This document shows positions 1 through 64,000 of a DNA stretch of 64,000 nt, one piece after another. The DNA is from Hemileia vastatrix (lineage: Eukaryota; Basidiomycota; Pucciniomycetes; Pucciniales; Zaghouaniaceae). Positions within the stretch are counted from its first letter, which is position 1. Each line of letters begins with the position of its first letter. Position numbers and translations under genes: made by a program. The stretch is taken from NCBI GenBank assembly GCA_030280995.1, contig JASXTE010000002.1:9996683-10060682 (forward strand), read 5' to 3'. The notes below the pieces were generated by a model, which was given only the letters and a program-made list of their open reading frames with translations, was not told the origin of the DNA and did no database searches.

Positions 1-140
1 AGAACTAGATATACCAGGAAAAACATTAAAATGGCATGTAACACAATCATGGGTAATACGTGGGGTGGAATTGCCTACATGAGCCCACCCATGGTTGCAC
101 TGTACACATTTAGCTGTGACACCACACTCATCTGAATGTG
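1..140 (-). pseudogene. Cys/His-rich open stretch, possible zinc-finger fragment
   Basis: Read on the minus strand, one frame stays open from about 140 to the window edge. It shows two CxxC pairs about 19 residues apart (KCVQC and CVTCH) with intervening His and Trp residues. That resembles a BED-type or other transposase zinc finger, but the stretch is only about 46 codons, runs off the window and has no visible start. I do not recognise a specific family. Confidence 0.2.
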
Positions 141-271
141 GAAGAAAAAGTAAGAAAATATTAAACCAAAAAATCAAAATAAACTACACACTTGTAAAAA
201 CCAACCAAGTTGGATCCACATGAGCATTTAATGAAGCATAACTTCCCCTGGAAACTGGATCTTTCTGTGTA

Positions 272-556
272 TCAAATTTTTTTGATTACTTTTTTTCTCA
301 TGTATAGGCGCATAGTGAGTTCAACTTCAATGGTAGTAAGTGAAATTTTAATCTCATACTTTTCAAGTAATGTATGAAAAAGCTCACCAATATAGGATGT
401 AGTGTTTTGGGGCACCAGCTCTTGGAGAATTTCACATTGCTCTTTATTGAGAATTAATTTTTGTCTTTTTTTCAGATAGCAGTATGGATGAATAATTACT
501 GCTCTGGTAGCTCTATAAAAATTCAGCCAACAGAATAGGGAAGTGGGTGATGACAA
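272..556 (-). pseudogene. Tc1/mariner-like transposase N-terminal fragment
   Basis: A 94-codon open frame. Its second half (NKEQCEILQELVPQ, then SYIGELFHTLLEKYEIKISL and a TTI-x-EL stretch) has the layout of the helix-turn-helix found at the N-terminus of fungal Tc1/mariner (DDE) transposases: a 'CEILxxLV' helix, a 'Y-x-x-EL' helix, then 'ISxTTI'. No DDE catalytic part follows downstream on this strand, so this is at best a fragment. The assignment rests on motif layout recalled from the family and is moderate to weak. Confidence 0.35.
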
Positions 557-2121
557 TCCTATAGTACTAGCTATAAGAATTGACCAAGGAATTTGGAGAA
601 AAGTCCCTGTCCCTTTGAGAAATACCAGGTGAGATTAATTTGCTACAGCAAATTGAAGACTGTTACAATACTCCTTCCAAAAAAAATTCTTGAAAGCTTG
701 ACAAGCCAAGACAGTAGCCAATAGCAGACAACTGAGAGCCAAAGAACTAAAACCTGAAATTTAGAGAAAATTCACACCAGAAACCAGAGAGACAGCACAC
801 TTGTTGCACCGAAAATAGCAATAATACTTGATGCAGGTTTCAAAGCTACACCAAAGAAACCAGTTGCCAAAGTTGAGATAAATGAAGAGCTAACCTTGCA
901 ACAAACACAGCCAATTGTGGCCAAAAAACAGTGAAAACTGAGTGAGAAATAGTGATCTAATTATCAGATGGTTGTATCTAGGTTAGAGTTACCCCAAACT
1001 GTCCTTATCAATGTGTACCTCCAGCTCCTAGCCAAACTTTCCCAGTTCCACCTCTAAAATGCATAAACACTATTCCCAAGTGCTTCCCCACCTTCCAATG
1101 GCATATGCGGGTGCCTGCTTCTGAGCCAAAATCCACTACAACTACTAAAACCTTTAAAACACAAAATTAAGCAATAACAACAATAAGACATGAAATATAA
1201 AGCCAAATTAGTTCTATTCAATGGTACTAAGATCTTAACCCTAAGACTTAAGGTTACCCCAAAAAACACAAACAACAAAATTAAACAGCTATCTTTTAGA
1301 AATGAAAAATGAGAAAAGGACCCCTTTAAACTTAGAATATGAAAAATGTCATCAAGACATGAAGTATAGAAAACCACCAGGGCTATCCAATGGTAATGGT
1401 CACATACCAATCGTTCCAATATTCATCCCATAAAACCAGAAAAACCCATATCTTATAAAATAACATCATTTAATACATTCACAAACAGTACCAAATAACA
1501 CAACATAGGCCTTTCCAATGTTGGAAAACTACAGTGGGAAATAGATGAGAAATATTTTGAATTAATTGAACCAAGTGAAAGACCTTTGAGATTTGGCATT
1601 AATATGGATATTTTTAGCTGAGGACTGTATTGCCAAAATCCCATACTGATTGAAAAAAAGAAAAATTTAAGAAAGAAAAAAATTACAGAGAAAATATAAT
1701 ACTTACATTAAATTGGTATCAGAAATGGATGAAAAATAATTGAATTGCCTGAGGAACAGAAAAAAAGAAAGTGAGACAAAGAATAAAGAAAAATAAAATA
1801 AACCTACCTACCAGAAAGGTGAACCAAGAATTTTGGATGTGAAAAAGGAGGGGAAGGGTCAATGGATTGATGGGGGGAAATGGGAAAGAGTGATTAAGTG
1901 AGCAAAAACTTTCCTTGGCCTGAAAAATTCTACTGCACCTTTCAACACAATCTGTCATTAAGCTTTTGAAGCTGTAAAAAAAATTGAATTTTTTTTTTTG
2001 TTTCATCCTTTTCTGATGTATTGTGCTATTTCCCAAAACCACCTGTAACTGATCATCCTGGCCTGTTTCACTCTCCAGTAGAAATGATGAAAGGACAGGT
2101 GGGTAATGGCACACTAAAGAA
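557..2121. other. Intergenic AT-rich DNA, no gene seen
   Basis: The frames here are short and low in complexity (Phe/Leu/Lys-rich) and match no family I know. I see no LTR, TIR or RNA gene. The right edge is the start of element E. Confidence 0.5.
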
Positions 2122-2135
2122 ATTTATGGTGTTAC
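2122..2135 (+). mobile_element. Left tip of the E LTR plus TSD of element C
   Basis: The tract TTATGGTGTTAC just left of element C repeats the first bases of the E LTR found intact at 32606. Its last five bases, GTTAC (2131-2135), recur at 31687-31691 immediately right of element C. They are the target-site duplication of C. The first two bases of the LTR are degenerate here. Confidence 0.7.
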
Positions 2136-2418
2136 TTTTAGGACCTACAAAGACAGACTACTACTATCTCTGGCACTAGCCTGGGAAGGACTGACTAGAC
2201 TGACTATGTTGGGGTTACCAAAAGTGAGGCGGGACTAACTATGCTGATAAAGCAGTGAGACTAAGAGGTAACTTGATTACTACATAAGTTTTCCAATGAG
2301 GAGCGCTCCACAGTGCTTTCCCCATATAACCCCTTTATGAAATATCCCTTCTCCCACCTCTCACAATGCATAGAGCCCATAGCATTCCTCCTCCTCACCT
2401 CTCAACCAAATCATAACA
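2136..2418 (-). repeat. Element C 3' LTR
   Basis: Direct repeat of 31447-31686. It is longer (283 against 240 bp) because of an extra tract of about 40 bp near 2190-2235. The first dinucleotide TG has become TT. On the minus strand, the purine run at about 2421-2440 (C-rich on the plus strand) sits directly upstream and is the likely polypurine tract. Confidence 0.88.
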
Positions 2419-2430
2419 TTACCCCCCCTT

Positions 2431-2975
2431 TTACCCCTCCTTTCCCCTGCACTCCTTCTCAAACTCCTTCAACGTTTCCTTAGCATTTGTCAAATTTTCC
2501 ACTGGCTCCCAAGACTTATCCCCAAACCCATATTCTTTCCAATGCACTAAATACTGAACCCTTTTCCTGTAAACCCTATTAGAAATAACCTTCCACATCA
2601 AACTCTTCTTCATTTTCCACATGGATTGGTGCTGATGGCTCCTTTGGATGTCATGGTATTGTATCTTATTTTTGCTTTGTGAGAAATGAAATTTTGAAAA
2701 CCAGATGTACTTGCCTCATTGAGATTGGTAGTTACAGTTCATAAGCTTAGTCAGATACCCTGCATTTGAATTTGAAATGCCCCACCTTCTTGTGATCTAA
2801 TTTAGCTCTGGGGCACAATGTGTAAAGGAAATGTGAGCTTAACCAAGTCTTGTTGCCTACCTGTAGCACACAATTCTGGGCCCTTCCTTGATTGTGATTA
2901 CACTTTATTTACTACTGAGATAGCTTGAGAGATGCTTGTAGTTCTTGACGTACACTCAATATTCTTTGGATCCTC
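2431..2975 (-). pseudogene. Element C integrase C-terminus and chromodomain
   Basis: Going leftward from the edge of element A, the minus strand encodes the integrase C-terminal segment (RIQRILSVRQELQASLKLSQ, VGNKTWLSS, KLDHKKVG). A linker (PKEPSAPIHVENEEEFDVEG) and a chromodomain (VQYLVHWKEYG, SWEPVENLTNA) follow. The order is the usual one for Ty3/gypsy chromoviruses, in which the chromodomain tethers integrase to chromatin. Several stops and at least one frameshift between the linker and chromodomain show that it is dead. The segment is continuous in sense with 14698-14814. Confidence 0.85.
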
Positions 2976-4228
2976 TGTAAAGAGTTCTAAAGTGCTAAGC
3001 AGTAGACACAATGCAAGATGGGTTGGTTCTTCTTTTCATTTTCTAAAAAGAAGTGCCTGCCACTCTTATTTTTAAAGACAGCACAATAATGTGTAACACT
3101 AATATGTGATTAGAAAGTTTATAAGTTTAGAAATGAGTTTTTTTAAAAATAACAAGTATTACTATCTGGATATTTCTATTTTTAACAATTTCTAATATTC
3201 ACAGCTACTTCCACCTGAAGCTCTCTCTTTGAATATGCCTTATTATAGCAATAAAATAACTCTAATACTAGTAAATCCTACTAAATCTATATATTCTCTC
3301 TATGTTGTGATCTTTCACTTATACTATAAGAAATACACACACAGATGCATGAATGACAAAAAGACTCAGAAAATTCTCTAATATATTCTCAATCAAATGA
3401 TTGCAGAAAATCTAATATCTTATACTTGACTTCACAATTATTAACTATTTGCTTGTTAACTAATTATTTGTCAATTGTTCTCCCCCTTTATTAATAGATG
3501 CGATACCCCTTTTTATATTTTCCCAGCGCTCAAAACACAGTTCCCTAGTGGATCTCCAGCACTGACTCTAGCGCCATATTAGTATAACAATAACCAATCT
3601 ATTAGTAAACTACATACACCACTTGTAACAACTACAGCACCTAAACACACCCTACGCTTACTAACACTAGTATTAACTTCTTTCACTCATACTCCACATG
3701 TGCGCTCCTGACTTTACCTTTGTTTTGTTTCAGCACTACTTCAAAGTTTTAACTCCTTCTAACACTGATCTTAGTTGCCTTGACTCTTGGGTAGCTTTGT
3801 GATTGATTCCCTGCTCTCCTTACTTCATTACTAAGTCCATAGTTCTGACAACTCACTTAACTAGTTAACCTCCTACATTACCTGTTTCAGTAAGCTACCA
3901 CACTTGCCCTGGTGCAGTATACTATGCACTTGAGTCCTTCCTTAATGTGTAACACACGATTATTGGAAAATCCAAATCCATATTGTTTAGTGCTTGCAGT
4001 CCTAGATTTATAACACACAATTCCCCATTGTGCGGCACATCCTGCTGCAAAATCCAAGAGCATAGACCCTGAATAATTTTCCGCGCTTCTATTTCCCTTT
4101 TTTCTTGAAACACACAAATACATTATATAGTTTAGCACTACCTACTGCACTATGAATCCCCTTTGTTCTTCCTGGACTATGCGAGCTGATTGTTCCATGA
4201 TCAAACTTCCTGCGAGACGCGTACCAAA
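2976..4228 (-). repeat. Element A 3' LTR
   Basis: It matches 13444-14697 along its whole length with scattered substitutions. The right end is GTACCAAA against GTACCACA in the other copy. Immediately inside (4229-4242) the plus strand reads TCCTCCCTCTACTT, whose complement is a purine-rich polypurine tract, as expected next to a 3' LTR on the minus strand. It lies upstream of the first antisense gene and could supply its promoter. Confidence 0.9.
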
Positions 4229-4364
4229 TCCTCCCTCTACTTGGGACTGTCTCCAAGAGCCTAAAATATCCTGCGTCTTGCAGCACTTTCTTCCTACATC
4301 TTTCAATTTCTTCCTTTATTTACTAAAAATCCTCATCTTTACTTTCTCAAATTTATTTCCTTCA

Positions 4365-5408
4365 ATGAATACTAGAAACACTACCATTAACACCAAAAAT
4401 ACCGCGAACATTGTGGACGCAATCCAACAGTTTGTGTGTACTCAGCCCGCTACTGCTACTCCTACGACGCCAGTAACTACACTGATGGGTGGGACAAGAT
4501 GCACCCTCTTCATTGAGAATGGCATAACTCCCTGCCACTTCTCAAAAGCCCACCGTGGCAATACTTTCTTTAGTGTAAGTTCTCTTCATTTCACTTCCTT
4601 CCATTCTTCCTATTACTAATTTCTTTTTCTTTCTTTCCTATTCATGAGATTACTGTAAACAACGCAAAAAGAAGTGTAGTTACAATGGGCCGCTCACTGT
4701 TGCGCGCCTGGATCCCAACTCTTCCACTTCAAATATGATCAGTCAGATGACCATTAAGCGCCCTGCGCCCACTTCTTTGACCCCACCTGGCAACAAGCAA
4801 GTCAAGGTTAGTTACTGCGCACCTACACCTAGTAGTGTTGCCACTATTCCTAACTCTCTCTTTTCAGAGTAGAGTATGGTAAGTCGTCTTTTGCCTTCTT
4901 CTCCCTTTTCTGATCTAACACTAACATTCTCTCTTTCCTCTTTTAGAATATGCCAGGCACACCTTAGGCTGCATCACCTCCGCCTCCTAACACTCCTCTG
5001 TTCCTTCCAGTCTTGGAAGAAGATCCCCCCTGGGATACCAACCCTATTCTGGAGTGTACTATGCGCACACCAACTACTGACTGGACCACTCTTCAGCCAT
5101 TTTATGACACCATCATCCCAGATGATTAGCCAGCCGACGTCCCTCCTAACAACGATGAGGAAGAGCCCAACATAGCTCAAAACTGGGATTTTGCAGAGCA
5201 CATTGCCTGTGCACCATATGATGCAACCATGCATCGTATGAACAATATGATAGCTTCCGTCAAGGAATTTATTGAGACAGTCCCAGTTTATACTTGCGCC
5301 AAGTATAATAAACGAAAACAGCTGATGACCACCTTGCAACAAAGCATGCAAGAGGCTGTTAACAACTGGGCCTTCTGCGTCCCGCCCTATGACAACACAG
5401 AATACTAA
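4365..5408 (+). pseudogene. Antisense accessory gene A1, degenerate zinc-cluster protein
   Basis: Plus-strand gene inside minus-strand element A, between the integrase end and the 3' LTR. I infer three exons: 4365-4572, 4649-4806 and 4947-5408 (introns GT..AG). They join to 276 codons with two in-frame TAG stops (4965, 5127). The N-terminus is Thr/Asn-rich. Residues 46-79 hold C46, C57, C72 and C79, ending in C-KQRKKK-C as in fungal Zn2Cys6 clusters. Phe occupies the two positions (49 and 69) where further cysteines would complete a six-cysteine cluster. The remainder is Pro- and acid-rich with no known domain. Function is unknown; a DNA-binding or regulatory role is inference. The donor choice at 4573 was made to keep the frame and is less canonical than GTAAGT two bases further on. 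Confidence 0.6.
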
Positions 5409-5804
5409 AAAATCCTCCTTATATATTCCTAATAAATTGTACATAGCTTTGTAAAAACAAAAAAAACGCATCAATAATTTTTTTTTTGTTAATTCTGTTT
5501 GACCCCCAGTTCCTTGTGAGAACCCAACATCTGCGAGATGAGTTGCCCCAAAAAATATCATTCTTTTTCCAAAAAGTGCACCTTACTACTAAGTGCCTAT
5601 GAAGGATGAAACAATAAACACAAAATAAATTTAAGATCGGCACTACTCCCTATAGCAGCAAATACATCCCCTGCATTATATATGCATGTGTTCCCTTGAA
5701 ATCTTCAGATCTTTGCAATGTATGACTTTCCTTTGACTGCGACGGATTCCCCTTTCCTTAGGTCCCTTATTTTTTTATTTTTTTTATTAACTTCTTCATA
5801 TCCT
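5409..5804. other. Spacer between antisense genes A1 and A2
   Basis: There is no convincing coding potential on either strand. It holds the 3' flank of A1, with AATAAA-like tracts near 5430 and 5613, and the promoter region of A2. Confidence 0.4.
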
Positions 5805-5813
5805 TCTATAAAT
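5805..5813 (+). promoter_or_regulatory. TATA box of antisense gene A2
   Basis: The sequence TATAAATAG at about 5805-5813 is a near-consensus TATA box lying about 40 bp upstream of the A2 start codon (5853). This supports an independent promoter inside the retrotransposon, on the strand opposite to gag-pol. Confidence 0.5.
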
Positions 5814-5852
5814 AGCCTGTCTAATAGCCCAGATTACCTTCATCCAAACATC

Positions 5853-6658
5853 ATGACTCAATATTGCACAGTTCCCAAAGATCAAGTGTGCTCATTTTGT
5901 AAATGCCCCGACTTTCATTGTACATTTTCTAGACCTCGGGGGTATGCCATCTTTAGACCTGCCTGTGACAACTGCTTTAGATACCACAAAACTTGAAATA
6001 TCTCTCTAAACCAAAATACTCCTCAGCCTACTGGCTATATTCGCTTTCCACCTAGTTCTACCATTAGTGCCCCCATAATTACAACCACTAGTCCCGCTAG
6101 CCCCAACTCTTCTACCAATAATAACATTCCTTATGAGTCGCCATCGCTTCCTACTTTTCCCAGGCGCAAAATATCTATCCAGCCTAGCACTGCACCTTCT
6201 TCCACTCTGAGCTCTAATACTTCTATGTGCTCAGGCTCCACTACAGCTGCTCCTGATGCGGTTACCATTTCTTCGCCATCAGCGCACCCACAAAACTTAT
6301 TAGCAAGTATGTACCCTTCATTATACTTAGGCTTCCCTTACCCACTGACTATTTTTCAGGCTTCAATGAATCCATCTCCCTGGGATGGGTTCCTATTCCT
6401 TTACCTTTCATTCATTCCATGCAAGTGTTTTCCAGGCTTTGTCTTATATATGACGCTATGTCTCTATCCTATTAAAACGCAGCAGATTTTTCTGACACTG
6501 AACTTGAAGCTTGCTACACTCATATAGAAATGATAGGTCAACTAATGAACAAAATCATCTCATCAACTATTCTTGGATTCCCCGCCAATCCTCGTCATTT
6601 TGTCATGCCTGAAGACTTGAAAGGATATCCTAATAGCTTTCACCCCGATACTGAATAG
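5853..6658 (+). pseudogene. Antisense accessory gene A2, six-cysteine zinc-cluster protein
   Basis: Second plus-strand gene in element A. Exon 1 is 5853-6306, the intron 6307-6359 (GTATGT..TTTTTCAG) and exon 2 6360-6658, giving 251 codons. Cysteines at 13, 16, 23, 38 and 41 follow C-X2-C-X6-C-X14-C-X2-C, and the codon exactly six residues further (5994-5996) is TGA. The sixth cysteine (TGC or TGT) therefore seems to have become a stop. The spacing is that of GAL4-type Zn2Cys6 clusters. After the cluster comes a Ser/Thr/Pro-rich tail, then a C-terminal part with a charged helix (about DTELEACYTHIEMIGQLM). A second stop, TAA, is at 6473-6475. ATG 5853 was preferred over an in-frame upstream ATG at 5718 because the TATA box lies between them. 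Zinc binding is inferred from spacing only. Confidence 0.62.
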
Positions 6659-7340
6659 TCCACTAGGGCTCTCCATATGAGCCTTCTCTGTCCATTATCA
6701 CTGTACATAGTCTTCATCTTTTTTCTTTCTATGCCTTTAAATAATTATTTTAGACACGGCGCTATTCTTCTACACCTGTCTTCCATACTACTTGTCTTCT
6801 AATTTTAGAGCACCTAACTTTGCTCCCTCTACTTTCTTTAAAAGACTGTAAAACCTAAAAAAAATTTATAAATAAACTTTTAAATCATAAAACTGTACCA
6901 TCTTTACTGCAATACAAAAATACATGATGTAAATAAGAATTGAACTGTAGAGCGCCCCATCTATAAATCATTATTCCACTCCTGGTTAGTTAACTCATTA
7001 GCTAAATTCCCAGTGTCTTTTGCGTTTACATGGTATGCGCCTCCTTTAATCCAATTGCCTATCTCATCATTTCCCCTTGAACAATGAAAATATAAGATTT
7101 CATTTTCCTCTACGCCCTCATCTGAGCGCTTATGCCAGTTGCCTGTTCAGCCCTAGTGCACCTAACTTCCAGTTAGCACCCTCTATCCGTCACAACTGTG
7201 TCAAAGCCTCCTGTGAGTCCTCTTAGAAAAACAAAGCTTAACATAACTTGTTAGTTTAACCTCTTCCTGAAGATCATTCTGGTAGTTTCTCCTCATTCTG
7301 GAGGTTATCTTGTTTCACTGGAACACCCCTTGGGTAGAAT
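6659..7340. other. Spacer between A2 and the integrase end
   Basis: About 0.7 kb without a credible reading frame on either strand. Gene A2 and gag-pol converge towards it, so it should contain the 3' ends of both transcripts. I can point to no specific terminator. Confidence 0.4.
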
Positions 7341-7366
7341 CTTTTGATCTGATCTGCCGCCACATG

Positions 7367-8392
7367 TCACTTCCATTCAGTACCATCCAGTTCCTCCAGT
7401 AAGTAAGACCCCCCAGTTATCTGCTTTCTTATCCTATAAGGACAGTTCCATCTGTCAGCAAACATCTTCCCCCATTGGCTTTCTAAACATCTATTATAAA
7501 CCAAAACCAAATCTCCTGGGTTCAATGGCTTCCTTGACCTATGTGCTAAATGCTCATCCCAATATTTAACTGACTTGTCCCGGATCTGCATCATTCTATC
7601 CTATGCTTTCTCCACAAACTTGTCTTTTCTTTCAAGCTGCACTACCCTCACTAGAATCAAATCTTCAGTTGAGCGCACTTGATCCCAGTCACAACCTAGA
7701 AAAGATCCAGCCTCTAGATCAATAAGTAATACCACCCTTTGACCAAACATAAGTTCATACAGTGAAAACCCTGTTGTCCTTTAAACTGAAATCCTGTCCG
7801 CAAAAAAAACTAATGGCAAGTAGTTCTTCCACTTCACCCCATTATTCCCACATAATTTAACTAGAGCATTCTTTATAACTTGATGCCCTCTTTCTACCAT
7901 ACCCTCTGCTTCAGGACAATATGGTGTTGCAACTCGCAGCCTTGCACCAATACCTTTTACTACCTCTTGGAATTCTCCAGAAAATTCAGTGCCACCATCT
8001 ACGGTCACCATCTTCATTACCCTGTACCTATAAACCCATTCTTTCTTCAAGAATTCAGCTACATTACTCGCCTTAAGATTTACCAACGGCGCTGCTTCAA
8101 CCCATCCTGATAGATCATCCCTGGCTACTACCAAGTATTTAAAGTGTCCTTCTTTTATATGAACAGCATCCAAACTGACCCTACCAAAAACAGTATCTTC
8201 GCCTGTCGCTCTACCTTTCTCTTTTGGCTTTCTGTAACTCCTACGCTGACATTCAGGATAAGATTTAACCCAATCTCTTACTTCATTCTTCATATTGGGC
8301 CACCAGAATCTTTCCCTAACTCTGTGATACGTCTCATCTTGACCTCTATGTCCTAAATTCTCATGTAACTCCCTGAGTATCTTATCCTTCAT
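7367..8392 (-). pseudogene. Element A integrase
   Basis: Minus-strand integrase. The 8392-7781 segment has the zinc-binding HHCC part (LHENLGHRG, then YPECQRR, where the first of the usual two cysteines appears lost). The catalytic core follows, with DAVHI, VTVDGGTEFSGEF and EAEGMVERG supplying the D, D and E of the DDE triad. A stop at about 7780 separates it from the C-terminal segment (7594-7367), a GPY/F-like barrel (GKMFADRW, then PYRIRK). I saw no chromodomain. Function in the family is insertion of the retrotransposon cDNA. This copy is broken. Confidence 0.85.
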
Positions 8393-8518
8393 TTTCCTAG
8401 TTTGGACAACTAACTGAGGAAAAAAAGCTTGATCCTTCCATAACTTCCCATTTTTAATAAAATAGCCTTTAGTGCACTTTTCAATTTTGTGATAAACCTT
8501 TTTATCACAAAACTCTGG

Positions 8519-8906
8519 TCAACTACTACCTTCCAGATATAAACTTAACAACTCTACTCCCTCATCAGTAGGTGCGTTATCTTCAGAGTACTCCCCCTCT
8601 TTGGGATGAGTACTACTATCTTGACTTCCCCTTGAATCATCTTTGTCATCTGACTCTTCCACTGCCTTTACTAGTGCACTCCTTGTCGCTACGTTAGCTT
8701 CAGCATTACCTAAATCCAGTTGCAGACTAACTTTGCTACAAACATCCTTCGCATCTTCAACATCTAGTTTTATGTCTTTACGGACTTTCCACACTACCAG
8801 TTTATTGTTATCGCAGACAACCTTGCCTGCTAGTTTATCGTCATTGCGGAAGACCTTGCCTGCTAGTTTATTGTCATCGCAGACGACCTTGCCAAATCTT
8901 TCATAA
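8519..8906 (-). pseudogene. Element A linker between RNase H and integrase, with 11-residue repeats
   Basis: The minus-strand frame is acidic (ESDDKDDSRGSQDSS) with no domain. It starts with three tandem 11-residue copies (GKVVCDDNKLA type). This is the region joining RNase H to the integrase zinc finger in the polyprotein. Its composition suggests a flexible spacer. Confidence 0.5.
8799..8893 (-). repeat. Three 33-bp tandem repeats within the element A pol linker
   Basis: Three consecutive copies of a 33-base unit (TAGTTTATYGTYATYGCRGA core on the plus strand) keep the reading frame and encode GKVVCDDNKLA, GKVFRNDDKLA and GKVVCDNNKLV on the minus strand. Confidence 0.75.
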
Positions 8907-8922
8907 CAATAACCTATCCTGT

Positions 8923-10475
8923 TTACCCATCTCTTATCTTCTTCAATTCTTTGGCTTCCGAGTCTTCTTCACATGGCGGTCTTCTAGATAATGAATCTGG
9001 CATAGTGAACCACTTTCCCGGCTTATGGACTAAATCAAAAGAAAACAAATTAATCTGTGCCACCCACCTTGTCATGGGCGCATCTGGTAAACTCGGGCTA
9101 CTAATCATTTGCACCAACAATTGTGCATCAACCTGCAACTCAAAATGTTGCCCCCAAAGCATCCATTGTAGCTTCTTGAAAATCTTTGCTACTCTGCATA
9201 ACTCCAGCTTAGACTGAGAGTACCTAGACTCTACTCTAGTAAAAGTCTTAGATTCATAAAGGACAGGTCTATCATTACTTTCCTCATCCTCCTGCATCAA
9301 AACTGCACCCACTGCAGTCACACTAGAATCCACCGCTAGAGTAATTTTCCCAGTGCTTGGTCCATACTCCAATTTCTTCAAAAGAATATCTTTTCCTACA
9401 ATCTTTTTCAACAACTGGAATCACTCATTGCATTCCTCCGTCCAATCCCATACAACATCTTTTCTTGTTAAGCGCCTTAAAGGTGAGGACAAAAAAGCAA
9501 AATCTTGAATAAACATTCTTACATATGTACAAATGCCTAAAAATCCTCTAACTTCCATAGTATTTCTTGGCCTCGGCCATGTAAGCACCTTATTCTTCTG
9601 TTTTTCTGCAATTATCCTCCCTTCCTTGCATACCACATGTCCCACTATATCTAGCACTGGAACACAACAAGAAAAATTGTATCCAGAGATTGTTAATCCT
9701 GCCTCCTCTTTCCAGGGTAATGGCATATTCCCAAACAAATCTTCTAATATATGGATTCTCCTCTTACACCTCCCCATTGTAGTTGCTGGCTGGTCCTTTT
9801 ATACCGCCATCAATGAAAATTCCCACATGTTCTGGAATTTTATCCTGCAATATCCACATCATCTGTGCTTGGTATACCGCCACAGAATTTGTTGCACCTT
9901 GCAGTAACCTTGTCAACCTGAAGTGCCCCAGTGGGATTTCAAATGTCCTCATTGGTCTGGATGATTCCTCCAATTTGCGCTCATTGTATCCTCCCATAAT
10001 ATCACCTAATCCATAACATGCACATCCTGAAAAAGAATCCACAAACTTCTCTGGCGTTGGTGGCATTCCTGCGTCCTTTACTGTAACCTTTTTCATCTCC
10101 CTAAGATCATGAACAACCCTTAATTTACCATTATGTTTAATAAAAAAAATACTGGACCTGAATAACTAGAAATAGACTGTTCATACAAGCCAGACCTTAA
10201 CCTTCTCCTAATTAATTCCATATACTCTTCTCTTATAGCCACTGATATTGGAAAAGCCTTCTTTTGCCATGGCGCATAAGGTATAACTCAAACAATATAA
10301 GGTTTACCATAAGAGTGTTTAAAAAAACCCCTATCCTCTTCAGAAAAGGAAATAGCCTTTTCTCTGAGAACCATAACATGTAGCAAAAATTTCTTTTCTT
10401 CCTGCGACAGCCAATCCTCTGGTCCAAAATAAACCATCTGAAGCCTCTCCATTGTGATTTTACTAGTAGGTGCAA
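8923..10475 (-). pseudogene. Element A reverse transcriptase and RNase H
   Basis: Reading leftward, the RT palm (about 10475-9764) includes KLRVVHDLREM and an EIPLGHFRL stretch. The catalytic box reads FIDGG, where the family has a pair of aspartates, so one catalytic Asp is gone. The RT connection follows (9777-9421: GFLGICTYVRMFIQDFA). RNase H (9414-8923) has the expected acidic positions in LAVDSSVTAVGAVL, SKLELC and QVDAQLL, and ends DSLSRRPP. Stops at about 10,097, 9,764, 9,420 and 8,922 break the frame. The family product copies element RNA into DNA in cytoplasmic particles. Confidence 0.85.
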
Positions 10476-11630
10476 ATTCAGGTGGAAACTTTGTTAAAGG
10501 AGTATCATAAGGATTTGTAGACAGCTCCGGCCTCTGGAAAGGAGGATTCAAATCCGGCATTGGTACATTTACTGGTTTAACCTTGACAGCCACTGTTTTA
10601 TACTTAGATGCTAAACAGCGCTTGCTGCTCCCTTCATTACTTAAAATCAAACCCTTTCTAATATAACCATGGGTTACACCTAAATCCTGTTTTTGTCTTT
10701 TCTTTTTAATATAAGTATAACAAAATCCATAATCAAAGAAATCAAAAAGCTTAGGTACAATACATTCTACTGTAGTATTCCCAAGACACCTATGAAGTAC
10801 CGCTTTATGTATCCCTTCTTGTTGGACTGACTGGTTACTATCTGGGTTCCTCTCATCCTGGGAGATAGTAAAACCTAAAATGCCAGTCCCTAATGAAAAT
10901 ATTGGCACCTTCCTGGCGGTTTCCCTATCTCATAATCTGAGACTTCCTCATAAAACTCTCTTTCTTTCTCTAATCGCACAGCTCCAGAGTACTTAGTTTC
11001 CCAGCCACCATCCTTGGGAGCTACTAAGACTGCTTTTACTTGAATACCATCATCACCCATAATCCTTATTCCAATAGTCTTATTTAAACAATAATTGATA
11101 GTTGCAGAATAATCCATTTGAAATGGCATGCCTAAAACTGGTTTAACTACACCCATTGGAACATAAAAATGTATATCCCTCGTTGCTCCCGCAACTCTAG
11201 TGCGTACATACTCTGCTACACCTATAACAGGCAGCCTACCTCCACCGATTCCTGAAACAGTACCCTCACCATCTTTAACAGGAAGACCTAACTCCACAGA
11301 ATCATCTACTGACACCATTTTGATTTGCAAACCTGTATCCACTAACACTCTAATTTGCTTACTTTTTACAGTAATTTTTAAATACCCTAAGGGTCCTGAA
11401 TAATGTGGTGCCCTAGGTAATCCAATGACTGGCTGAAATGAATGCTCTCCAACATCAAACTCAGCGCAATTAGAAACCCTTTGCTTCCTGCACTTATCCA
11501 CAATTCCATTGGCTACATCCGGCGCTACTGCTGTCAGCACCCCCAATGGAACAGAATCTGTAGTCTTCAAAAATTGTGTAACTAAATCCTCAGCTGCCTT
11601 AGGAAAATCAGAGTGGACCAGGAGCTGCAT
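10476..11630 (-). pseudogene. Element A aspartic protease and protease-RT linker
   Basis: The minus-strand frame 11630-10890 contains a retropepsin active site (VLVDTGLQIKMVS; D-T-G is the catalytic triplet) and a downstream ILGMPF-like flap end (VLGMPFQMDYSA). The following frame (10908-10476) is the linker to RT, rich in basic and Pro residues. Retropepsins cleave the Gag-Pol polyprotein. Frame changes at about 11,600 and 10,900 separate it from gag and RT. Confidence 0.8.
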
Positions 11631-13197
11631 CTTCCATTTAGGTTGAGTCGCCTTTGCACCAGCCTTCGCTCTTCCAGGTGTATTCTTTGGAGTATTGCTC
11701 TTTGTTCCTGGAATTCTTCAGCAGTTACCGCTCTTTGCTGTACTATCTCTGACCCCTCCATCATCATTGTTTGATCTTCTACCTGATGATCCACACCATA
11801 ACCAACTGGTTCCATACCATCCATTTCAACATCTTCAATAGGCGCAGGTGTATTTTCTTTAGTAGTATACCCTACTTCCTCCATATCCTCTGTATTTGCA
11901 TACCTAGCGCCAGCTCTTCTCAGCCTACTGATTGTAGGTGGGGCCATTTTCTTGTGCTTTGCTGCAAACATCTCCAAACGCGCTGCAGTAAGTGGCGCTG
12001 AAACCGCTCCTTATTTTACTTTAAAATCCAACACTGCGCAAGTAACTGCAAAATTGACTGACTTTGCATTCTTGTCTTTTCCTTTAGCTTCAGGCTCCTT
12101 GCCCTTGATCAACCTTCCCTCCATAGACTTTTTATTAATATGATCAATGACCATGGCTCACATCCCTCGATCCTTATCTTTGACAAGCTTAGTCCCATCT
12201 TCCAACATAAGCGTAGTTCCATCCTTGTAAACTGCCCTTTCCTCTTTATCCTTTTGAAGCACATTACACCTCATCCTAGTATGTCCCTCCTTATTACAAT
12301 AGTAACATACCATAGTAGAAAAATGCAATGTTTGAGGAGAACTCTTGGGCCTAAACAATTCTTTTACCTTTTTCACTTCATTCATTTTCTTCTCCAACTC
12401 AGAAATCCTTGCCATAACTGAATCTGGCTCCTTAGTGAATACTTTAACTTCAGGAGACAACATCTGAGGAGGCGATTGCACACCAGACGCATCTTCTTCA
12501 ATCTCCTCGTTATCCAAAGCAACTCTAGCTGTGCGACACTCAACTCGGTGCAACTTCATTTCTGCTTCCACTGCCATTTCTACTTCTTCTAATCCAGGGT
12601 ACTTATAATTACTGTCCCTCTTCTTGACTAGCTTTCCTTCGTTATCCAAGCGCCTCTTCACCCAGTCTTCAACTTCTGGTGCTAGTGCTTCACAAAACCA
12701 AGGTAAAGACGCATTAGTATCACTAAAATCTTCGTTACTGACTAAATTTTCTACTATTCAATCAAAATCTTCTCTAAAACTTTTAAATTCCCTAGGGTCT
12801 CAAACACCCCCTTTAGCTTTGACCCTCTTTACCAAGACATTCAGATCCTTTATTGTATACTTAGTTTCCTTGGTTACCTTCGTCCATCTCTTGAGCATCT
12901 GTTCTTTTAGCGCTGACAAATTGCGCTCTTCATGCCCCTTTAAATCCTCTAAATCTTATTTGCACTCATTAGAGACAAAGAAAGCACTTGACGCACCATA
13001 TCATACTTGGTCGCTCCATGCACTTCAGCCGCTTGCTCAAACCTTTGTAAGAACTTCTTGGTATTAATACCCACAAATTGCAAACTTTCATCTTTACATC
13101 TAATTATTGTAGTTACCCTCTGTGGCAATGATGCCGTTGAATTAGGCATTTTAACCTTCTCCTGACATCCCTTAGATGTAGTCGCAGTAGGATCCAT
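11582..13197 (-). pseudogene. Element A Gag with CCHC zinc knuckle
   Basis: The start at 13197 (MDPTATTSKG) lies about 230 bp inside the 5' LTR. Capsid-like sequence follows, including WFCEALAPEVEDWVKRRL, which rejoins across stops at about 12,948, 12,790 and 12,750. A CCHC zinc knuckle lies near 12,310 (C-YY-C-NKEG-H-TRMR-C), and then an acidic/Met-rich tail to 11582. Gag packages the element RNA. A minimum of five stops or frameshifts interrupts it. Confidence 0.8.
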
Positions 13198-13424
13198 TTC
13201 AAAAATATGAAATAGAAACAGAGATCACAAAACAAATAAACACACACTTGGTAATCAAACCCTACTATATTCACAATACAGCCCTAAGCTATCCTCTGAT
13301 AACAGCTATTGATCCACTTGTTGAAGACCCTACAACTCTTCCGCTGAAGCACCCGCTTGATCACGTCCTCTTGACATAACCCTGAAAACCAAACAATCTA
13401 ATCAAAACACTAGTTACAATGAAG

Positions 13425-13442
13425 CCACTTTTGGGACACCAA
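13425..13442 (-). promoter_or_regulatory. Element A primer-binding site
   Basis: On the minus strand, two bases after the LTR end (CTCTACA), the sequence TGGTGTCCCAAAAGTGG begins with TGG. That is the complement of a tRNA CCA tail, the normal start point of minus-strand DNA synthesis. The tRNA species was not identified. Confidence 0.65.
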
Positions 13443-13443
13443 T

Positions 13444-14697
13444 TGTAGAGAGTTCTAAAGTACTTAGCAGTAGAAACAATGCGAGATGGGTTGGTTCTTC
13501 TTTTCATTTTCTAAAAAGAAGTGCCTTCCACTCTTATTTTTAAAGACAGTGCAATAACGTGTAACACTAATATGTGATTAGAAAGTTTATAAGTTGAGAA
13601 ATGAGTTTTTTTAAAAATAACAAGTATTACTATTTGGATATTTCTATTTTTAACAATTGCTAATATTCACAGCTACTCCCACTTGAAGAGCTCTCTTTGA
13701 GTATGCCTTATTATAGCAATAAAATAACTCTAATACTAATCAATCCTACTGAATCTATATATTCTCTCTATGTTGCAATCTTTCACTTATACTATAAGAA
13801 ATACACACACAGACGCATGAATGACAAAAAGACTCAGAAAAATCTCTAATATATTCTCAATCAAATGATTGCAGAAAATCTAATATCTTATACTTTACTT
13901 CACAATTATTAACTATTTGCTTGTTAACTAATTATTTGTCAATTGTTCTCCCCCCTTTATTACTAGATGTGATACCCCTTTTTATATTTTTCCAGCACTC
14001 AAAACACAGTTCCCTAGTGGATCTCCAGCGCTAACTCTAGCGCCACATTAGTAAAACAATAACCAATCAATTATTAAACTACTTACACCACTTGTAACAA
14101 CTACAGAACCTGAACACACCCTATGCTTACTAACACTAGTATTAACTTGTTTCACTCATACTCCACATGCGCGCTCCTGACTGTACCTTTGTTTTTTTTC
14201 AGCACTACTTCCAATTTTTGACTCCTTCTAACGCTGATCTTAGTTGCCTTGACTCTTGGGTAGCTTTGTGATTGAGTCCCTGCTCTCCTTACTTCATTAC
14301 TAAGTCCATAGTTCTGACAACTCACTTAACTAGTTAACCTCCTACATTACCTGTTTCAGTAAGCTACCATACTTGCGGCGGTGCAGTATACTATGCACTT
14401 GAGTCCTTCCTTAATGTGTAACACACGATTATTGGAAAATCCAAATCTATATTGTTCAGTGCTTGCAGTCTTAAATTGATAACACACAATTCCCCATTGT
14501 GTGGCGCATCCTGCTGCAAAATCCGAGCACACAGACCCTAAATCTTCTTCCACACTTCTATTTCCCTTTTTTATTGAAACAAACAAATATGTATTATAGT
14601 TTAGCACTACCCACTGCACTATGAATCCCCTTTGTTCTTCCTGCACTATGCAAGCTGATTGGTCCAAGATCAAACTGCCTGAGAGATGGGTACCACA
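13444..14697 (-). repeat. Element A 5' LTR
   Basis: Direct repeat of 2976-4228 (1254 against 1253 bp). An apparent reading frame that begins in element C at 14727 and runs into this LTR is a chance fusion and not a gene. Confidence 0.9.
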
Positions 14698-14814
14698 CCG
14701 CTCTTCTGCTTCTGGGACTTGTAACATGGATGGGGTACCAATTTAGAAGGTTGGGTGATATCCATAGTTGGAATAAAAGGGTGAAATGTCTGTTGCAGCA
14801 TGTGTCCAGTTATT
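14698..14814 (-). pseudogene. Element C integrase fragment between A and D
   Basis: This 117-bp fragment encodes on the minus strand THAATDISPFYSNYGYHP and then SMLQVPEAEER, the stretch just after the catalytic core of chromovirus integrases. It is the missing piece between the fragment right of D (ending SYNN at 19472) and the fragment left of A (starting IQRI). TTATT (14810-14814) is the left copy of the D target duplication. Confidence 0.85.
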
Positions 14815-14841
14815 CAAAGGGGGAAAAAGAGGACTGGTAGG
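14815..14841 (+). repeat. Element D left terminal inverted repeat
   Basis: It starts CAAAGGGGG and contains GAGGACTGGTAGG at 14829-14841, which is complementary to the right end at 19446-19458. The left copy has two extra bases near its tip. Confidence 0.8.
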
Positions 14842-16412
14842 CTAGTTGTTTTCAGTTTTCCTGGAGTAATCTGTGGAGTAATCTTGTAGGGGCTGGAATT
14901 AGTGAAAATTTTCAAGTAATTTCTTTGAAAACTCTTGTGGCCTTCCTTTATTTTTTCCTGCCTTGAAATCATGACATCAAGAATAAAGAAAAATGATTTT
15001 TGGTTTCTTCAATGTTGAAGCATATTGTACATTTTAAAAAAGACATACTATATGTTCCATACACCATATGAAATAATAAAAATTCATGTATACTGCATAT
15101 AAATCATGCCCCTTAATGAATATTTAATATATATCTAAAAGAAATATTAAATCTGGATGTATATTTCATAAACAATAATTATTTATCATGTGTATTAAAA
15201 ATGTAATTATGATGCAAATTCATTATATTTTTAATTAATTCTTGAATATGTTTTTATTGGGCACCTGAAGAGCTGTTAAAAAATTATATTTCTGATCATG
15301 AATTTTTAATTTATAAATATATATTCATATATTTTCTGCAAATATACTCCGGCTATATCTCCTATTGCAGAGATAGAAAAAAAGAAAGAAAGCTTTGATA
15401 TCCCCAAAAGGTAATTTTTTTTAAAAAACTATAGTTTTTCTTCATGATTTTATATCTATTCTAAGTCAAATTATACAGAATGAAACTCCTGTGACCTGAA
15501 ATATCATTTTTTTCAGAAGAACTGTCAGCCAGGCCATACCAGGAGCCCAGTAAATTTTATGTCAATTTACTGTAACTAAAAGAGGGCATGAAAATTTGCT
15601 TATTATGTATATAAATTAATCTTATATTGCATAATGGAATGATATAATTATTTTATTAAATATATATAAATATTATATTAATTTTATTATTATATAAATT
15701 GTTTATACATTTAAATTAAGCATGATATATATTCTACAAATTATAGTGCATTTTTTATGTATTTAATATATACAAATTTATAATTAATTAATTATAAACA
15801 TATATTATAACTATAAGTGTAAAACTAACTTATAATGTAATTAAATTAATTAGTTAAATTTATATATTAAATAAACCTTTTTTATACATTATTAAACAAT
15901 AATATTGGGCGCTTTTTTGACCCTTAATTGTGTCAGTAAAATTATTAAATAAATTATAACACTTATTTAATAATATAGTATTAAAATTCTCATTTTAAAT
16001 TAGAAATATCATTAAATTAATTATATGTTTCATTTAAACTAATTATTGACTTAATTACATAGTTAAAACAATTAATTAAAATTGCTTTATACTGGATTGA
16101 ATTGATTACATGGATTTTTGCGTGAAAATAATTCTAATTGTTTTAATTAAACCCTTTACATCCTACTGTAATGTCTGTTTTGGATTCTTTTTCTCACAGT
16201 TCTTATGTTTCAGGCTTACTTAGTTACTCACTATTTTAATTAACTGGTTTAGGAACTTATGGTGGGAAGATTAGTTACTTATTCATGGGTTTAGTTAATT
16301 GTTTCATGTTTTTCTCTTAATATCTATGTTTCATTTCTATTATTTTATATTCTTGTTTTAGCCTATTACTATTTTGTATATACTGATTTGTGGCGCTTCA
16401 GAGGTCCCTTGG

Positions 16413-16421
16413 TCTATAAAA
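16413..16421 (+). promoter_or_regulatory. Isolated TATA-like box inside element D
   Basis: CTATAAAAGGG, preceded by a short GC-richer tract, stands out in otherwise AT-rich non-coding DNA. No reading frame follows. It could be a remnant promoter of the element or a lost LTR, but I found no direct repeat to support an LTR. Confidence 0.25.
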
Positions 16422-18059
16422 GGGCCATGGGTATTCCCCTTTAGCCCATCACTTATTATACACTCAATTCAAACACAATTTTAAATAATATTATGTTTAT
16501 TTTATTTTTTATTAGCATTATAAGTCTATGTTTAAAAGTAAATAAATTATCTAAAGTTTCTTTAAGTCTAATAATAATTATAATTGAGAACTGCGCACTA
16601 CTATATAGCTTACAAGATCTAAATATTATAACCTGAACCTCACTGTTTTGTCACTACTCAAATATCATTGTAGCATTTCTTTAATTCTCTCTCTTACTTT
16701 CTTAAACTATCAATTTTTATAAAAAGACTAATTTATTATCCTTCTATTCCTTTCCTTCTTTTTTACTCCTTCTTCTAGACAACCAGCCGATAAGAACCAT
16801 ATTAGTTGTTAATTTTTGAAAAATGAGAAAAATAAACTTTCTTAGCCCCTAGATAATTCAGAAAAGTTTTTTTCTTTTCAAATTATTCTGAAAAATAACA
16901 GAGAAAAAAACTACAATCTCATAGCACATTGAATTCTTTAAATTTCATGGACTATTTTAAGAAGATTTTTTAAGTAAATAGATATCATTAGCCATTTACA
17001 CATTTTTTTTCTTAAATTATTTTTTTCACTTTTTTCATCTCAAATTTTCAATTCTTTAATAAGCTTCAGTATGAGACATGCTTTTGATACCAATATCTTT
17101 TGTGAAGTTAATATTACAAGTGATTTTGAGAATTTAATTGTAAAAAATTGATTTATTCAACTTTTTTGGCCATAGTTTGGAGTTCTTGAGATGGTAATCA
17201 CCAATATTTTGCAACATTTATTTTCTTTTTTTCCATTAATTCTCTTTTTCAACTCAATTCTACTTTACTCAATAATATTTCCTTATCATAATTCACAGGT
17301 TCTACTTTTACTTCTACAAGAATCATCATTTAAGACATTTTGGTGTGGATGATGTATCACATTTTTTTAGTTCCAATCAAATATTTACATTACTTAAGTT
17401 TTTTAACAAGTTACTGGTGATAATTTATCACCTCCATATACTTTACTTTATGAATGATGGGAAAAAATTGAATATGAGGTGATGAATCATAGAAGGTGAA
17501 TTCCATATTTGTTTTTAAAAAATTTAGTCAGCTAATCAAAATTTTGATTAAATGATAGGCTTGTCCTTATATATATACCAGGAAAAAACTTCATTTTTTA
17601 GGCAAAATCTAAAATTTAAAACTAATTGTTGTATTAGTGTCTTCAATATTTCACTTAAAATTAAAGTGAAAAAATCACCTTTATAATTCCATTAACAGCT
17701 CCTCTTTATCCTACTTTTTTCCCTTTTGAACCCCTTCTTTCACCACTTCAGGGGCCCCTCTGATGTCGCTTGAGTTGCTCACTGGGGTTTTAAATCTTAT
17801 TTACATTCACACTTTGTTTCACCTCTTTAACCCCCCTCCTTCTTCCACAGTTTTCAATTTTTTTTCCTCTGCAAGCCCTCTTTTTAGATTATTTTATACC
17901 CATACTCATTGTCTCTTTCTTCCTCTGAGACTATTAAATGTATCTACTAGCCCCTTCATCCACCCAATACCTTTCCCTTCTCCCTAATCTTTTACTTAGT
18001 CCGTTAAATACTCCATTGGAATGAAAAAAAAATTATATACACTAAATGATATGTTATTC

Positions 18060-18400
18060 AGTGTTCCAAGGGACTAAGTGAAAGAGTAGCATAAAGTGAA
18101 ATTAAAATACTGAGGTTATGTGCAAGGAAGTGTAACTGAAAAACCTTCCTGCACATGACTTGGGATTTCAAGGCACCCAGTAAATTTTTTGATTGAAGTG
18201 GAGTGAAAATATTGATATCATGTTCTACAAAGTGTTTCTGAAACACTTTGCAGCATGTGACTTGGGGCTGTAAATGAGTAAGTTAGAGAAAATTTAAAGT
18301 AGTTATATAAGACATGATTTCCTGTGAAAAAATTTTTTTCAGAAGCACTTTTCCCATGAAATGTGTGGGTGTAAGGGTGTAAGTTGGTGAGAAGAAGGAT
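18060..18400. repeat. Three degenerate hairpin modules in element D
   Basis: Modules of roughly 105-130 bp each carry an inverted repeat. Stem 1 is GTGCAAGGAAG with CTTCCTGCAC (18120-18153). Stem 2 is CAAAGTGTTT with AAACACTTTG (18228-18250), a perfect 10-bp stem. A weaker third lies near 18,315-18,362. In the first two, GCAYRTGACTTGGG follows the stem. Confidence 0.6.
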
Positions 18401-19445
18401 GGATGTGGGGGGAAGTGGGAATGGCTGATAGAGAAAAATAGAAACGTAGAGGTGCAACGGGGATCCTGGGGGTGAAAAAGACAATCTTTGAGGTGGTAAT
18501 TGAGGGATTGTAGAGAAGTAGTGGGTAATTCAAGCAAAAAGTATAGAATTTGGGGGTAGAATGGGGAATTCAAGACAGTGAAAAATTGGGGATGTGTGAT
18601 CTTTTCAAAAAAAACATGTGGGATTTAGAGAGTTGGGAGAAGACACACTGGGTTATAATGGCTAAATATATAGAATGGAGGGTATATAAGATTACAGAGT
18701 TGGATAAAATGAATTTTTCCAAGGATTTTTGTTTTAATGATAAGTGGGGGACAAAGAGTAGGTGGAAGAAGATTTGATAACCCAGGGGGATAGATTTTTG
18801 GCGATTAATCCACCTGAGGTCAAAAAATAAAAAATGGGTGTCAAAGAATGGGAAAGAAATCATCCACTCTTGATGAAATTAATATTAAAAATGACATGAA
18901 TTTTAAAAATTATTTTAACATGCTTATGGAATCTGGCCAATATTTACTTTCATTATTCATGAATGATGGATATAAAATTCAGATGAAAAATAAATATTTT
19001 TTTCATAAAATTTGAGCAAGAATTTTTACTGTGTATTAATTATGTGTTATTTTTTACATATTTCATTAATTAATTATGTGGAAGTGGATTGAAGTACATA
19101 TAGTGTGAAAATTTGAACCAGATCATATTTGTAAGAAAAAGAGATGAAAAAATCTAAGTACTTTTTGGAACTTTAGAAGTCTATAATAATCAACATAAAA
19201 ATGTTTTGAACTGGCCAAAAATTAGATAAAAATTAATAAAACAGTTTATCGGAACATTTATTAAGAAATGAAGTTGAAAAATTTAATCTTGATCTATCTT
19301 GAAGAACTGAGATAAACTTCTTTACTTATATTATGCATCAGACCAGTATATAGCACTAAAAATTTGTAAAAAAGGTGAGTTTCAGCCTACCAGAACTATA
19401 ACCAGGTTACAACAAGGTTAGTCAGAAGTACAAAAAAACATCTTT

Positions 19446-19471
19446 CCTACCAGTCCTCCTTTTTTACCCTG
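19446..19471 (-). repeat. Element D right terminal inverted repeat
   Basis: It ends TTTTTTACCCTG and carries the complement of the left TIR 13-mer at 19446-19458. TTATT follows at 19472-19476. Confidence 0.8.
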
Positions 19472-21645
19472 TTATTGTATGAGAGTTTGTCCAGTGGTAA
19501 CATCTGCACCCAGTTGTCTTAATGATAGTTAATTAAATGGCGCAAATATTTTTTGATTGAATTATTCACTATCTCAGATTGCCCATCAGTCTGTGGATGT
19601 AATGCTGATAATAGGATGGGCTTAATTTTCAGTTGCTCATACATTATTTTTCACAGCTTAGAGTTAAAAGTATTTCCCCTATCTGATACTATACATTCAG
19701 GAAATCCATGTAATTTTCAGACATGTGCCACCATTAAGTCTGCAATACCCTCTGATGTAGCCCTAGTAGTGGTGGGGATGGATTGTGCCATCTTGGTGCA
19801 GCATTCAAATACAGTGAGGATATCATTCTTTCCTTGAGACTTGGATAATTCCACAATAAGATCATAGGAGAGCTCCTTCTATGGCTGTTTGGAAATTTTT
19901 AGTGGTGTCAGTGGTGCTGTTGTTGGACTAGCCTTGTTTCTCTGGAAATATTCACACACTGAAACATAGTGCAGGAAATATGCTTTCATGGGCTTCCAGT
20001 AAAAGTTATGGTTCACCAACCCCACAGTCTTCAGAGGACCTGGATTTCCTGCCATTTGGGAATTATGCCTTGATTTGACCACCTGCCACTTGAGCTCCGC
20101 ATCATTTGGAACCACTATCCTTCCATTCCAACAAAGTGCTCCCCTTTCCAGGTGATACTCATCCAATCCCTACCTTACCAATACCTCTTTTTATAACAGT
20201 ACCTTCACCAGCTCCTTCACTCCCTCATCTTTTTCATGCCCCCTTTTTACCCATTCCATCAAATCCTCATCTTCCAATTCCACTTTGTCTAAGATTACCC
20301 CCTCTTCAAGGTCCCCCTTCAACAACATTTCCCCAAAAATGTTTAGTTGGCCTGGTTCTGGGTGCAAGTCAGGGAATCGTGATAGTGCATCAGGTTTTCC
20401 ACTTTTATTTTCAAGTAAAAATGTAACAGCAAAGTTAATGATACTTTGCAGTTCTGCCCAGGGAGCCTTCAGGCAAGTCAGATTTTTAGTGGTCAGATAG
20501 GTTTTCAGGTTTTTATAATCTGAGTAAATAATAAATTGTAACCTATGAGGCCCTCTTTCCATATAATGGCACCAGGTATGTACCACTTCTACTAGTTCCA
20601 ATAACTCCTTATCATATATTTCATAGTTTTATTCAGCTCCTTGCAGTGCTTGTGACAAATGAGCTATTGGGTGCAAGACATTTTCAGCATTTTATTGAGA
20701 TAATACTGCACCTAGTGAAAAATCTGAGCCGTCACATTCCAGAACAAATGGCTTTAATAAGCCAGGGACTGCAAGAATAGGGACTGTCACATATTGTATT
20801 TTCAGGTTGTCAAATGCATCCTGTTGACTACTTGTTGAGATAAATATGGCTTCCTTCTTTTTTGGGGTCATACAAGTAATTTTCAATAAAACAGCTATAG
20901 AAATTTTTAAAGCCTAGGAATGACTGGAGCTCTTTCACTGATGCTGGTGTTGACCATTCTGTTACTGCCTTTACGTTCTCCTGGTCCATTTTCACCTTTT
21001 TTTTTTGAATTGATAATACCCAAGTAGGGGATTTCACTCACTGAGAAGACACATATCTCTGTTTTGAAACGTACCTGGGCTTCCCTCAAGCGCTTCAAAC
21101 AGTCCTTTACATGTATCTGATGTTCTTCCATTGATCTGGATTAAATCAAGTTGTTTTCCAGGTATATCACTACATCTATCCCTATTCTGTCTCTGAAGAT
21201 GCTTTTGGTGAAGTGTTAAAAAGTGGAAGGCACATTAAATGGACCATATAGCATTACAAACCATTCAAAATGACCAAACTAAATGCAGAATGCCAGTTTG
21301 TGTTCATCTCCTTCTTTTACACATATGTTGTGGTAACCTTCCCTAAGATCTATAGATTTAAAGATTTCTGAGCCTTGAAGACTATCAATTAGCCCACTAG
21401 TCAATGGAAGGGGATATCTGTTTTTTACCATCAGCTCATTTAACCTTCTGAAATCCATGCAAGGTCTTAGTGAACCATCCTTTTTTCCTGAAAAGATAAC
21501 ATGGGCAGCCTAGGGAGATTTGGATTCCCTAATGAAACCATTCTTTAAATTTTCATCAATCATCTCTTTTAGTGCTGTTGAATCTAGGGTTCATAATGGG
21601 ATTATGTGGCTAAATTGAGGGTTTGCACCTGGCATCAGATCAATG
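19472..21645 (-). pseudogene. Element C RT, RNase H and integrase core
   Basis: Minus strand, reading leftward from the edge of element B. The RT N-terminus comes first (IDLMPGANPQFSHIIPLS, then FKSIDLREGYHNI), then the YxDD position reading YLEN at about 21,165. The RT thumb follows ([19 protein letters not shown]), then RNase H (VLECDGSDFSLGAVLSQ), the RNase H end (GKPDALSRFPD) and the integrase HHCC and core (IVSDRGNTFNSKL, ALHPQTDGQSEIVNN). The order is the standard Ty3/gypsy one. In-frame stops occur every few hundred bases and the RT active site is lost, so it cannot act. Confidence 0.85.
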
Positions 21646-22436
21646 TGTCATGCACCACGTGACACTTGAGGCAAAAGAAGCTCAATAAATCAATAATACA
21701 GAGGTCTAAATCCATACTCAAAGCACAGAAAACAATTCTACATAGCAACTGCGACTTTCCTTTGTGTACTCACTATTCAACCGCGCTAGTCTAAACTTTA
21801 AATCTAAATTAGTCAATCTATTAATAGTGTGTTTAGTCTTTTCTTCGACAAGTGACACACAGCACAATATTTAATGTAATATTCCGCTAAAAGGTTTATT
21901 AAGTATCTGTTGGTTATTAACAGGGGTAATGAGCATGGACGGGATGGTTAGTGGAGGATTAAAGGGTTAACGGATGTTAGTGAGGAGGGTCCAGGTGTAA
22001 CGGGTGTATTTTTGTAGGTCTGTGGAGTGCAGAATGATGGATGGGTATGAGGTAAATGCGAGGAGGGGTTGGATTGTGGTTTGATATTTCTTTAGAATTA
22101 AATTATAAAAACGTATATATAGTTAATAGTGGTAAAGCTTCAGGTTAAATCATTATTATTGTACATTTCCTTATTTTTCTCTGTAATCATTTCTAAAACT
22201 TAAATCTTTGATTATTGAGTTTCCAACCCTTTTTTAGATCTTAAGAATATTAATATTACCTTTAGAATATATTAGAATTCTTATCAAAAATATCTTGAAT
22301 CAGTAGCTCTTCCTTCGAGTCATCTTAGAATCACTTCCTCGAACATTTCCTCTGTGCTTCAAAGAAGTTTCTAAACTACTCTCTTCATCTCACTTCCAGG
22401 AACACCCTTGACCTTGTGGGTAGGTTGTCCGGTGCA
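21646..22436 (+). repeat. Element B 5' LTR
   Basis: It aligns base for base with 28563-29354 except for scattered changes. Many are C/T or G/A differences at positions that are CG in one copy, for instance CCGCGCTAG against CCACACTAG and TTCGACAAG against TTTGATAAG. That is the pattern left by cytosine deamination at CpG. Confidence 0.92.
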
Positions 22437-22511
22437 GTATAATTTAATTCTCTGTAGTTCTCATTCTTTGCACTACTACGTCCTTGTTCACATGTCTCTA
22501 AATTTTTTAAA

Positions 22512-23120
22512 ATGGCACCTGTTCAACGCACTCCTCCTACAGGCCCTACTACTAGGGCTTGCGCTAGAGGCAGGCCAACAGCCACACGGCCTGTTTACCG
22601 CACTCACTCCCTGGAACCTCTTGAACTTCAGAGCACTTCAAACTCGAGTAGGTTGGAATGATGCTTCCCTCAAGTATCATTTCAAAAAGGGACTTCCTTC
22701 AAGGATTCTGGATCAATTAAATCTTCATGGTCAGAAGATGACTACTTTAACGGATTTAATGGATCGAACCCTCTAACTCGATGGCATTTATCAAGGACGA
22801 CTACAACATTGTCAATATACCAACAAATCTCAAGGCCTAAATTTTAAATCGGGAACTTCTTCACACCCACGGACAACTCAATCCTCCTATACTCAATCCA
22901 AACCCAATAAGGGAAAGGACAAACCTTGACCAAAAAGCTCAACCCCAGGCAATATCAGTAAGGTACTGGATCCCAAAGGGGAACTTAAAGAAGCTGAGAG
23001 GAAGAGACTAGCAGATAATGAGTTATGTATGTATTGTGGGGGTAAGCACAAGCTAGAAGATTGTGTAAATTTAAAGGAAAGAGAAGGTACTAGTTTAAGG
23101 TCAAAAAACTATTAGATAGT
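22512..23120 (+). pseudogene. Element B Gag, internally deleted
   Basis: ATG 22512 opens an N-terminal segment (MAPVQRTPPTGPTTRACARG) that ends after about 50 codons. The next recognisable gag sequence, in another frame, is the capsid C-terminus (WNDASLKYHFKKGL, SRILDQL) from about 22,650. A zinc knuckle follows (C-MY-C-GGK-H-KLED-C, about 23,030). The bulk of the capsid, normally a couple of hundred residues, is missing between these. It cannot build particles. Confidence 0.8.
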
Positions 23121-23214
23121 TTACTTGTGTTCAAAACAAACTATCTTATCACTCCCAGTGCACAAAACCTCCATGTCTTAAGGACTGGAGTTGCCTTAAA
23201 CCATTTGAGATTCA

Positions 23215-23895
23215 TTATTTTTAAGGAGGATATCCCTTCAGTTGTCTTATAGACTCTGGGGCTTCAATTTCTTCTGTCAGTTTATCGTTTTCTGAGAAGT
23301 TAAAGCTGAAATTCACAGATATCAATCGAACTCCAATTTATTTGGTTGAATCAGAGGAACCCAAATATTGGGTAAAGAACAAGTTTTATGGGTTTTCAAC
23401 TTTCCAAATTTTTCCCCTTTCGAGTGGGAATTATCAGTCTTTGACACCCCAAGAATGGACAATACCATTCTTGGCCATGACTTTTTAACACATAGGAGTC
23501 CTGAAATTGATTGGTCACGGGGATTGATCACCCCATGCGCTAAGTATATTTCTGATTCGTCAATGCAGGTCAATAGGGAGTTAAACAGCCTGCCTAAAAA
23601 TATCCTGCTAGAGGACAAATCTCTGCCATATGACTTGCAAGCATCTGATCTTTCTCTAAATGAGAAATTGGCTAACCCTTCTAGCTCGATGACTTCACTC
23701 GAAGAGGATTTAAATTGCCTCGAAGTAGTCAAATTATGCTCTCTCCATTCTGGTCTTCCCTCGACGGATTCTCTCGAAGATGATGAGGACGACCAAATCA
23801 ACGTTGAAGCCATTAAATCAACTCTACCAGGAATCTATCATGATTTCCTCGATGTTTTCTCAATCCTCAAGGCCAATATATTACCACCTCATTGA
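23215..23895 (+). pseudogene. Element B aspartic protease region
   Basis: The retropepsin motif D-S-G-A is read in CLIDSGASISSVSLSF at about 23,236-23,284. After a frameshift near 23,365 the protease continues with DNTILGHDFLTHR (ILGHDF is the conserved end of the fold) and an acidic linker (SLEDDEDDQINVE) into RT. The frame stops at 23,893 (TGA in PPH*PYDH; the family has Arg there). Confidence 0.8.
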
Positions 23896-25317
23896 CCCTA
23901 CGACCATCAAATAGAGTTAATAGGTCCAGTACCTCTGGCAGGTCCTGTCTATTCTTTATCGAAGGACGAATCTCAAGTTCTTTGAGACTACATTGCAGAG
24001 AATGTAGCCAAAGTTTTCACCAGAGCCAGTAAATCTCCAACCGGATCCCCTGTTCTTTTTGTAAAGAAAAAAGACGGTAGCCTTATGTTGTGTGTTGACT
24101 ATAGAAATCTCAACAGAGTTACAAAGAATAATTCATATCCAGTTCCTCCTATCTCATTGCTTCTTACCCTTTTTAATGGTGCTAATTTCTTTTCTAAAAT
24201 TGATCTTAGAGGCGCTTATAATCTTATTCGCATTTCGGAAGGTCATGAACCACTGACTACAATGTGCACTAGATTCGGAAGTTTTGAATATTTAGTAATG
24301 CCTTTTGGATTATGTAACGCACCATCTACTTTTCAAACTTTTGTTAATGACATCTTTCACGATGTTGTCAAAAAATTTGTTGTCGTCTACTTAGATGATA
24401 TTTTAATTTTCTTGAAGACACTGGATGAACATATTCATCATGTTTGACAGGTTCTAAATTGCCTTCGAGATCATGGTCTCTATGACAAGCACAATAAATG
24501 TGAATTCCATCTTAAATCTATTGATTTTTTGGGGTTTACATTGTCCACTGATGGTTTAGTCATGGACGACAAAAAGGTCCAAAAAATCCTGGAATGGCCT
24601 GAGCCCAAAACTGTTAAATCCCTCCAAGGATTTTTGGGTTTTGCCAATTTCTATAGAAGATTTATTAAAGATTACTCTAAAACTATTTCCAATATTACTT
24701 CTCTTCTTAGAAAAGATATTCCTTTTGTTTTTACTTCTACAGCACAAAAGGAATTCAAAGCATTGAAGACTGCGTTTACCACAGCTCCAATTCTTTGACA
24801 CTTTGATCCTTCTGCTTCGACAATAGTCAAGACAGACGCTAGCAATTATGCTATCACAGGGGTCATTTCTCAATTCAATCCTGAAACAAAATAGTTTCAT
24901 CCTGTTGCTTTTGAGTCATGCAAACTCATTGCGGCAGAATTAAATTATGAAATTCATGACAAGGAGCTTTTAGCTATTATTCATTGTCTTAAAGAATGGT
25001 GCTCTTTTCTTCTCAGCCTAGATAGTCCTTTTCAAATCCTGACTGACCATAATGCTTTAAAATAATTTATGTCTTCCAAAGTGTTAACCAGGTGTCAAGC
25101 CAGGTGGGCTAAATTTTTGTCTGAATTTCCTTTTTCTATTTCCTATCGCCCAGGTAAGAACTGCATTGTCCCAGATATCCTGTCACGTCGGGAAAACGTT
25201 TACCCACAGCGGGGGGACACATTTTCTGACAAGAACCCAGAAAATGTGAAATCAATTTTCAACGAATCAATGTTAACGACTCATCAACTTAATTTGATGA
25301 CAATTCAATCTTTTTAA
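23896..25317 (+). pseudogene. Element B reverse transcriptase and RNase H
   Basis: The RT palm carries SPVLFVKKKDGSL, FFSKIDLRGAYNLI and the catalytic YLDD (VVYLDDILIF, about 24,390). The thumb and connection (GFLGFANFYRRFIKDYS) and RNase H ([37 protein letters not shown]) follow, ending DILSRRENVYP. In-frame stops fall at 24,445 (TGA), 24,796 (TGA), 24,891 (TAG) and 25,062 (TAA). The catalytic residues themselves are preserved, so the stops are the main damage. Confidence 0.88.
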
Positions 25318-26757
25318 AATCCACTATCCAACATCCTCGAAGTTCAGTCGAAGGACAATTATTGTTTAGGGATAAAAGACAAAATACTCTCAAAGCAAGG
25401 GGCCAAAAGATTTAGTATTGAATCAGGTCTATTAGTTTTCGAAGGTAGAGTAGTCATACCCAACAATAATGAAATAAAATTATGGATTTTCAATAGTCGA
25501 CATGATTCTCCATTAGCTGGTCATTTTGGGGTTGATAAAACCTACCAGTTAATAGCAAGGGATTTCTTCTGGCTAGGAATGACCAGAGAAATCAAGGCCT
25601 ATATAAGATCTTGTTACAAATGTAATAGGAATAAGGCTCCCTGTCACTAGAAGCATGGGTTGCTACAACCACTTCCTATTCCCTCTAAACCTTGGGAATC
25701 TTTATCAATGGATTTTATTTCTCAACTTCTGCTTTCTAATAATTTTGATGCTATATTAGTAATAGTAGATAGATTTTCAAAAATTTCTATTTTCATTAAA
25801 ACCACTACCACTGCTACAGCAGAAGATTTGTCAAAATTGTTTCTAGAATATGTATTTTCCAAACATGGCTTACCTAATGATATTATTTCAAATAGAGGCT
25901 CATTGTTTGTATCCACATTCTGGACTCAATTTTGTCGACAACTCAATATCACGAGGAATCTCTCCACGGCCTATCATCCTGAAACCATTGGGCAAACGCA
26001 AAGGGTCAACCAAATCCTCAAACAATACCTTTTAATGTATGTCAGTTACCAACAAGACGATTGGACCACATGGTTACCATTGGCCGAATTCACTTATAAT
26101 AACTTGACTCATTCTTTGACACGACAATCTCTTTTGGAAACTGTTTATGGAAAACATCCTTGATTCAACTCAATCCATGTAAGAACTAGTCATCCTGCGG
26201 AACATTATCTTCCAACCATATCACGACTCCAAGAAGAATTTAAATCACACTTGGAATTAGCAATTCAAAGGTACAAGGAACAGGCCAACAAACATCAACA
26301 ATCTGCTCCTTCCTTTAAACCAGGCAACAAAGTATGGCTCGATGCACGAAACATTCAAACAACTCGACCATCAAAGAAACTGGCCAAAAGGTGCTTGGGA
26401 CCATTTGAAATTGACTCCGAAGTCTCTAAAACTGCATTTCGACTCAAACTACCTCCTAAATGGAAGGCTATTCACCCTGTTTTTCACATATCTCTCCTGG
26501 AACTGGCTCGAGAAACATACCTGGGAAGGAACCAACCTCCTCCAGAACCGGTTGAAGTAGAAGACCATCTAGAGTGGGAAGTAAGCCCTATCCTTGATTC
26601 AAGAATGCGCAAGGGGGAACTTCAATACCTCGTGGAATTGGAAGGCTTCCTCAATGACTCAGACAAAACATCCTGGGAACCAGCCATCAATTTTTCTAAC
26701 GCCCCTGAACTACTAAAATCTTTTCATCTTAAATATCCTTTTAAATCAAAACCTTAG
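25318..26757 (+). pseudogene. Element B integrase and chromodomain
   Basis: The zinc finger (HDSPLAGHFGVDKTYQL, then C-YK-C) and core follow the chromovirus plan. However, the second catalytic Asp is Asn (SNRGSLFVS where SDRG is usual) and the Glu is Gln (GQTQRVN where GQTERVN is usual). The C-terminal barrel (GNKVWLDARNI, KRCLGPFEI, HPVFHISLLE) and a chromodomain (LEWEVSPILDSRM, LQYLVELEGF, SWEPAINFSNA) complete it. Stops are at 25,648 and 26,161. Chromodomains in this clade direct insertion towards marked chromatin. Confidence 0.88.
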
Positions 26758-27527
26758 AACTCTCTTATATTTTTCTCTTCTCTTCTCTTTTTTTTCTCTT
26801 TTCTCTTCTTTTCTTAAAATTCCAAAACTTCTACTCTTCAAAAAATCCTTACTCTTTTTTCTCTTTTTCTTTCTTCTTTTCAAAAGCTTTTTCAACCTTT
26901 TTTAAAAAAATAAATAATTAAATTAAATTAAATTAAATTAAATTAAATTAAAAATATTAAAATTAAAATCTTAAAATTCATTAAAATAAAATCTTAAAAA
27001 ATCAATAATTCCTTTAGTTTTTTTTCTTTTCTCCTTTCAAAATTTTTTTTCCGTTTCCCTTATTTCTTTTTCTTCAAACCATCAAATTTTTTCACGAACT
27101 CAATATGACAATCTTTCTCAAACTTCACTTCAACCTTTAATCTTTCTTTTAAAATTCTTCAAAAAAATTACTTCTTTCATTCAAATTCTTTTTTCAAAAC
27201 TATATTTTTTTTTCTTCTTTCTTTTCAAATAACCAAAATTCCTCAAAAACTTCAATAAATAAACTTTCACAAATAACAAATTCTTCTCTCATTAAATTTT
27301 CATTTCAAAAGAAATTGTTTCAATCAACTATTTTTTTCTTTTTCAAACTTAAACTAAAATTTCCTCAAATATTCTTTTTTTTTCTTTTTTCCTTTTTCTT
27401 TTTCTTTTTCAAAATCTTATAAAATATATATTAAAATTTCAATTAAAACAACAAAATAAAATAAATACACAAATTGCTTTCTATTTTTTCCTTTTTCCTT
27501 CCTTTCTTTTTTTTCTCTCTTTCCATT
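26758..27527. other. Pyrimidine-rich spacer of element B
   Basis: Almost pure T/C with A-rich interruptions and no coding potential. It contains a simple repeat of TTAAA units at about 26,915-26,955. It separates gag-pol from the convergent antisense gene. Confidence 0.6.
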
Positions 27528-28464
27528 TCAAATTTTCTCCTGTATTTTTTCCCAAACCAATTTCTTCATTTTTTCCAAAACCACCCTTATTTCCTTCCTG
27601 CATTTCTCAAATACCTCCTCCTCTCCTACCGGTACCACTTCTCCAATCTCCAGTAATTCTTCTTCCACATTGAAGGAGGCGACATCAACTATCTTGTCGA
27701 TCTCATCACTTAAATTTTCAATGAATTGAGCTCATCAACCCTGCCGAGGTTTCTTTGACCATACCTGGTCAAGGGTTTCCTCGTTATCCTCCCTCGAATT
27801 GACCGCTAGTTGACTTGCCTCAATTGGCAGTGATGGCGCAGCTTCCACAATTGGAGCTTCTGCGATTACATCTGAATTCTAAAAACATACGGTCATCAGT
27901 AACAAAATTTTTGAAATAAAAAAAAAGCAGACTTACTTTGAAAAATGTGTCAGCCTATAAAAATAACTTCGGGGTGACCTCCACTGTCACTTCCTTCTCC
28001 TCTTCATCATCTTTGATGACCATCTGCCACGTCTTCGGTGTCCGCCTTGAGATGGGGACTTCATCCTCATCCTCTTCCACCCCTTGTCTTTTACCTGTGG
28101 CCTGGGTTACCCAGGCTTCCACAGTATCCTTGACCTCCTCCTCAACCTCTTCCACCAACCGATCATCCCCGACCAACACGTCCCAGATGTCTTTGACCGC
28201 CTCTTTGGTCTTTGGGATTACCCAGTATTTATTTTTGGTAAACTGTTGTTTGATGTCCGCATTTTTTGATAGGGCATCACACGTCACCCATCTCCAGCGG
28301 CAAAACTTGCATTTCTGGCGAGGACCTCGTGTAGCCGTGCTTTTGACGCAAAAATATTCCATCAATTTGCAGGTCGTGCAGGCTTGGAAGTATTGCCAGG
28401 TAATGATTCCACCATCTGCTTTGGGGTGTGGAGGCGTGGGAGTTGGGGTAGGACAAGTCGACAT
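27528..28464 (-). pseudogene. Antisense accessory gene of element B, Zn2Cys6-like protein
   Basis: Minus-strand gene between pol and the 3' LTR. Exon 1 is 28464-27937, the intron 27936-27879 (GTAAGT..TTTTTAG, 58 nt) and exon 2 27878-27528, giving 293 codons. Cysteines 29, 32, 39, 52, 55 and 62 follow C-X2-C-X6-C-X12-C-X2-C-X6-C exactly, the spacing of GAL4-type Zn2Cys6 clusters. The rest is acidic with a charged helix at the end (EKCRKEIRVVLEKMKKLV). Three in-frame stops (TAG 27955; TGA TGA 27732-27737) show decay, but the frame before, between and after them stays open through the intron. A TATA box lies 85 bp upstream. DNA-binding or regulatory function is inferred only from the cysteine pattern; no homologue was recognised. 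Confidence 0.68.
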
Positions 28465-28547
28465 AATAAATAGAAAATAATTAAAAAAAAGAGTTGAGAG
28501 AAAGTAGTGTGGGAAGAATATGTCTCACACTCAATGGAGCTTGTGTT

Positions 28548-28555
28548 TTATACCC
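28548..28555 (-). promoter_or_regulatory. TATA box of the element B antisense gene
   Basis: Read on the minus strand, CCCGGGTATAAAACAC places TATAAAA about 85 bp before ATG 28464 and only 8 bp from the inner edge of the 3' LTR. The position suits a promoter firing back into the element. Confidence 0.6.
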
Positions 28556-28562
28556 GGGCATC

Positions 28563-29354
28563 TGTCACACACCACGTGACACTCAAGGCAAAAGCAGCTC
28601 ATTAAATCAATAATACAGAGGTCTAAATCCATACTTGAAGTGCAGAAAACAATTCTACATAGCAACTGCGACTTTCCTTTGTGTACTCACTATTCAACCA
28701 CACTAGTCTAAACTTTAAATCTAAATTAGTCAATCTATCAATAGTGTGTTTAGTCTTTTCTTTGATAAGCAACACACAGCGCAATAGTTAATGTAATATT
28801 CAACTAAAAGGTTTATTAAGAATCTGTGGGTTATTAACAGGGGTAGTGAGCATGGACGGGATGGTTAGTGGAGGATTAAAGGGTTAACGTATGTTAGTGG
28901 GGAGGGTCCAGGTGTAACGGGTGTATTCTTTTAGGTCTGTGGAGTGTGGAATGATGGATGGGTATGAGTTCAATTCAAGGAGGGGTTGGATTGTGGTTCA
29001 ATATTTCTTTAGAATTTAATTATAAAAACGTATATAAAGTTAATAGTGGTAAAGCTTCAGGTTAAATCATTATTATTGTACACTTCCTAAATTTTCTCAG
29101 TAATCATTTCTAAAACTTAAATCTTTGATTATTGAGTTTCCAACCCTTTGTGAGATCTTAAGAATATTAATATTACCTTTAAAATATATTAGAATTCTTA
29201 TCAAACATATCTTGAAGCAGTAGCTCTTCCTTCAAGTCATCTTCAAATCACTTCCTCAAACATTTCCTCTGTGCTTGGAAGAAGTTTCTAAACTACTCTC
29301 TTCATCTCACTTCCAGGAACACCCTTGACCTTGTGCGTAGCTCATCCGGTGACA
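28563..29354 (+). repeat. Element B 3' LTR
   Basis: 792 bp, TGTCAC to GTGACA, followed by CAATG (29355-29359). It is more CpG-depleted than the 5' copy over much of its length. Confidence 0.92.
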
Positions 29355-30330
29355 CAATGGCAAAGTCTTACAGTCAATGAGGTGGTAGGGTCTTAACTTC
29401 TCCCTGTCCAAACAGTGGTAAAAATTACCAATAAGCTTCAGGTACCATTTCCTTGAGGCTTTTTGTTGGCTTTGAGAACTGGACCTTGGCTGAAATATTG
29501 GGGGATATGTTCAAAGCTGTTGTGTCACATTCCAGTTCCTCCTCTTCTTCCAGTGCCCCCTCCAAGTCCTAAAACTTAGCATCAAGAGAAAGTGTCAGTT
29601 CTTGCAGCAAGTCTACTGATGATAATGAAACACCAGGTGACTGACTGGGAAGGTCCCCTGACCCCTGAAGACACCAGGGAACAAATTTTTTCTTTGCACC
29701 ATCCATCTTTTCATCTTCTGCCATCCCTTTCCTTTTTTGAACCTTCTCCTCTTCTTGGTGCACTTTACCCCCTTTCTGCTCCTCCCCAGTGCTTCCTGTT
29801 GGCACCCCATCCCTAGCCTGCTGCTTAAAATCAAAAGGAAGAATCAGTTCTGGTGGCAAGTCAACTGATGATAACAAAACATCAGATGACTCTCCAGGAT
29901 GGGCCCCTAACCCCTGAGGGGGCCAGGGGGCCAATACTTTAGCACCAGAATCCCCATTCCTTCCCATCTGAACCTTCTTTTCCTTCCAATCAATTTTCTG
30001 GTTATATCAGTGCAGCCATGTCATCCCCAGTGCCATGTTGTACTAGTCCTTCAGGTTTGTCACATATTCACTGCACTTCAACTCACTTCCAGCACACCAA
30101 AACCTGCAATAAACCTTCTCTCTTACTTCTTCACCCCCACATGGGGATCCATCAAACATAATTAGATGCCTAGGGTGGTCCAATTTTTCTTTTTTCTTTT
30201 TATTTCTCTATAAAAACTTGTTATAAATCAAAAAGTCTGTGGCCCCACAGTCCAGTAGGGCTTGTACATTTGTTGTGGCCTCAAGGTTCATTAAAGGAAA
30301 ACTTAGTATAATTCAATTATCATTTACTTC
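29355..30330 (-). pseudogene. Element C protease and protease-RT linker
   Basis: The minus strand shows a retropepsin-like start (TTNVQALLDCGATDFLIYNKF; D-C-G where D-S-G or D-T-G is usual) near 30,270-30,220. A protease body follows (YNMALGMTWLH), then a Lys/Glu-rich linker with the repeated phrase LSSVDLPPELILPFD / LSSVDLLQELTLSLD (29,880 and 29,620). It leads into the RT N-terminus, which is interrupted by element B. Several stops. Confidence 0.75.
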
Positions 30331-30410
30331 AAGTGCCTAACTCACTGATAATTCTTCTACTAGGTCCCCCTTATCCTTTCCCTCTAAGCCACTTGCAGAG
30401 GGCACAAACT

Positions 30411-31409
30411 TCACTCCCAAGCACTGTCTTTTACCTGCACCTTTCCTGTGCTATCCTCCACCTCACTACCCCTTATTTTTCCTCTACATTCCCTTTCCAG
30501 ATGGCCACCACTCCCACATTGGAGGCACATCCCTCTAATATTACCCCTCTTGTATTCCTCATCAGATAGCTTTTTTTTCCCACTAGCACCATGTGCATTT
30601 ACTGCCTCAATGTCCATGGCTTTTGGGTCCCTGGCACTGGCCCCACTTGATGAGGCATAATTGTGCCACTGATGAGTGCCACTCCAACCATCCATCTGCT
30701 GATGTGTAAACTTGTTATTAATTTGGATGGCCAGCTCCATGAATGCTTGGAGAGAGGTTGGGTGAGGGTGACTGATTAGTGTGTTCCTGATTTTTTTTGA
30801 GAGCCCATTTCTGAAGTGAAACATGAGTGCTCCTTCTCCCCATGTTGTAATGTAGCTGGCATGGCCCAGGAATTCTTACACATACTTGGCAACAGAGTGT
30901 TTCTGTTGCAACTGGTTGAGAGAATGCTCTGAGGTTGTGGCCACATTGGGGCCACCAAAGGCCAACTCAAAAGCCACCATGAAATGAAAGAAAGTTGTTT
31001 CTAAATTGCCATTTCCAAGGAGTTCCTTTGTATTTAGCCTTGCCCAGCATGCTGCCTCATCTGTGAGGTAAGAGATTGTGAACCCAATTTTTGATTGCTC
31101 ATCTGGGAACTGATGACTGTTGAGAAGGACATAAAGGTTTACCTGCAATGCATACTGATCTGCTCAGAGGCCTCACTTTCCATCTAAGATTTCTGGGACT
31201 GCAGGGCCTTTAACCAGCAGAACTGGTGTTGTAGACCATACCTGTGCCTTGGCTTCAGTGGTGTCCAGTTCTGCTTCTATGGGGCCGTGATATGAGGGCT
31301 GTTCCTCCACTAGATGTTCCATGAGTCTGGTGTTTTGTTCTTGCAAGCATGCCATTTGTTCTTGTGTTGCAGCAAGGGTTGCTGCATCAGGTTGACCTGA
31401 GGGATTCAT
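30411..31409 (-). pseudogene. Element C Gag with zinc knuckle
   Basis: The start ATG is 31409, 38 bp inside the LTR. A coiled-coil-like N-terminus (QEQMACLQEQNTRLMEHL) is followed by a capsid segment (FTISYLTDEAACWARL, then FELAFGGPN) and a nucleocapsid with C-LQ-C-GSGG-H-LERE-C near 30,525. Two stops (near 31,172 and 30,875) split it into three frames. Confidence 0.82.
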
Positions 31410-31446
31410 TGTTCTTCATTAGTGCATCAATAAAGATCAGACAAAA

Positions 31447-31686
31447 TGTTAGGACCTGAGAAGGCGGACTACTACTAGTGCTGGCACTAGCCTGGGACAG
31501 GACTGACTATGCTGATACAGCAGTGAGACTAAGAAGTAACTGGATTACTATATAAATTGTCCAATGAGGAGCTCTCCACAGTGCTTGCCCCACATAACCC
31601 CCTTATGCAATATCCCCTCTCCCACCTCTTACAATGCATAGCACCCATAGCATTCCTCCTCCTCACCTCTGAACCAAATTCTAACA
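31447..31686 (-). repeat. Element C 5' LTR
   Basis: 240 bp, TGTTAG to CTAACA, followed by the GTTAC target duplication (31687-31691). Gag begins immediately inside. Confidence 0.9.
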
Positions 31687-32716
31687 GTTACCATACAATG
31701 TACTAAGCTAGACTCTCATCAGTACATAGTGTAGCCTCCAAGTGCATTGGAGACCTTTCCCTGGTTCTACAAGGCATCATTCTCTACAGGTTATGGGCCA
31801 TCTTGCTTGTGGAGAACCCTTTGTAGAACCCTGTTCATTACAACAATACTGCAATTTTTCCTCCTCATGGTGTATGGGCGCCATCTTCTCAATTCTCTTC
31901 TCAAAACAGTGTTTGGGTGCTGTTCACGACTCAGCCAAAGTATGGCAATTTTCCTTTCTACATTTGGTGTATGGGTGCCATCTTATCATCCTGCCCAACA
32001 AAGGCATCCGCTCCACTATGGTGTATGAAGCATCTTTCCTCATCATGATTTGCAACAATACAAGCAAAATTTTATGCCACAAATTCTTCTCAACACCCAT
32101 CTCATCAACCACCCCTTTCTCTAAATCTTGTACCTTTACTACATGTTTGCCTCAACAGGCAGCATTCCCCAAAGCCCCAATATCTCATTTCTCTAAAATC
32201 ACCAATCAATCAGAAGCAAGTCCGGAAATCTACCATTTTGTACACCCCTCACAATTCCCTTCTTGCTCAATCCTCAAGTTTCATACCAATTATCTCAAAT
32301 CTCAGTTCAATCTCACCTCACCTACTCCATCAAGTTTCTTATTTCCCTTCAATTTCTACTACAATACTTGGTGATTTGTTGATGTCTTGATGGGGAGGAT
32401 GTACAAATTTTTCCAATAAATTTTCTTTACTTTCATTAAATACATTTAAACTACAAACTGGAATAATTTAGCTTCTTAGTGTATTATTTTTTTAACATTT
32501 TTAACACACTCTTTTTAAATTAGTTTACTATTCTCCTTCCTTGTCACCCATTACAATCTTTTGTTATTAGTGTAGGGTGATGTTCATCTATCTAAGTGGG
32601 AGGAATGTTATGGTGTTACCATACTATGTACTTAGCTAATCTCTCATCAGTATATAGTGTAGCCTCCGAGTGCATCGGAGACCTTTCCCTGGTTCTGCAA
32701 GGCATCATTCTCTACA
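31687..32716 (+). mobile_element. Element E: miniature LTR element (TRIM-like), right part
   Basis: Direct repeats of about 111 bp: the left copy resumes after element C at 31692-31788, with its first bases at 2122-2135, and the right copy is 32606-32716 (TGTTATGG to TCTCTACA). A purine tract AAGTGGGAGGAA directly precedes the right LTR, and GGTTATGGGCC follows the left one as a possible primer-binding site. The interior of about 0.8 kb has repeated GTGTATGGGYGCCATC phrases and no transposon protein. Intact length was about 1.1 kb. It is the oldest layer of the nest because C inserted into it. Confidence 0.75.
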
Positions 32717-33394
32717 TATACATACACTTGCCGTGAAACCTGACATAACCTAACATCTACTATAACAGGATGTCCCTATACTTCATAATAAATTAATAAA
32801 CATTATGACTAACTTTGGTAGGTACAGATAAATATTATTATACACTCTCTCTAACATGCAATTATCACAAGTAATCAGTCAAACTCCTTCGCCAGTCACT
32901 GATAGATAATGTTTCCTGAAGCACGCAGTGAATCTTTTGTTCTTGTTGCAATCCATTTTTAAAACCTTTTTACAGCAATGAAAGATGGTTTTAAGCGTTG
33001 AAATTGAAAGGAAAAACAAAAGAGAGAATTCAAGTTGTCATAGTTCAGCTAGATAGGCTTGAAAACTATACTCTTGAGCTCAATATAGGTTTAAAACAAT
33101 CCAAGATATGATGATTGGTGGGGTAATATTTTTATATAGCGGTCTTACCCGCTACTTTATTCAAACAATACACAAGAGTTATTCTTTTAGTGAAACCATG
33201 GAACGTCTTCAAATTGAGAATGTATGTTTTAGCTGCTTCCTCAATTAAATCAATTTTTAGCTTCCTATGGTAATGTCGAAATTTACTTACATTCCATATT
33301 CTAAACTTGAGCGAGTCTAACTTTCTTTCTTCGCAACTCTAGGAGTTTTTTTAATGCTTTGTTTGGTACGCTTTCTGTTAGAAGAGCGATGTAA
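32717..33394. other. Intergenic DNA, nothing recognised
   Basis: No coding frame of note and no repeat structure. It lies between the transposon nest and the region upstream of the Dicer-like gene. Confidence 0.4.
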
Positions 33395-33557
33395 TACAGC
33401 TAAATTGAAAAGGTTGGTGCAGCTTTTCAGGATTTTGCTCAACATACCCAGCAATTTTGGCGGGCAAAAGCTAGCAGGATGAAATAATGAGGGAAAATGC
33501 TGAGTAAGTTGGGTAAAACTGTGGAAACCTGCACCAACCATTTTCAATGTAGCTGTA
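33395..33557. mobile_element. MITE with TA ends, upstream of the Dicer-like gene
   Basis: About 163 bp with imperfect terminal inverted repeats of roughly 35 bp: TACAGCTAAATTGAAAAGG on the left and the complement of CCATTTTCAATGTAGCTGTA on the right. The TACAGC..GCTGTA ends suggest a TA target, as in Tc1/mariner-derived MITEs. A related copy is at 41625-41820. Confidence 0.72.
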
Positions 33558-33931
33558 CTATCAAGAGCCTCTATCATTTGTTGATCCAAACACCTGAAGG
33601 GGATGGGGATTGCGGGAGTCTACAGATGAATCTGATTTGTTTGAGTCAAGTTGCTCCAAGTACATTATTGAAGCTTCCATCAACTAGGAATATAGTGACG
33701 GTTCAACCGAGCAAAAACTCAATTTTTGACAAAGGGGAAGCAGTAGGTACTATATTTTTGTGGTTTCATGAGAATGGGGCAGTACCAATGATGAAAACCA
33801 TTCAAACGATATCGAGCATCCAACCCAAAGGATAAAGTTGATAGGAACGGGCTCAAGTACGGCTTCTATTTAGCCAATTATTCTCGGGTAATATAATATC
33901 TGCTACCTGGGCCTGGAGCGAAGGATTAAGG
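33558..33931. other. Spacer between two MITEs
   Basis: An open plus-strand frame crosses here from inside the first MITE. It has no recognisable domain and is probably not a gene. Confidence 0.3.
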
Positions 33932-34067
33932 TATAGCTAATCCTGGAAAGCTTGCGGTTACCTTACATCCCACCTCCCGCCAAAATCATGAGTTAAGGGC
34001 AGCTGACCTATACCTTTGGCGGGGAATGAGGAGCAAGACAACCGCAAGCTTTCCAGGATTAGCTGTA
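33932..34067. mobile_element. Highly palindromic MITE, upstream of the Dicer-like gene
   Basis: The 25 bases at 33935-33959 (AGCTAATCCTGGAAAGC..) are the exact reverse complement of 34040-34064. An inner pair (CCCGCCAAA / TTTGGCGGG) extends the stem. The right outer base context TACAGC resembles the MITE at 33395. A transcript would fold into one long hairpin. Confidence 0.75.
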
Positions 34068-34500
34068 AAAAATGCTTAAGCTTGACAGAAATTTTCATCT
34101 CTGCAACGAACTAAATTTGCAACTATTTTTTTACTTTAAATAAACTTCTTTCTTTTTCTACCCTTGCTGTTAGTAAGTTGAAGTTTATTTTCATTCTCAT
34201 TCACATATTTTCTCCGCAGAAAGTGCGTGATCTTCTACAAGCACATTGGAAATCCAATCATCAAGGGGAAGATATGGTCGCGCATTAAACTAAGACAGAA
34301 AAAAAAGGCAAATGAGACGCTGATTTCCACTTTTGATAGATTAACTAGCATTCTGGTGAATGGTGTGTATTTTCGCATATTCGGGTCTGGCGAGCGAGTT
34401 GGTTGTGGAGAATATTGCATATGCAAGTTGCCTCCGCCGCTGTCACTTCCATTCGCGTTCAATTTTTTGTCCGCCTCGGCCTGAAATTCCCTGGCCGGCC

Positions 34501-34508
34501 TTATAAAG
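34501..34508 (+). promoter_or_regulatory. TATA box of the Dicer-like gene
   Basis: TTATAAAG sits inside the palindrome GGCCTTATAAAGGCC, 60-67 bp upstream of ATG 34568. The short GC-rich tract around it stands out from the AT-rich surroundings. Confidence 0.5.
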
Positions 34509-34567
34509 GCCTTTCAAGCCACTCATTCAACAATCTTTTCCCATTCCGCTTTTACAGTTTAAAAGCT

Positions 34568-37500
34568 ATGGAAATTCCATCCTCACCAGAATCTCAAAAG
34601 AATGAAGTCATCTGTCTTTCCTCATCTCCCATTCCTCCACAAGAACCAATCATCATCTCTGATGATGATGATGACACTGATCATTTAACTGTATCAGGCA
34701 GTGATATCCCTTGTCACCCATTTTCACTTGTTCCTCGTCTCTACCAACAAGAAATAATTGATCAAGCCAAGACTCGTAATATCATTGTCCGATCTGACAC
34801 TGGAACTGGAAAAACTTTAGTTGCTATTCAGCTGATGCAATGGATTGCTTCTCAATCTCTTCAAGCAGTTGAAGGCCAAGAGTCTATCAAGAAAATTCAA
34901 GTCTTTCTTACTATTACTAGGCCTTTGGCTATTCAGCAAGTTGAAGCCATTAAAAAGTCAACCTCATTGGTTGTTCGTGCTTATACTGGTGATTTGAGAC
35001 CGGAATTTTCCAAGATTGAAAGATGGACTGAAGAATTGAAAGATGTTGATGTCATAGTGTGCACCGCTCAGGTCAGTAATACATCCACCCATCTATCCAA
35101 ATTCTTTTCACTTTACCCTGTGATAGATTTTGATGATTATTGAAATTAAACCTTGTTTCTTCTCATTTTGACACAGATTTTCTTGGACATCCTCAGCAAA
35201 GGATTTTGGAGCTTGAATAAGGTGTGTCAAACACTCGTTACTATATCCGGCGTGTATGGATAAACTTATGTTGTGCAATTGGAAAAAGGTTTCACTTCTT
35301 GTCTTCGATGAAGCTCATCATTGCCGGAAAAGTCATGTGTATCGCAAGATTATGTAAGACTCATTTTTTACTACCCTGGTTCACTTCTATTTTGGTCACT
35401 AAATGTCTGTGGTCACTCACATCCCTGTGGCAAATCTTACAGGCAAGTCCATTATCATCGGCTGGCTGCAGATCCGGCAATTAGTCTTCCTAAAATCTTA
35501 GGTTTGACGGCTTCTCCCCTTTGGGACTTCCGAGATTCTCGAAAAGCCAAGAAGGACATCAGGTTGGTATATTATCATGAAAAGTGGATGTATAAATTTA
35601 GACTCAAGCTCTTCACCTTATCCCAATTTTATATCTGCCATTCAACTTTTCAGGAGTCTACAGAACGATCTTGCCTCGCAAGTATATGAAGTTCGAGAAA
35701 ACCGAGAAAACTTAGAAACCTATACCCATGAACCGAAAGAAAGAACTATCTATTACGATCTCTGTGGTCCACAATCACCATCTTCGCTCGACATGATTCC
35801 TTGGGATGAGATACAGCAATTCCTGGATATGCAAACTGAATCTGCTTCTAAATTTTTAATCAGTATGGAATCAGCAGAAATAGTTGAGTTTATTTAGTCA
35901 TTAATGTGTTTGTTGCTATTTTTCTATATCCACCTTGAATGTTTATGACGATTTTACCTCCACCATGCAGGAAATTGGTATATACGGAAAACTGCAATAC
36001 CTATCAGACTGGATCACTTCACTTCTAGATTCTTCTCTTGATCAAGATTATCTTCACGTAGATCAAGAAGATTTTCGTGGCTCGTTACGGTGCTTGCGAA
36101 CAAAGCTGGAAGTGGTGTTGACCCAAAACTCTATTACATCAATGCTTTCTCCCAAAGTTATCGCTCTCATTGATTATTTGCTGGAACATTCAAACATGAA
36201 AAGTCCCAGATTTCATGCCATATTGTTTATTGAGCTGAAAAGGAATGCTCAAATTCTGAAGAAGATACTTGATCAGGTTGAGGAGCTCAAGCCCTTTGTG
36301 AAGTCAGCCGTTCTGATGGGTCATTGTAGCAAATCCAAGGCCAGTGGTGGATGTGGAATGAAGCCACGCATGGTGAGTCACTTGGCCTAGTAATTGCTTG
36401 CAATTTGGTTCAAATCTCTATACAGTAAATTAATTCATTATCAACATAGCAAAATCAAATCATTGAAAAATTTAAGAGTGGAGACATTAATATGATTATT
36501 TCTACCAGTGTTGCAGAGTATGTGCTATAGCTTATTAGTAATTGTTTATTGATTTTATTTTCTAATCAAATTGCTAATCACTTAGAGAAGGGCTTGATCT
36601 TCGCGAATGTAATGTAGTTATTCGATTTAATGACACGTTAAACTGGAAAGCGTCAGTGATTATCATAAAAAATTCATTGATTTCTCATCCTTAAAGCTGG
36701 CTTGACTTCACTTTTTTATTTTTTGCTTTTAATAGCTATATTCAATCTCGCGGACGCGCTCGCGCTAAAAATGCAGACTTTATTGTCTTTGCCGAGAAAG
36801 ATGGTCCCAGCAAATATGAACATTTTGCTAACAAGGAGTCGGTCTTAAGTTTTTTTATTTTTATAACACTCATTTGGAAATTTAATTATTTTTTTCTTGG
36901 GAAACCATGGTTTGCTCAATGGACTATTGTTGCACCCGAACAGAAGTGATGTTGCGACCTCACTTTATCTTGATCCACCTCAGATTGATGCGAAAGGCGA
37001 GGCTGAAGTCACCCCTCAATTGATATGTACCCTTCCAAACGGTCATTCGTCCATCTTGACCTACGGTGCCGCCTTGTCAATTATTAATGAGCTTTGCCAA
37101 TTATTACCAAAACCAGAAGATTCTCAATCTTCTCCACCTGCGTACTATGTCAAAAATACTAACGCGGGATATGTTGCTGAACTTACCCTCCCAACTTTTC
37201 AAGGATTGCCTGCTAGCGAGCGAATCTTTTCGGGAGAGGCGAAACCGAATAAGAAAGAGGCCATGAGGGATGCTGCATTCAAGGCTTGTGTTGCCCTTTA
37301 TGAAGCAAGTGTTTTAAACGCACACTTTCTTCCAGTGAAACCAGCTAAAACAAACGAAGCGATTGATGCTAATGGCAGAAAATTGGACAACCTCGCTCTC
37401 CCCGATAAAGTCGAAGTATGTTGCCCGAATCCATTTGGACAACTCGAAGATTCACCATTGCTACATCTGCACAAGCTTTCTTTCGATATTGGCGAATCTG

Positions 37501-40117
37501 AATCATGTTCAATCGGTTTCATATGTCAAAAGAAGCTAAGCTTGCCAGATGGACTCTACCTTTGGGATCATATTCAGGAAGGGAAAACTTTGCCCATTTG
37601 TATAGATGATATTATTGAGCTTCAGTGGACACCAGAGGAATCAGAAGATAACATCTCGCGGTTAACTAAGTTTACTTTGTTTGGGATTCAAGCAGCCGTT
37701 ACTCGGACAAATTATAGTGGAAAGTTACTATTTTTACTCGCCCCTTTAGCCGCAAATTCAATGGAAATTGATTGGAATTTGGTTGAAAACCACAAAACGA
37801 CGATCACGAGTGCTAAAGAAGCGCTTCAAGCACCTTATATTATTGCTCCCTTGAGGCCTTTACATTACCGGATCCTGAAGGCAACTTCATCTCTGGATCT
37901 CACTCATGAATCAGATCCACAGCAAGTTCCAAAAGACTCTTGTAGCTCTAAATTTATTACTAGAATATCAAGATTTAAAACTTTGGGTCATTTCATGGTT
38001 GTGGTTTTCGAAATAGCACATGAGAAGTGTCAATTTCCTATGGTGTATGTACAGTCCGCTTTACCGGTTCACAATAACTTGTCGAAAGTACCTACAGTCC
38101 AGAAAGAACGATCATTTCGGTTCTTGGTGCCCATATCAGTTTGTTTCACCAGTCCAGCTCCATTTTCAACATGGAGACTTTTTTCCTTCATACCCGCTTT
38201 CACAAGACGAATGTACGATTCATTGCAGGCTGTCTCAGTTTTAACGCAACTAGAAGCACAGGAAGTTCCAATCCCGTTAGCCGTGGAGGCCCTTACTCAA
38301 CCTGGTGTTGGCGTTGAATGGGATTATCAAACATTAGAAACCGTTGGTGACGCATTTCTTAAACTTGCTACTTCAGTTCATTTGTATGCATCTCAACCCA
38401 ATAAAGGCGAAGGTGACTTAAGTGCCTTGAGATCCCGATCAGTTGATAATATATATCTAAGAACGAAATCATATACTGCTGGCTTAGGAGGTTACGTGTT
38501 AAGTCAGCGCTATCGAACTGATCGATTTAGGGCTGCACATGAAGAAGATGCGAAACTTTTAGATTCTGGCGAATCACAACGAAAGATACCAAGAAGAGTT
38601 TTATCAGACGTAGTTGAAGCTTTGCTCGGGGCAGGCTATGTATCTGGCGGGGTACCGACTGCTTTAAAAATAGGCACTTCACTCGACCTTTGCTTTGGCG
38701 GCACAACTCATTGGACTGAGCGCGTTCATGATCTTCCTCAAAATTTTGATGATAAGTCTCAACCTGGCCTCACTCCAGCATTAATTGAATTGCAATATAA
38801 GATTGGGTACCAATTTCAGAATCCAGCTTTGTTGCTTCAAGCGTTGACTCATAGAAGCGTCAGCTCTTGTGTGACCAAATGTTATGAAAGAGAGGAATGG
38901 CTCGGCGATGCCGTCCTAGACTTGTGGATCACAGATAAAGTTTATCGAAGATACGAGGGATCAACCGCCAATCAGCTAACCCTAACAAGAGCTTGTTTAG
39001 TCACCAACGGCAGCATTGGCTTTCTTGCCATCCGCAAATTGCAATTACATCTAATTGTTCTGCACAATTCTCCAGAAGTGACAGAAGCATACAAAAAAGC
39101 TATCAGTGAAATTGAGCAATATCCCGACATCCCCAGTTTTTTTCATGATCTTACCAATGTCTTTACTGCTTTTGATCCGCCCAAGATATTGGGAGATGTG
39201 TTAGAAGCAATTGTAGGTGCCATATTTGTAGATTCTGGATTTAAATTAGAGACGGCATTTCAAGCGCTTGATTTCATTTATGAAGACGTTTTGCCCTGCA
39301 TTACTCGCTGCGAACCTATGGATCCCTTTTCCAGCCTTTTGCAAATAAAAGATAAATACCAATGCACTAGCTTAGAAAAGAAATGGCATGTTATTTCAGG
39401 TTTTCTTTTTTTTATATAATTTTTTTTTCTTCAGGAAAAAAAAACTTTCCTTAAATAAAAGAGGGATTTTCCAACAAGCTGAGTGATACTAAAGATAAAA
39501 TTTAGGCTGAATTTTGACAAAATTTTATTTTTGATTTGAACAGTGAGGTTGTCACAGCAGAAGCGTCCAATGAAAGCAACGGGTTAAGCGAGAATACTTT
39601 CAGGCGGTGTATCTTTACTTTTCATGATCAAGTTATTGGCCAAAGTCAGCACCCTACCTCAGCAGCTTTAGCAGAACAAAGAGCCGCCAAAGAAGCCATA
39701 ACTTTTCTCGAGGCGGTTGAGGCTACTCAATCTCAGGATGTTGCCAACCGTCTAGGAAACTTATGTGATTGTATCCAAATAGTGAAGCAAAGAGCCATCA
39801 TTGTAGACAAGGACGACGTAGGTGAAAGTCAACATGAAAGTCAACAGAAGGATACGGTAAATGTTTGTCCTTCCTTATCTAAGTCTAAAACCTCTGCAAA
39901 AAAAGCTAAAAAATCGAAACGAAAAGCGCTCGAATTAGACATCGGCGAAAGTAAGGATGCAAGTAATCAAGACTGTGAATTGCAAGAGTCAGGATATCCT
40001 GCAAAAAGACAAACATTAGATCCTCAATGTATTATTTCGGAAGTAAAGAATAAGATCATCGTCATTGAGAATGAAGTTATCGTTATTGATAGTGACGCGG
40101 AAACTGACCTCGATTGA
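34568..40117 (+). CDS. Dicer-like ribonuclease III
   Basis: RNAi endonuclease that cuts dsRNA into small RNAs. The inferred exons are 34568-35071, 35177-35221, 35289-35353, 35443-35562, 35654-35882, 35971-36372, 36450-36517, 36586-36651, 36736-36837, 36944-39399 and 39558-40117, all GT..AG and in phase, giving 1,538 aa. Domains in order: DExD/H helicase (GTGKT 79-83, DEAH 190-193, LTASP 226-230); helicase C (TSVAEEGLD from 474, QSRGRAR 503-509); Dicer dimerisation domain (about 555-650); RNase IIIa (E999, D1003, D1089, E1092); RNase IIIb (E1185, D1189, D1285, E1288); weak dsRNA-binding segment (about 1360-1412); Lys-rich stretch (about 1465-1478). All eight RNase III acidic residues are present. 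I recognise no PAZ domain. No internal stop was found. The last intron boundary is ambiguous (donor 39390 with acceptor 39547 also keeps the frame). ATG 34568 was chosen because it follows the TATA box. Confidence 0.93.
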
Positions 40118-41151
40118 TAATAATCCATTTATCATTTCAACACCAAACCTTGAAGATTTGGCCATGAAAATTATTTTCCCATCACTGATTTATGTCCAAC
40201 AACATCGTTGCATCTTCTCCTGGCACTTATGATTTGCTGGGTTTTGCAATTATGCTGTGATTTTTGTTCTTGCTCTTTACAATTTTGTGTTATATGTAAA
40301 ACCATTTTTGTCTAGTCTTGTTTTTAAAATTTCGTCTTCTTTCAATTTGAGAGCTTGATCTATTCTTCAAGTTTTTCCAGCCTCCCCAATCTTTTTTCCT
40401 ACATACATATGCACCCAAATATACAACCACAACTTATCAAGGTGCTGTTCGTGTTATTCAATTTACTTCCCATTCTTCCTTCAGCCTCTGAATCTTGATT
40501 TTCTGATAATATTATATCGAGGTTTCTTTATTTTTTCCGAACATTTATATTTTGTTTATTGTTTCAATTTTTTCTGCTCTAATGTCAAAAAAAAAAAAAA
40601 AAAAAAAAAAAAAGGAAGAAAAATTCTATCTAAACTAGTGTACTTTGCGAATTTTGGGATTTTTATTTCATCGTTTTTTTAGTTTAATAACTGTCGTTTT
40701 TGGCTTTGTATGTAGGGCAAGTGTGGAACAGAGAAATTGGAGAGTGGTGTATGAAATGTGATTGTTTGGCCTCAATGAATATGCGTAGGGTGAAAAAAAA
40801 GTTTGAGTAGTTGTTTTTGGTTTACTTTATGATTTGGGAACTGATTTTGAAGTATATTTGAAGTTTATATGTCGTCAATTGTTGAACTGCTTTTAAAAGT
40901 GGAATGGAACCAGCTACTGATTCATGAGTGATTCTTCCTCAAGGAATCAATTCTGGAATTGGTTTCACATTAGTTTGGTTTAATAGCTGTTCACCAATTG
41001 GTTTCGGATTGGTTTAAAAACTGTTAAGTGCTTAGTTTTAAAGTTGTGTCTAGGGCTTGAAATAGAAATAGACAATTGCTCAGCGTTTTTCCTTTATCCT
41101 GGTGTTGAGGAGAAACAGTGTGTCAGAGGGGTTGCGGAGGTCTGAACTTCA
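40118..41151. other. Dicer-like gene 3' flank
   Basis: No gene. The first few hundred bases are T-rich, as expected of a fungal 3' UTR. A run of about 28 adenines lies at about 40587-40614. No element boundary was found around it. Confidence 0.5.
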
Positions 41152-41154
41152 CAA

Positions 41155-41369
41155 CACTAGGAAAAAAACGCATGGTACCTGGAAGCAGGTGTCAATACCT
41201 AATTTCTTTTTGATTTCCAAACAAATGTAGTTTTGATACACTGAAAACTGGTGCGCTCAGTGTTCAATACACAGGATTTTCATAAGTTTTACAGCTGAGC
41301 TAAAGCTTAATTAAATCAAAGATATGGAATTACGCCTACTATCAGGTGCCTACATTTTTTTTTCTAGTG
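41155..41369. mobile_element. CACTA-type MITE
   Basis: 215 bp beginning CACTAGGAAAAAAA and ending TTTTTTTTCTAGTG. The inverted repeats continue imperfectly for about 35 bp (CCTGGAAGCAGG against CCTGATAGTAGG). CAA flanks both sides (41152-41154, 41370-41372), the 3-bp duplication typical of CACTA elements. Confidence 0.75.
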
Positions 41370-41624
41370 CAAATAAGTACTTTCCCTCTCTTTAAAATTG
41401 ATTTTTTTTTTTTTTTTTATGTTTATTTTGAGTTGTAACTGGCTGAATTGGGGACTTCATGTATTGTCTTTTTGGCGAGAGTGATTGTTAGATCTCTGTG
41501 GGTAGGTGGACAGTGAGCAAGAATCTTTTTCATTAATCATCCGAAATTTAATTCGTTCCAAAATAGCCACTCAAGTGATCTGAAACTTACACACATATCT
41601 AATTAAAAGCCCCAGATTCATATG

Positions 41625-41820
41625 ACAGCCATATTCGAAACGGTTGGTGCAGTTTTACTAAAAAAATTCGAAACTTTTGGTCAGCTCAATTGACATTTGA
41701 CAGCAAACTTAGCCTCCCATCACCAAAAATTTGCCAGTTTCTCTGTCAAATGTCAAGCATTCTGTCTAAATGATTTGATTCTTTTTGCAAAACTGCACCA
41801 GCCGTTTTGAATTTGGCTGT
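41625..41820. mobile_element. MITE related to the one at 33395
   Basis: About 196 bp with ends ACAGCCATATTCGAAACGG and the complement of CCGTTTTGAATTTGGCTGT. The subterminal GGTTGGTGCAG is shared with the MITE at 33395. TA follows the right end; the left flank reads TG. Confidence 0.7.
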
Positions 41821-42113
41821 ATCAGTAGGAGGTATTAAAGTTAGAAATTTGTCATTATTTAAAAGGTATTTCACAACACAAAAAGAAAGCAACAAACTTG
41901 ACATTGATTCTCAGTAAAAACATGTTTTGGGGGCACAATATGGACTATTTTAAATAATAATCATGGTTGATTTGGTGGAAAAAAGAGGTATTTTGAAATG
42001 GAAGATTTCAAACTTTGATATCCCCTATTAAGAAGGTACTCTTCATTTTTGTTATGTCTACGTAAGGCTATGCTTAGTGATTATTCAATATGTATATAGA
42101 ATTCCTAGTATAA

Positions 42114-42246
42114 AACCTATGGTGCAGCCGACGCGTATAACTCCGGTTCACTCCGGACGAAGTGCTGACACTGCTACCATAGGTAAGTAATGCATTTCCT
42201 GGGTTCACTCCGGACAAAGCACTGACACTGCTACCATAGGTTATGG
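42114..42246. repeat. Short tandem and inverted repeat unit
   Basis: GGTTCACTCCGGAC, then GCTGACACTGCTACC with ATAGGT, occurs twice about 64 bp apart. The block opens with AACCTATGGTGCAGC, an imperfect inverse of the closing GCTACCATAGGTT. It is possibly a tiny TIR element with one internal duplication. The minus-strand frame through it (79 codons) simply reflects the repeat. Confidence 0.5.
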
Positions 42247-42495
42247 GCTGTCCCTGATTTGTTACTAGCAGTAATAGAATCTTGTATTTTCCCGGAACGA
42301 TTGTGTGCCCCAAGCCTGTACCTCATTAAACGTGCCTGCACGGGCGTCCAATTCATTCTTGATGCACGTACTCTTCCGGCATTTAATTCATGCCTATAGA
42401 CTCAAACAACTCCAATCCTTTCAAGTCTAGACCTAAACTTCAACTATACCACATAAACACACCACAAAAAAGGTACCAAACCAACCATCAAAAAA

Positions 42496-42528
42496 TGAAA
42501 TACACCTGCCCTGGACAGGTGTATTTCA
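42496..42528. repeat. Perfect 13-bp hairpin
   Basis: TGAAATACACCTG (42496-42508), a 7-base loop, then its exact complement CAGGTGTATTTCA (42516-42528). No T-run or gene context decides its role. Confidence 0.55.
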
Positions 42529-42762
42529 ACAGCAAATTTTTTCCCTAAACACATCTTTGTTTGAATCAAACAAGTCATCAAAACACTTCCCTTCTTCATC
42601 ATGATTAGTTAGCTCTAGGTACAAAAGTGCCAACAACTAAATTTTTTTCACCTAATCCTTAAGGGCTTATTCATACAAATAGGGTATGTGATTTACAAGC
42701 ACTTAATAAATACCTTAATCATACACTTACCCTTAATCTTCATCACTGTTCATTAACATAAC

Positions 42763-42960
42763 ATGCCACTTTCAGTCTGCCATCAACTTGAGATCACTGC
42801 TACAGCTCTAGCTCTTGATCTAATGGTTAATTCTGATACTGATTCCAATGCTGAATTACCCCCACCAATGGAATCTAGAACTACTTCATCATATCAAACC
42901 AGTGCTATGAATGCTAAAATACTACAAATCACCCTCTCTCATTATGAAAGCCTAGCTTAA
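42763..42960 (+). pseudogene. Possible HARBI1-type ORF N-terminus
   Basis: ATG 42763 opens 65 codons with ALALDLMVNSDTDSNAEL. The layout resembles MALEMLLDSDSDSDSDLEED at the start of the Harbinger-like fragment at 60073. No transposase body follows. Weak. Confidence 0.2.
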
Positions 42961-43064
42961 CTAATTTACAATTTTGTGCAATGAAATTCCCCGGTTTCCC
43001 AGTTTCATTCATTTTGGTTCAGCTCCCAGACTTGAAATTGCATAAAATTTGCAATCACATAATG

Positions 43065-44545
43065 CAGCAGGAAAAATCTGTGCACTAGACATCTGGTGCT
43101 TTTTTTGGCTTCATGCATGGATTCTGCCTGTGATTCTGGTCATAACCCTGTCCCAGTTTTTCCTCCCCTCCCCTCTCCTCTAACTTGCCTTTCACTCTAC
43201 TAACTGTTCTTCCTTTATCTCTTGTCCTCTATTTCTCCCTTCCTTTTTCTTTAACTCCTCTTACCCTACATGCTCTCCCCTCTTACTTACCTCCACTTAC
43301 TTCTCATCCCCTTACCTTTACATACCTTATCTCCTGTTTCTCTCATCTCACTTCTCCTTACTCATTGGGATTCACGCATTGGTATGGACTAAATTCCAAG
43401 TCTCCTATTTCTCAAGCATTTTTTGGCCCTTTCATCAAGGTAAGTCTTTTTTTTTCTTACCATTTCCTTACTTTTCCTACCCCAAACATCTTTTTTATTC
43501 TGGACATAAATGAGCATATGAATTTCTTCATTAGGTATTTGGTGAAGTGTTTCAAGAGAATTTCAAGCCACATTCACAACCATGAAAAATTAAATAGTAG
43601 GATAAGATACATATTTCAAGAAAACACAAGTAGGGGCTCAAGGGGGCCAAACCTAGGTAAAAGATATACATTTTTTTCAATGCAATATAGTTAGCTAGTA
43701 AGACTTTCAAGTAATTGAGTGAAAATAAAATACTATGGTTCAATACTGCATGTTTCTACTGATTAACAGTGCTATGGAGATGAAAGAGAGTTGAGAAAAG
43801 AAGAGGGGGCTGGTGTGAAGGTGGAAAGAAGTTCTGGTGAGTAGTAGGGGATGCTAAGATAAGTGAGGTGGCAGGTAGTTCTGGGTAGTGGTAAGGGGTG
43901 GTAGGGAGCTGGAGAGGAGGTAAATAATGCATCAGGTAGAGCTTGGATATGGTAGGAAGTGGTAGGGAGCTGGAGAGGAGGTGAGCAAGGTGTCAGGGAG
44001 TGGTAGAAAGCTGGAGGGGAGGCAAGAGAGGTGTCAGGAAGTACTGGAGTGTGTTAGGGAGTGGTAGGAAGCTGGAGGGGAGGTGAATGAGGTGTCAGGG
44101 AGTGCTGGGGAGTGGTAGGGAGTGGTTGGGAGCTGGAGGGGAGGTGAGAGAGGCAGAAACAGAGTGCTGTGGAGTGGTAGCAGGACATAGAATTTATAGC
44201 TAGAATAATTATTCCATGCCTAATAGACTAAGGAAGGGTAATGCACATCATCTTAGTTGATTTCTGAATAGTGATTAGGAATGAAAAAACTAGCCACTTA
44301 ACACATTATCAGGATTTCAAACAAGGCAAAATGAGTGAAGGGAAGAAAAAGAAACAGGAGGTAGTGAGAGGGATGGGAGGCTTAGGGGAGAGGAGGTAAG
44401 GTAAGGGTAGGTATGATAGGGGGTAGTGAGTGTAGAGTGGGGATAGAATAGAGTCATTCAGTGACATAGACTGAATTCAGGACCAGAATCACAACAAGGG
44501 ATAGAAAAAAGCACTAGACATCTAGTGCATAATTTTTTCCTGCTG
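43065..44545. mobile_element. Non-autonomous TIR element with purine-rich interior
   Basis: Ends CAGCAGGAAAAAT and its inverse TTTTTTCCTGCTG. The inverted similarity continues through GCACTAGACATCTGGTGC (left) and GCACTAGACATCTAGTGC (right) and beyond for about 100 bp. The left arm is C/T-rich and the right arm G/A-rich, so the whole unit is a long imperfect inverted repeat of about 1.48 kb. I found no protein and no clear target duplication. Confidence 0.65.
43790..44170 (+). repeat. G/A-rich minisatellite
   Basis: About six degenerate copies of a 55-65-bp purine-rich unit built from GGAGTGGTAGGGAGCTGGAG, GGGAGGTGAG and GGTGTCAGGGA. It lies in the right arm of the TIR element at 43065. Confidence 0.7.
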
Positions 44546-45880
44546 TGTAAAATTTCTAAGATTCAGTCTCACTAAGATATATCATCTTCCCTTCATCTCT
44601 CACTTCAATCACTAATTGATGGTTTGGATAATTCTCACTTGACAGCTCTCAATGTAAGTCACTTTCTCATTTTTTGTAATTTAATTTCTGATTGTTATGT
44701 CTTTTTTTCTCTCTTTTCTTGATGTTTTTTTTGATCTTTTTTATCATATTTTTTATTTTAATAACTGACTTACATGTTATTTTTTCCTTTTTTTTCTTGG
44801 TTCTCCATCTTCTTTATTCTTGATTTACTGACTTTTTGGTGTTTTTTGGTGCTTTCTGGACATTTTTAGGGTTTTTATCTTTTCTTGGCCTTTTTCTTTC
44901 CTAAATCACTCCAGAATCATTCAGAACCACTTTCTGAGAATTTTCCACTTATTTTTAGGTGTTTTTGGGCAATTTTTTGTCTTTTTTTTGTTGAAACTAT
45001 TTGGAAATGTTTTCCAAGCATTTTCCAGTGTTTTTTAGTTTTTTAGTTTTTATTTTGTTTTGGCTATTTTGGGACTTTTTCACTTAAAACATTCAAAAAC
45101 ATTTGGACAAAATTTGGAAGTTCTTTGAAAGCATTGGAAAGTGATTCTCAGGTGCTTTTTAGCACTTTTCTGGAGTTTTTTTAGCACTTTTTTTTGAACT
45201 TTTTTCCACTTTTCTAGTAACTTTTGAGGCACTACTTTTAAGGCATTTCAGGGAGCTTTTGGAACAATTTTTAGGAACTTTTGGTACACTTTTTTTGTAA
45301 CTTTTGGGGGCACTTGTTTAGAGCTTTTGGGGACATTTTTGGAGACTTCTGGATGTTTTTTATTGCAACCTTTCACAACTTTTCTGGAGGCTTTTTTTAA
45401 CTTTAATTTTGACTTCTTTAACTATTTCAGGTATGATTTATCCAATTTTATTATTTTTTCATTTAGATTGATTTTATTTGAACTTTTTAGATAAAAATAA
45501 CTGAAAATATAGATTTGTTACACTGGATTAATAAGTTTAGAATCAAAGCTAATGTAAAAAATAAAATATGAGTTAGCCAACAAAAGTGTGGGGTCTAATA
45601 TAGGTTGTCAAGTTTTATTTTTATCTCATGAATTAATATTTAACAAGTCATATATGATACTATACTTACTTAAATTGATGAGCAATCAGGATTTTTGTCA
45701 TACAAAATAATCATGGGACATTTATTTTCCTCATGAGGTTTATGTATAGACTTGTGTTTGATTTCATTGAGTTTTGTCACAGATAACTTCAATTCACATT
45801 TTACTTGAATTGTCATTATTATAAGTTTTTTAATTATCTTACATGAAATGTTCACATTTGAATTTATGGAATAAACTTAA
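44546..45880. other. T-rich degenerate repeat region, no gene
   Basis: From about 44,690 to 45,430 the plus strand repeats variants of ACTTTTGG, GCACTTTT and TTTTTGGTG in a loose irregular pattern. Nothing coding was found. Beyond 45,430 the DNA is ordinary AT-rich sequence. Confidence 0.4.
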
Positions 45881-45897
45881 AATTTGACAATCTGGGC

Positions 45898-45990
45898 CCT
45901 ACTTCAATAGAAAAAAGAGGAGGGTATTGCCATTTATTTTTTTAACAAAATATTTTTTTGACTTAGAAAAAATTTGGTGATCTTCACTCA
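45898..45990 (-). repeat. Third copy of the Myb-Tet intergenic motif
   Basis: CTTCAATAGAAAAAAGAGGA, GGGTATTGCCA and then ACTTAGAAAAAATTTGGTGAT closely match 62126-62225 and the inverted units at 58560-58975. It may mark the remains of another Myb-Tet unit, but I could not read either gene next to it. Confidence 0.55.
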
Positions 45991-48197
45991 GAAAAAAAAA
46001 CTGATGACCAAGATAGTATTTAAGAAAAAATGTAACAGAGTGATAAATCAAAGACAAAAGACAAATTCATAAACCTAATTGATAGAATGATTGAAAGAAT
46101 GATTGAGGAAGTAGAACTTATATTATTAGATATCAGTAGTTTAGTAAGACAAAAAATGTTGACCAGTTTAAACATCAAAGGAGAGAGATACAAGAATTGT
46201 TGGAAGAATTTCAATTTAATATTAAAGAAGAAGTTCAGAAATAAAGATACTCATTTTTATTGAAATATATCTGAGTATAGAAAGTAATTCTTTATTTGAA
46301 AATTTCTTTATTAAATACCAAAAAAAATTCTTTTTCACATTTATTAACAATCTCATCATAAACATAAAAAAAATCCTTTGATGTAGATCTAGTTTTCAAA
46401 AAACTAACAGAAGCCCTTTTCTTGAGTATTTTTCAAGGAGGGATTGATTATTTATTTTCTAGACTTTTATTGTTAGTTACTTCCTTTAAAATTTCTCAAT
46501 TTGATAAGCCTTGGTTCTATTTAATACATGGGGAATAAATAAGCAATAAAAAAGAAAAAATAATAAAAAAAGTAGTTTAAGCTTACTGATAGGGGCTCAT
46601 CAAGATCAATTTTGGAATATGCATTTGGTTCTTCCAACTCAGGAGAGTCAAGAAAAGGTTCTAAAAGAAATTCTTTATTATTGGTATGAGATCAACAAGT
46701 TTTGGACCTTGATTCTATTTATGATGCCTTAGATAAAAATAAGAAGTTGTGAAAATAAAAACTCTAGCTTGAAATTTTTATAGAGAAAGGAAAAAAACTA
46801 ATAGACTTACTGTTTTGTGAAGAAGAAAAATCTGATTTGGAAAATAACTGGGAGAGAGAAGATGTGAGGTGGAGTATATGGATTAGGATGGGAGGAAGGA
46901 GATGCACAATTTTTTGGAGGATGTGGGTATTGGTGGGGTAAATTGTGGTTGAGAGAATTTTAAAAAAGTATGAAATATTTGACCCCATGTTTGAAAACTC
47001 AAGTACTAAATCAGCCATGTTTCATAGTATGTTTATATGGTTTTTTTCAATTGAAACACACTAGGAATGTTTGGTAAGGTTTGAGACACCCTACCATGAA
47101 TTCTTGGGTTACAAGTTGAAAATATTATTCAGCTTATGCACCTAGAATTCAAGAAATTAGAGCATATTCACCTAATTTCATAACCTGGAGTTGCTTGAGA
47201 GATAATTCACAGCCATATTTTTAGTGATTTTGATTGTTATTTGACTTGTTATTAAGATTATTAAGACTTAATTATAATAAAAATTGGATTTAAACCCAGC
47301 TATTATTTTAAATAACTAACTAACTAGCTAATTACTAATTTTAAAATGCATATTAAATCCAATTAAATGAATGGTTTTACATGCTCTAAAATAAGAAATG
47401 AGATAAATTGAATAGGGATGATAGCAGGAGCAAGAATTTTTAGTGGGATTACAACCAAATAATTTTGCAAATTTTCAAAAAAAAAGACCTCACACCAAAT
47501 TTTCATAGAAATTTATTGATTTAATAGCTCTAAATTAATGTTTTTTCACATTTCATTAGGATATGAATTTCATTTTTTGTACTCATGCTTATAACCTTAT
47601 ATTTTCATACCAGTGGGTATCAAAGTTAGGAATTTTTGAAAAATCAAAAGTTAGATTTCCAAGAAAATTTCTGACTGGAAAGGCAACTGGTGATTTTGAA
47701 AACCTGAGATATTTTGTGGCACCTGAATCAATGTTGACCTGAAGCTCAATGGACATAATAGGGGGTATCAAGCTTCAGGGATCCGCAATTGAATTAATTG
47801 TGGATAAAAATCCTTATACCCCAATTATCTTCCGCAATTATTTTTGCTAATAATTGGGTTATTAGACACTTTACGTGTCAATTTTCACCTCTTATCCAAC
47901 ATTTTTCTACTGAATTTTTCATAACCACATCTTGGAAAACTTTCTGTCATAACCACATGTTGCACAAATTTCTGCCATAACCACATCTTGGAATACTCTA
48001 TAGATATGCCTTCTACCTTTCTGCGCACTACCATTCTCATCCCATCCTGTTCATTCTATCTGCTCAGAATTTCTCCCCATTTCATCTATTTGATTCTGCT
48101 CCTTTTCATCTCACTCTCATATGCTTGTTTATGCTCCTTTTCATCTTTCCATCTCATCTGCTTGTTTCTGCTCCTTTTCATATTTAATTATCTTAAC
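45991..48197. other. AT-rich DNA upstream of the Myb/SANT-like gene
   Basis: At about 46,060-46,245 the plus strand has charged, helix-like coding stretches in two frames (IDRMIERMIEEVELILLD, then HQRREIQELLEEF). They could be the end of another decayed regulator. Nothing else is recognisable before the Myb-like start. Confidence 0.3.
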
Positions 48198-49203
48198 ATG
48201 CCTTGTTGTCATAGATCTTCTCAAAGGCAGCCATCACCCAGTTGTTCTTCAAATCCCACTACTCCCTCTTTCCCTGGCTCTGCTGAGACATCCAAAACTG
48301 TTCAACTAAAAAAAGATGATCATCTCATTCTTATCAACTGGCTAAAAACTAAATCTAACTATGATTCTTGTTTTGGTACTGAGTATGCAACTAAAGTATG
48401 ACAGCCCCCCACATCAAAAGTTAATGGTTATCTTCTAATGGCCAATGAATTATGGAATAAGACTATAGAAAGGATAGATCTTTTACTGAAACAGATGTCT
48501 GAACGCTTCAAGAATTATTGAGTCAAGTACAAGAAGGCAAAGACTTTTTCATCTTCTACTGGTTTTGGTATTACTGACCTAGATATCAGAAAGGGCATCA
48601 AATTCATAGACAATAAACTTGATTCTTTATGTCCTTACTTTAAAGAGATGGATGCTATTTTTGGAGACCAAGCCAATTTTAATCCTTCAAACATGTTGGA
48701 TGGAGAAGATCCTATCTCCAAACATGATGTCAAAACAAATATTTTTATATCCTCTTCCTCCACTCAAGCCTCCCCTGTTTTAAATTCAAGAAATCTAGAT
48801 ATCCTTTCCACAGATCCTTATGGTGATATAAACCAGCCCAATCTAACTCAGGTATGGTTTTTTTTCTTCTATCTTACCAATTCTTTTTATAATTTAATTA
48901 TTTTTTCTTATTTCTAAAAAGGATGTTAAACAACCCCAGGACCCACCATCATCTGAGTCTGAAGCTAGCAACAATGATGATGAGGAAATTAATGTACCAA
49001 CTACATCCAATAAAAAGTAAAGGGCTTCAACTAGTCTAAAGTTCCACTCCCTAAGAAGAAAAAAAAGTGATACTTTATCACAAACCCCTTTTTCTTCTAT
49101 GGAAAATTTTTTGGAGAAACATGATGCTGGTAAGTGATACCATACCTCTTAATACTTTACTCTGCTTTTCTTCTACTTTATGTTAATTTTTATTATCACT
49201 CTA

Positions 49204-50380
49204 TGTCAGTATAGTCTAGTATACAAGTATGATATAATAGTATTTATTTATGGTCCTACTACTTATTGACAACTGATTTAGTGATTAAAACTCAGGGGAA
49301 GACTAATAAAATAGTTATACTCAAATAAAACTCACAATACTTGGATTTAAATGCATGCTAGTGGTGGAAAATAGATGAATAAAATATATTTATAGCTTAT
49401 ATAAAGATAATATCAATTTATAATGGCTTTATAATATATTTCTGAATGCTAATAATTGTATTGTAGTGTTTGTTTGAATTTTAGTAAGTGAATGATGATA
49501 AATAACCGTCAAAATCCCTCCTTACTTATACCCAAATCCACTGGAGTGCACAGACCTTCAATCCAGATGATGTCACTTCTATCCCCCGCAATTACAGCAC
49601 TGTGAGGGCCCATCACCTCCCCATGGCGTCCACTTCAAGCAGATTCAACACCCAGACCTCCAGTAAGGACCCTCCATCACAATTAATGATAACACAGATC
49701 TATACCACAAATAGAAAATCCAGATAAAAGAGGATACCATAAAGAAACAGGTAAAATAAACAATCAAAAAGAGATTTAATGAAGCCAAAAGCATATAAAG
49801 GAAACAAATAAAATGTCCAAGCCCCCAATAACATCCCCAAGAATCCACATTAACCCAGAAATGACCTTCCAACCCATAAATCCGTGAATAACCATCCAAG
49901 GAAGTAAATTAAGTTGTCCAAACTGAGTGTATGCGTCTGATATAGATGTCTATGCTTCTGTAGGCATTATGAGTCCACTGGATACGTCCATATGACCTAA
50001 AATAAGCAGACAAACAAAGGTTATAGGCTATTAAGGGGCTAAAACCCACTTATATACCTAACTATACATAATATACTGCATATTTCACTGAATATGAAAT
50101 TTATGTATACATATAAGCTTATGTAGGTTAATAATTACTTCATATCACTTAAGATAAGTATATTATGACTCCATTAACACCTTAATAAGTATTATTAGGC
50201 TATGGATAAGCTATTTAAAATACTATAAGTTATATAATAGAATAATAATTATATATATATATAATATAATAATATATATTATTATTTTAACCTTATTTTT
50301 AAGATATAAGCTTAATTTACTTAAGGTTATCTTATTTTAAGCATAAGAAATACTCAGTCCTAGGAATATCTAGGCTGACA
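49204..50380 (-). repeat. Element F 3' LTR
   Basis: Same length as 56866-58042. An 84-codon minus-strand frame (49899-49645) is found in both LTRs because they are copies. It has no recognisable domain and I do not call it a gene. Confidence 0.93.
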
Positions 50381-50495
50381 CTCCCTCACCCCAAAAAAAC
50401 AATAAAAAAAATGTTAAGACATTTTAATTAAAAGTAAGGAGTGAAATAAAAAAATAAAAAATATTTTTTATAATACATATACTGAATAAACAGTA

Positions 50496-52424
50496 TTATT
50501 TTGATTTAAATTTTTTCAAGAGATTTTTAAGATCAGAGATTTCATTTTCTGGAATACACTGGTTGTATTCACTTGATTTATTTTTAAATCTTAATAGATA
50601 CTCAACTCCCTTTTCTTTAGTAAGGTGTCTCTTTTTAAGTATCTTTTCAATTTCTGCCTTTTCAACTATTTCTTCAGGTTGCTGTTTATGCCTTCCTGAT
50701 CTTCTTGGAAATAGAGCAGTATCATTATAATGGTATGGTTTTATAAGAGAAATAGGAAATACTGGATGTTTTCTATCATATGGTGCATATAGAATAACCT
50801 CAACAGCATTATTACCAACCATCTTTTTAGCTACAAATGGTCCAATAAATGGATCCTTCAATTTAACATTACAATTTAAATTGAAATGTAGTGTTGAAAT
50901 AAGGACTTCATCACCCTCTTTGAAAATTTGTTCTTTATGGGCTTTATCCCATCTTTTCTTTTCATACTCAAACACCTTATTTATACATTCTTGAGCATGT
51001 TTTCTGCATAATTCTTACATCTGAAGAAAAGAATTAGTACCTGGATGGATATCCAATCTAGGTAACTTATTAAGAGTTTTAGCAGGGGTATTAGGTACAT
51101 AACCCAACCATAACTCAAATGGCTTTTTGCCAGTGACAGAATGTACTGTACTATTGTATGCAGATTCTAAACCTGGGATACGGGTTACCCAATCATGTGT
51201 GAATTTGTCATTGTCTTTAAAATTAAGACCAAAAGCACAATATCTTCTTATCATATCTTCTAAAGTTTGTATCATTCTTTCTGATAGACCATCAGTTTGT
51301 GGATGGTGTGCTGTAGAAAGTTTTAGTTGACACCCTGAAACATCCATAAGTGATGTCCAGAACTCAGAAGTAAATTTAGGATCTCTGTCAGAAACTATTG
51401 CTTTGGGGAAACCTGCTATATTTCACATTTGTATCCACCATAAAAAAGCTAAGTCCTTTCCAGAAACCTCTTTGTGGGTAGGAATAAATTTACACATCTT
51501 TGTAAATCTATCTAAAATTACCCAGCAGGAGTTATAACTCTTATTCCCTGCTATTGGCAAACCTGTTACAAAGTCCATGTTAATAATTTCCCATGGAGCT
51601 TTTGGTTGCTCAATTTGTTGTAATAAACCAGCTCTTTTGCCTGTTAATCTTTTAGATTTTTGACAAGAATCACATGTCTCAACATATTTCTGAACATCCT
51701 CAGACATGTTAATCCACCAAGCTGTGTTTTTTACTCTGGTTAATGTTTTATGGTAGTCAAAATGACCTGCCAATATATCATCATGACATATACTTAACAT
51801 CAACTCCTTCAATGAAGGGGGAATCACAATTACATTACTTAATTTTTTCCTGTAATATATAAAACCATCCTCAATGGAAAATTTTCCTTTTTCTAATGCC
51901 TCTTTATACTTATTTGGTAATGTTTTTATTAAAAAATTAATTGAAGCATTAGATGGATCATTTAATATTGTAGTGAGTTTACTAAAGTCAGGATCTGAAT
52001 CATAATTATCAAGAATTGATTGCATAAATTCATCCTCAAGATCTACAATATAAATGCCATAAATGTTAATAATCTCTGACTCAGGAACATAAGCAGGATT
52101 GTCATCATTATTAGGCAGAGGTACTCTAGATAACAGATCTACATTAGAGTGCAAGGTTCCTGCTCTATGTGTAATAGTCATCTGTCCTCTGTATTCTTGT
52201 ACAGCTAATTGCCATCTAAACATGTGTCTATTAGGAGTTTTCATGTTTAAGAGTGACTTAACTGCACTACAGTCAGTTATTAACTCAAATTTTTGGTCTT
52301 CAAGGTAATAATGTAGCTTCTCAAGAGCCCATACTACTTCCAAACATTCAAGTTGAGTAGCACCATATTTCAATTCACTACTTCTCAGAGTACGTGAAAT
52401 ATAGCAGATTACTACTTCTGACAT
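50496..52424 (-). pseudogene. Element F RNase H, integrase and chromodomain-like C-terminus
   Basis: 52424-51423 starts with the RNase H half (KYGATQLECLEVVWALEKL, ITDCSAVKSLLN) and continues with the integrase zinc finger (DDILAGHFDYHKTLTRV, then C-DS-C) and the first catalytic Asp (NMDFVTGLPI). After a stop the core continues (IVSDRDPKF, DGLSERMIQTLEDM, with the second D and E intact), and 50975-50496 is the barrel (GDEVLISTLHF). A divergent chromodomain (EIEKILKKRHL, VEYLLRFKNKSSEYNQCIPE) ends it. Only two or three disruptions are seen. Confidence 0.88.
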
Positions 52425-52427
52425 TTT

Positions 52428-54103
52428 TCATTCAATAAGTTGTTTTTGATGCAAAGCAGCACCCAGACCAATAAAACTTGCATATGTATATAATACAAAA
52501 GGTAATTGGAAATCTGGTAATCCCAAGATAGGAGCTGTCATTAAACATTCTTTCAACTTATCAAAAGCCTGTTGTCTTTCATTATTCCAAATGAAAGCTT
52601 CTGATTTCTTTATAAGTTTGGTCAATGGTGCAGCAATTGATTGGTAGTTTTTATATATTGTCTATAATAACCACACATTCCAAGAAAAGATTGTACATCC
52701 TTTACATTTTGAGGAATTCCAATATTCTTTATTGCAGCCACTTTATTTTGGTCTACACATATTTGTAAGCCAGATACAATATGACCAAGCACTTTTAAAG
52801 ATTCAAACCCAAATTTACATTATTTCAATGCAAGGGTCATTTTTATTTCATCCATTTTCTGAAATACCTTCTTTAAATGGACTAAGTTTTCATCATAAGT
52901 TTTAGAGAACACTATGATGTCATCAATGTATACCATTAACCATCCTTCAATCATTTCATTATGGAATGTTATATCCATTAACTTCTGAAATACTGATGGA
53001 GCATTTTTTGGTCCAAATGGCATTCTGAAATATTTATAAATTCCCATGTGTGTTGTTATCAACAAAAATGTCTGTTAATTCTTTTCAACAGGAATTTGAT
53101 GGTACCCTTTACTTACATCTAGGCAACTTATATATTTAGCACCTTTAAGGGTAGCATGTATAGAGGCAATACTTAGCAAGGGATAAATATCATCTACTGT
53201 AAATGTATTTAATGCTCTATAATCACCGCATAGTCTTGCTTTATCTTGTTCATAAGAAATTAGCACTGGTGATATTACACAATATTTTGGTGTAGTTTCA
53301 ACCTTCTCAAGAATGTTCATATTCAATAACATCTTAATATTATCCTCTATGTCTTTCCTCTTCATTGGTGAAGCAGGGTATGGTTTCTTTTTAAGACTAG
53401 CAGGAATATTATCCATATCACAGGTTAAACTAATCTTCATTTCATGATCTTTTACTAGGCCAAGTTCATTTGTACCATGTGCAAAAGCCATTGGAAATGC
53501 TTTAATTAATTCCAAAATATTATTTTTCTCAGCTTTACTTATCTGAGTGCCAAATGATGCTTTTGAAATTTCTGTTTCCAGAAGTTCCATCTCATTGGAT
53601 TCTCTTCCTTTACACGGGGAATTTGTGACTGACTCAATGTGTAAGACTGTGTTAAAAGAATTTATTTTAAATTTACTTTTACCATTTATTCCAATTGTAA
53701 AATTGTTATTAGCAGGGTCTAATTTCACACCAAATTTAGTCAGAATATCATTTCCAATGATAAAACAGTTACTACAGTTAGTATTATCCATTACTACAAA
53801 GTCACAAGTTACTCTTACATAACCATGTTGATGTTTAAAGAAAACAGAAGCTTTGTATCTACCAATGGGGTGTAGCACTGATCCAAAACCTCTCCAATTT
53901 TTACTTTGAAGTGGTTCAAGCTTAGACTTATATTCACTATCAACTTTCTGTAATGTATTAGTGGAAACAACAGAACCAGCAGCTCCTGTGTCCAGTACTA
54001 TATTAACATTTTCACCAGAAATGATAGCTGGAACCGTGATAGGTGTCATTCTAAAGTTATCAGCTTGTATATCCTTAATGATTTCAGCATCCTCAAAATT
54101 CAT
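52428..54103 (-). pseudogene. Element F protease and reverse transcriptase
   Basis: The protease active site D-T-G-A (IVLDTGAAGSVVSTNTL) lies about 40 residues into the 54103-53075 frame. The RT fingers and palm follow (ARLCGDYRALN, ISCLDVSKGYHQIP). A frame break near 53,070 precedes the catalytic YIDD (LMVYIDDIIVFSKT, near 52,930). The thumb and the start of RNase H end at 52428 (PFVLYTYASFIGLGAALHQK, where the first RNase H Asp appears as Tyr). Confidence 0.88.
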
Positions 54104-54480
54104 TTAAGATCCATTTAAGTCCATATTTAATATTGGATTTTCAAAGATGGACAAATCATCTTCCAACATACAGACTTCATTTTCATCACTATATGAGATA
54201 TTGCTGTCATAATCACTTGATTCTTTACTTTTTTCAGTTTAAGTTTCAGAATCACGTTAATTTTCAACAATATTTATATTTTTCTCACATTTGTGACCTT
54301 TTATCAAGGTTTGTTACACTTATAACAAGTATTTGTTTCATACTTTTTAGGAACTACAGGTGCAGTAGATTTTTTCTGCTTCTCCTGAAGTGTTTTTGAA
54401 TTCTGAATTTTTACAGGTTCAACATTTTGTTTATAAGTGGAATACCTTGATTCATACTTATGGTTTAATAATATTTCATT
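54104..54480 (-). pseudogene. Element F nucleocapsid region
   Basis: Around 54,330 the minus strand encodes TNTCYKCNKP and then, after a break, KGHKC, the two halves of a zinc knuckle. It is acidic and Ser-rich towards the protease. It links gag (54481-56352) with pol. Confidence 0.6.
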
Positions 54481-56352
54481 TCAAATATTAATAAAGTCAG
54501 AATATTCAGTAACATTTAATGTTCTAGCTACAACAATGTCTCTGACAGATATAGGTAATTTATATAGTATCTTATCTTTCCATAAGTTTAAATCCATATG
54601 AGGCTCAATGGCTTTTAATATTTTATTTAAATTCATTAAAAATACCATAGGTTTGTCACCATTCAACGGATTATACCTAGTATTCTCATAAAGTCTTTGT
54701 TGAGTAAGCCTGAATTTAGAACCTCCAAATTGTTTTTCAATAAGTTGTTTCCATTCAGCCCAAGAGTAATCTTTACCCTCACTCAATACAGCTTCAAACC
54801 ATAATAAAGCAACATCCTTAAATAAAGAAATTAATTTTGATGTTATTTCTTCATCTGGTAACTTATATGAGAATTTCAAGTTGTCAATTCTTTGAATAAA
54901 ATGTTGCCAATCAGAGCTGGCTTCCCCATCATAAGTTGGGTACTGATCTATCTTAGGCCAGTTTTTCTGATTGGATTTTATCTCACTAATCTTAGGTAAA
55001 TTCAACAACTCATTCAATTTTGATAAATGGTCTTGTATTTCCTCCTGTACGGATTTGTGACTTACATTTTCAGATTTGACACTACCACCAGATGGTTTTT
55101 ATTGTGGTGGTATAGGGAAGGAATGAGATTCACTTTTGCCAATGAAAGGATTATTATTATATTGATTATACTTATGATTATCCTGGTTCATTAGTAGATT
55201 GGCAGTTTCAATCTCAACTTTAGTTAATCTTTGTAGCAACTCAGAGACACTTTGATTTGTCTGGGCAAAAGATAACCTAGTTCTTGATTCAGTTTTCAAT
55301 AAATGTGTTTCATACAATTTTTCTAACTCACAGAATTTGTTTGAAAGTTCATTATATTTATTACTCAATGAATCATATTTAAGAGTTATAGAAAAATGTT
55401 CTTTCTCTAATTCTTTGTTACGTGTTGCTAATTGAGAAATGTTTAATGTCAAGGATGAAACTGTATCACTAGTGAGCTTAACTGTCTGTTCCTCACAATC
55501 AGTCATTCTATTCCACAATGCTGAAACAATTCTATGGACAGTTGGATTATTATTAAAATATTCCATGTCTTCCTTTTCAATTCTCTCACTCTCCTGTGAA
55601 CTTCTCATCTCACTAGTAGGTGGTGGCAACTGAGGGTTAACTGTATTATCATTATAAATAGTACTGTTATTGTGGACAAAAGACAAGTCAGGTGTATCTA
55701 CTCTAAAACCTAAATTTCTTAAATCCTCCTCTATTTTTTGCACAGATTTAAAATCAATAGGATTACCTATATTGTAATTATCAGTATTGTGTTCAATCTG
55801 AGAGGGTAATCTACTTACCATGGGATAGATGCCAGTCCTGATTTTTGGCGCTTTTTTCCTTTGTAAGGGTGAACTGAGGAAGTCAGATGAGGTGGTGGAT
55901 CCCTGTTGCAACTGTGGCTGGTCTATTGTTGATGGAACCAGTCCCATTTCCATTTGTCTACCAGGATTTTCTCCTGGGAGTGAGTTGACCCGCCCGGGGT
56001 AGGGGGTTGCTGACTTGTCTGGCCTCCCTTTAGCTCTGCCAGTGCCTGATTCATCTGCTGAAACCCTACCTTGCAATTACTCTGCAATTGCTCTACCTCT
56101 TTGAACATGAGTGATTTGGATTCTTCCAACTTCAGAACCTGTTTGGCCAAGTGGGACAGTTGATCCTGAAGAGGAGGAGACGTCTTTTTTATAGTTATCT
56201 TTTTTAAGAGGGTATCCTTTTCCTCTATACTCATGTTTTCTGCCTGGGGGTATTTTTGACCCTCCGTGGTTATGTCCTGGAAAGTTTTTGTTAGCTTTAG
56301 ACCTGGTATTATAAGCAGGCTTTTCACTTACACTGTCCTGAGGAGCACTCAT
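54481..56352 (-). pseudogene. Element F Gag
   Basis: ATG 56352 (MSAPQDSVSEKPAYNTRSKA) lies about 510 bp inside the LTR. A frameshift near 56,080 leads into a 325-codon frame (56076-55099) with a long coiled coil (SLTLNISQLATRNKELEKEH, YNELSNKFCELEKLYETHL). The capsid proper is 55017-54481 (YPTYDGEASSDWQHFIQRI, YSWAEWKQLIEKQFG, RLYENTRYNPLNGDKPMVFL). It assembles particles in the family. Confidence 0.85.
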
Positions 56353-56865
56353 ATTGTTAAGAATGACAATATTTTACGTCTACAGAAAGGAAAAACTCTA
56401 TGGAATTAGTAGACAAAAGATATTAGCAATGTTATTACTAATAAAAAAGTACTGGAGCTTAACCTGAATTTATATCTTTATTTATTTAAATAAAATATAA
56501 GAAAAATTCGAAAAAATCTGTTAAATATATAATAATAATAAGTTCAACTAGACCTTTATAAGGGTGAATAAGTAGCTTACCAAGCTTTAACCAAATACCA
56601 ATTTAATTGGGTGTTATATTGGTGTCCAAATACCAAATTAAATTGGGTTTATATTGGGTACAGTTACTACTGTAAATACCTAATTTTTATGATAAAAAAT
56701 TAGTAAAACTATTATAAGGGTTCTTTTCCGCAATCACTGAGCTATGATGACCCACTAATATGCAGCAGACCCAAATATTTGGTTATTTTGAGCTGTACTA
56801 AAGTAAAAATCACGTCCCAAGGCTTATACTAAATAATAAGTAAAATATAAGGAAAGACCCCCAAT

Positions 56866-58042
56866 TGTCAGTATAGTCTAGTATACAAGTATGATATAAT
56901 AGTATTTATTTATGCTCCTACTACTTATTGACAAATTATTTAGTGATTAAACCTCAGGGGAAGACTAATAAAATAGTTATACTCAAATAAAACTCACAAT
57001 ACTTGGATTTAAATGCATGCTAGTGGTGGAAAATAGATGAATAAAACATAGTTATAGCTTATATAAAGATAATATCAATTTATAATGGCTTTATAATATA
57101 TTTCTGAATGCTAATAATTGTATTGTAGTGTTTTTTTGAATTTTAGTAAGTGAATGATGATAAATAACCATCAAAATCCCTCCTTACTTATACCCAAATC
57201 CACTGGAGTGCACAGACCTTCAATCCAGATGATGTCACTGCTATCCCCGGCAATTACAGCACTGTGAGGGCCCATCACCTCCCCATGGCTTCCACTTCAA
57301 GCAGATTCAACACCCAGACCTCCAGTAAGGACCCTCCATCACAATTAATGATAACACAGATCTATACCACAAATAGAAAATCCAGATAAAAGCGGATACC
57401 ATAAAGAAACAGGTAAAATAAACAATCAAAAAGAGATTTAATGAAGCCAAAAGCATATAAAGGAAACAAATAAAATTTCCAAGCCCCCAATAACATCCCC
57501 AAGAATCCACATTAACCCAGAAATGACCTTCCAACCCATAAATCCGTGAATAACCATCCAAGGAAGTAAATTAAGTTGTTCAAACTGAGTGTATGCGTCT
57601 GATATAGATGTCTATGCTTCTGTAGGCATTATCAGTCCTCTGGATACGTCCATATGACCTAAAATAAGCAGACAAACAAAGGTTATAGGCTATTAAGGGG
57701 CTAAAACCCACTTATATACCTAAATATACATAATATACTGCATATTTCACTGAATATGAGATTTATGTATACATATAAGCTTATGTATGTTAATAATTAC
57801 TTCATATCACTTAAGATAAGTATATTATGACTCCATTAACACCTTAATAAGTATTATTAGGCTATGGATAAGCTATTTAAAATACTATAAGTTATATAAT
57901 AGAATAATAATTATATATATATATAATATAATAATATATATTATTATTTTAACCTTATTTTTAAGATATAAGCTTAATTTACTTAAGGTTATCTTATTTT
58001 AAGCATAAGAAATACTCAGTCCTAGGGATATCTAGGCTGACA
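56866..58042 (-). repeat. Element F 5' LTR
   Basis: TGTCAG to CTGACA, 1,177 bp, followed by CTCTA (58043-58047). Confidence 0.93.
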
Positions 58043-58559
58043 CTCTATAACAAGTGAAAATCACTAAAGAGACTCTAAGCTTTGAAAAGAAGAAATACAA
58101 GCTCTCTTTAAGGAGGGATGATAGGCTACAAGATTTGGAAGAGAGGAAGTACAAGCCCTCTTTACAAAAGGATGATTGGGCCCAAGATTTGGAGAAGAAG
58201 AAGTTTGAGTTAACTCTAATTATTGAAAAATCAAAAAAAGAGGAGAAAACACTAAAACATCAAAACCTATTAGAGCAGATGAAATATAAGTTTGATCATG
58301 AAGAAAATTCCAAAAAGAAAGATTTCTTGATAGAATGTGTTAAAGCTAATAAATCTGTTGAGGAAATTGAACATTTAAAGAAATTGTTTGATGACTAGTT
58401 TGTTTTATTTCTCTCACACTTCAACTTTTCATATTTATTTGTACATAAAATTTAAATAATTTCCTGTATTTCATTACTCTATCAATCATTACTTGAATTT
58501 TTGTATTTTAATGTTAAATATTCTTTTTTTAAATTAATTTTTCATGTTTCCTTTGAAAA

Positions 58560-58975
58560 TTTGACAATCACATACCCCTGGATTTTTTTGAAGTAAGGGG
58601 TGGGTATCACCAAAATTCTTTCATGTCATGAATCTTGAGAGTCTTATATGAAACTTTGGCTTTACTACCCCCTTCATTTTACTGGTATCCCCAAAATTCT
58701 TACAAGTCAAGAACTTCACAAGTCTTATAAGCAATTTTGGCAATACCCCCCCTGGATTTTATTGAAATAAGGGACAGGTATCACCAAAATATTTACAAGT
58801 CAAAAATTTTACATGTTACATTTGAAAATTTGGCAATACCCCCCCTACATTTTATTGAAGCAAGGGGTGGGTATCACCAAAATTTTTAGAAGTCTTCAAT
58901 TTTGAATGTCAGATTTGAAAATTTGGCAATACCCCCCCTTGCATTTTATTGAAGTAAGGGGTGGAATTCATCAAA
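58560..58975 (+). repeat. Five tandem units in the Myb-Tet intergenic region
   Basis: Degenerate units of about 80-95 bp, each with TTTGGCAATACCCCCC, ATTTTATTGAAGTAAGGGG and GGGTATCACCAAAATT. They lie between the convergent Myb-like (58398) and Tet-like (59265) stop codons. Matching units in inverse orientation lie at 62126-62270. Confidence 0.75.
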
Positions 58976-59264
58976 ATTTAATATAATTACATAAATTATT
59001 AAATAAATATCTAATATATATCAATTTCCCTAGTTTAAAGTAATGACAATTCCTCAAGCCAAAATGCAGATCAAATATATAAACAAAATTTTGGAACGTT
59101 CCACAGGTATAGGCTAGAGGAACCCCATGAAACAAATAAACGTTATCATGATTACCTGTTATAAAACCAAAGGTTGTTGGCCATTTACTTTAGTTGAGGA
59201 AATTGATATATAAAAAATATTTATTAAAAATTTATGAAAAAATATAAATTTTTTGATGACAACT

Positions 59265-59828
59265 CTAATCCCCATACTTTTTGGATCTAGATAAAGTTTT
59301 TTTAAATTGATTAAATTTACCTTCTTTCTTTACCTTGTTGATTCTTTGAATAAACTTATGACTGATTTGAAATGAGCAACCAAAATGCGTAAAATCTTGA
59401 CAGGATTCCAAACCAGGATGAGCTTTGGTTGTTTGATGATTATCCTGAGAAGAATTCCAAATAGTTTCAATGATACCATTTCCCAAACCAAAATCAATGC
59501 TTCACCAGTGGTCTGGAAAATATATACCATGACCTTTGATTTTAGCTGGAGATGGTATTGGTTGGCCAACTATTGGATTGATATATGAGAATATACCAAA
59601 AGTAAGAAAATTGGTGTCATTCCTATCAATATGAATCCTATTGTGGAATCCAGAATGAGTGATAATAACATTAGAAAATAAAAGATATTTGTGGCTGATA
59701 TCTTCCCATTTGGAGTCACACCAATTCAGTATTCCAACTTTGGTGTCAAGTTCATGATTTTTTTCAAATGCTTTATTAGGGGGTGTCAGTTCTGGCAAAT
59801 CTGCACTTAAATTTGATAAAATCTGCAC
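59265..59828 (-). pseudogene. Tet-like 2OG-Fe(II) oxygenase, left copy, 5'-truncated
   Basis: The minus strand encodes GFHNRIHIDRND (H-x-D iron ligands), FGIFSYINPIVGQPIPSP, GIYFPDHW, IDFGLGNGIIETIWNSS and NHQTT (distal His), then FTHFGCSFQIS and a basic tail. This is the residue layout of the Tet-like 2OG-Fe(II) oxygenase family expanded in rust fungi. Family members are proposed to oxidise modified DNA bases; the substrate here is unknown. The Arg usually seen before the final G-x-S is His. One in-frame TGA lies near 59,502 and the 5' half is missing, cut where the next mobile fragment begins (about 59,830). It faces the Myb-like gene tail to tail. Confidence 0.72.
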
Positions 59829-60600
59829 TTATCTAAGTGTGGATTTCCAAAACACACTAGCCCCAATACTGGTGGATTTAAAAAGTGAAAAAAATCACTT
59901 ATTTCAGTCAAATCCGCACTTTCTCAACCAAAAGTGCTGATTTCACCATCAAGTCCCATTTCACTGATTTGTAAGCATCATCCCATTTATATGCAGCACT
60001 CTGCAGCATAACACTTCATAACTCAAAACATTGTACATCATTTACATCTTCATATCATATCATATAAGAGTTATGCCTTCCTCACTTTCAAATCATGATA
60101 AATTACATAAAGAAATGACTTTCATGGCTCTTGAAATGCTCTTGGACTCTGATTCTGATTCTGATTCTGATCTAGAAGAAGATTTTGTCTTTTTATCAAA
60201 AATGGCCACAAAGCTTTACCTTCTTCCCAGAAAGCCTCAAGTACTTCATACCCCCAAGTACACCATCCAAACACTTCTTAACCTATCTACACCCAGTTTT
60301 AGACAGCTGTTCAGGACTTCTCAGGAATGTTTCCTTAAATTTCTTGAGCTTATTCAGGATCATCCCATATTTCACAATAATTCCTAAAAAGAACAACGAC
60401 ATCCTTCAATTCAATTGGCCATCACACTATGTCGTTTGGGTTCAAATGGTAACTGTGTTTTCTTTCATCAACTCAAGATGAAATCACATATTTTTTCAGT
60501 CACTCTCTTTTTTTTCTTCACTCATATCTGTTTTCTCCTCTTTTCCTACATCACTCAAACAATTTCACTTATATTTCTTTTTTCTCAACTCATCTCTCCA
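59829..60600 (+). pseudogene. HARBI1-like (PIF/Harbinger) transposase N-terminal fragment
   Basis: ATG 60073 opens a frame with an acidic start (SDSDSDSDLEED), then FRQLFRTSQECFLKFLELI, DHPIFHNNS, a TAA stop (60385) and, in the same frame, RHPSIQLAITLCRLGSNGN. This is the helix-turn-helix portion preceding the DDE domain of HARBI1/PIF-type transposases. The catalytic part is absent; pyrimidine-rich and G/T-rich low-complexity DNA follows. Upstream, repeated AAATCTGCACTT / AAGTGTGGATTT / AAATCCGCACTT phrases (59,815-59,945) look like its subterminal repeats. Confidence 0.55.
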
Positions 60601-61134
60601 GGTAAGTCATTTTATCTTTTTTACTTAATTTTTTGCTAATTTTTTTTTTGGGTTTTTTGGGTTTTTTTGGGGTTTTTTTTTTTTTTTGTAAGTGGTTTTT
60701 TTTAAATTTATAGGTTAAATTAACCTTTTTTTCTCTCTCTCTCTCTCCCTCTTCTCTCTCATTTATCCTATTCTTTATCCCCCCTTGGCCTGGGATTTTT
60801 CCCACCTTTACCCTCTCCTTGGAATGGATACATCCCCCTTTTACCCCCTTTGGCTGCCTTATTCCCCCCTCCTTGGCTCACTCTAACCTCCCTTTTCTCC
60901 ATCTTTGGTCTCATATCTCCCTTTCTCCCCCTTGTTGGTGTCCTAATTTCCTCCCCTCATTCCTCTCCAACCCTCCCAATCACCCCCTCCAACCCCCCTT
61001 CAATCCATTCCTAACCCCCCCTCCTATCCCCCTTAAAACCCCCCTACCCCCCCTCAATGTTCCTTAACAATTCGCTAATGAATCTTTAAGTTAATGTTTT
61101 TCTCCTATTCAAATATTTCTTGAAATTTGAAGAT
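60601..61134. other. Low-complexity T-rich and C-rich DNA
   Basis: A GGTAAGTC donor-like site at 60600 is followed by T/G runs (60,640-60,690) and a strongly C/T-rich block (60,730-61,060). The open plus-strand frame in the latter is Pro/Leu-only and not credible. Confidence 0.5.
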
Positions 61135-61487
61135 GTATACCCTGATCTTCGGCCGAAGATCAGGGTACACCATGGTATTTTTTCCTGCAACCATGTGTTC
61201 AGTGATATTTGAAGAGGTGGACCTTCATCTTTGGCCGAACATCAGAGTCCACCATTGTATATTGGCCTTGATAAAAATTGTATCAGAGATTTTGAGAAGT
61301 GTGCCCTGATCTTTGCACAAAGATCAGGGTACACATGAGTGGGTTTACCACTATATTGTTTCCCTTCAACACATTGTTCTTTAAAATTGAAAAGGTGTAC
61401 CTTGATCTAAAAGCAAAGATCAGCGTAAACATGTTTATTTTTGCTTCAATTCAAAATGTTTATGAAATTTGTAGAGGTGTACCTGAA
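61135..61487. repeat. Tandem array of hairpins
   Basis: Four full units and a fifth half-unit start at about 61135, 61217, 61300, 61395 and 61477 (steps of 82, 83, 95 and 82 bp). Each has an inverted repeat of about 36 bp (GTRTACCCTGATCTTYGG.. type). In unit 1 the 26 bases 61140-61165 form a perfect palindrome centred on CGGCCG. The array ends exactly where the right Tet-like fragment begins, so it probably belongs to the end of an inserted element. Confidence 0.8.
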
Positions 61488-61488
61488 T

Positions 61489-61819
61489 TTTCACATATAT
61501 TAATCCTATCACTGGACAACCTATTCCGTCACCTGCAAAAATTAAAGGACATGGATTATATTTCCTGTATCATAGATGTATAATCGATTTTGGATTAGGA
61601 AATGGAATCATCGAAGAAGTTTGGAATTCTTCTTACAATAATCACCAAACCACAAAGGCTCCTCCAGGTTTGGAATCTTGTCAAGACTTCACACATTTTG
61701 GTTGCTCTTTCCAGATCAGTCAAAAGTTAATCCAACAAATAAACAAGTTAAAAAAAGAAAAAAAAGGTAATAAATTTAAAAATTCTTTAGGTAGATCTAA
61801 AAAGTATGGGTATTTGTAG
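61489..61819 (+). pseudogene. Tet-like 2OG-Fe(II) oxygenase, right copy, 5'-truncated
   Basis: The plus strand encodes FTYINPITGQPIPSP, GHGLYFLYHR, IDFGLGNGIIEEVWNSS, NHQTT (distal His), FTHFGCSFQIS and a basic C-terminus. It is a paralogue of 59265-59828 but lacks the H-x-D motif because it is cut at 61,488 by the hairpin array. No stop is seen in what remains. His again replaces the usual Arg before the final G-x-S, so this is shared by the lineage. It is convergent with the Myb-like gene at 62540-63874. Confidence 0.7.
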
Positions 61820-61904
61820 AGTCACCAAATATTTAATATTCTTCCATAAATTTTTAATAAATAAATATGATATTTCAATTTATGAAATTAAAGTAATGGG
61901 CCAA

Positions 61905-62290
61905 TGACCATGTGTTGTATAAAAGGTAATCATGATAACATTAGATTGTTTCATGGGGTTCCTCTAGCCTATACCTGTGGAGAGTCTTAAACCTAGTTTC
62001 TAGACTTGATCTGCAATTTGGAATGAGGAATTGTCATTACTTTAAAAGTAGTAAATTTGACATATCTTATTTATATATTAATTAATTTATGTAATTATAT
62101 TAAATTTTGATGACTTTCACCCTTTACTTCAATAAAATGCAGGGGAGGGTATTGCCAATTTCTTAAATCTGACATGTGAAATTGATAACTTAGAAAAATT
62201 TGGTGGTATCCACCCCTTGTTTCAATAAAATTCAAGGGGAGGTATTGCCAAATTTTCAAAAGAGATATTGAATTTTCTTGACTTAGAAGT
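61905..62290 (-). repeat. Inverse copy of the Myb-Tet intergenic region
   Basis: GGTAATCATGATAAC and ATGGGGTTCCTCTAGCC at 61,930-61,970 are the complement of 59,120-59,160. Two GGGAGGTATTGCC units at 62,126-62,270 are the complement of the units at 58560-58975. The non-coding part is therefore conserved together with both genes. Confidence 0.75.
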
Positions 62291-62539
62291 ATTTAGATAA
62301 GCAAACTTATTGAATTGAAAGTAAAGATAGAAATTTTTTATTATATTTTCAAATTTTTGTCAAAATAAAAGTATAAGCAAACTTATTGACTTGAATGTAA
62401 AGATAGAAAAATTGTATGATATTTTCAAAAATTTGTCAAAAATAATGTACTATATTCAAGACCTTTTATAAGTCAGCATATAAGAAAATATTACCAAAAA
62501 GAAATCAAACAAAATTAAATTAACTAGAAAAACAATTTA

Positions 62540-63874
62540 TCAATTGAAAAGGTCAAGTAATTTTTTAATCTCCTCATAAGATTGGCCATTTTTTACACAT
62601 TCCATAATGAAATCTTTTTTTTAAAACCCTCTTGTTTTTCCAATTCACAAGTAGCCATTTATCTTTGAAATTGACGGTCTTCTCTTCGAAATTGATGGTC
62701 ATTTACTCTTTACATCCGCTCTGCCTCAATTTTTTTTTCTTCCAAATCTAAGGCTTGCTGATCTTTCCTTAGCATATGATCAAACTTCATCTTCTCAAAG
62801 TCAAGGGCATTTTTTGCAATAGTTGATTTTGCTGAGAAAATTAAATTGAAATAAATAAATAAATGAGTTAATGATTAAGATATATAGTAAACAAATCTTA
62901 CTTATATCTTTTTTTTCAAAATAATCCTCAAGGGAGCCAAATGAGCTTGTTGAAGTATTACCACGTTTTAATAGATGGTTCAAGTTCATTGAAGATGAGG
63001 CTCGACGCTTTAGTTTGGAGCTTGAGCAAGAGGCTTCAGGAAGTTCATCTAAAGCAGCTTCTAAAGTGGGATTCACATTTCCAGAATCAAGATTATTTAA
63101 TGGAGATTGAGTTTGAGTAGGAGGAGACTAGAATGAAAGAGAAATTCAGAGAAGAATTGAAGAAAAAACAAAAAGTAAACATACATTTAAATTTTGGGCC
63201 TCTGAGGATTCAGATTTTCTGAGATATAATTGTTCTGCTTGATAGTTGGGATCATCTTCAGCTGAACTATGGTTAGAAGGTGGAGGGGATTGATCTCCTT
63301 CAAGTAAAGGTGTGTCGAGAGGATTATAGGAAGGTTTGGATCCAGAGGGTATATCCTTAGTAGTATCTTGTAGAAACTAAGGGTTTACATCAACTCGGGA
63401 GCCCAAAAGATTATCCAATTCCTCATAGAAAGGACACATGACGTTGAGCTTTTCTGAAACAGTAGTAATTCCAATCTCCAAATCATCATTGTCAATACCA
63501 AAGCCAGTTTCATTTGCAGCATGATGAGCCTTTTTATATTTTGATTGGTAACTCTTAAATCTCTCCTTCATTTGTTTAGGATTGATATCAATTCTCCCCC
63601 TTGTTTTCTTCCTTACTTCATTGGCCATCAATAAGTAGCCATTAAACTTTGAAGAAGGTGGATGTCCAATACAAGTGGACTTTTCACATCCAAAACATGC
63701 TTCAAAATTTTATTTTATTCTAAGGAAGTTGATTATGATGAGATAATCATCCTTTTTAAGCTGACCTGAACCTGACTTTGATTTTTCAGGTGTAGGGCTT
63801 GCTTTACAAGGAGACTTTTTTGACAAAGCAGATTTTTGAGTTACCTTTTGAGATTTGGAATGTCTGGGAGGCAT
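62540..63874 (-). pseudogene. Myb/SANT-like gene, right copy
   Basis: Minus-strand gene with exons 63874-63185, 63127-62902 and 62831-62540. Introns are 57 and 68 nt, at the same places and phases as in the left copy (48198-58398). The N-terminus is basic (MPPRHSKSQKVTQKS) and the DNA-binding region reads QLKKDDYLIIINFLRIK, NGYLLMANEVRKK, QMKERFKSYQSKYKKAH, GFGIDNDDLE and MCPFYEELDNLLGS. A Ser-rich middle and a charged C-terminal helix (KMKFDHMLRKDQQALDLEEK, MECVKNGQSYEEIKKLLDLF) follow. Stops at 63710 and 63377, two more in exon 3, and a one-base frameshift near 62,620 mark it as decayed. Myb/SANT-like assignment is by layout; function is unknown. Confidence 0.7.
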
Positions 63875-64000
63875 TATGAAACTGGCACATAACAAGAAAA
63901 AAGATTAAGAGGTAGAAGAAATAAGTAAAAAAGAATGTAAACATGCCTGGTCAAAATGTTGAAAATGTCAGGAAGGGGTGTGTGCCAAGGATTGATGGAT
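63875..64000. other. Window edge, no feature
   Basis: Only the short 5' flank of the right Myb-like gene. Nothing is recognisable. Confidence 0.4.

What the first reader, a model, noticed from the sequence alone, without database searches (positions are those of the whole stretch)
27528..28464. Antisense, intron-containing Zn2Cys6-like gene inside a Ty3/gypsy element (B)
Directly visible: a minus-strand gene with a TATA box, a 58-nt intron and six cysteines spaced C-X2-C-X6-C-X12-C-X2-C-X6-C, lying between pol and the 3' LTR of a plus-strand retrotransposon. Established: this is the spacing of fungal GAL4-type zinc clusters, and retrotransposon RNA cannot carry an intact antisense intron out of the genome unless the gene is copied as part of the sense transcript, which preserves it. 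Inference: the element carries its own DNA-binding regulator, expressed from a promoter beside the 3' LTR. The reading frame stays open on both sides of the stops, which argues that it was once under selection.
Basis: partly seen in the sequence, partly recalled or inferred. Interest (0 to 1): 0.87.

Follow-up and report, generated by a model that had tools for sequence, protein, structure and literature searches.

The report
Backward spliced gene inside a retrotransposon
A jumping element found in many copies in a rust fungus carries, on its opposite strand, a gene of its own with an intron and a zinc-cluster-like protein that selection has kept, so the element probably brings along its own nuclear regulator.

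Summary
The window copy (27528-28464, minus strand) is a decayed member of a large family in a 748-Mb rust-fungus genome. In the copies read, the gene sits beside the 3' LTR, opposite to pol, with a TATA box about 10 bp from the LTR edge and one intron with strongly conserved splice signals. Selection is clear: exon 1 dN/dS is 0.245, against 0.86-1.02 in frames that do not share its third codon positions; variants shared by copies are poor in amino-acid changes (0.15, CpG masked), private ones much less so (0.61). All 12 copies picked by an open pol frame carry the gene; six are open end to end. No exact spliced junction of this gene was found in the genome. The protein has no relative in the searched sets. 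Its six cysteines have Zn2Cys6 spacing, but the Pfam match stays below cut-off, so membership is not established. It works, most likely, as a nuclear regulator of the element; DNA binding is inferred. Antisense genes at this place are a known kind (brtn, gene23, Retand); the intron, zinc cluster and rust host make this a new variant. Unexpected: between subfamilies the gene is near saturation at silent sites, while pol and LTR edge are not.

The parts
21646..22436 (+). 5' LTR of the Ty3/gypsy element
   Evidence: aligned to the 3' LTR, 7.2% different, one gap
21641..21645 (+). target-site duplication CAATG, left
29355..29359 (+). target-site duplication CAATG, right
22438..22451 (+). primer-binding site, 14 nt complementary to LTR positions 22094-22107 (Tf1-type self-priming; type recalled)
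   Evidence: exact 14-nt match; 0 of 500 LTR shuffles reach it
23986..24798 (+). pol: reverse transcriptase, broken by a stop
   Evidence: Pfam RVT_1 E 3.9e-32
25651..26757 (+). pol: integrase, SH3-like and chromodomain, broken by a stop
   Evidence: Pfam rve 5.2e-09, SH3_Tf2-1 3.5e-17, Chromo 1.7e-08
27528..27878 (-). antisense gene, exon 2 (two adjacent stops inside this copy at 27732-27737; end stop 27528-27530)
   Evidence: dN/dS 0.29 across 9 copies
27879..27936 (-). antisense gene, phase-0 intron of 58 nt
   Evidence: 30 copies aligned without a splice-site filter: donor GTAAGT 27, exact TTACTGATGA 26, final TAG 30
27937..28464 (-). antisense gene, exon 1 (one stop inside this copy at 27955-27957)
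   Evidence: dN/dS 0.245 across 39 copies
28279..28380 (-). six-cysteine zinc-cluster-like motif
   Evidence: complete in 26 of 39 window-like copies and 11 of 11 pol-selected copies analysed
28546..28552 (-). TATA box TATAAAA of the antisense gene
   Evidence: TATA[AT]A at -85 to -102 in 46 of 50 copies; TATAAA in 10 of 12 pol-selected copies
28563..28581 (.). 19-bp inverted repeat (7-bp arms, 5-bp spacer) forming the first bases of the LTR; candidate operator, or only part of the integrase end
   Evidence: with up to 3 mismatches two matches in the window, both at LTR starts, each with 1 mismatch; 12 of 100 shuffles give two or more; a loose form seen in 41 of 50 and 11 of 12 copies
28563..29354 (+). 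3' LTR

Best explanation
A Ty3/gypsy chromovirus of a rust fungus carries an accessory gene in antisense between pol and the 3' LTR. Shown by comparison: the gene, its TATA strip at the LTR edge, its spliceosomal-type intron and its reading frame are conserved across copies, the coding part under purifying selection, and it travels inside the element. Inferred: it is transcribed leftward from the TATA box at the LTR edge, spliced, and gives a protein of about 298 residues with a six-cysteine zinc cluster, a PKKRR motif like a nuclear import signal, an acidic middle and a charged C-terminus. Most likely action, also inferred: the protein returns to the nucleus and binds element DNA (the LTR and its own promoter edge) to set the balance of sense genomic RNA and antisense mRNA, much as the spliced antisense protein HBZ acts on HTLV-1.
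For: Exon 1 dN/dS 0.245 (39 copies, 741 pairs); 0.26 by a second counting and 0.18 with CpG columns masked; out-of-frame controls 0.86-1.02. Exon 1 variants shared by 3 or more copies have a nonsyn/syn ratio of 0.15, private ones 0.61, CpG masked. Intron lengths of 30 copies fall in all three remainders mod 3 (11, 7, 12) while donor, branch-like site and acceptor hold. The exact spliced junction has one genome match, a different sequence. TATA at -85 to -102 in 46 of 50; the LTR edge upstream on the other strand in 49 of 50. Copies picked by pol: 12 of 12 have the gene, 6 open throughout. Six-Cys motif in 11 of 11 and PKKRR in 9 of 11 pol-selected copies analysed. Weak Zn_clus half-matches.
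Against: No transcript, protein or binding data. Zn_clus stays under its cut-off (best 15.4 bits against 21) and its half-matches suggest a swapped order; no convincing relative in PDB (best E 0.18) or in 5.8 billion proteins. Structure models failed. Exon 2 lacks the private/shared contrast (0.39 against 0.30 masked, 9 copies) and its frame controls are noisy. The 19-bp inverted repeat may only be the integrase end. L001-L030 were picked by similarity to this gene and L031-L050 also for lack of stops.
Confidence: 0.5

Rival explanations
1. The antisense protein is a nuclear accessory factor for integration or nuclear import of the pre-integration complex, or for choosing chromatin, rather than a transcription regulator.
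For: Kept by selection inside the element; PKKRR motif (its likeness to an import signal is recalled); the review PMC7264820 discusses such roles for antisense ORFs in plants.
Against: The element already has integrase with chromodomain. A gene with its own TATA box and intron is expressed apart from gag-pol, which suits regulation better than a particle part (inference).
Confidence: 0.22
2. The zinc domain binds RNA rather than DNA, for example as a chaperone or export factor for the unspliced genomic RNA.
For: Small Cys-rich domain with a basic stretch; an export helper is reported for the retrotransposon Cer1 (PMC10309623, seen in a search listing only).
Against: Gag already has a CCHC-like motif (read by eye at 23026-23064). 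Six-Cys spacing is that of binuclear clusters, not of knuckles (comparison recalled).
Confidence: 0.12
3. The antisense transcript, not the protein, matters: it pairs with genomic RNA, feeds Dicer and limits copy number.
For: A Dicer-like gene is present in this genome (window 34.3-40.1 kb). Antisense mRNA would be complementary to the 3' part of genomic RNA.
Against: Selection acts on amino acids. In exon 1 stop-making variants are private in 10 of 14 cases, and in 7 of 7 with CpG masked. Splice signals are kept while intron length drifts.
Confidence: 0.07
4. A host gene captured once by one element lineage, riding as a passenger.
For: It has an intron and promoter like a cellular gene; the direction is opposite to pol.
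Against: Present in 12 of 12 pol-picked copies and in widely diverged subfamilies, with selection. No cellular relative in the searched protein set; an ancient capture is not excluded.
Confidence: 0.05
5. A chance open frame or annotation artefact.
For: One shuffle in 1000 gives as long an ATG frame; the opposite strand is also open over the same stretch.
Against: dN/dS with frame controls, splice-signal and TATA conservation.
Confidence: 0.01

Closest known systems
brtn of Boty-like elements (Botrytis cinerea, chromodomain Ty3/gypsy)
   Same: [quoted passage not shown]
   Different: An ascomycete host. Zhao et al. 2011 was not read (reference entries only), so homology, introns and protein type were not compared. 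Here the host is a rust fungus and the gene has an intron and a six-Cys cluster.
gene23 of maize Grande and the antisense TRP28 ORFs of plant Retand
   Same: [quoted passage not shown] Grande's protein is nuclear and has its own promoter (PMC7264820); TRP28 probably can bind DNA (PMC11963269, passages).
   Different: Different protein domain: no TRP28 match here. The word intron occurs 0 times in the main text of the Retand paper.
HTLV-1 HBZ and HTLV-2 APH-2
   Same: Spliced antisense transcripts from the 3' LTR; nuclear proteins; HBZ lowers the virus's own expression (PMC10186651, passages).
   Different: bZIP or other proteins of animal retroviruses; here the TATA box lies just inside the internal region, and function is unproven.
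Fungal Zn2Cys6 (GAL4-type) transcription factors
   Same: Cysteine spacing of the class; the C4-C6 half can read C-x2-C-R-x-R-R-x-x-C-D.
   Different: Pfam score under cut-off; the basic stretch lies in the second half, not the first; no match to a solved member among the PDB hits.

Membership tests
Antisense additional ORF of LTR retrotransposons (aORF-3R) | Lies between pol and 3' LTR, opposite to gag-pol | tested here: met
   LTR edge on the other strand upstream of the ATG in 49 of 50; pol on the other strand downstream in 42 of 50: 23 of 30 with 1.5 kb of flank, 19 of 20 with long flank
Antisense additional ORF of LTR retrotransposons (aORF-3R) | Present in most copies and conserved like gag-pol | tested here: met
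   12 of 12 copies picked by pol; dN/dS 0.245 against 0.535 and 0.472 for two integrase pieces. Only a small part of all copies was sampled
brtn of Boty | Sequence homology to brtn | not tested
   brtn sequence not at hand; the protein searches returned no relative at all
Tf1/sushi-type chromovirus (Ty3/gypsy) | Chromodomain after integrase | tested here: met
   Pfam Chromo 1.7e-08, SH3_Tf2-1 3.5e-17
Tf1/sushi-type chromovirus (Ty3/gypsy) | Self-priming complement between LTR and primer-binding site (recalled) | tested here: met
   14 nt exact, 0 of 500 shuffles
Tf1/sushi-type chromovirus (Ty3/gypsy) | Place in a reverse-transcriptase tree | not tested
   no tree with reference elements was built
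Zn2Cys6 (PF00172) family | C-X2-C-X6-C-X5-12-C-X2-C-X6-8-C (spacing recalled) | tested here: met
Zn2Cys6 (PF00172) family | Score above Pfam's curated cut-off (21 bits) | tested here: not met
   best 15.4 bits on a cluster-only piece, 9.9 on exon 1
Zn2Cys6 (PF00172) family | Basic DNA-contact residues between C2 and C3 (recalled) | tested here: not met
   C2-C3 reads mostly KSMEYF or ESMEYF; the basic stretch, RWRRV where undecayed, lies between C5 and C6
Zn2Cys6 (PF00172) family | Binuclear zinc, sequence-specific DNA binding | not testable with these tools
   structure models at mean pLDDT 31.4 and 30.9
HBZ-like antisense retroviral regulators | Spliced antisense mRNA from the 3' LTR edge | tested here: inconclusive
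   intron and TATA conserved; no RNA data

The most novel reading that the evidence does not exclude
The antisense gene is a module far older at silent sites than the element around it. Between the window's subfamilies and the pol-intact subfamily its silent sites are near saturation (exon 1 pS 0.76) while pol of the same elements stands at 0.20 and the LTR edge differs by 0.155, yet the exon 1 protein stays 64-75% identical. Either intact regulator cassettes are exchanged between element lineages, as phages swap repressors, or silent divergence is favoured because antisense-derived small RNAs would otherwise cross-silence sister lineages. Its zinc cluster may be a half-swapped Zn2Cys6 domain.
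Probability: 0.25. Interest if true: 0.8.

Novelty: new variant of a known kind. Interest (0 to 1): 0.62.

Why it matters
The review PMC7264820 states that the function of antisense ORFs between pol and the 3' LTR is not known. A high-copy family with open, selected, intron-bearing copies makes the question testable by reading stranded RNA-seq: the intron marks antisense mRNA without ambiguity. If the protein acts on its own LTR, this would be a fungal parallel to HBZ, and the deep silent divergence of the cassette would bear on how retrotransposons avoid one another's regulation or silencing in very large rust genomes.

Tried and rejected
Led nowhere: protein search with the window copy (E <= 1) and with a 14-copy profile (E <= 10) in 5.8 billion proteins, no hit; viral contigs for the gene and for integrase, none confirmed; plasmid collection with a Dicer piece, none; Pfam and NCBIfam on whole exon 1, only weak matches that I take as chance; PDB profile searches, weak matches only, best E 1.3 and 0.18; two structure predictions, mean pLDDT 31.4 and 30.9, not used for fold searches; half-motif Pfam scans of 26-27 residues, no match in 10; a genome-wide count of the unspliced donor junction, never answered.

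Rejected: chance ORF and recent passenger (see rivals). CpG decay as the cause of the low dN/dS of exon 1: masking CpG columns lowers it. Selection on the opposite-strand ORF: its ratio (0.36) is explained by shared third positions and is higher than the gene's. The single genome match to the spliced junction is another sequence (L051). Rows dropped: exon 1 used 39 of 50 copies (5 without an intron recognised by my pattern, 5 frameshifted, 1 duplicate, L027 of L026); exon 2 used 9 of 50 with an in-frame end; pol-selected exon 1 used 11 of 12, exon 2 9 of 12. The pattern that picked introns itself required a branch-like site and a TTTAG-like end, so the counts (51, 52 and 56 of 56) are partly built in; the counts given in this report come from the unfiltered alignment of the first 30 copies. 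One search printed a meaningless row for L053, and meaningless protein lengths for L053, L057 and L058; these three have stops in exon 1 and are not counted as open. Searches stopped on errors and were redone.

Full report
What is there. The window lies on a 56-Mb contig of a 748-Mb assembly. Its Dicer-like gene is 44-47% identical to the named relatives, from Puccinia and Phakopsora, and 49% to an unnamed one, so the host is taken to be a rust fungus, not identified further. At 21646-29354 sits a complete Ty3/gypsy insertion: two LTRs of 791 and 792 bp that differ at 7.2% of sites, a CAATG duplication, and flanks that when joined give the open stretch DFAIDLMPGANPQFSHIIPL across the junction, with stops on either side of it; I take it from memory for pol of another Ty3 element. 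Its own pol has RVT_1, rve, a Tf2-type SH3 and a chromodomain. The primer-binding site pairs with 14 nt of its own LTR, which 0 of 500 shuffles match; this is self-priming of the Tf1/sushi type (type recalled).

The gene. On the minus strand between pol and the 3' LTR runs a gene with ATG at 28464, a 58-nt intron at 27879-27936 and an end stop at 27528-27530; this copy has one stop in exon 1 and two in exon 2. TATAAAA begins 10 bp from the LTR edge. The six-cysteine pattern is unique in the window and absent from 60 window shuffles and 2000 region shuffles.

Family. I read 50: L001-L030 are the best matches (L027 duplicates L026), L031-L050 twenty further ones chosen because the match had no stop. 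In 49 of 50 the 3' LTR edge lies upstream of the ATG on the other strand (76-114 bp; L028 is the exception) and in 46 of 50 a TATA[AT]A lies at -85 to -102. Pol is found on the other strand downstream in 42 of 50: 23 of the 30 with short flank and 19 of the 20 with long flank.

Intron. In the 30 copies, aligned without any splice-site filter, the donor is GTAAGT in 27, exact TTACTGATGA is present in 26, the stretch ends in TAG in 30, and its length falls in all three remainders mod 3 (11, 7 and 12). A pattern-based tally over more copies (56 of 62; 5 of the first 50 and 1 of the later 12 were not recognised) agrees, but that pattern requires a branch-like site and a TTTAG-like end. Of the 5 unrecognised, L032, L040 and L043 still show exon 2 after an intron-like stretch, while in L035 and L036 the gene is lost downstream (read by eye). 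Exon 2 begins in the same frame only if the intron is removed. A pattern for the spliced junction has one exact match in the genome, which is not this gene; it allows no mismatch, so decayed or variant spliced copies could be missed, and the count of unspliced junctions could not be obtained.

Selection. Pairwise over 39 copies exon 1 has pN 0.105, pS 0.345, dN/dS 0.245 (60 codon bootstraps, 0.19-0.29); the other two gene-strand frames give 0.94 and 0.86, opposite-strand frames 0.92, 0.36 and 1.02, the 0.36 frame sharing its third positions with the gene. Exon 2 gives 0.29 on 9 copies, where controls are noisy: 0.55 and 1.12 on the gene strand, 0.48, 0.39 and 1.22 on the other. With CpG columns masked exon 1 goes from 0.26 to 0.18 and exon 2 from 0.31 to 0.29. 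Splitting exon 1 variants by frequency, masked: private variants 49 silent, 124 non-silent, 7 stops (ratio 0.61); carried by two copies 0.60; shared by three or more 49 silent, 31 non-silent, 0 stops (ratio 0.15). Unmasked the ratios are 0.78, 0.75 and 0.29, with 3 shared stop variants. Exon 2, with 9 copies, shows no clear contrast (0.39, 0.32 and 0.30 masked). The two integrase pieces show private 0.70 and 0.72 against shared 0.49 and 0.17, masked, on few shared variants. So in exon 1 decay after insertion looks nearer to neutral while the source lineages were constrained. The integrase pieces of 19 copies give a pairwise dN/dS of 0.535 and 0.472. Gene and LTR trees show broadly the same groups (read by eye).

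Picking by pol. A search with the C-terminal piece of pol (150 scored of 24235 candidates) lists 14 copies with an open frame of exactly 1221 residues and no stop in the match. I took 12 of these 14 and fetched only the stretch beyond pol. All 12 have the gene at the same place: 11 with a recognised intron of 55 nt and exon 1 of 183 codons, and L054 with part of exon 1, donor and branch-like site but no near acceptor. Six are open to the shared C-terminus (five of 298 residues, one of 292), one ends 8 residues early, one has a stop in exon 2, three have stops in exon 1 and L054 is disrupted. TATAAA is present upstream in 10 of 12. The six-Cys motif is complete in 11 of 11 analysed, PKKRR in 9 of 11; in the 39 window-like copies the motif is complete in 26 and PKKRR intact in 5. 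That PKKRR resembles a nuclear import signal is recalled, not tested.

Is it Zn2Cys6? On whole exon 1 of 14 copies Pfam gives no Zn_clus at E <= 1; on whole exon 1 of two pol-selected copies it gives 9.8 and 9.9 bits, E 1.2 and 1.1. On cluster-only pieces Zn_clus appears in 6 of 13 copies (best E 0.043) and in 4 of 5 pol-selected ones (E 0.020-0.053, up to 15.4 bits against a cut-off of 21). Only the best stretch of each match is shown: in seven copies residues around C4-C6 match profile positions 3-16, the first half; in two, residues around C1-C3 match positions 19-37, the second half. Taken together this suggests a swapped order, a permuted domain or only what short cysteine motifs give by chance; isolated halves gave no match in 10 tries. 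I therefore do not file it as a member; 'zinc-cluster-like' is the honest name.

The deep silent divergence. Between the pol-selected subfamily and the window-like copies, exon 1 has pN 0.174 and pS 0.767 (11 by 39 copies; wrong frames pN 0.31-0.33, pS 0.22-0.26). For 5 pol-selected copies against 15 window-like copies with pol, exon 1 pS is 0.764, while the C-terminal piece of pol (the same 5 against 19) has pS 0.201. Exon 2 has pS 0.62 (9 by 9), the intron differs by 0.33, the lower 5'UTR by 0.48, the LTR start by 0.155 and the junction with the TATA box by 0.087. Within groups the excess exists but is smaller: 0.072 (11 copies) against 0.043 (5) in the pol-selected, 0.34 (39) against 0.145 (19) in the window-like. 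The gene is thus an island of silent divergence with a conserved protein (64-75% identity to one pol-selected copy over exon 1, 14 window-like copies). Decay after insertion of the older copies adds to all these figures. I cannot separate cassette exchange from faster silent change with these data.

How it works. Shown by comparison: gene, promoter strip, intron, frame, selection, and travel within the element. Inferred: antisense transcription and splicing, nuclear protein, zinc binding, DNA binding, regulation of the element. The LTR begins with a 19-bp inverted repeat facing the antisense TATA box, a possible operator; it may be only the integrase end, and two or more such matches arise in 12 of 100 shuffles.

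What is known. Antisense ORFs between pol and the 3' LTR are described for maize Grande, rice RIRE2, Silene Retand, bean PvRetro13 and Botrytis Boty; their function is stated as not known (PMC7264820, first two of three parts read). Boty's antisense gene is brtn (PMC8365987 and PMC4227169, passages; the original paper not read). Retand's TRP28 probably can bind DNA (PMC11963269, passages). HTLV-1 HBZ is an antisense nuclear regulator made from spliced and unspliced RNA (PMC10186651, passages). Eight searches of an open-licence library showed no title or abstract start on an intron-bearing or zinc-cluster antisense gene in a fungal LTR element; several lists were cut (25 of 119, 15 of 883, 10 of 32 papers), and subscription papers are mostly not in that library.

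Verdict. A real, selected, intron-bearing antisense gene of a rust retrotransposon: a new variant of a known kind. The regulator role is likely but unproven.

Noticed in passing
21646-22436 against 28563-29354: The two LTRs differ at several places by TG in one and CA in the other at the same dinucleotide, and window CpG observed/expected is 0.31: the mark of CpG decay, suggesting methylated repeats.
   Followed up: partly
28480-28562: No purine tract directly adjoins the 3' LTR; the conserved antisense TATA strip sits where a polypurine tract is expected, so one strip may serve both reverse transcription and the antisense promoter (read by eye).
   Followed up: no
34349-40117: A Dicer-like gene lies about 5 kb from the element (named relatives in Puccinia and Phakopsora, 44-47%, searched with one 850-codon ORF of it).
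   Followed up: partly
2976-14695: Another LTR element on the minus strand (LTRs about 1250 bp, 93% alike) with some 3.5 kb between its integrase ORF and its 3' LTR and several ORFs there on the opposite strand; no significant match to this gene.
   Followed up: partly
49204-58045: A younger minus-strand Ty3-type element (LTRs 1180 bp, 98.3% alike) with about 0.1 kb between its last pol ORF and its 3' LTR and no significant match to this gene.
   Followed up: partly
58787-62294: A long imperfect inverted repeat (arms about 800 bp, 80% alike), possibly a DNA transposon or fold-back element.
   Followed up: no
L032 and L043, exon 2: Copies with a short repeated VEAP-like expansion at the start of exon 2, perhaps a further sub-lineage.
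   Followed up: no
G000: At least 14 listed chromovirus copies have an open frame of exactly 1221 residues around the pol match, so the family has probably moved recently.
   Followed up: partly
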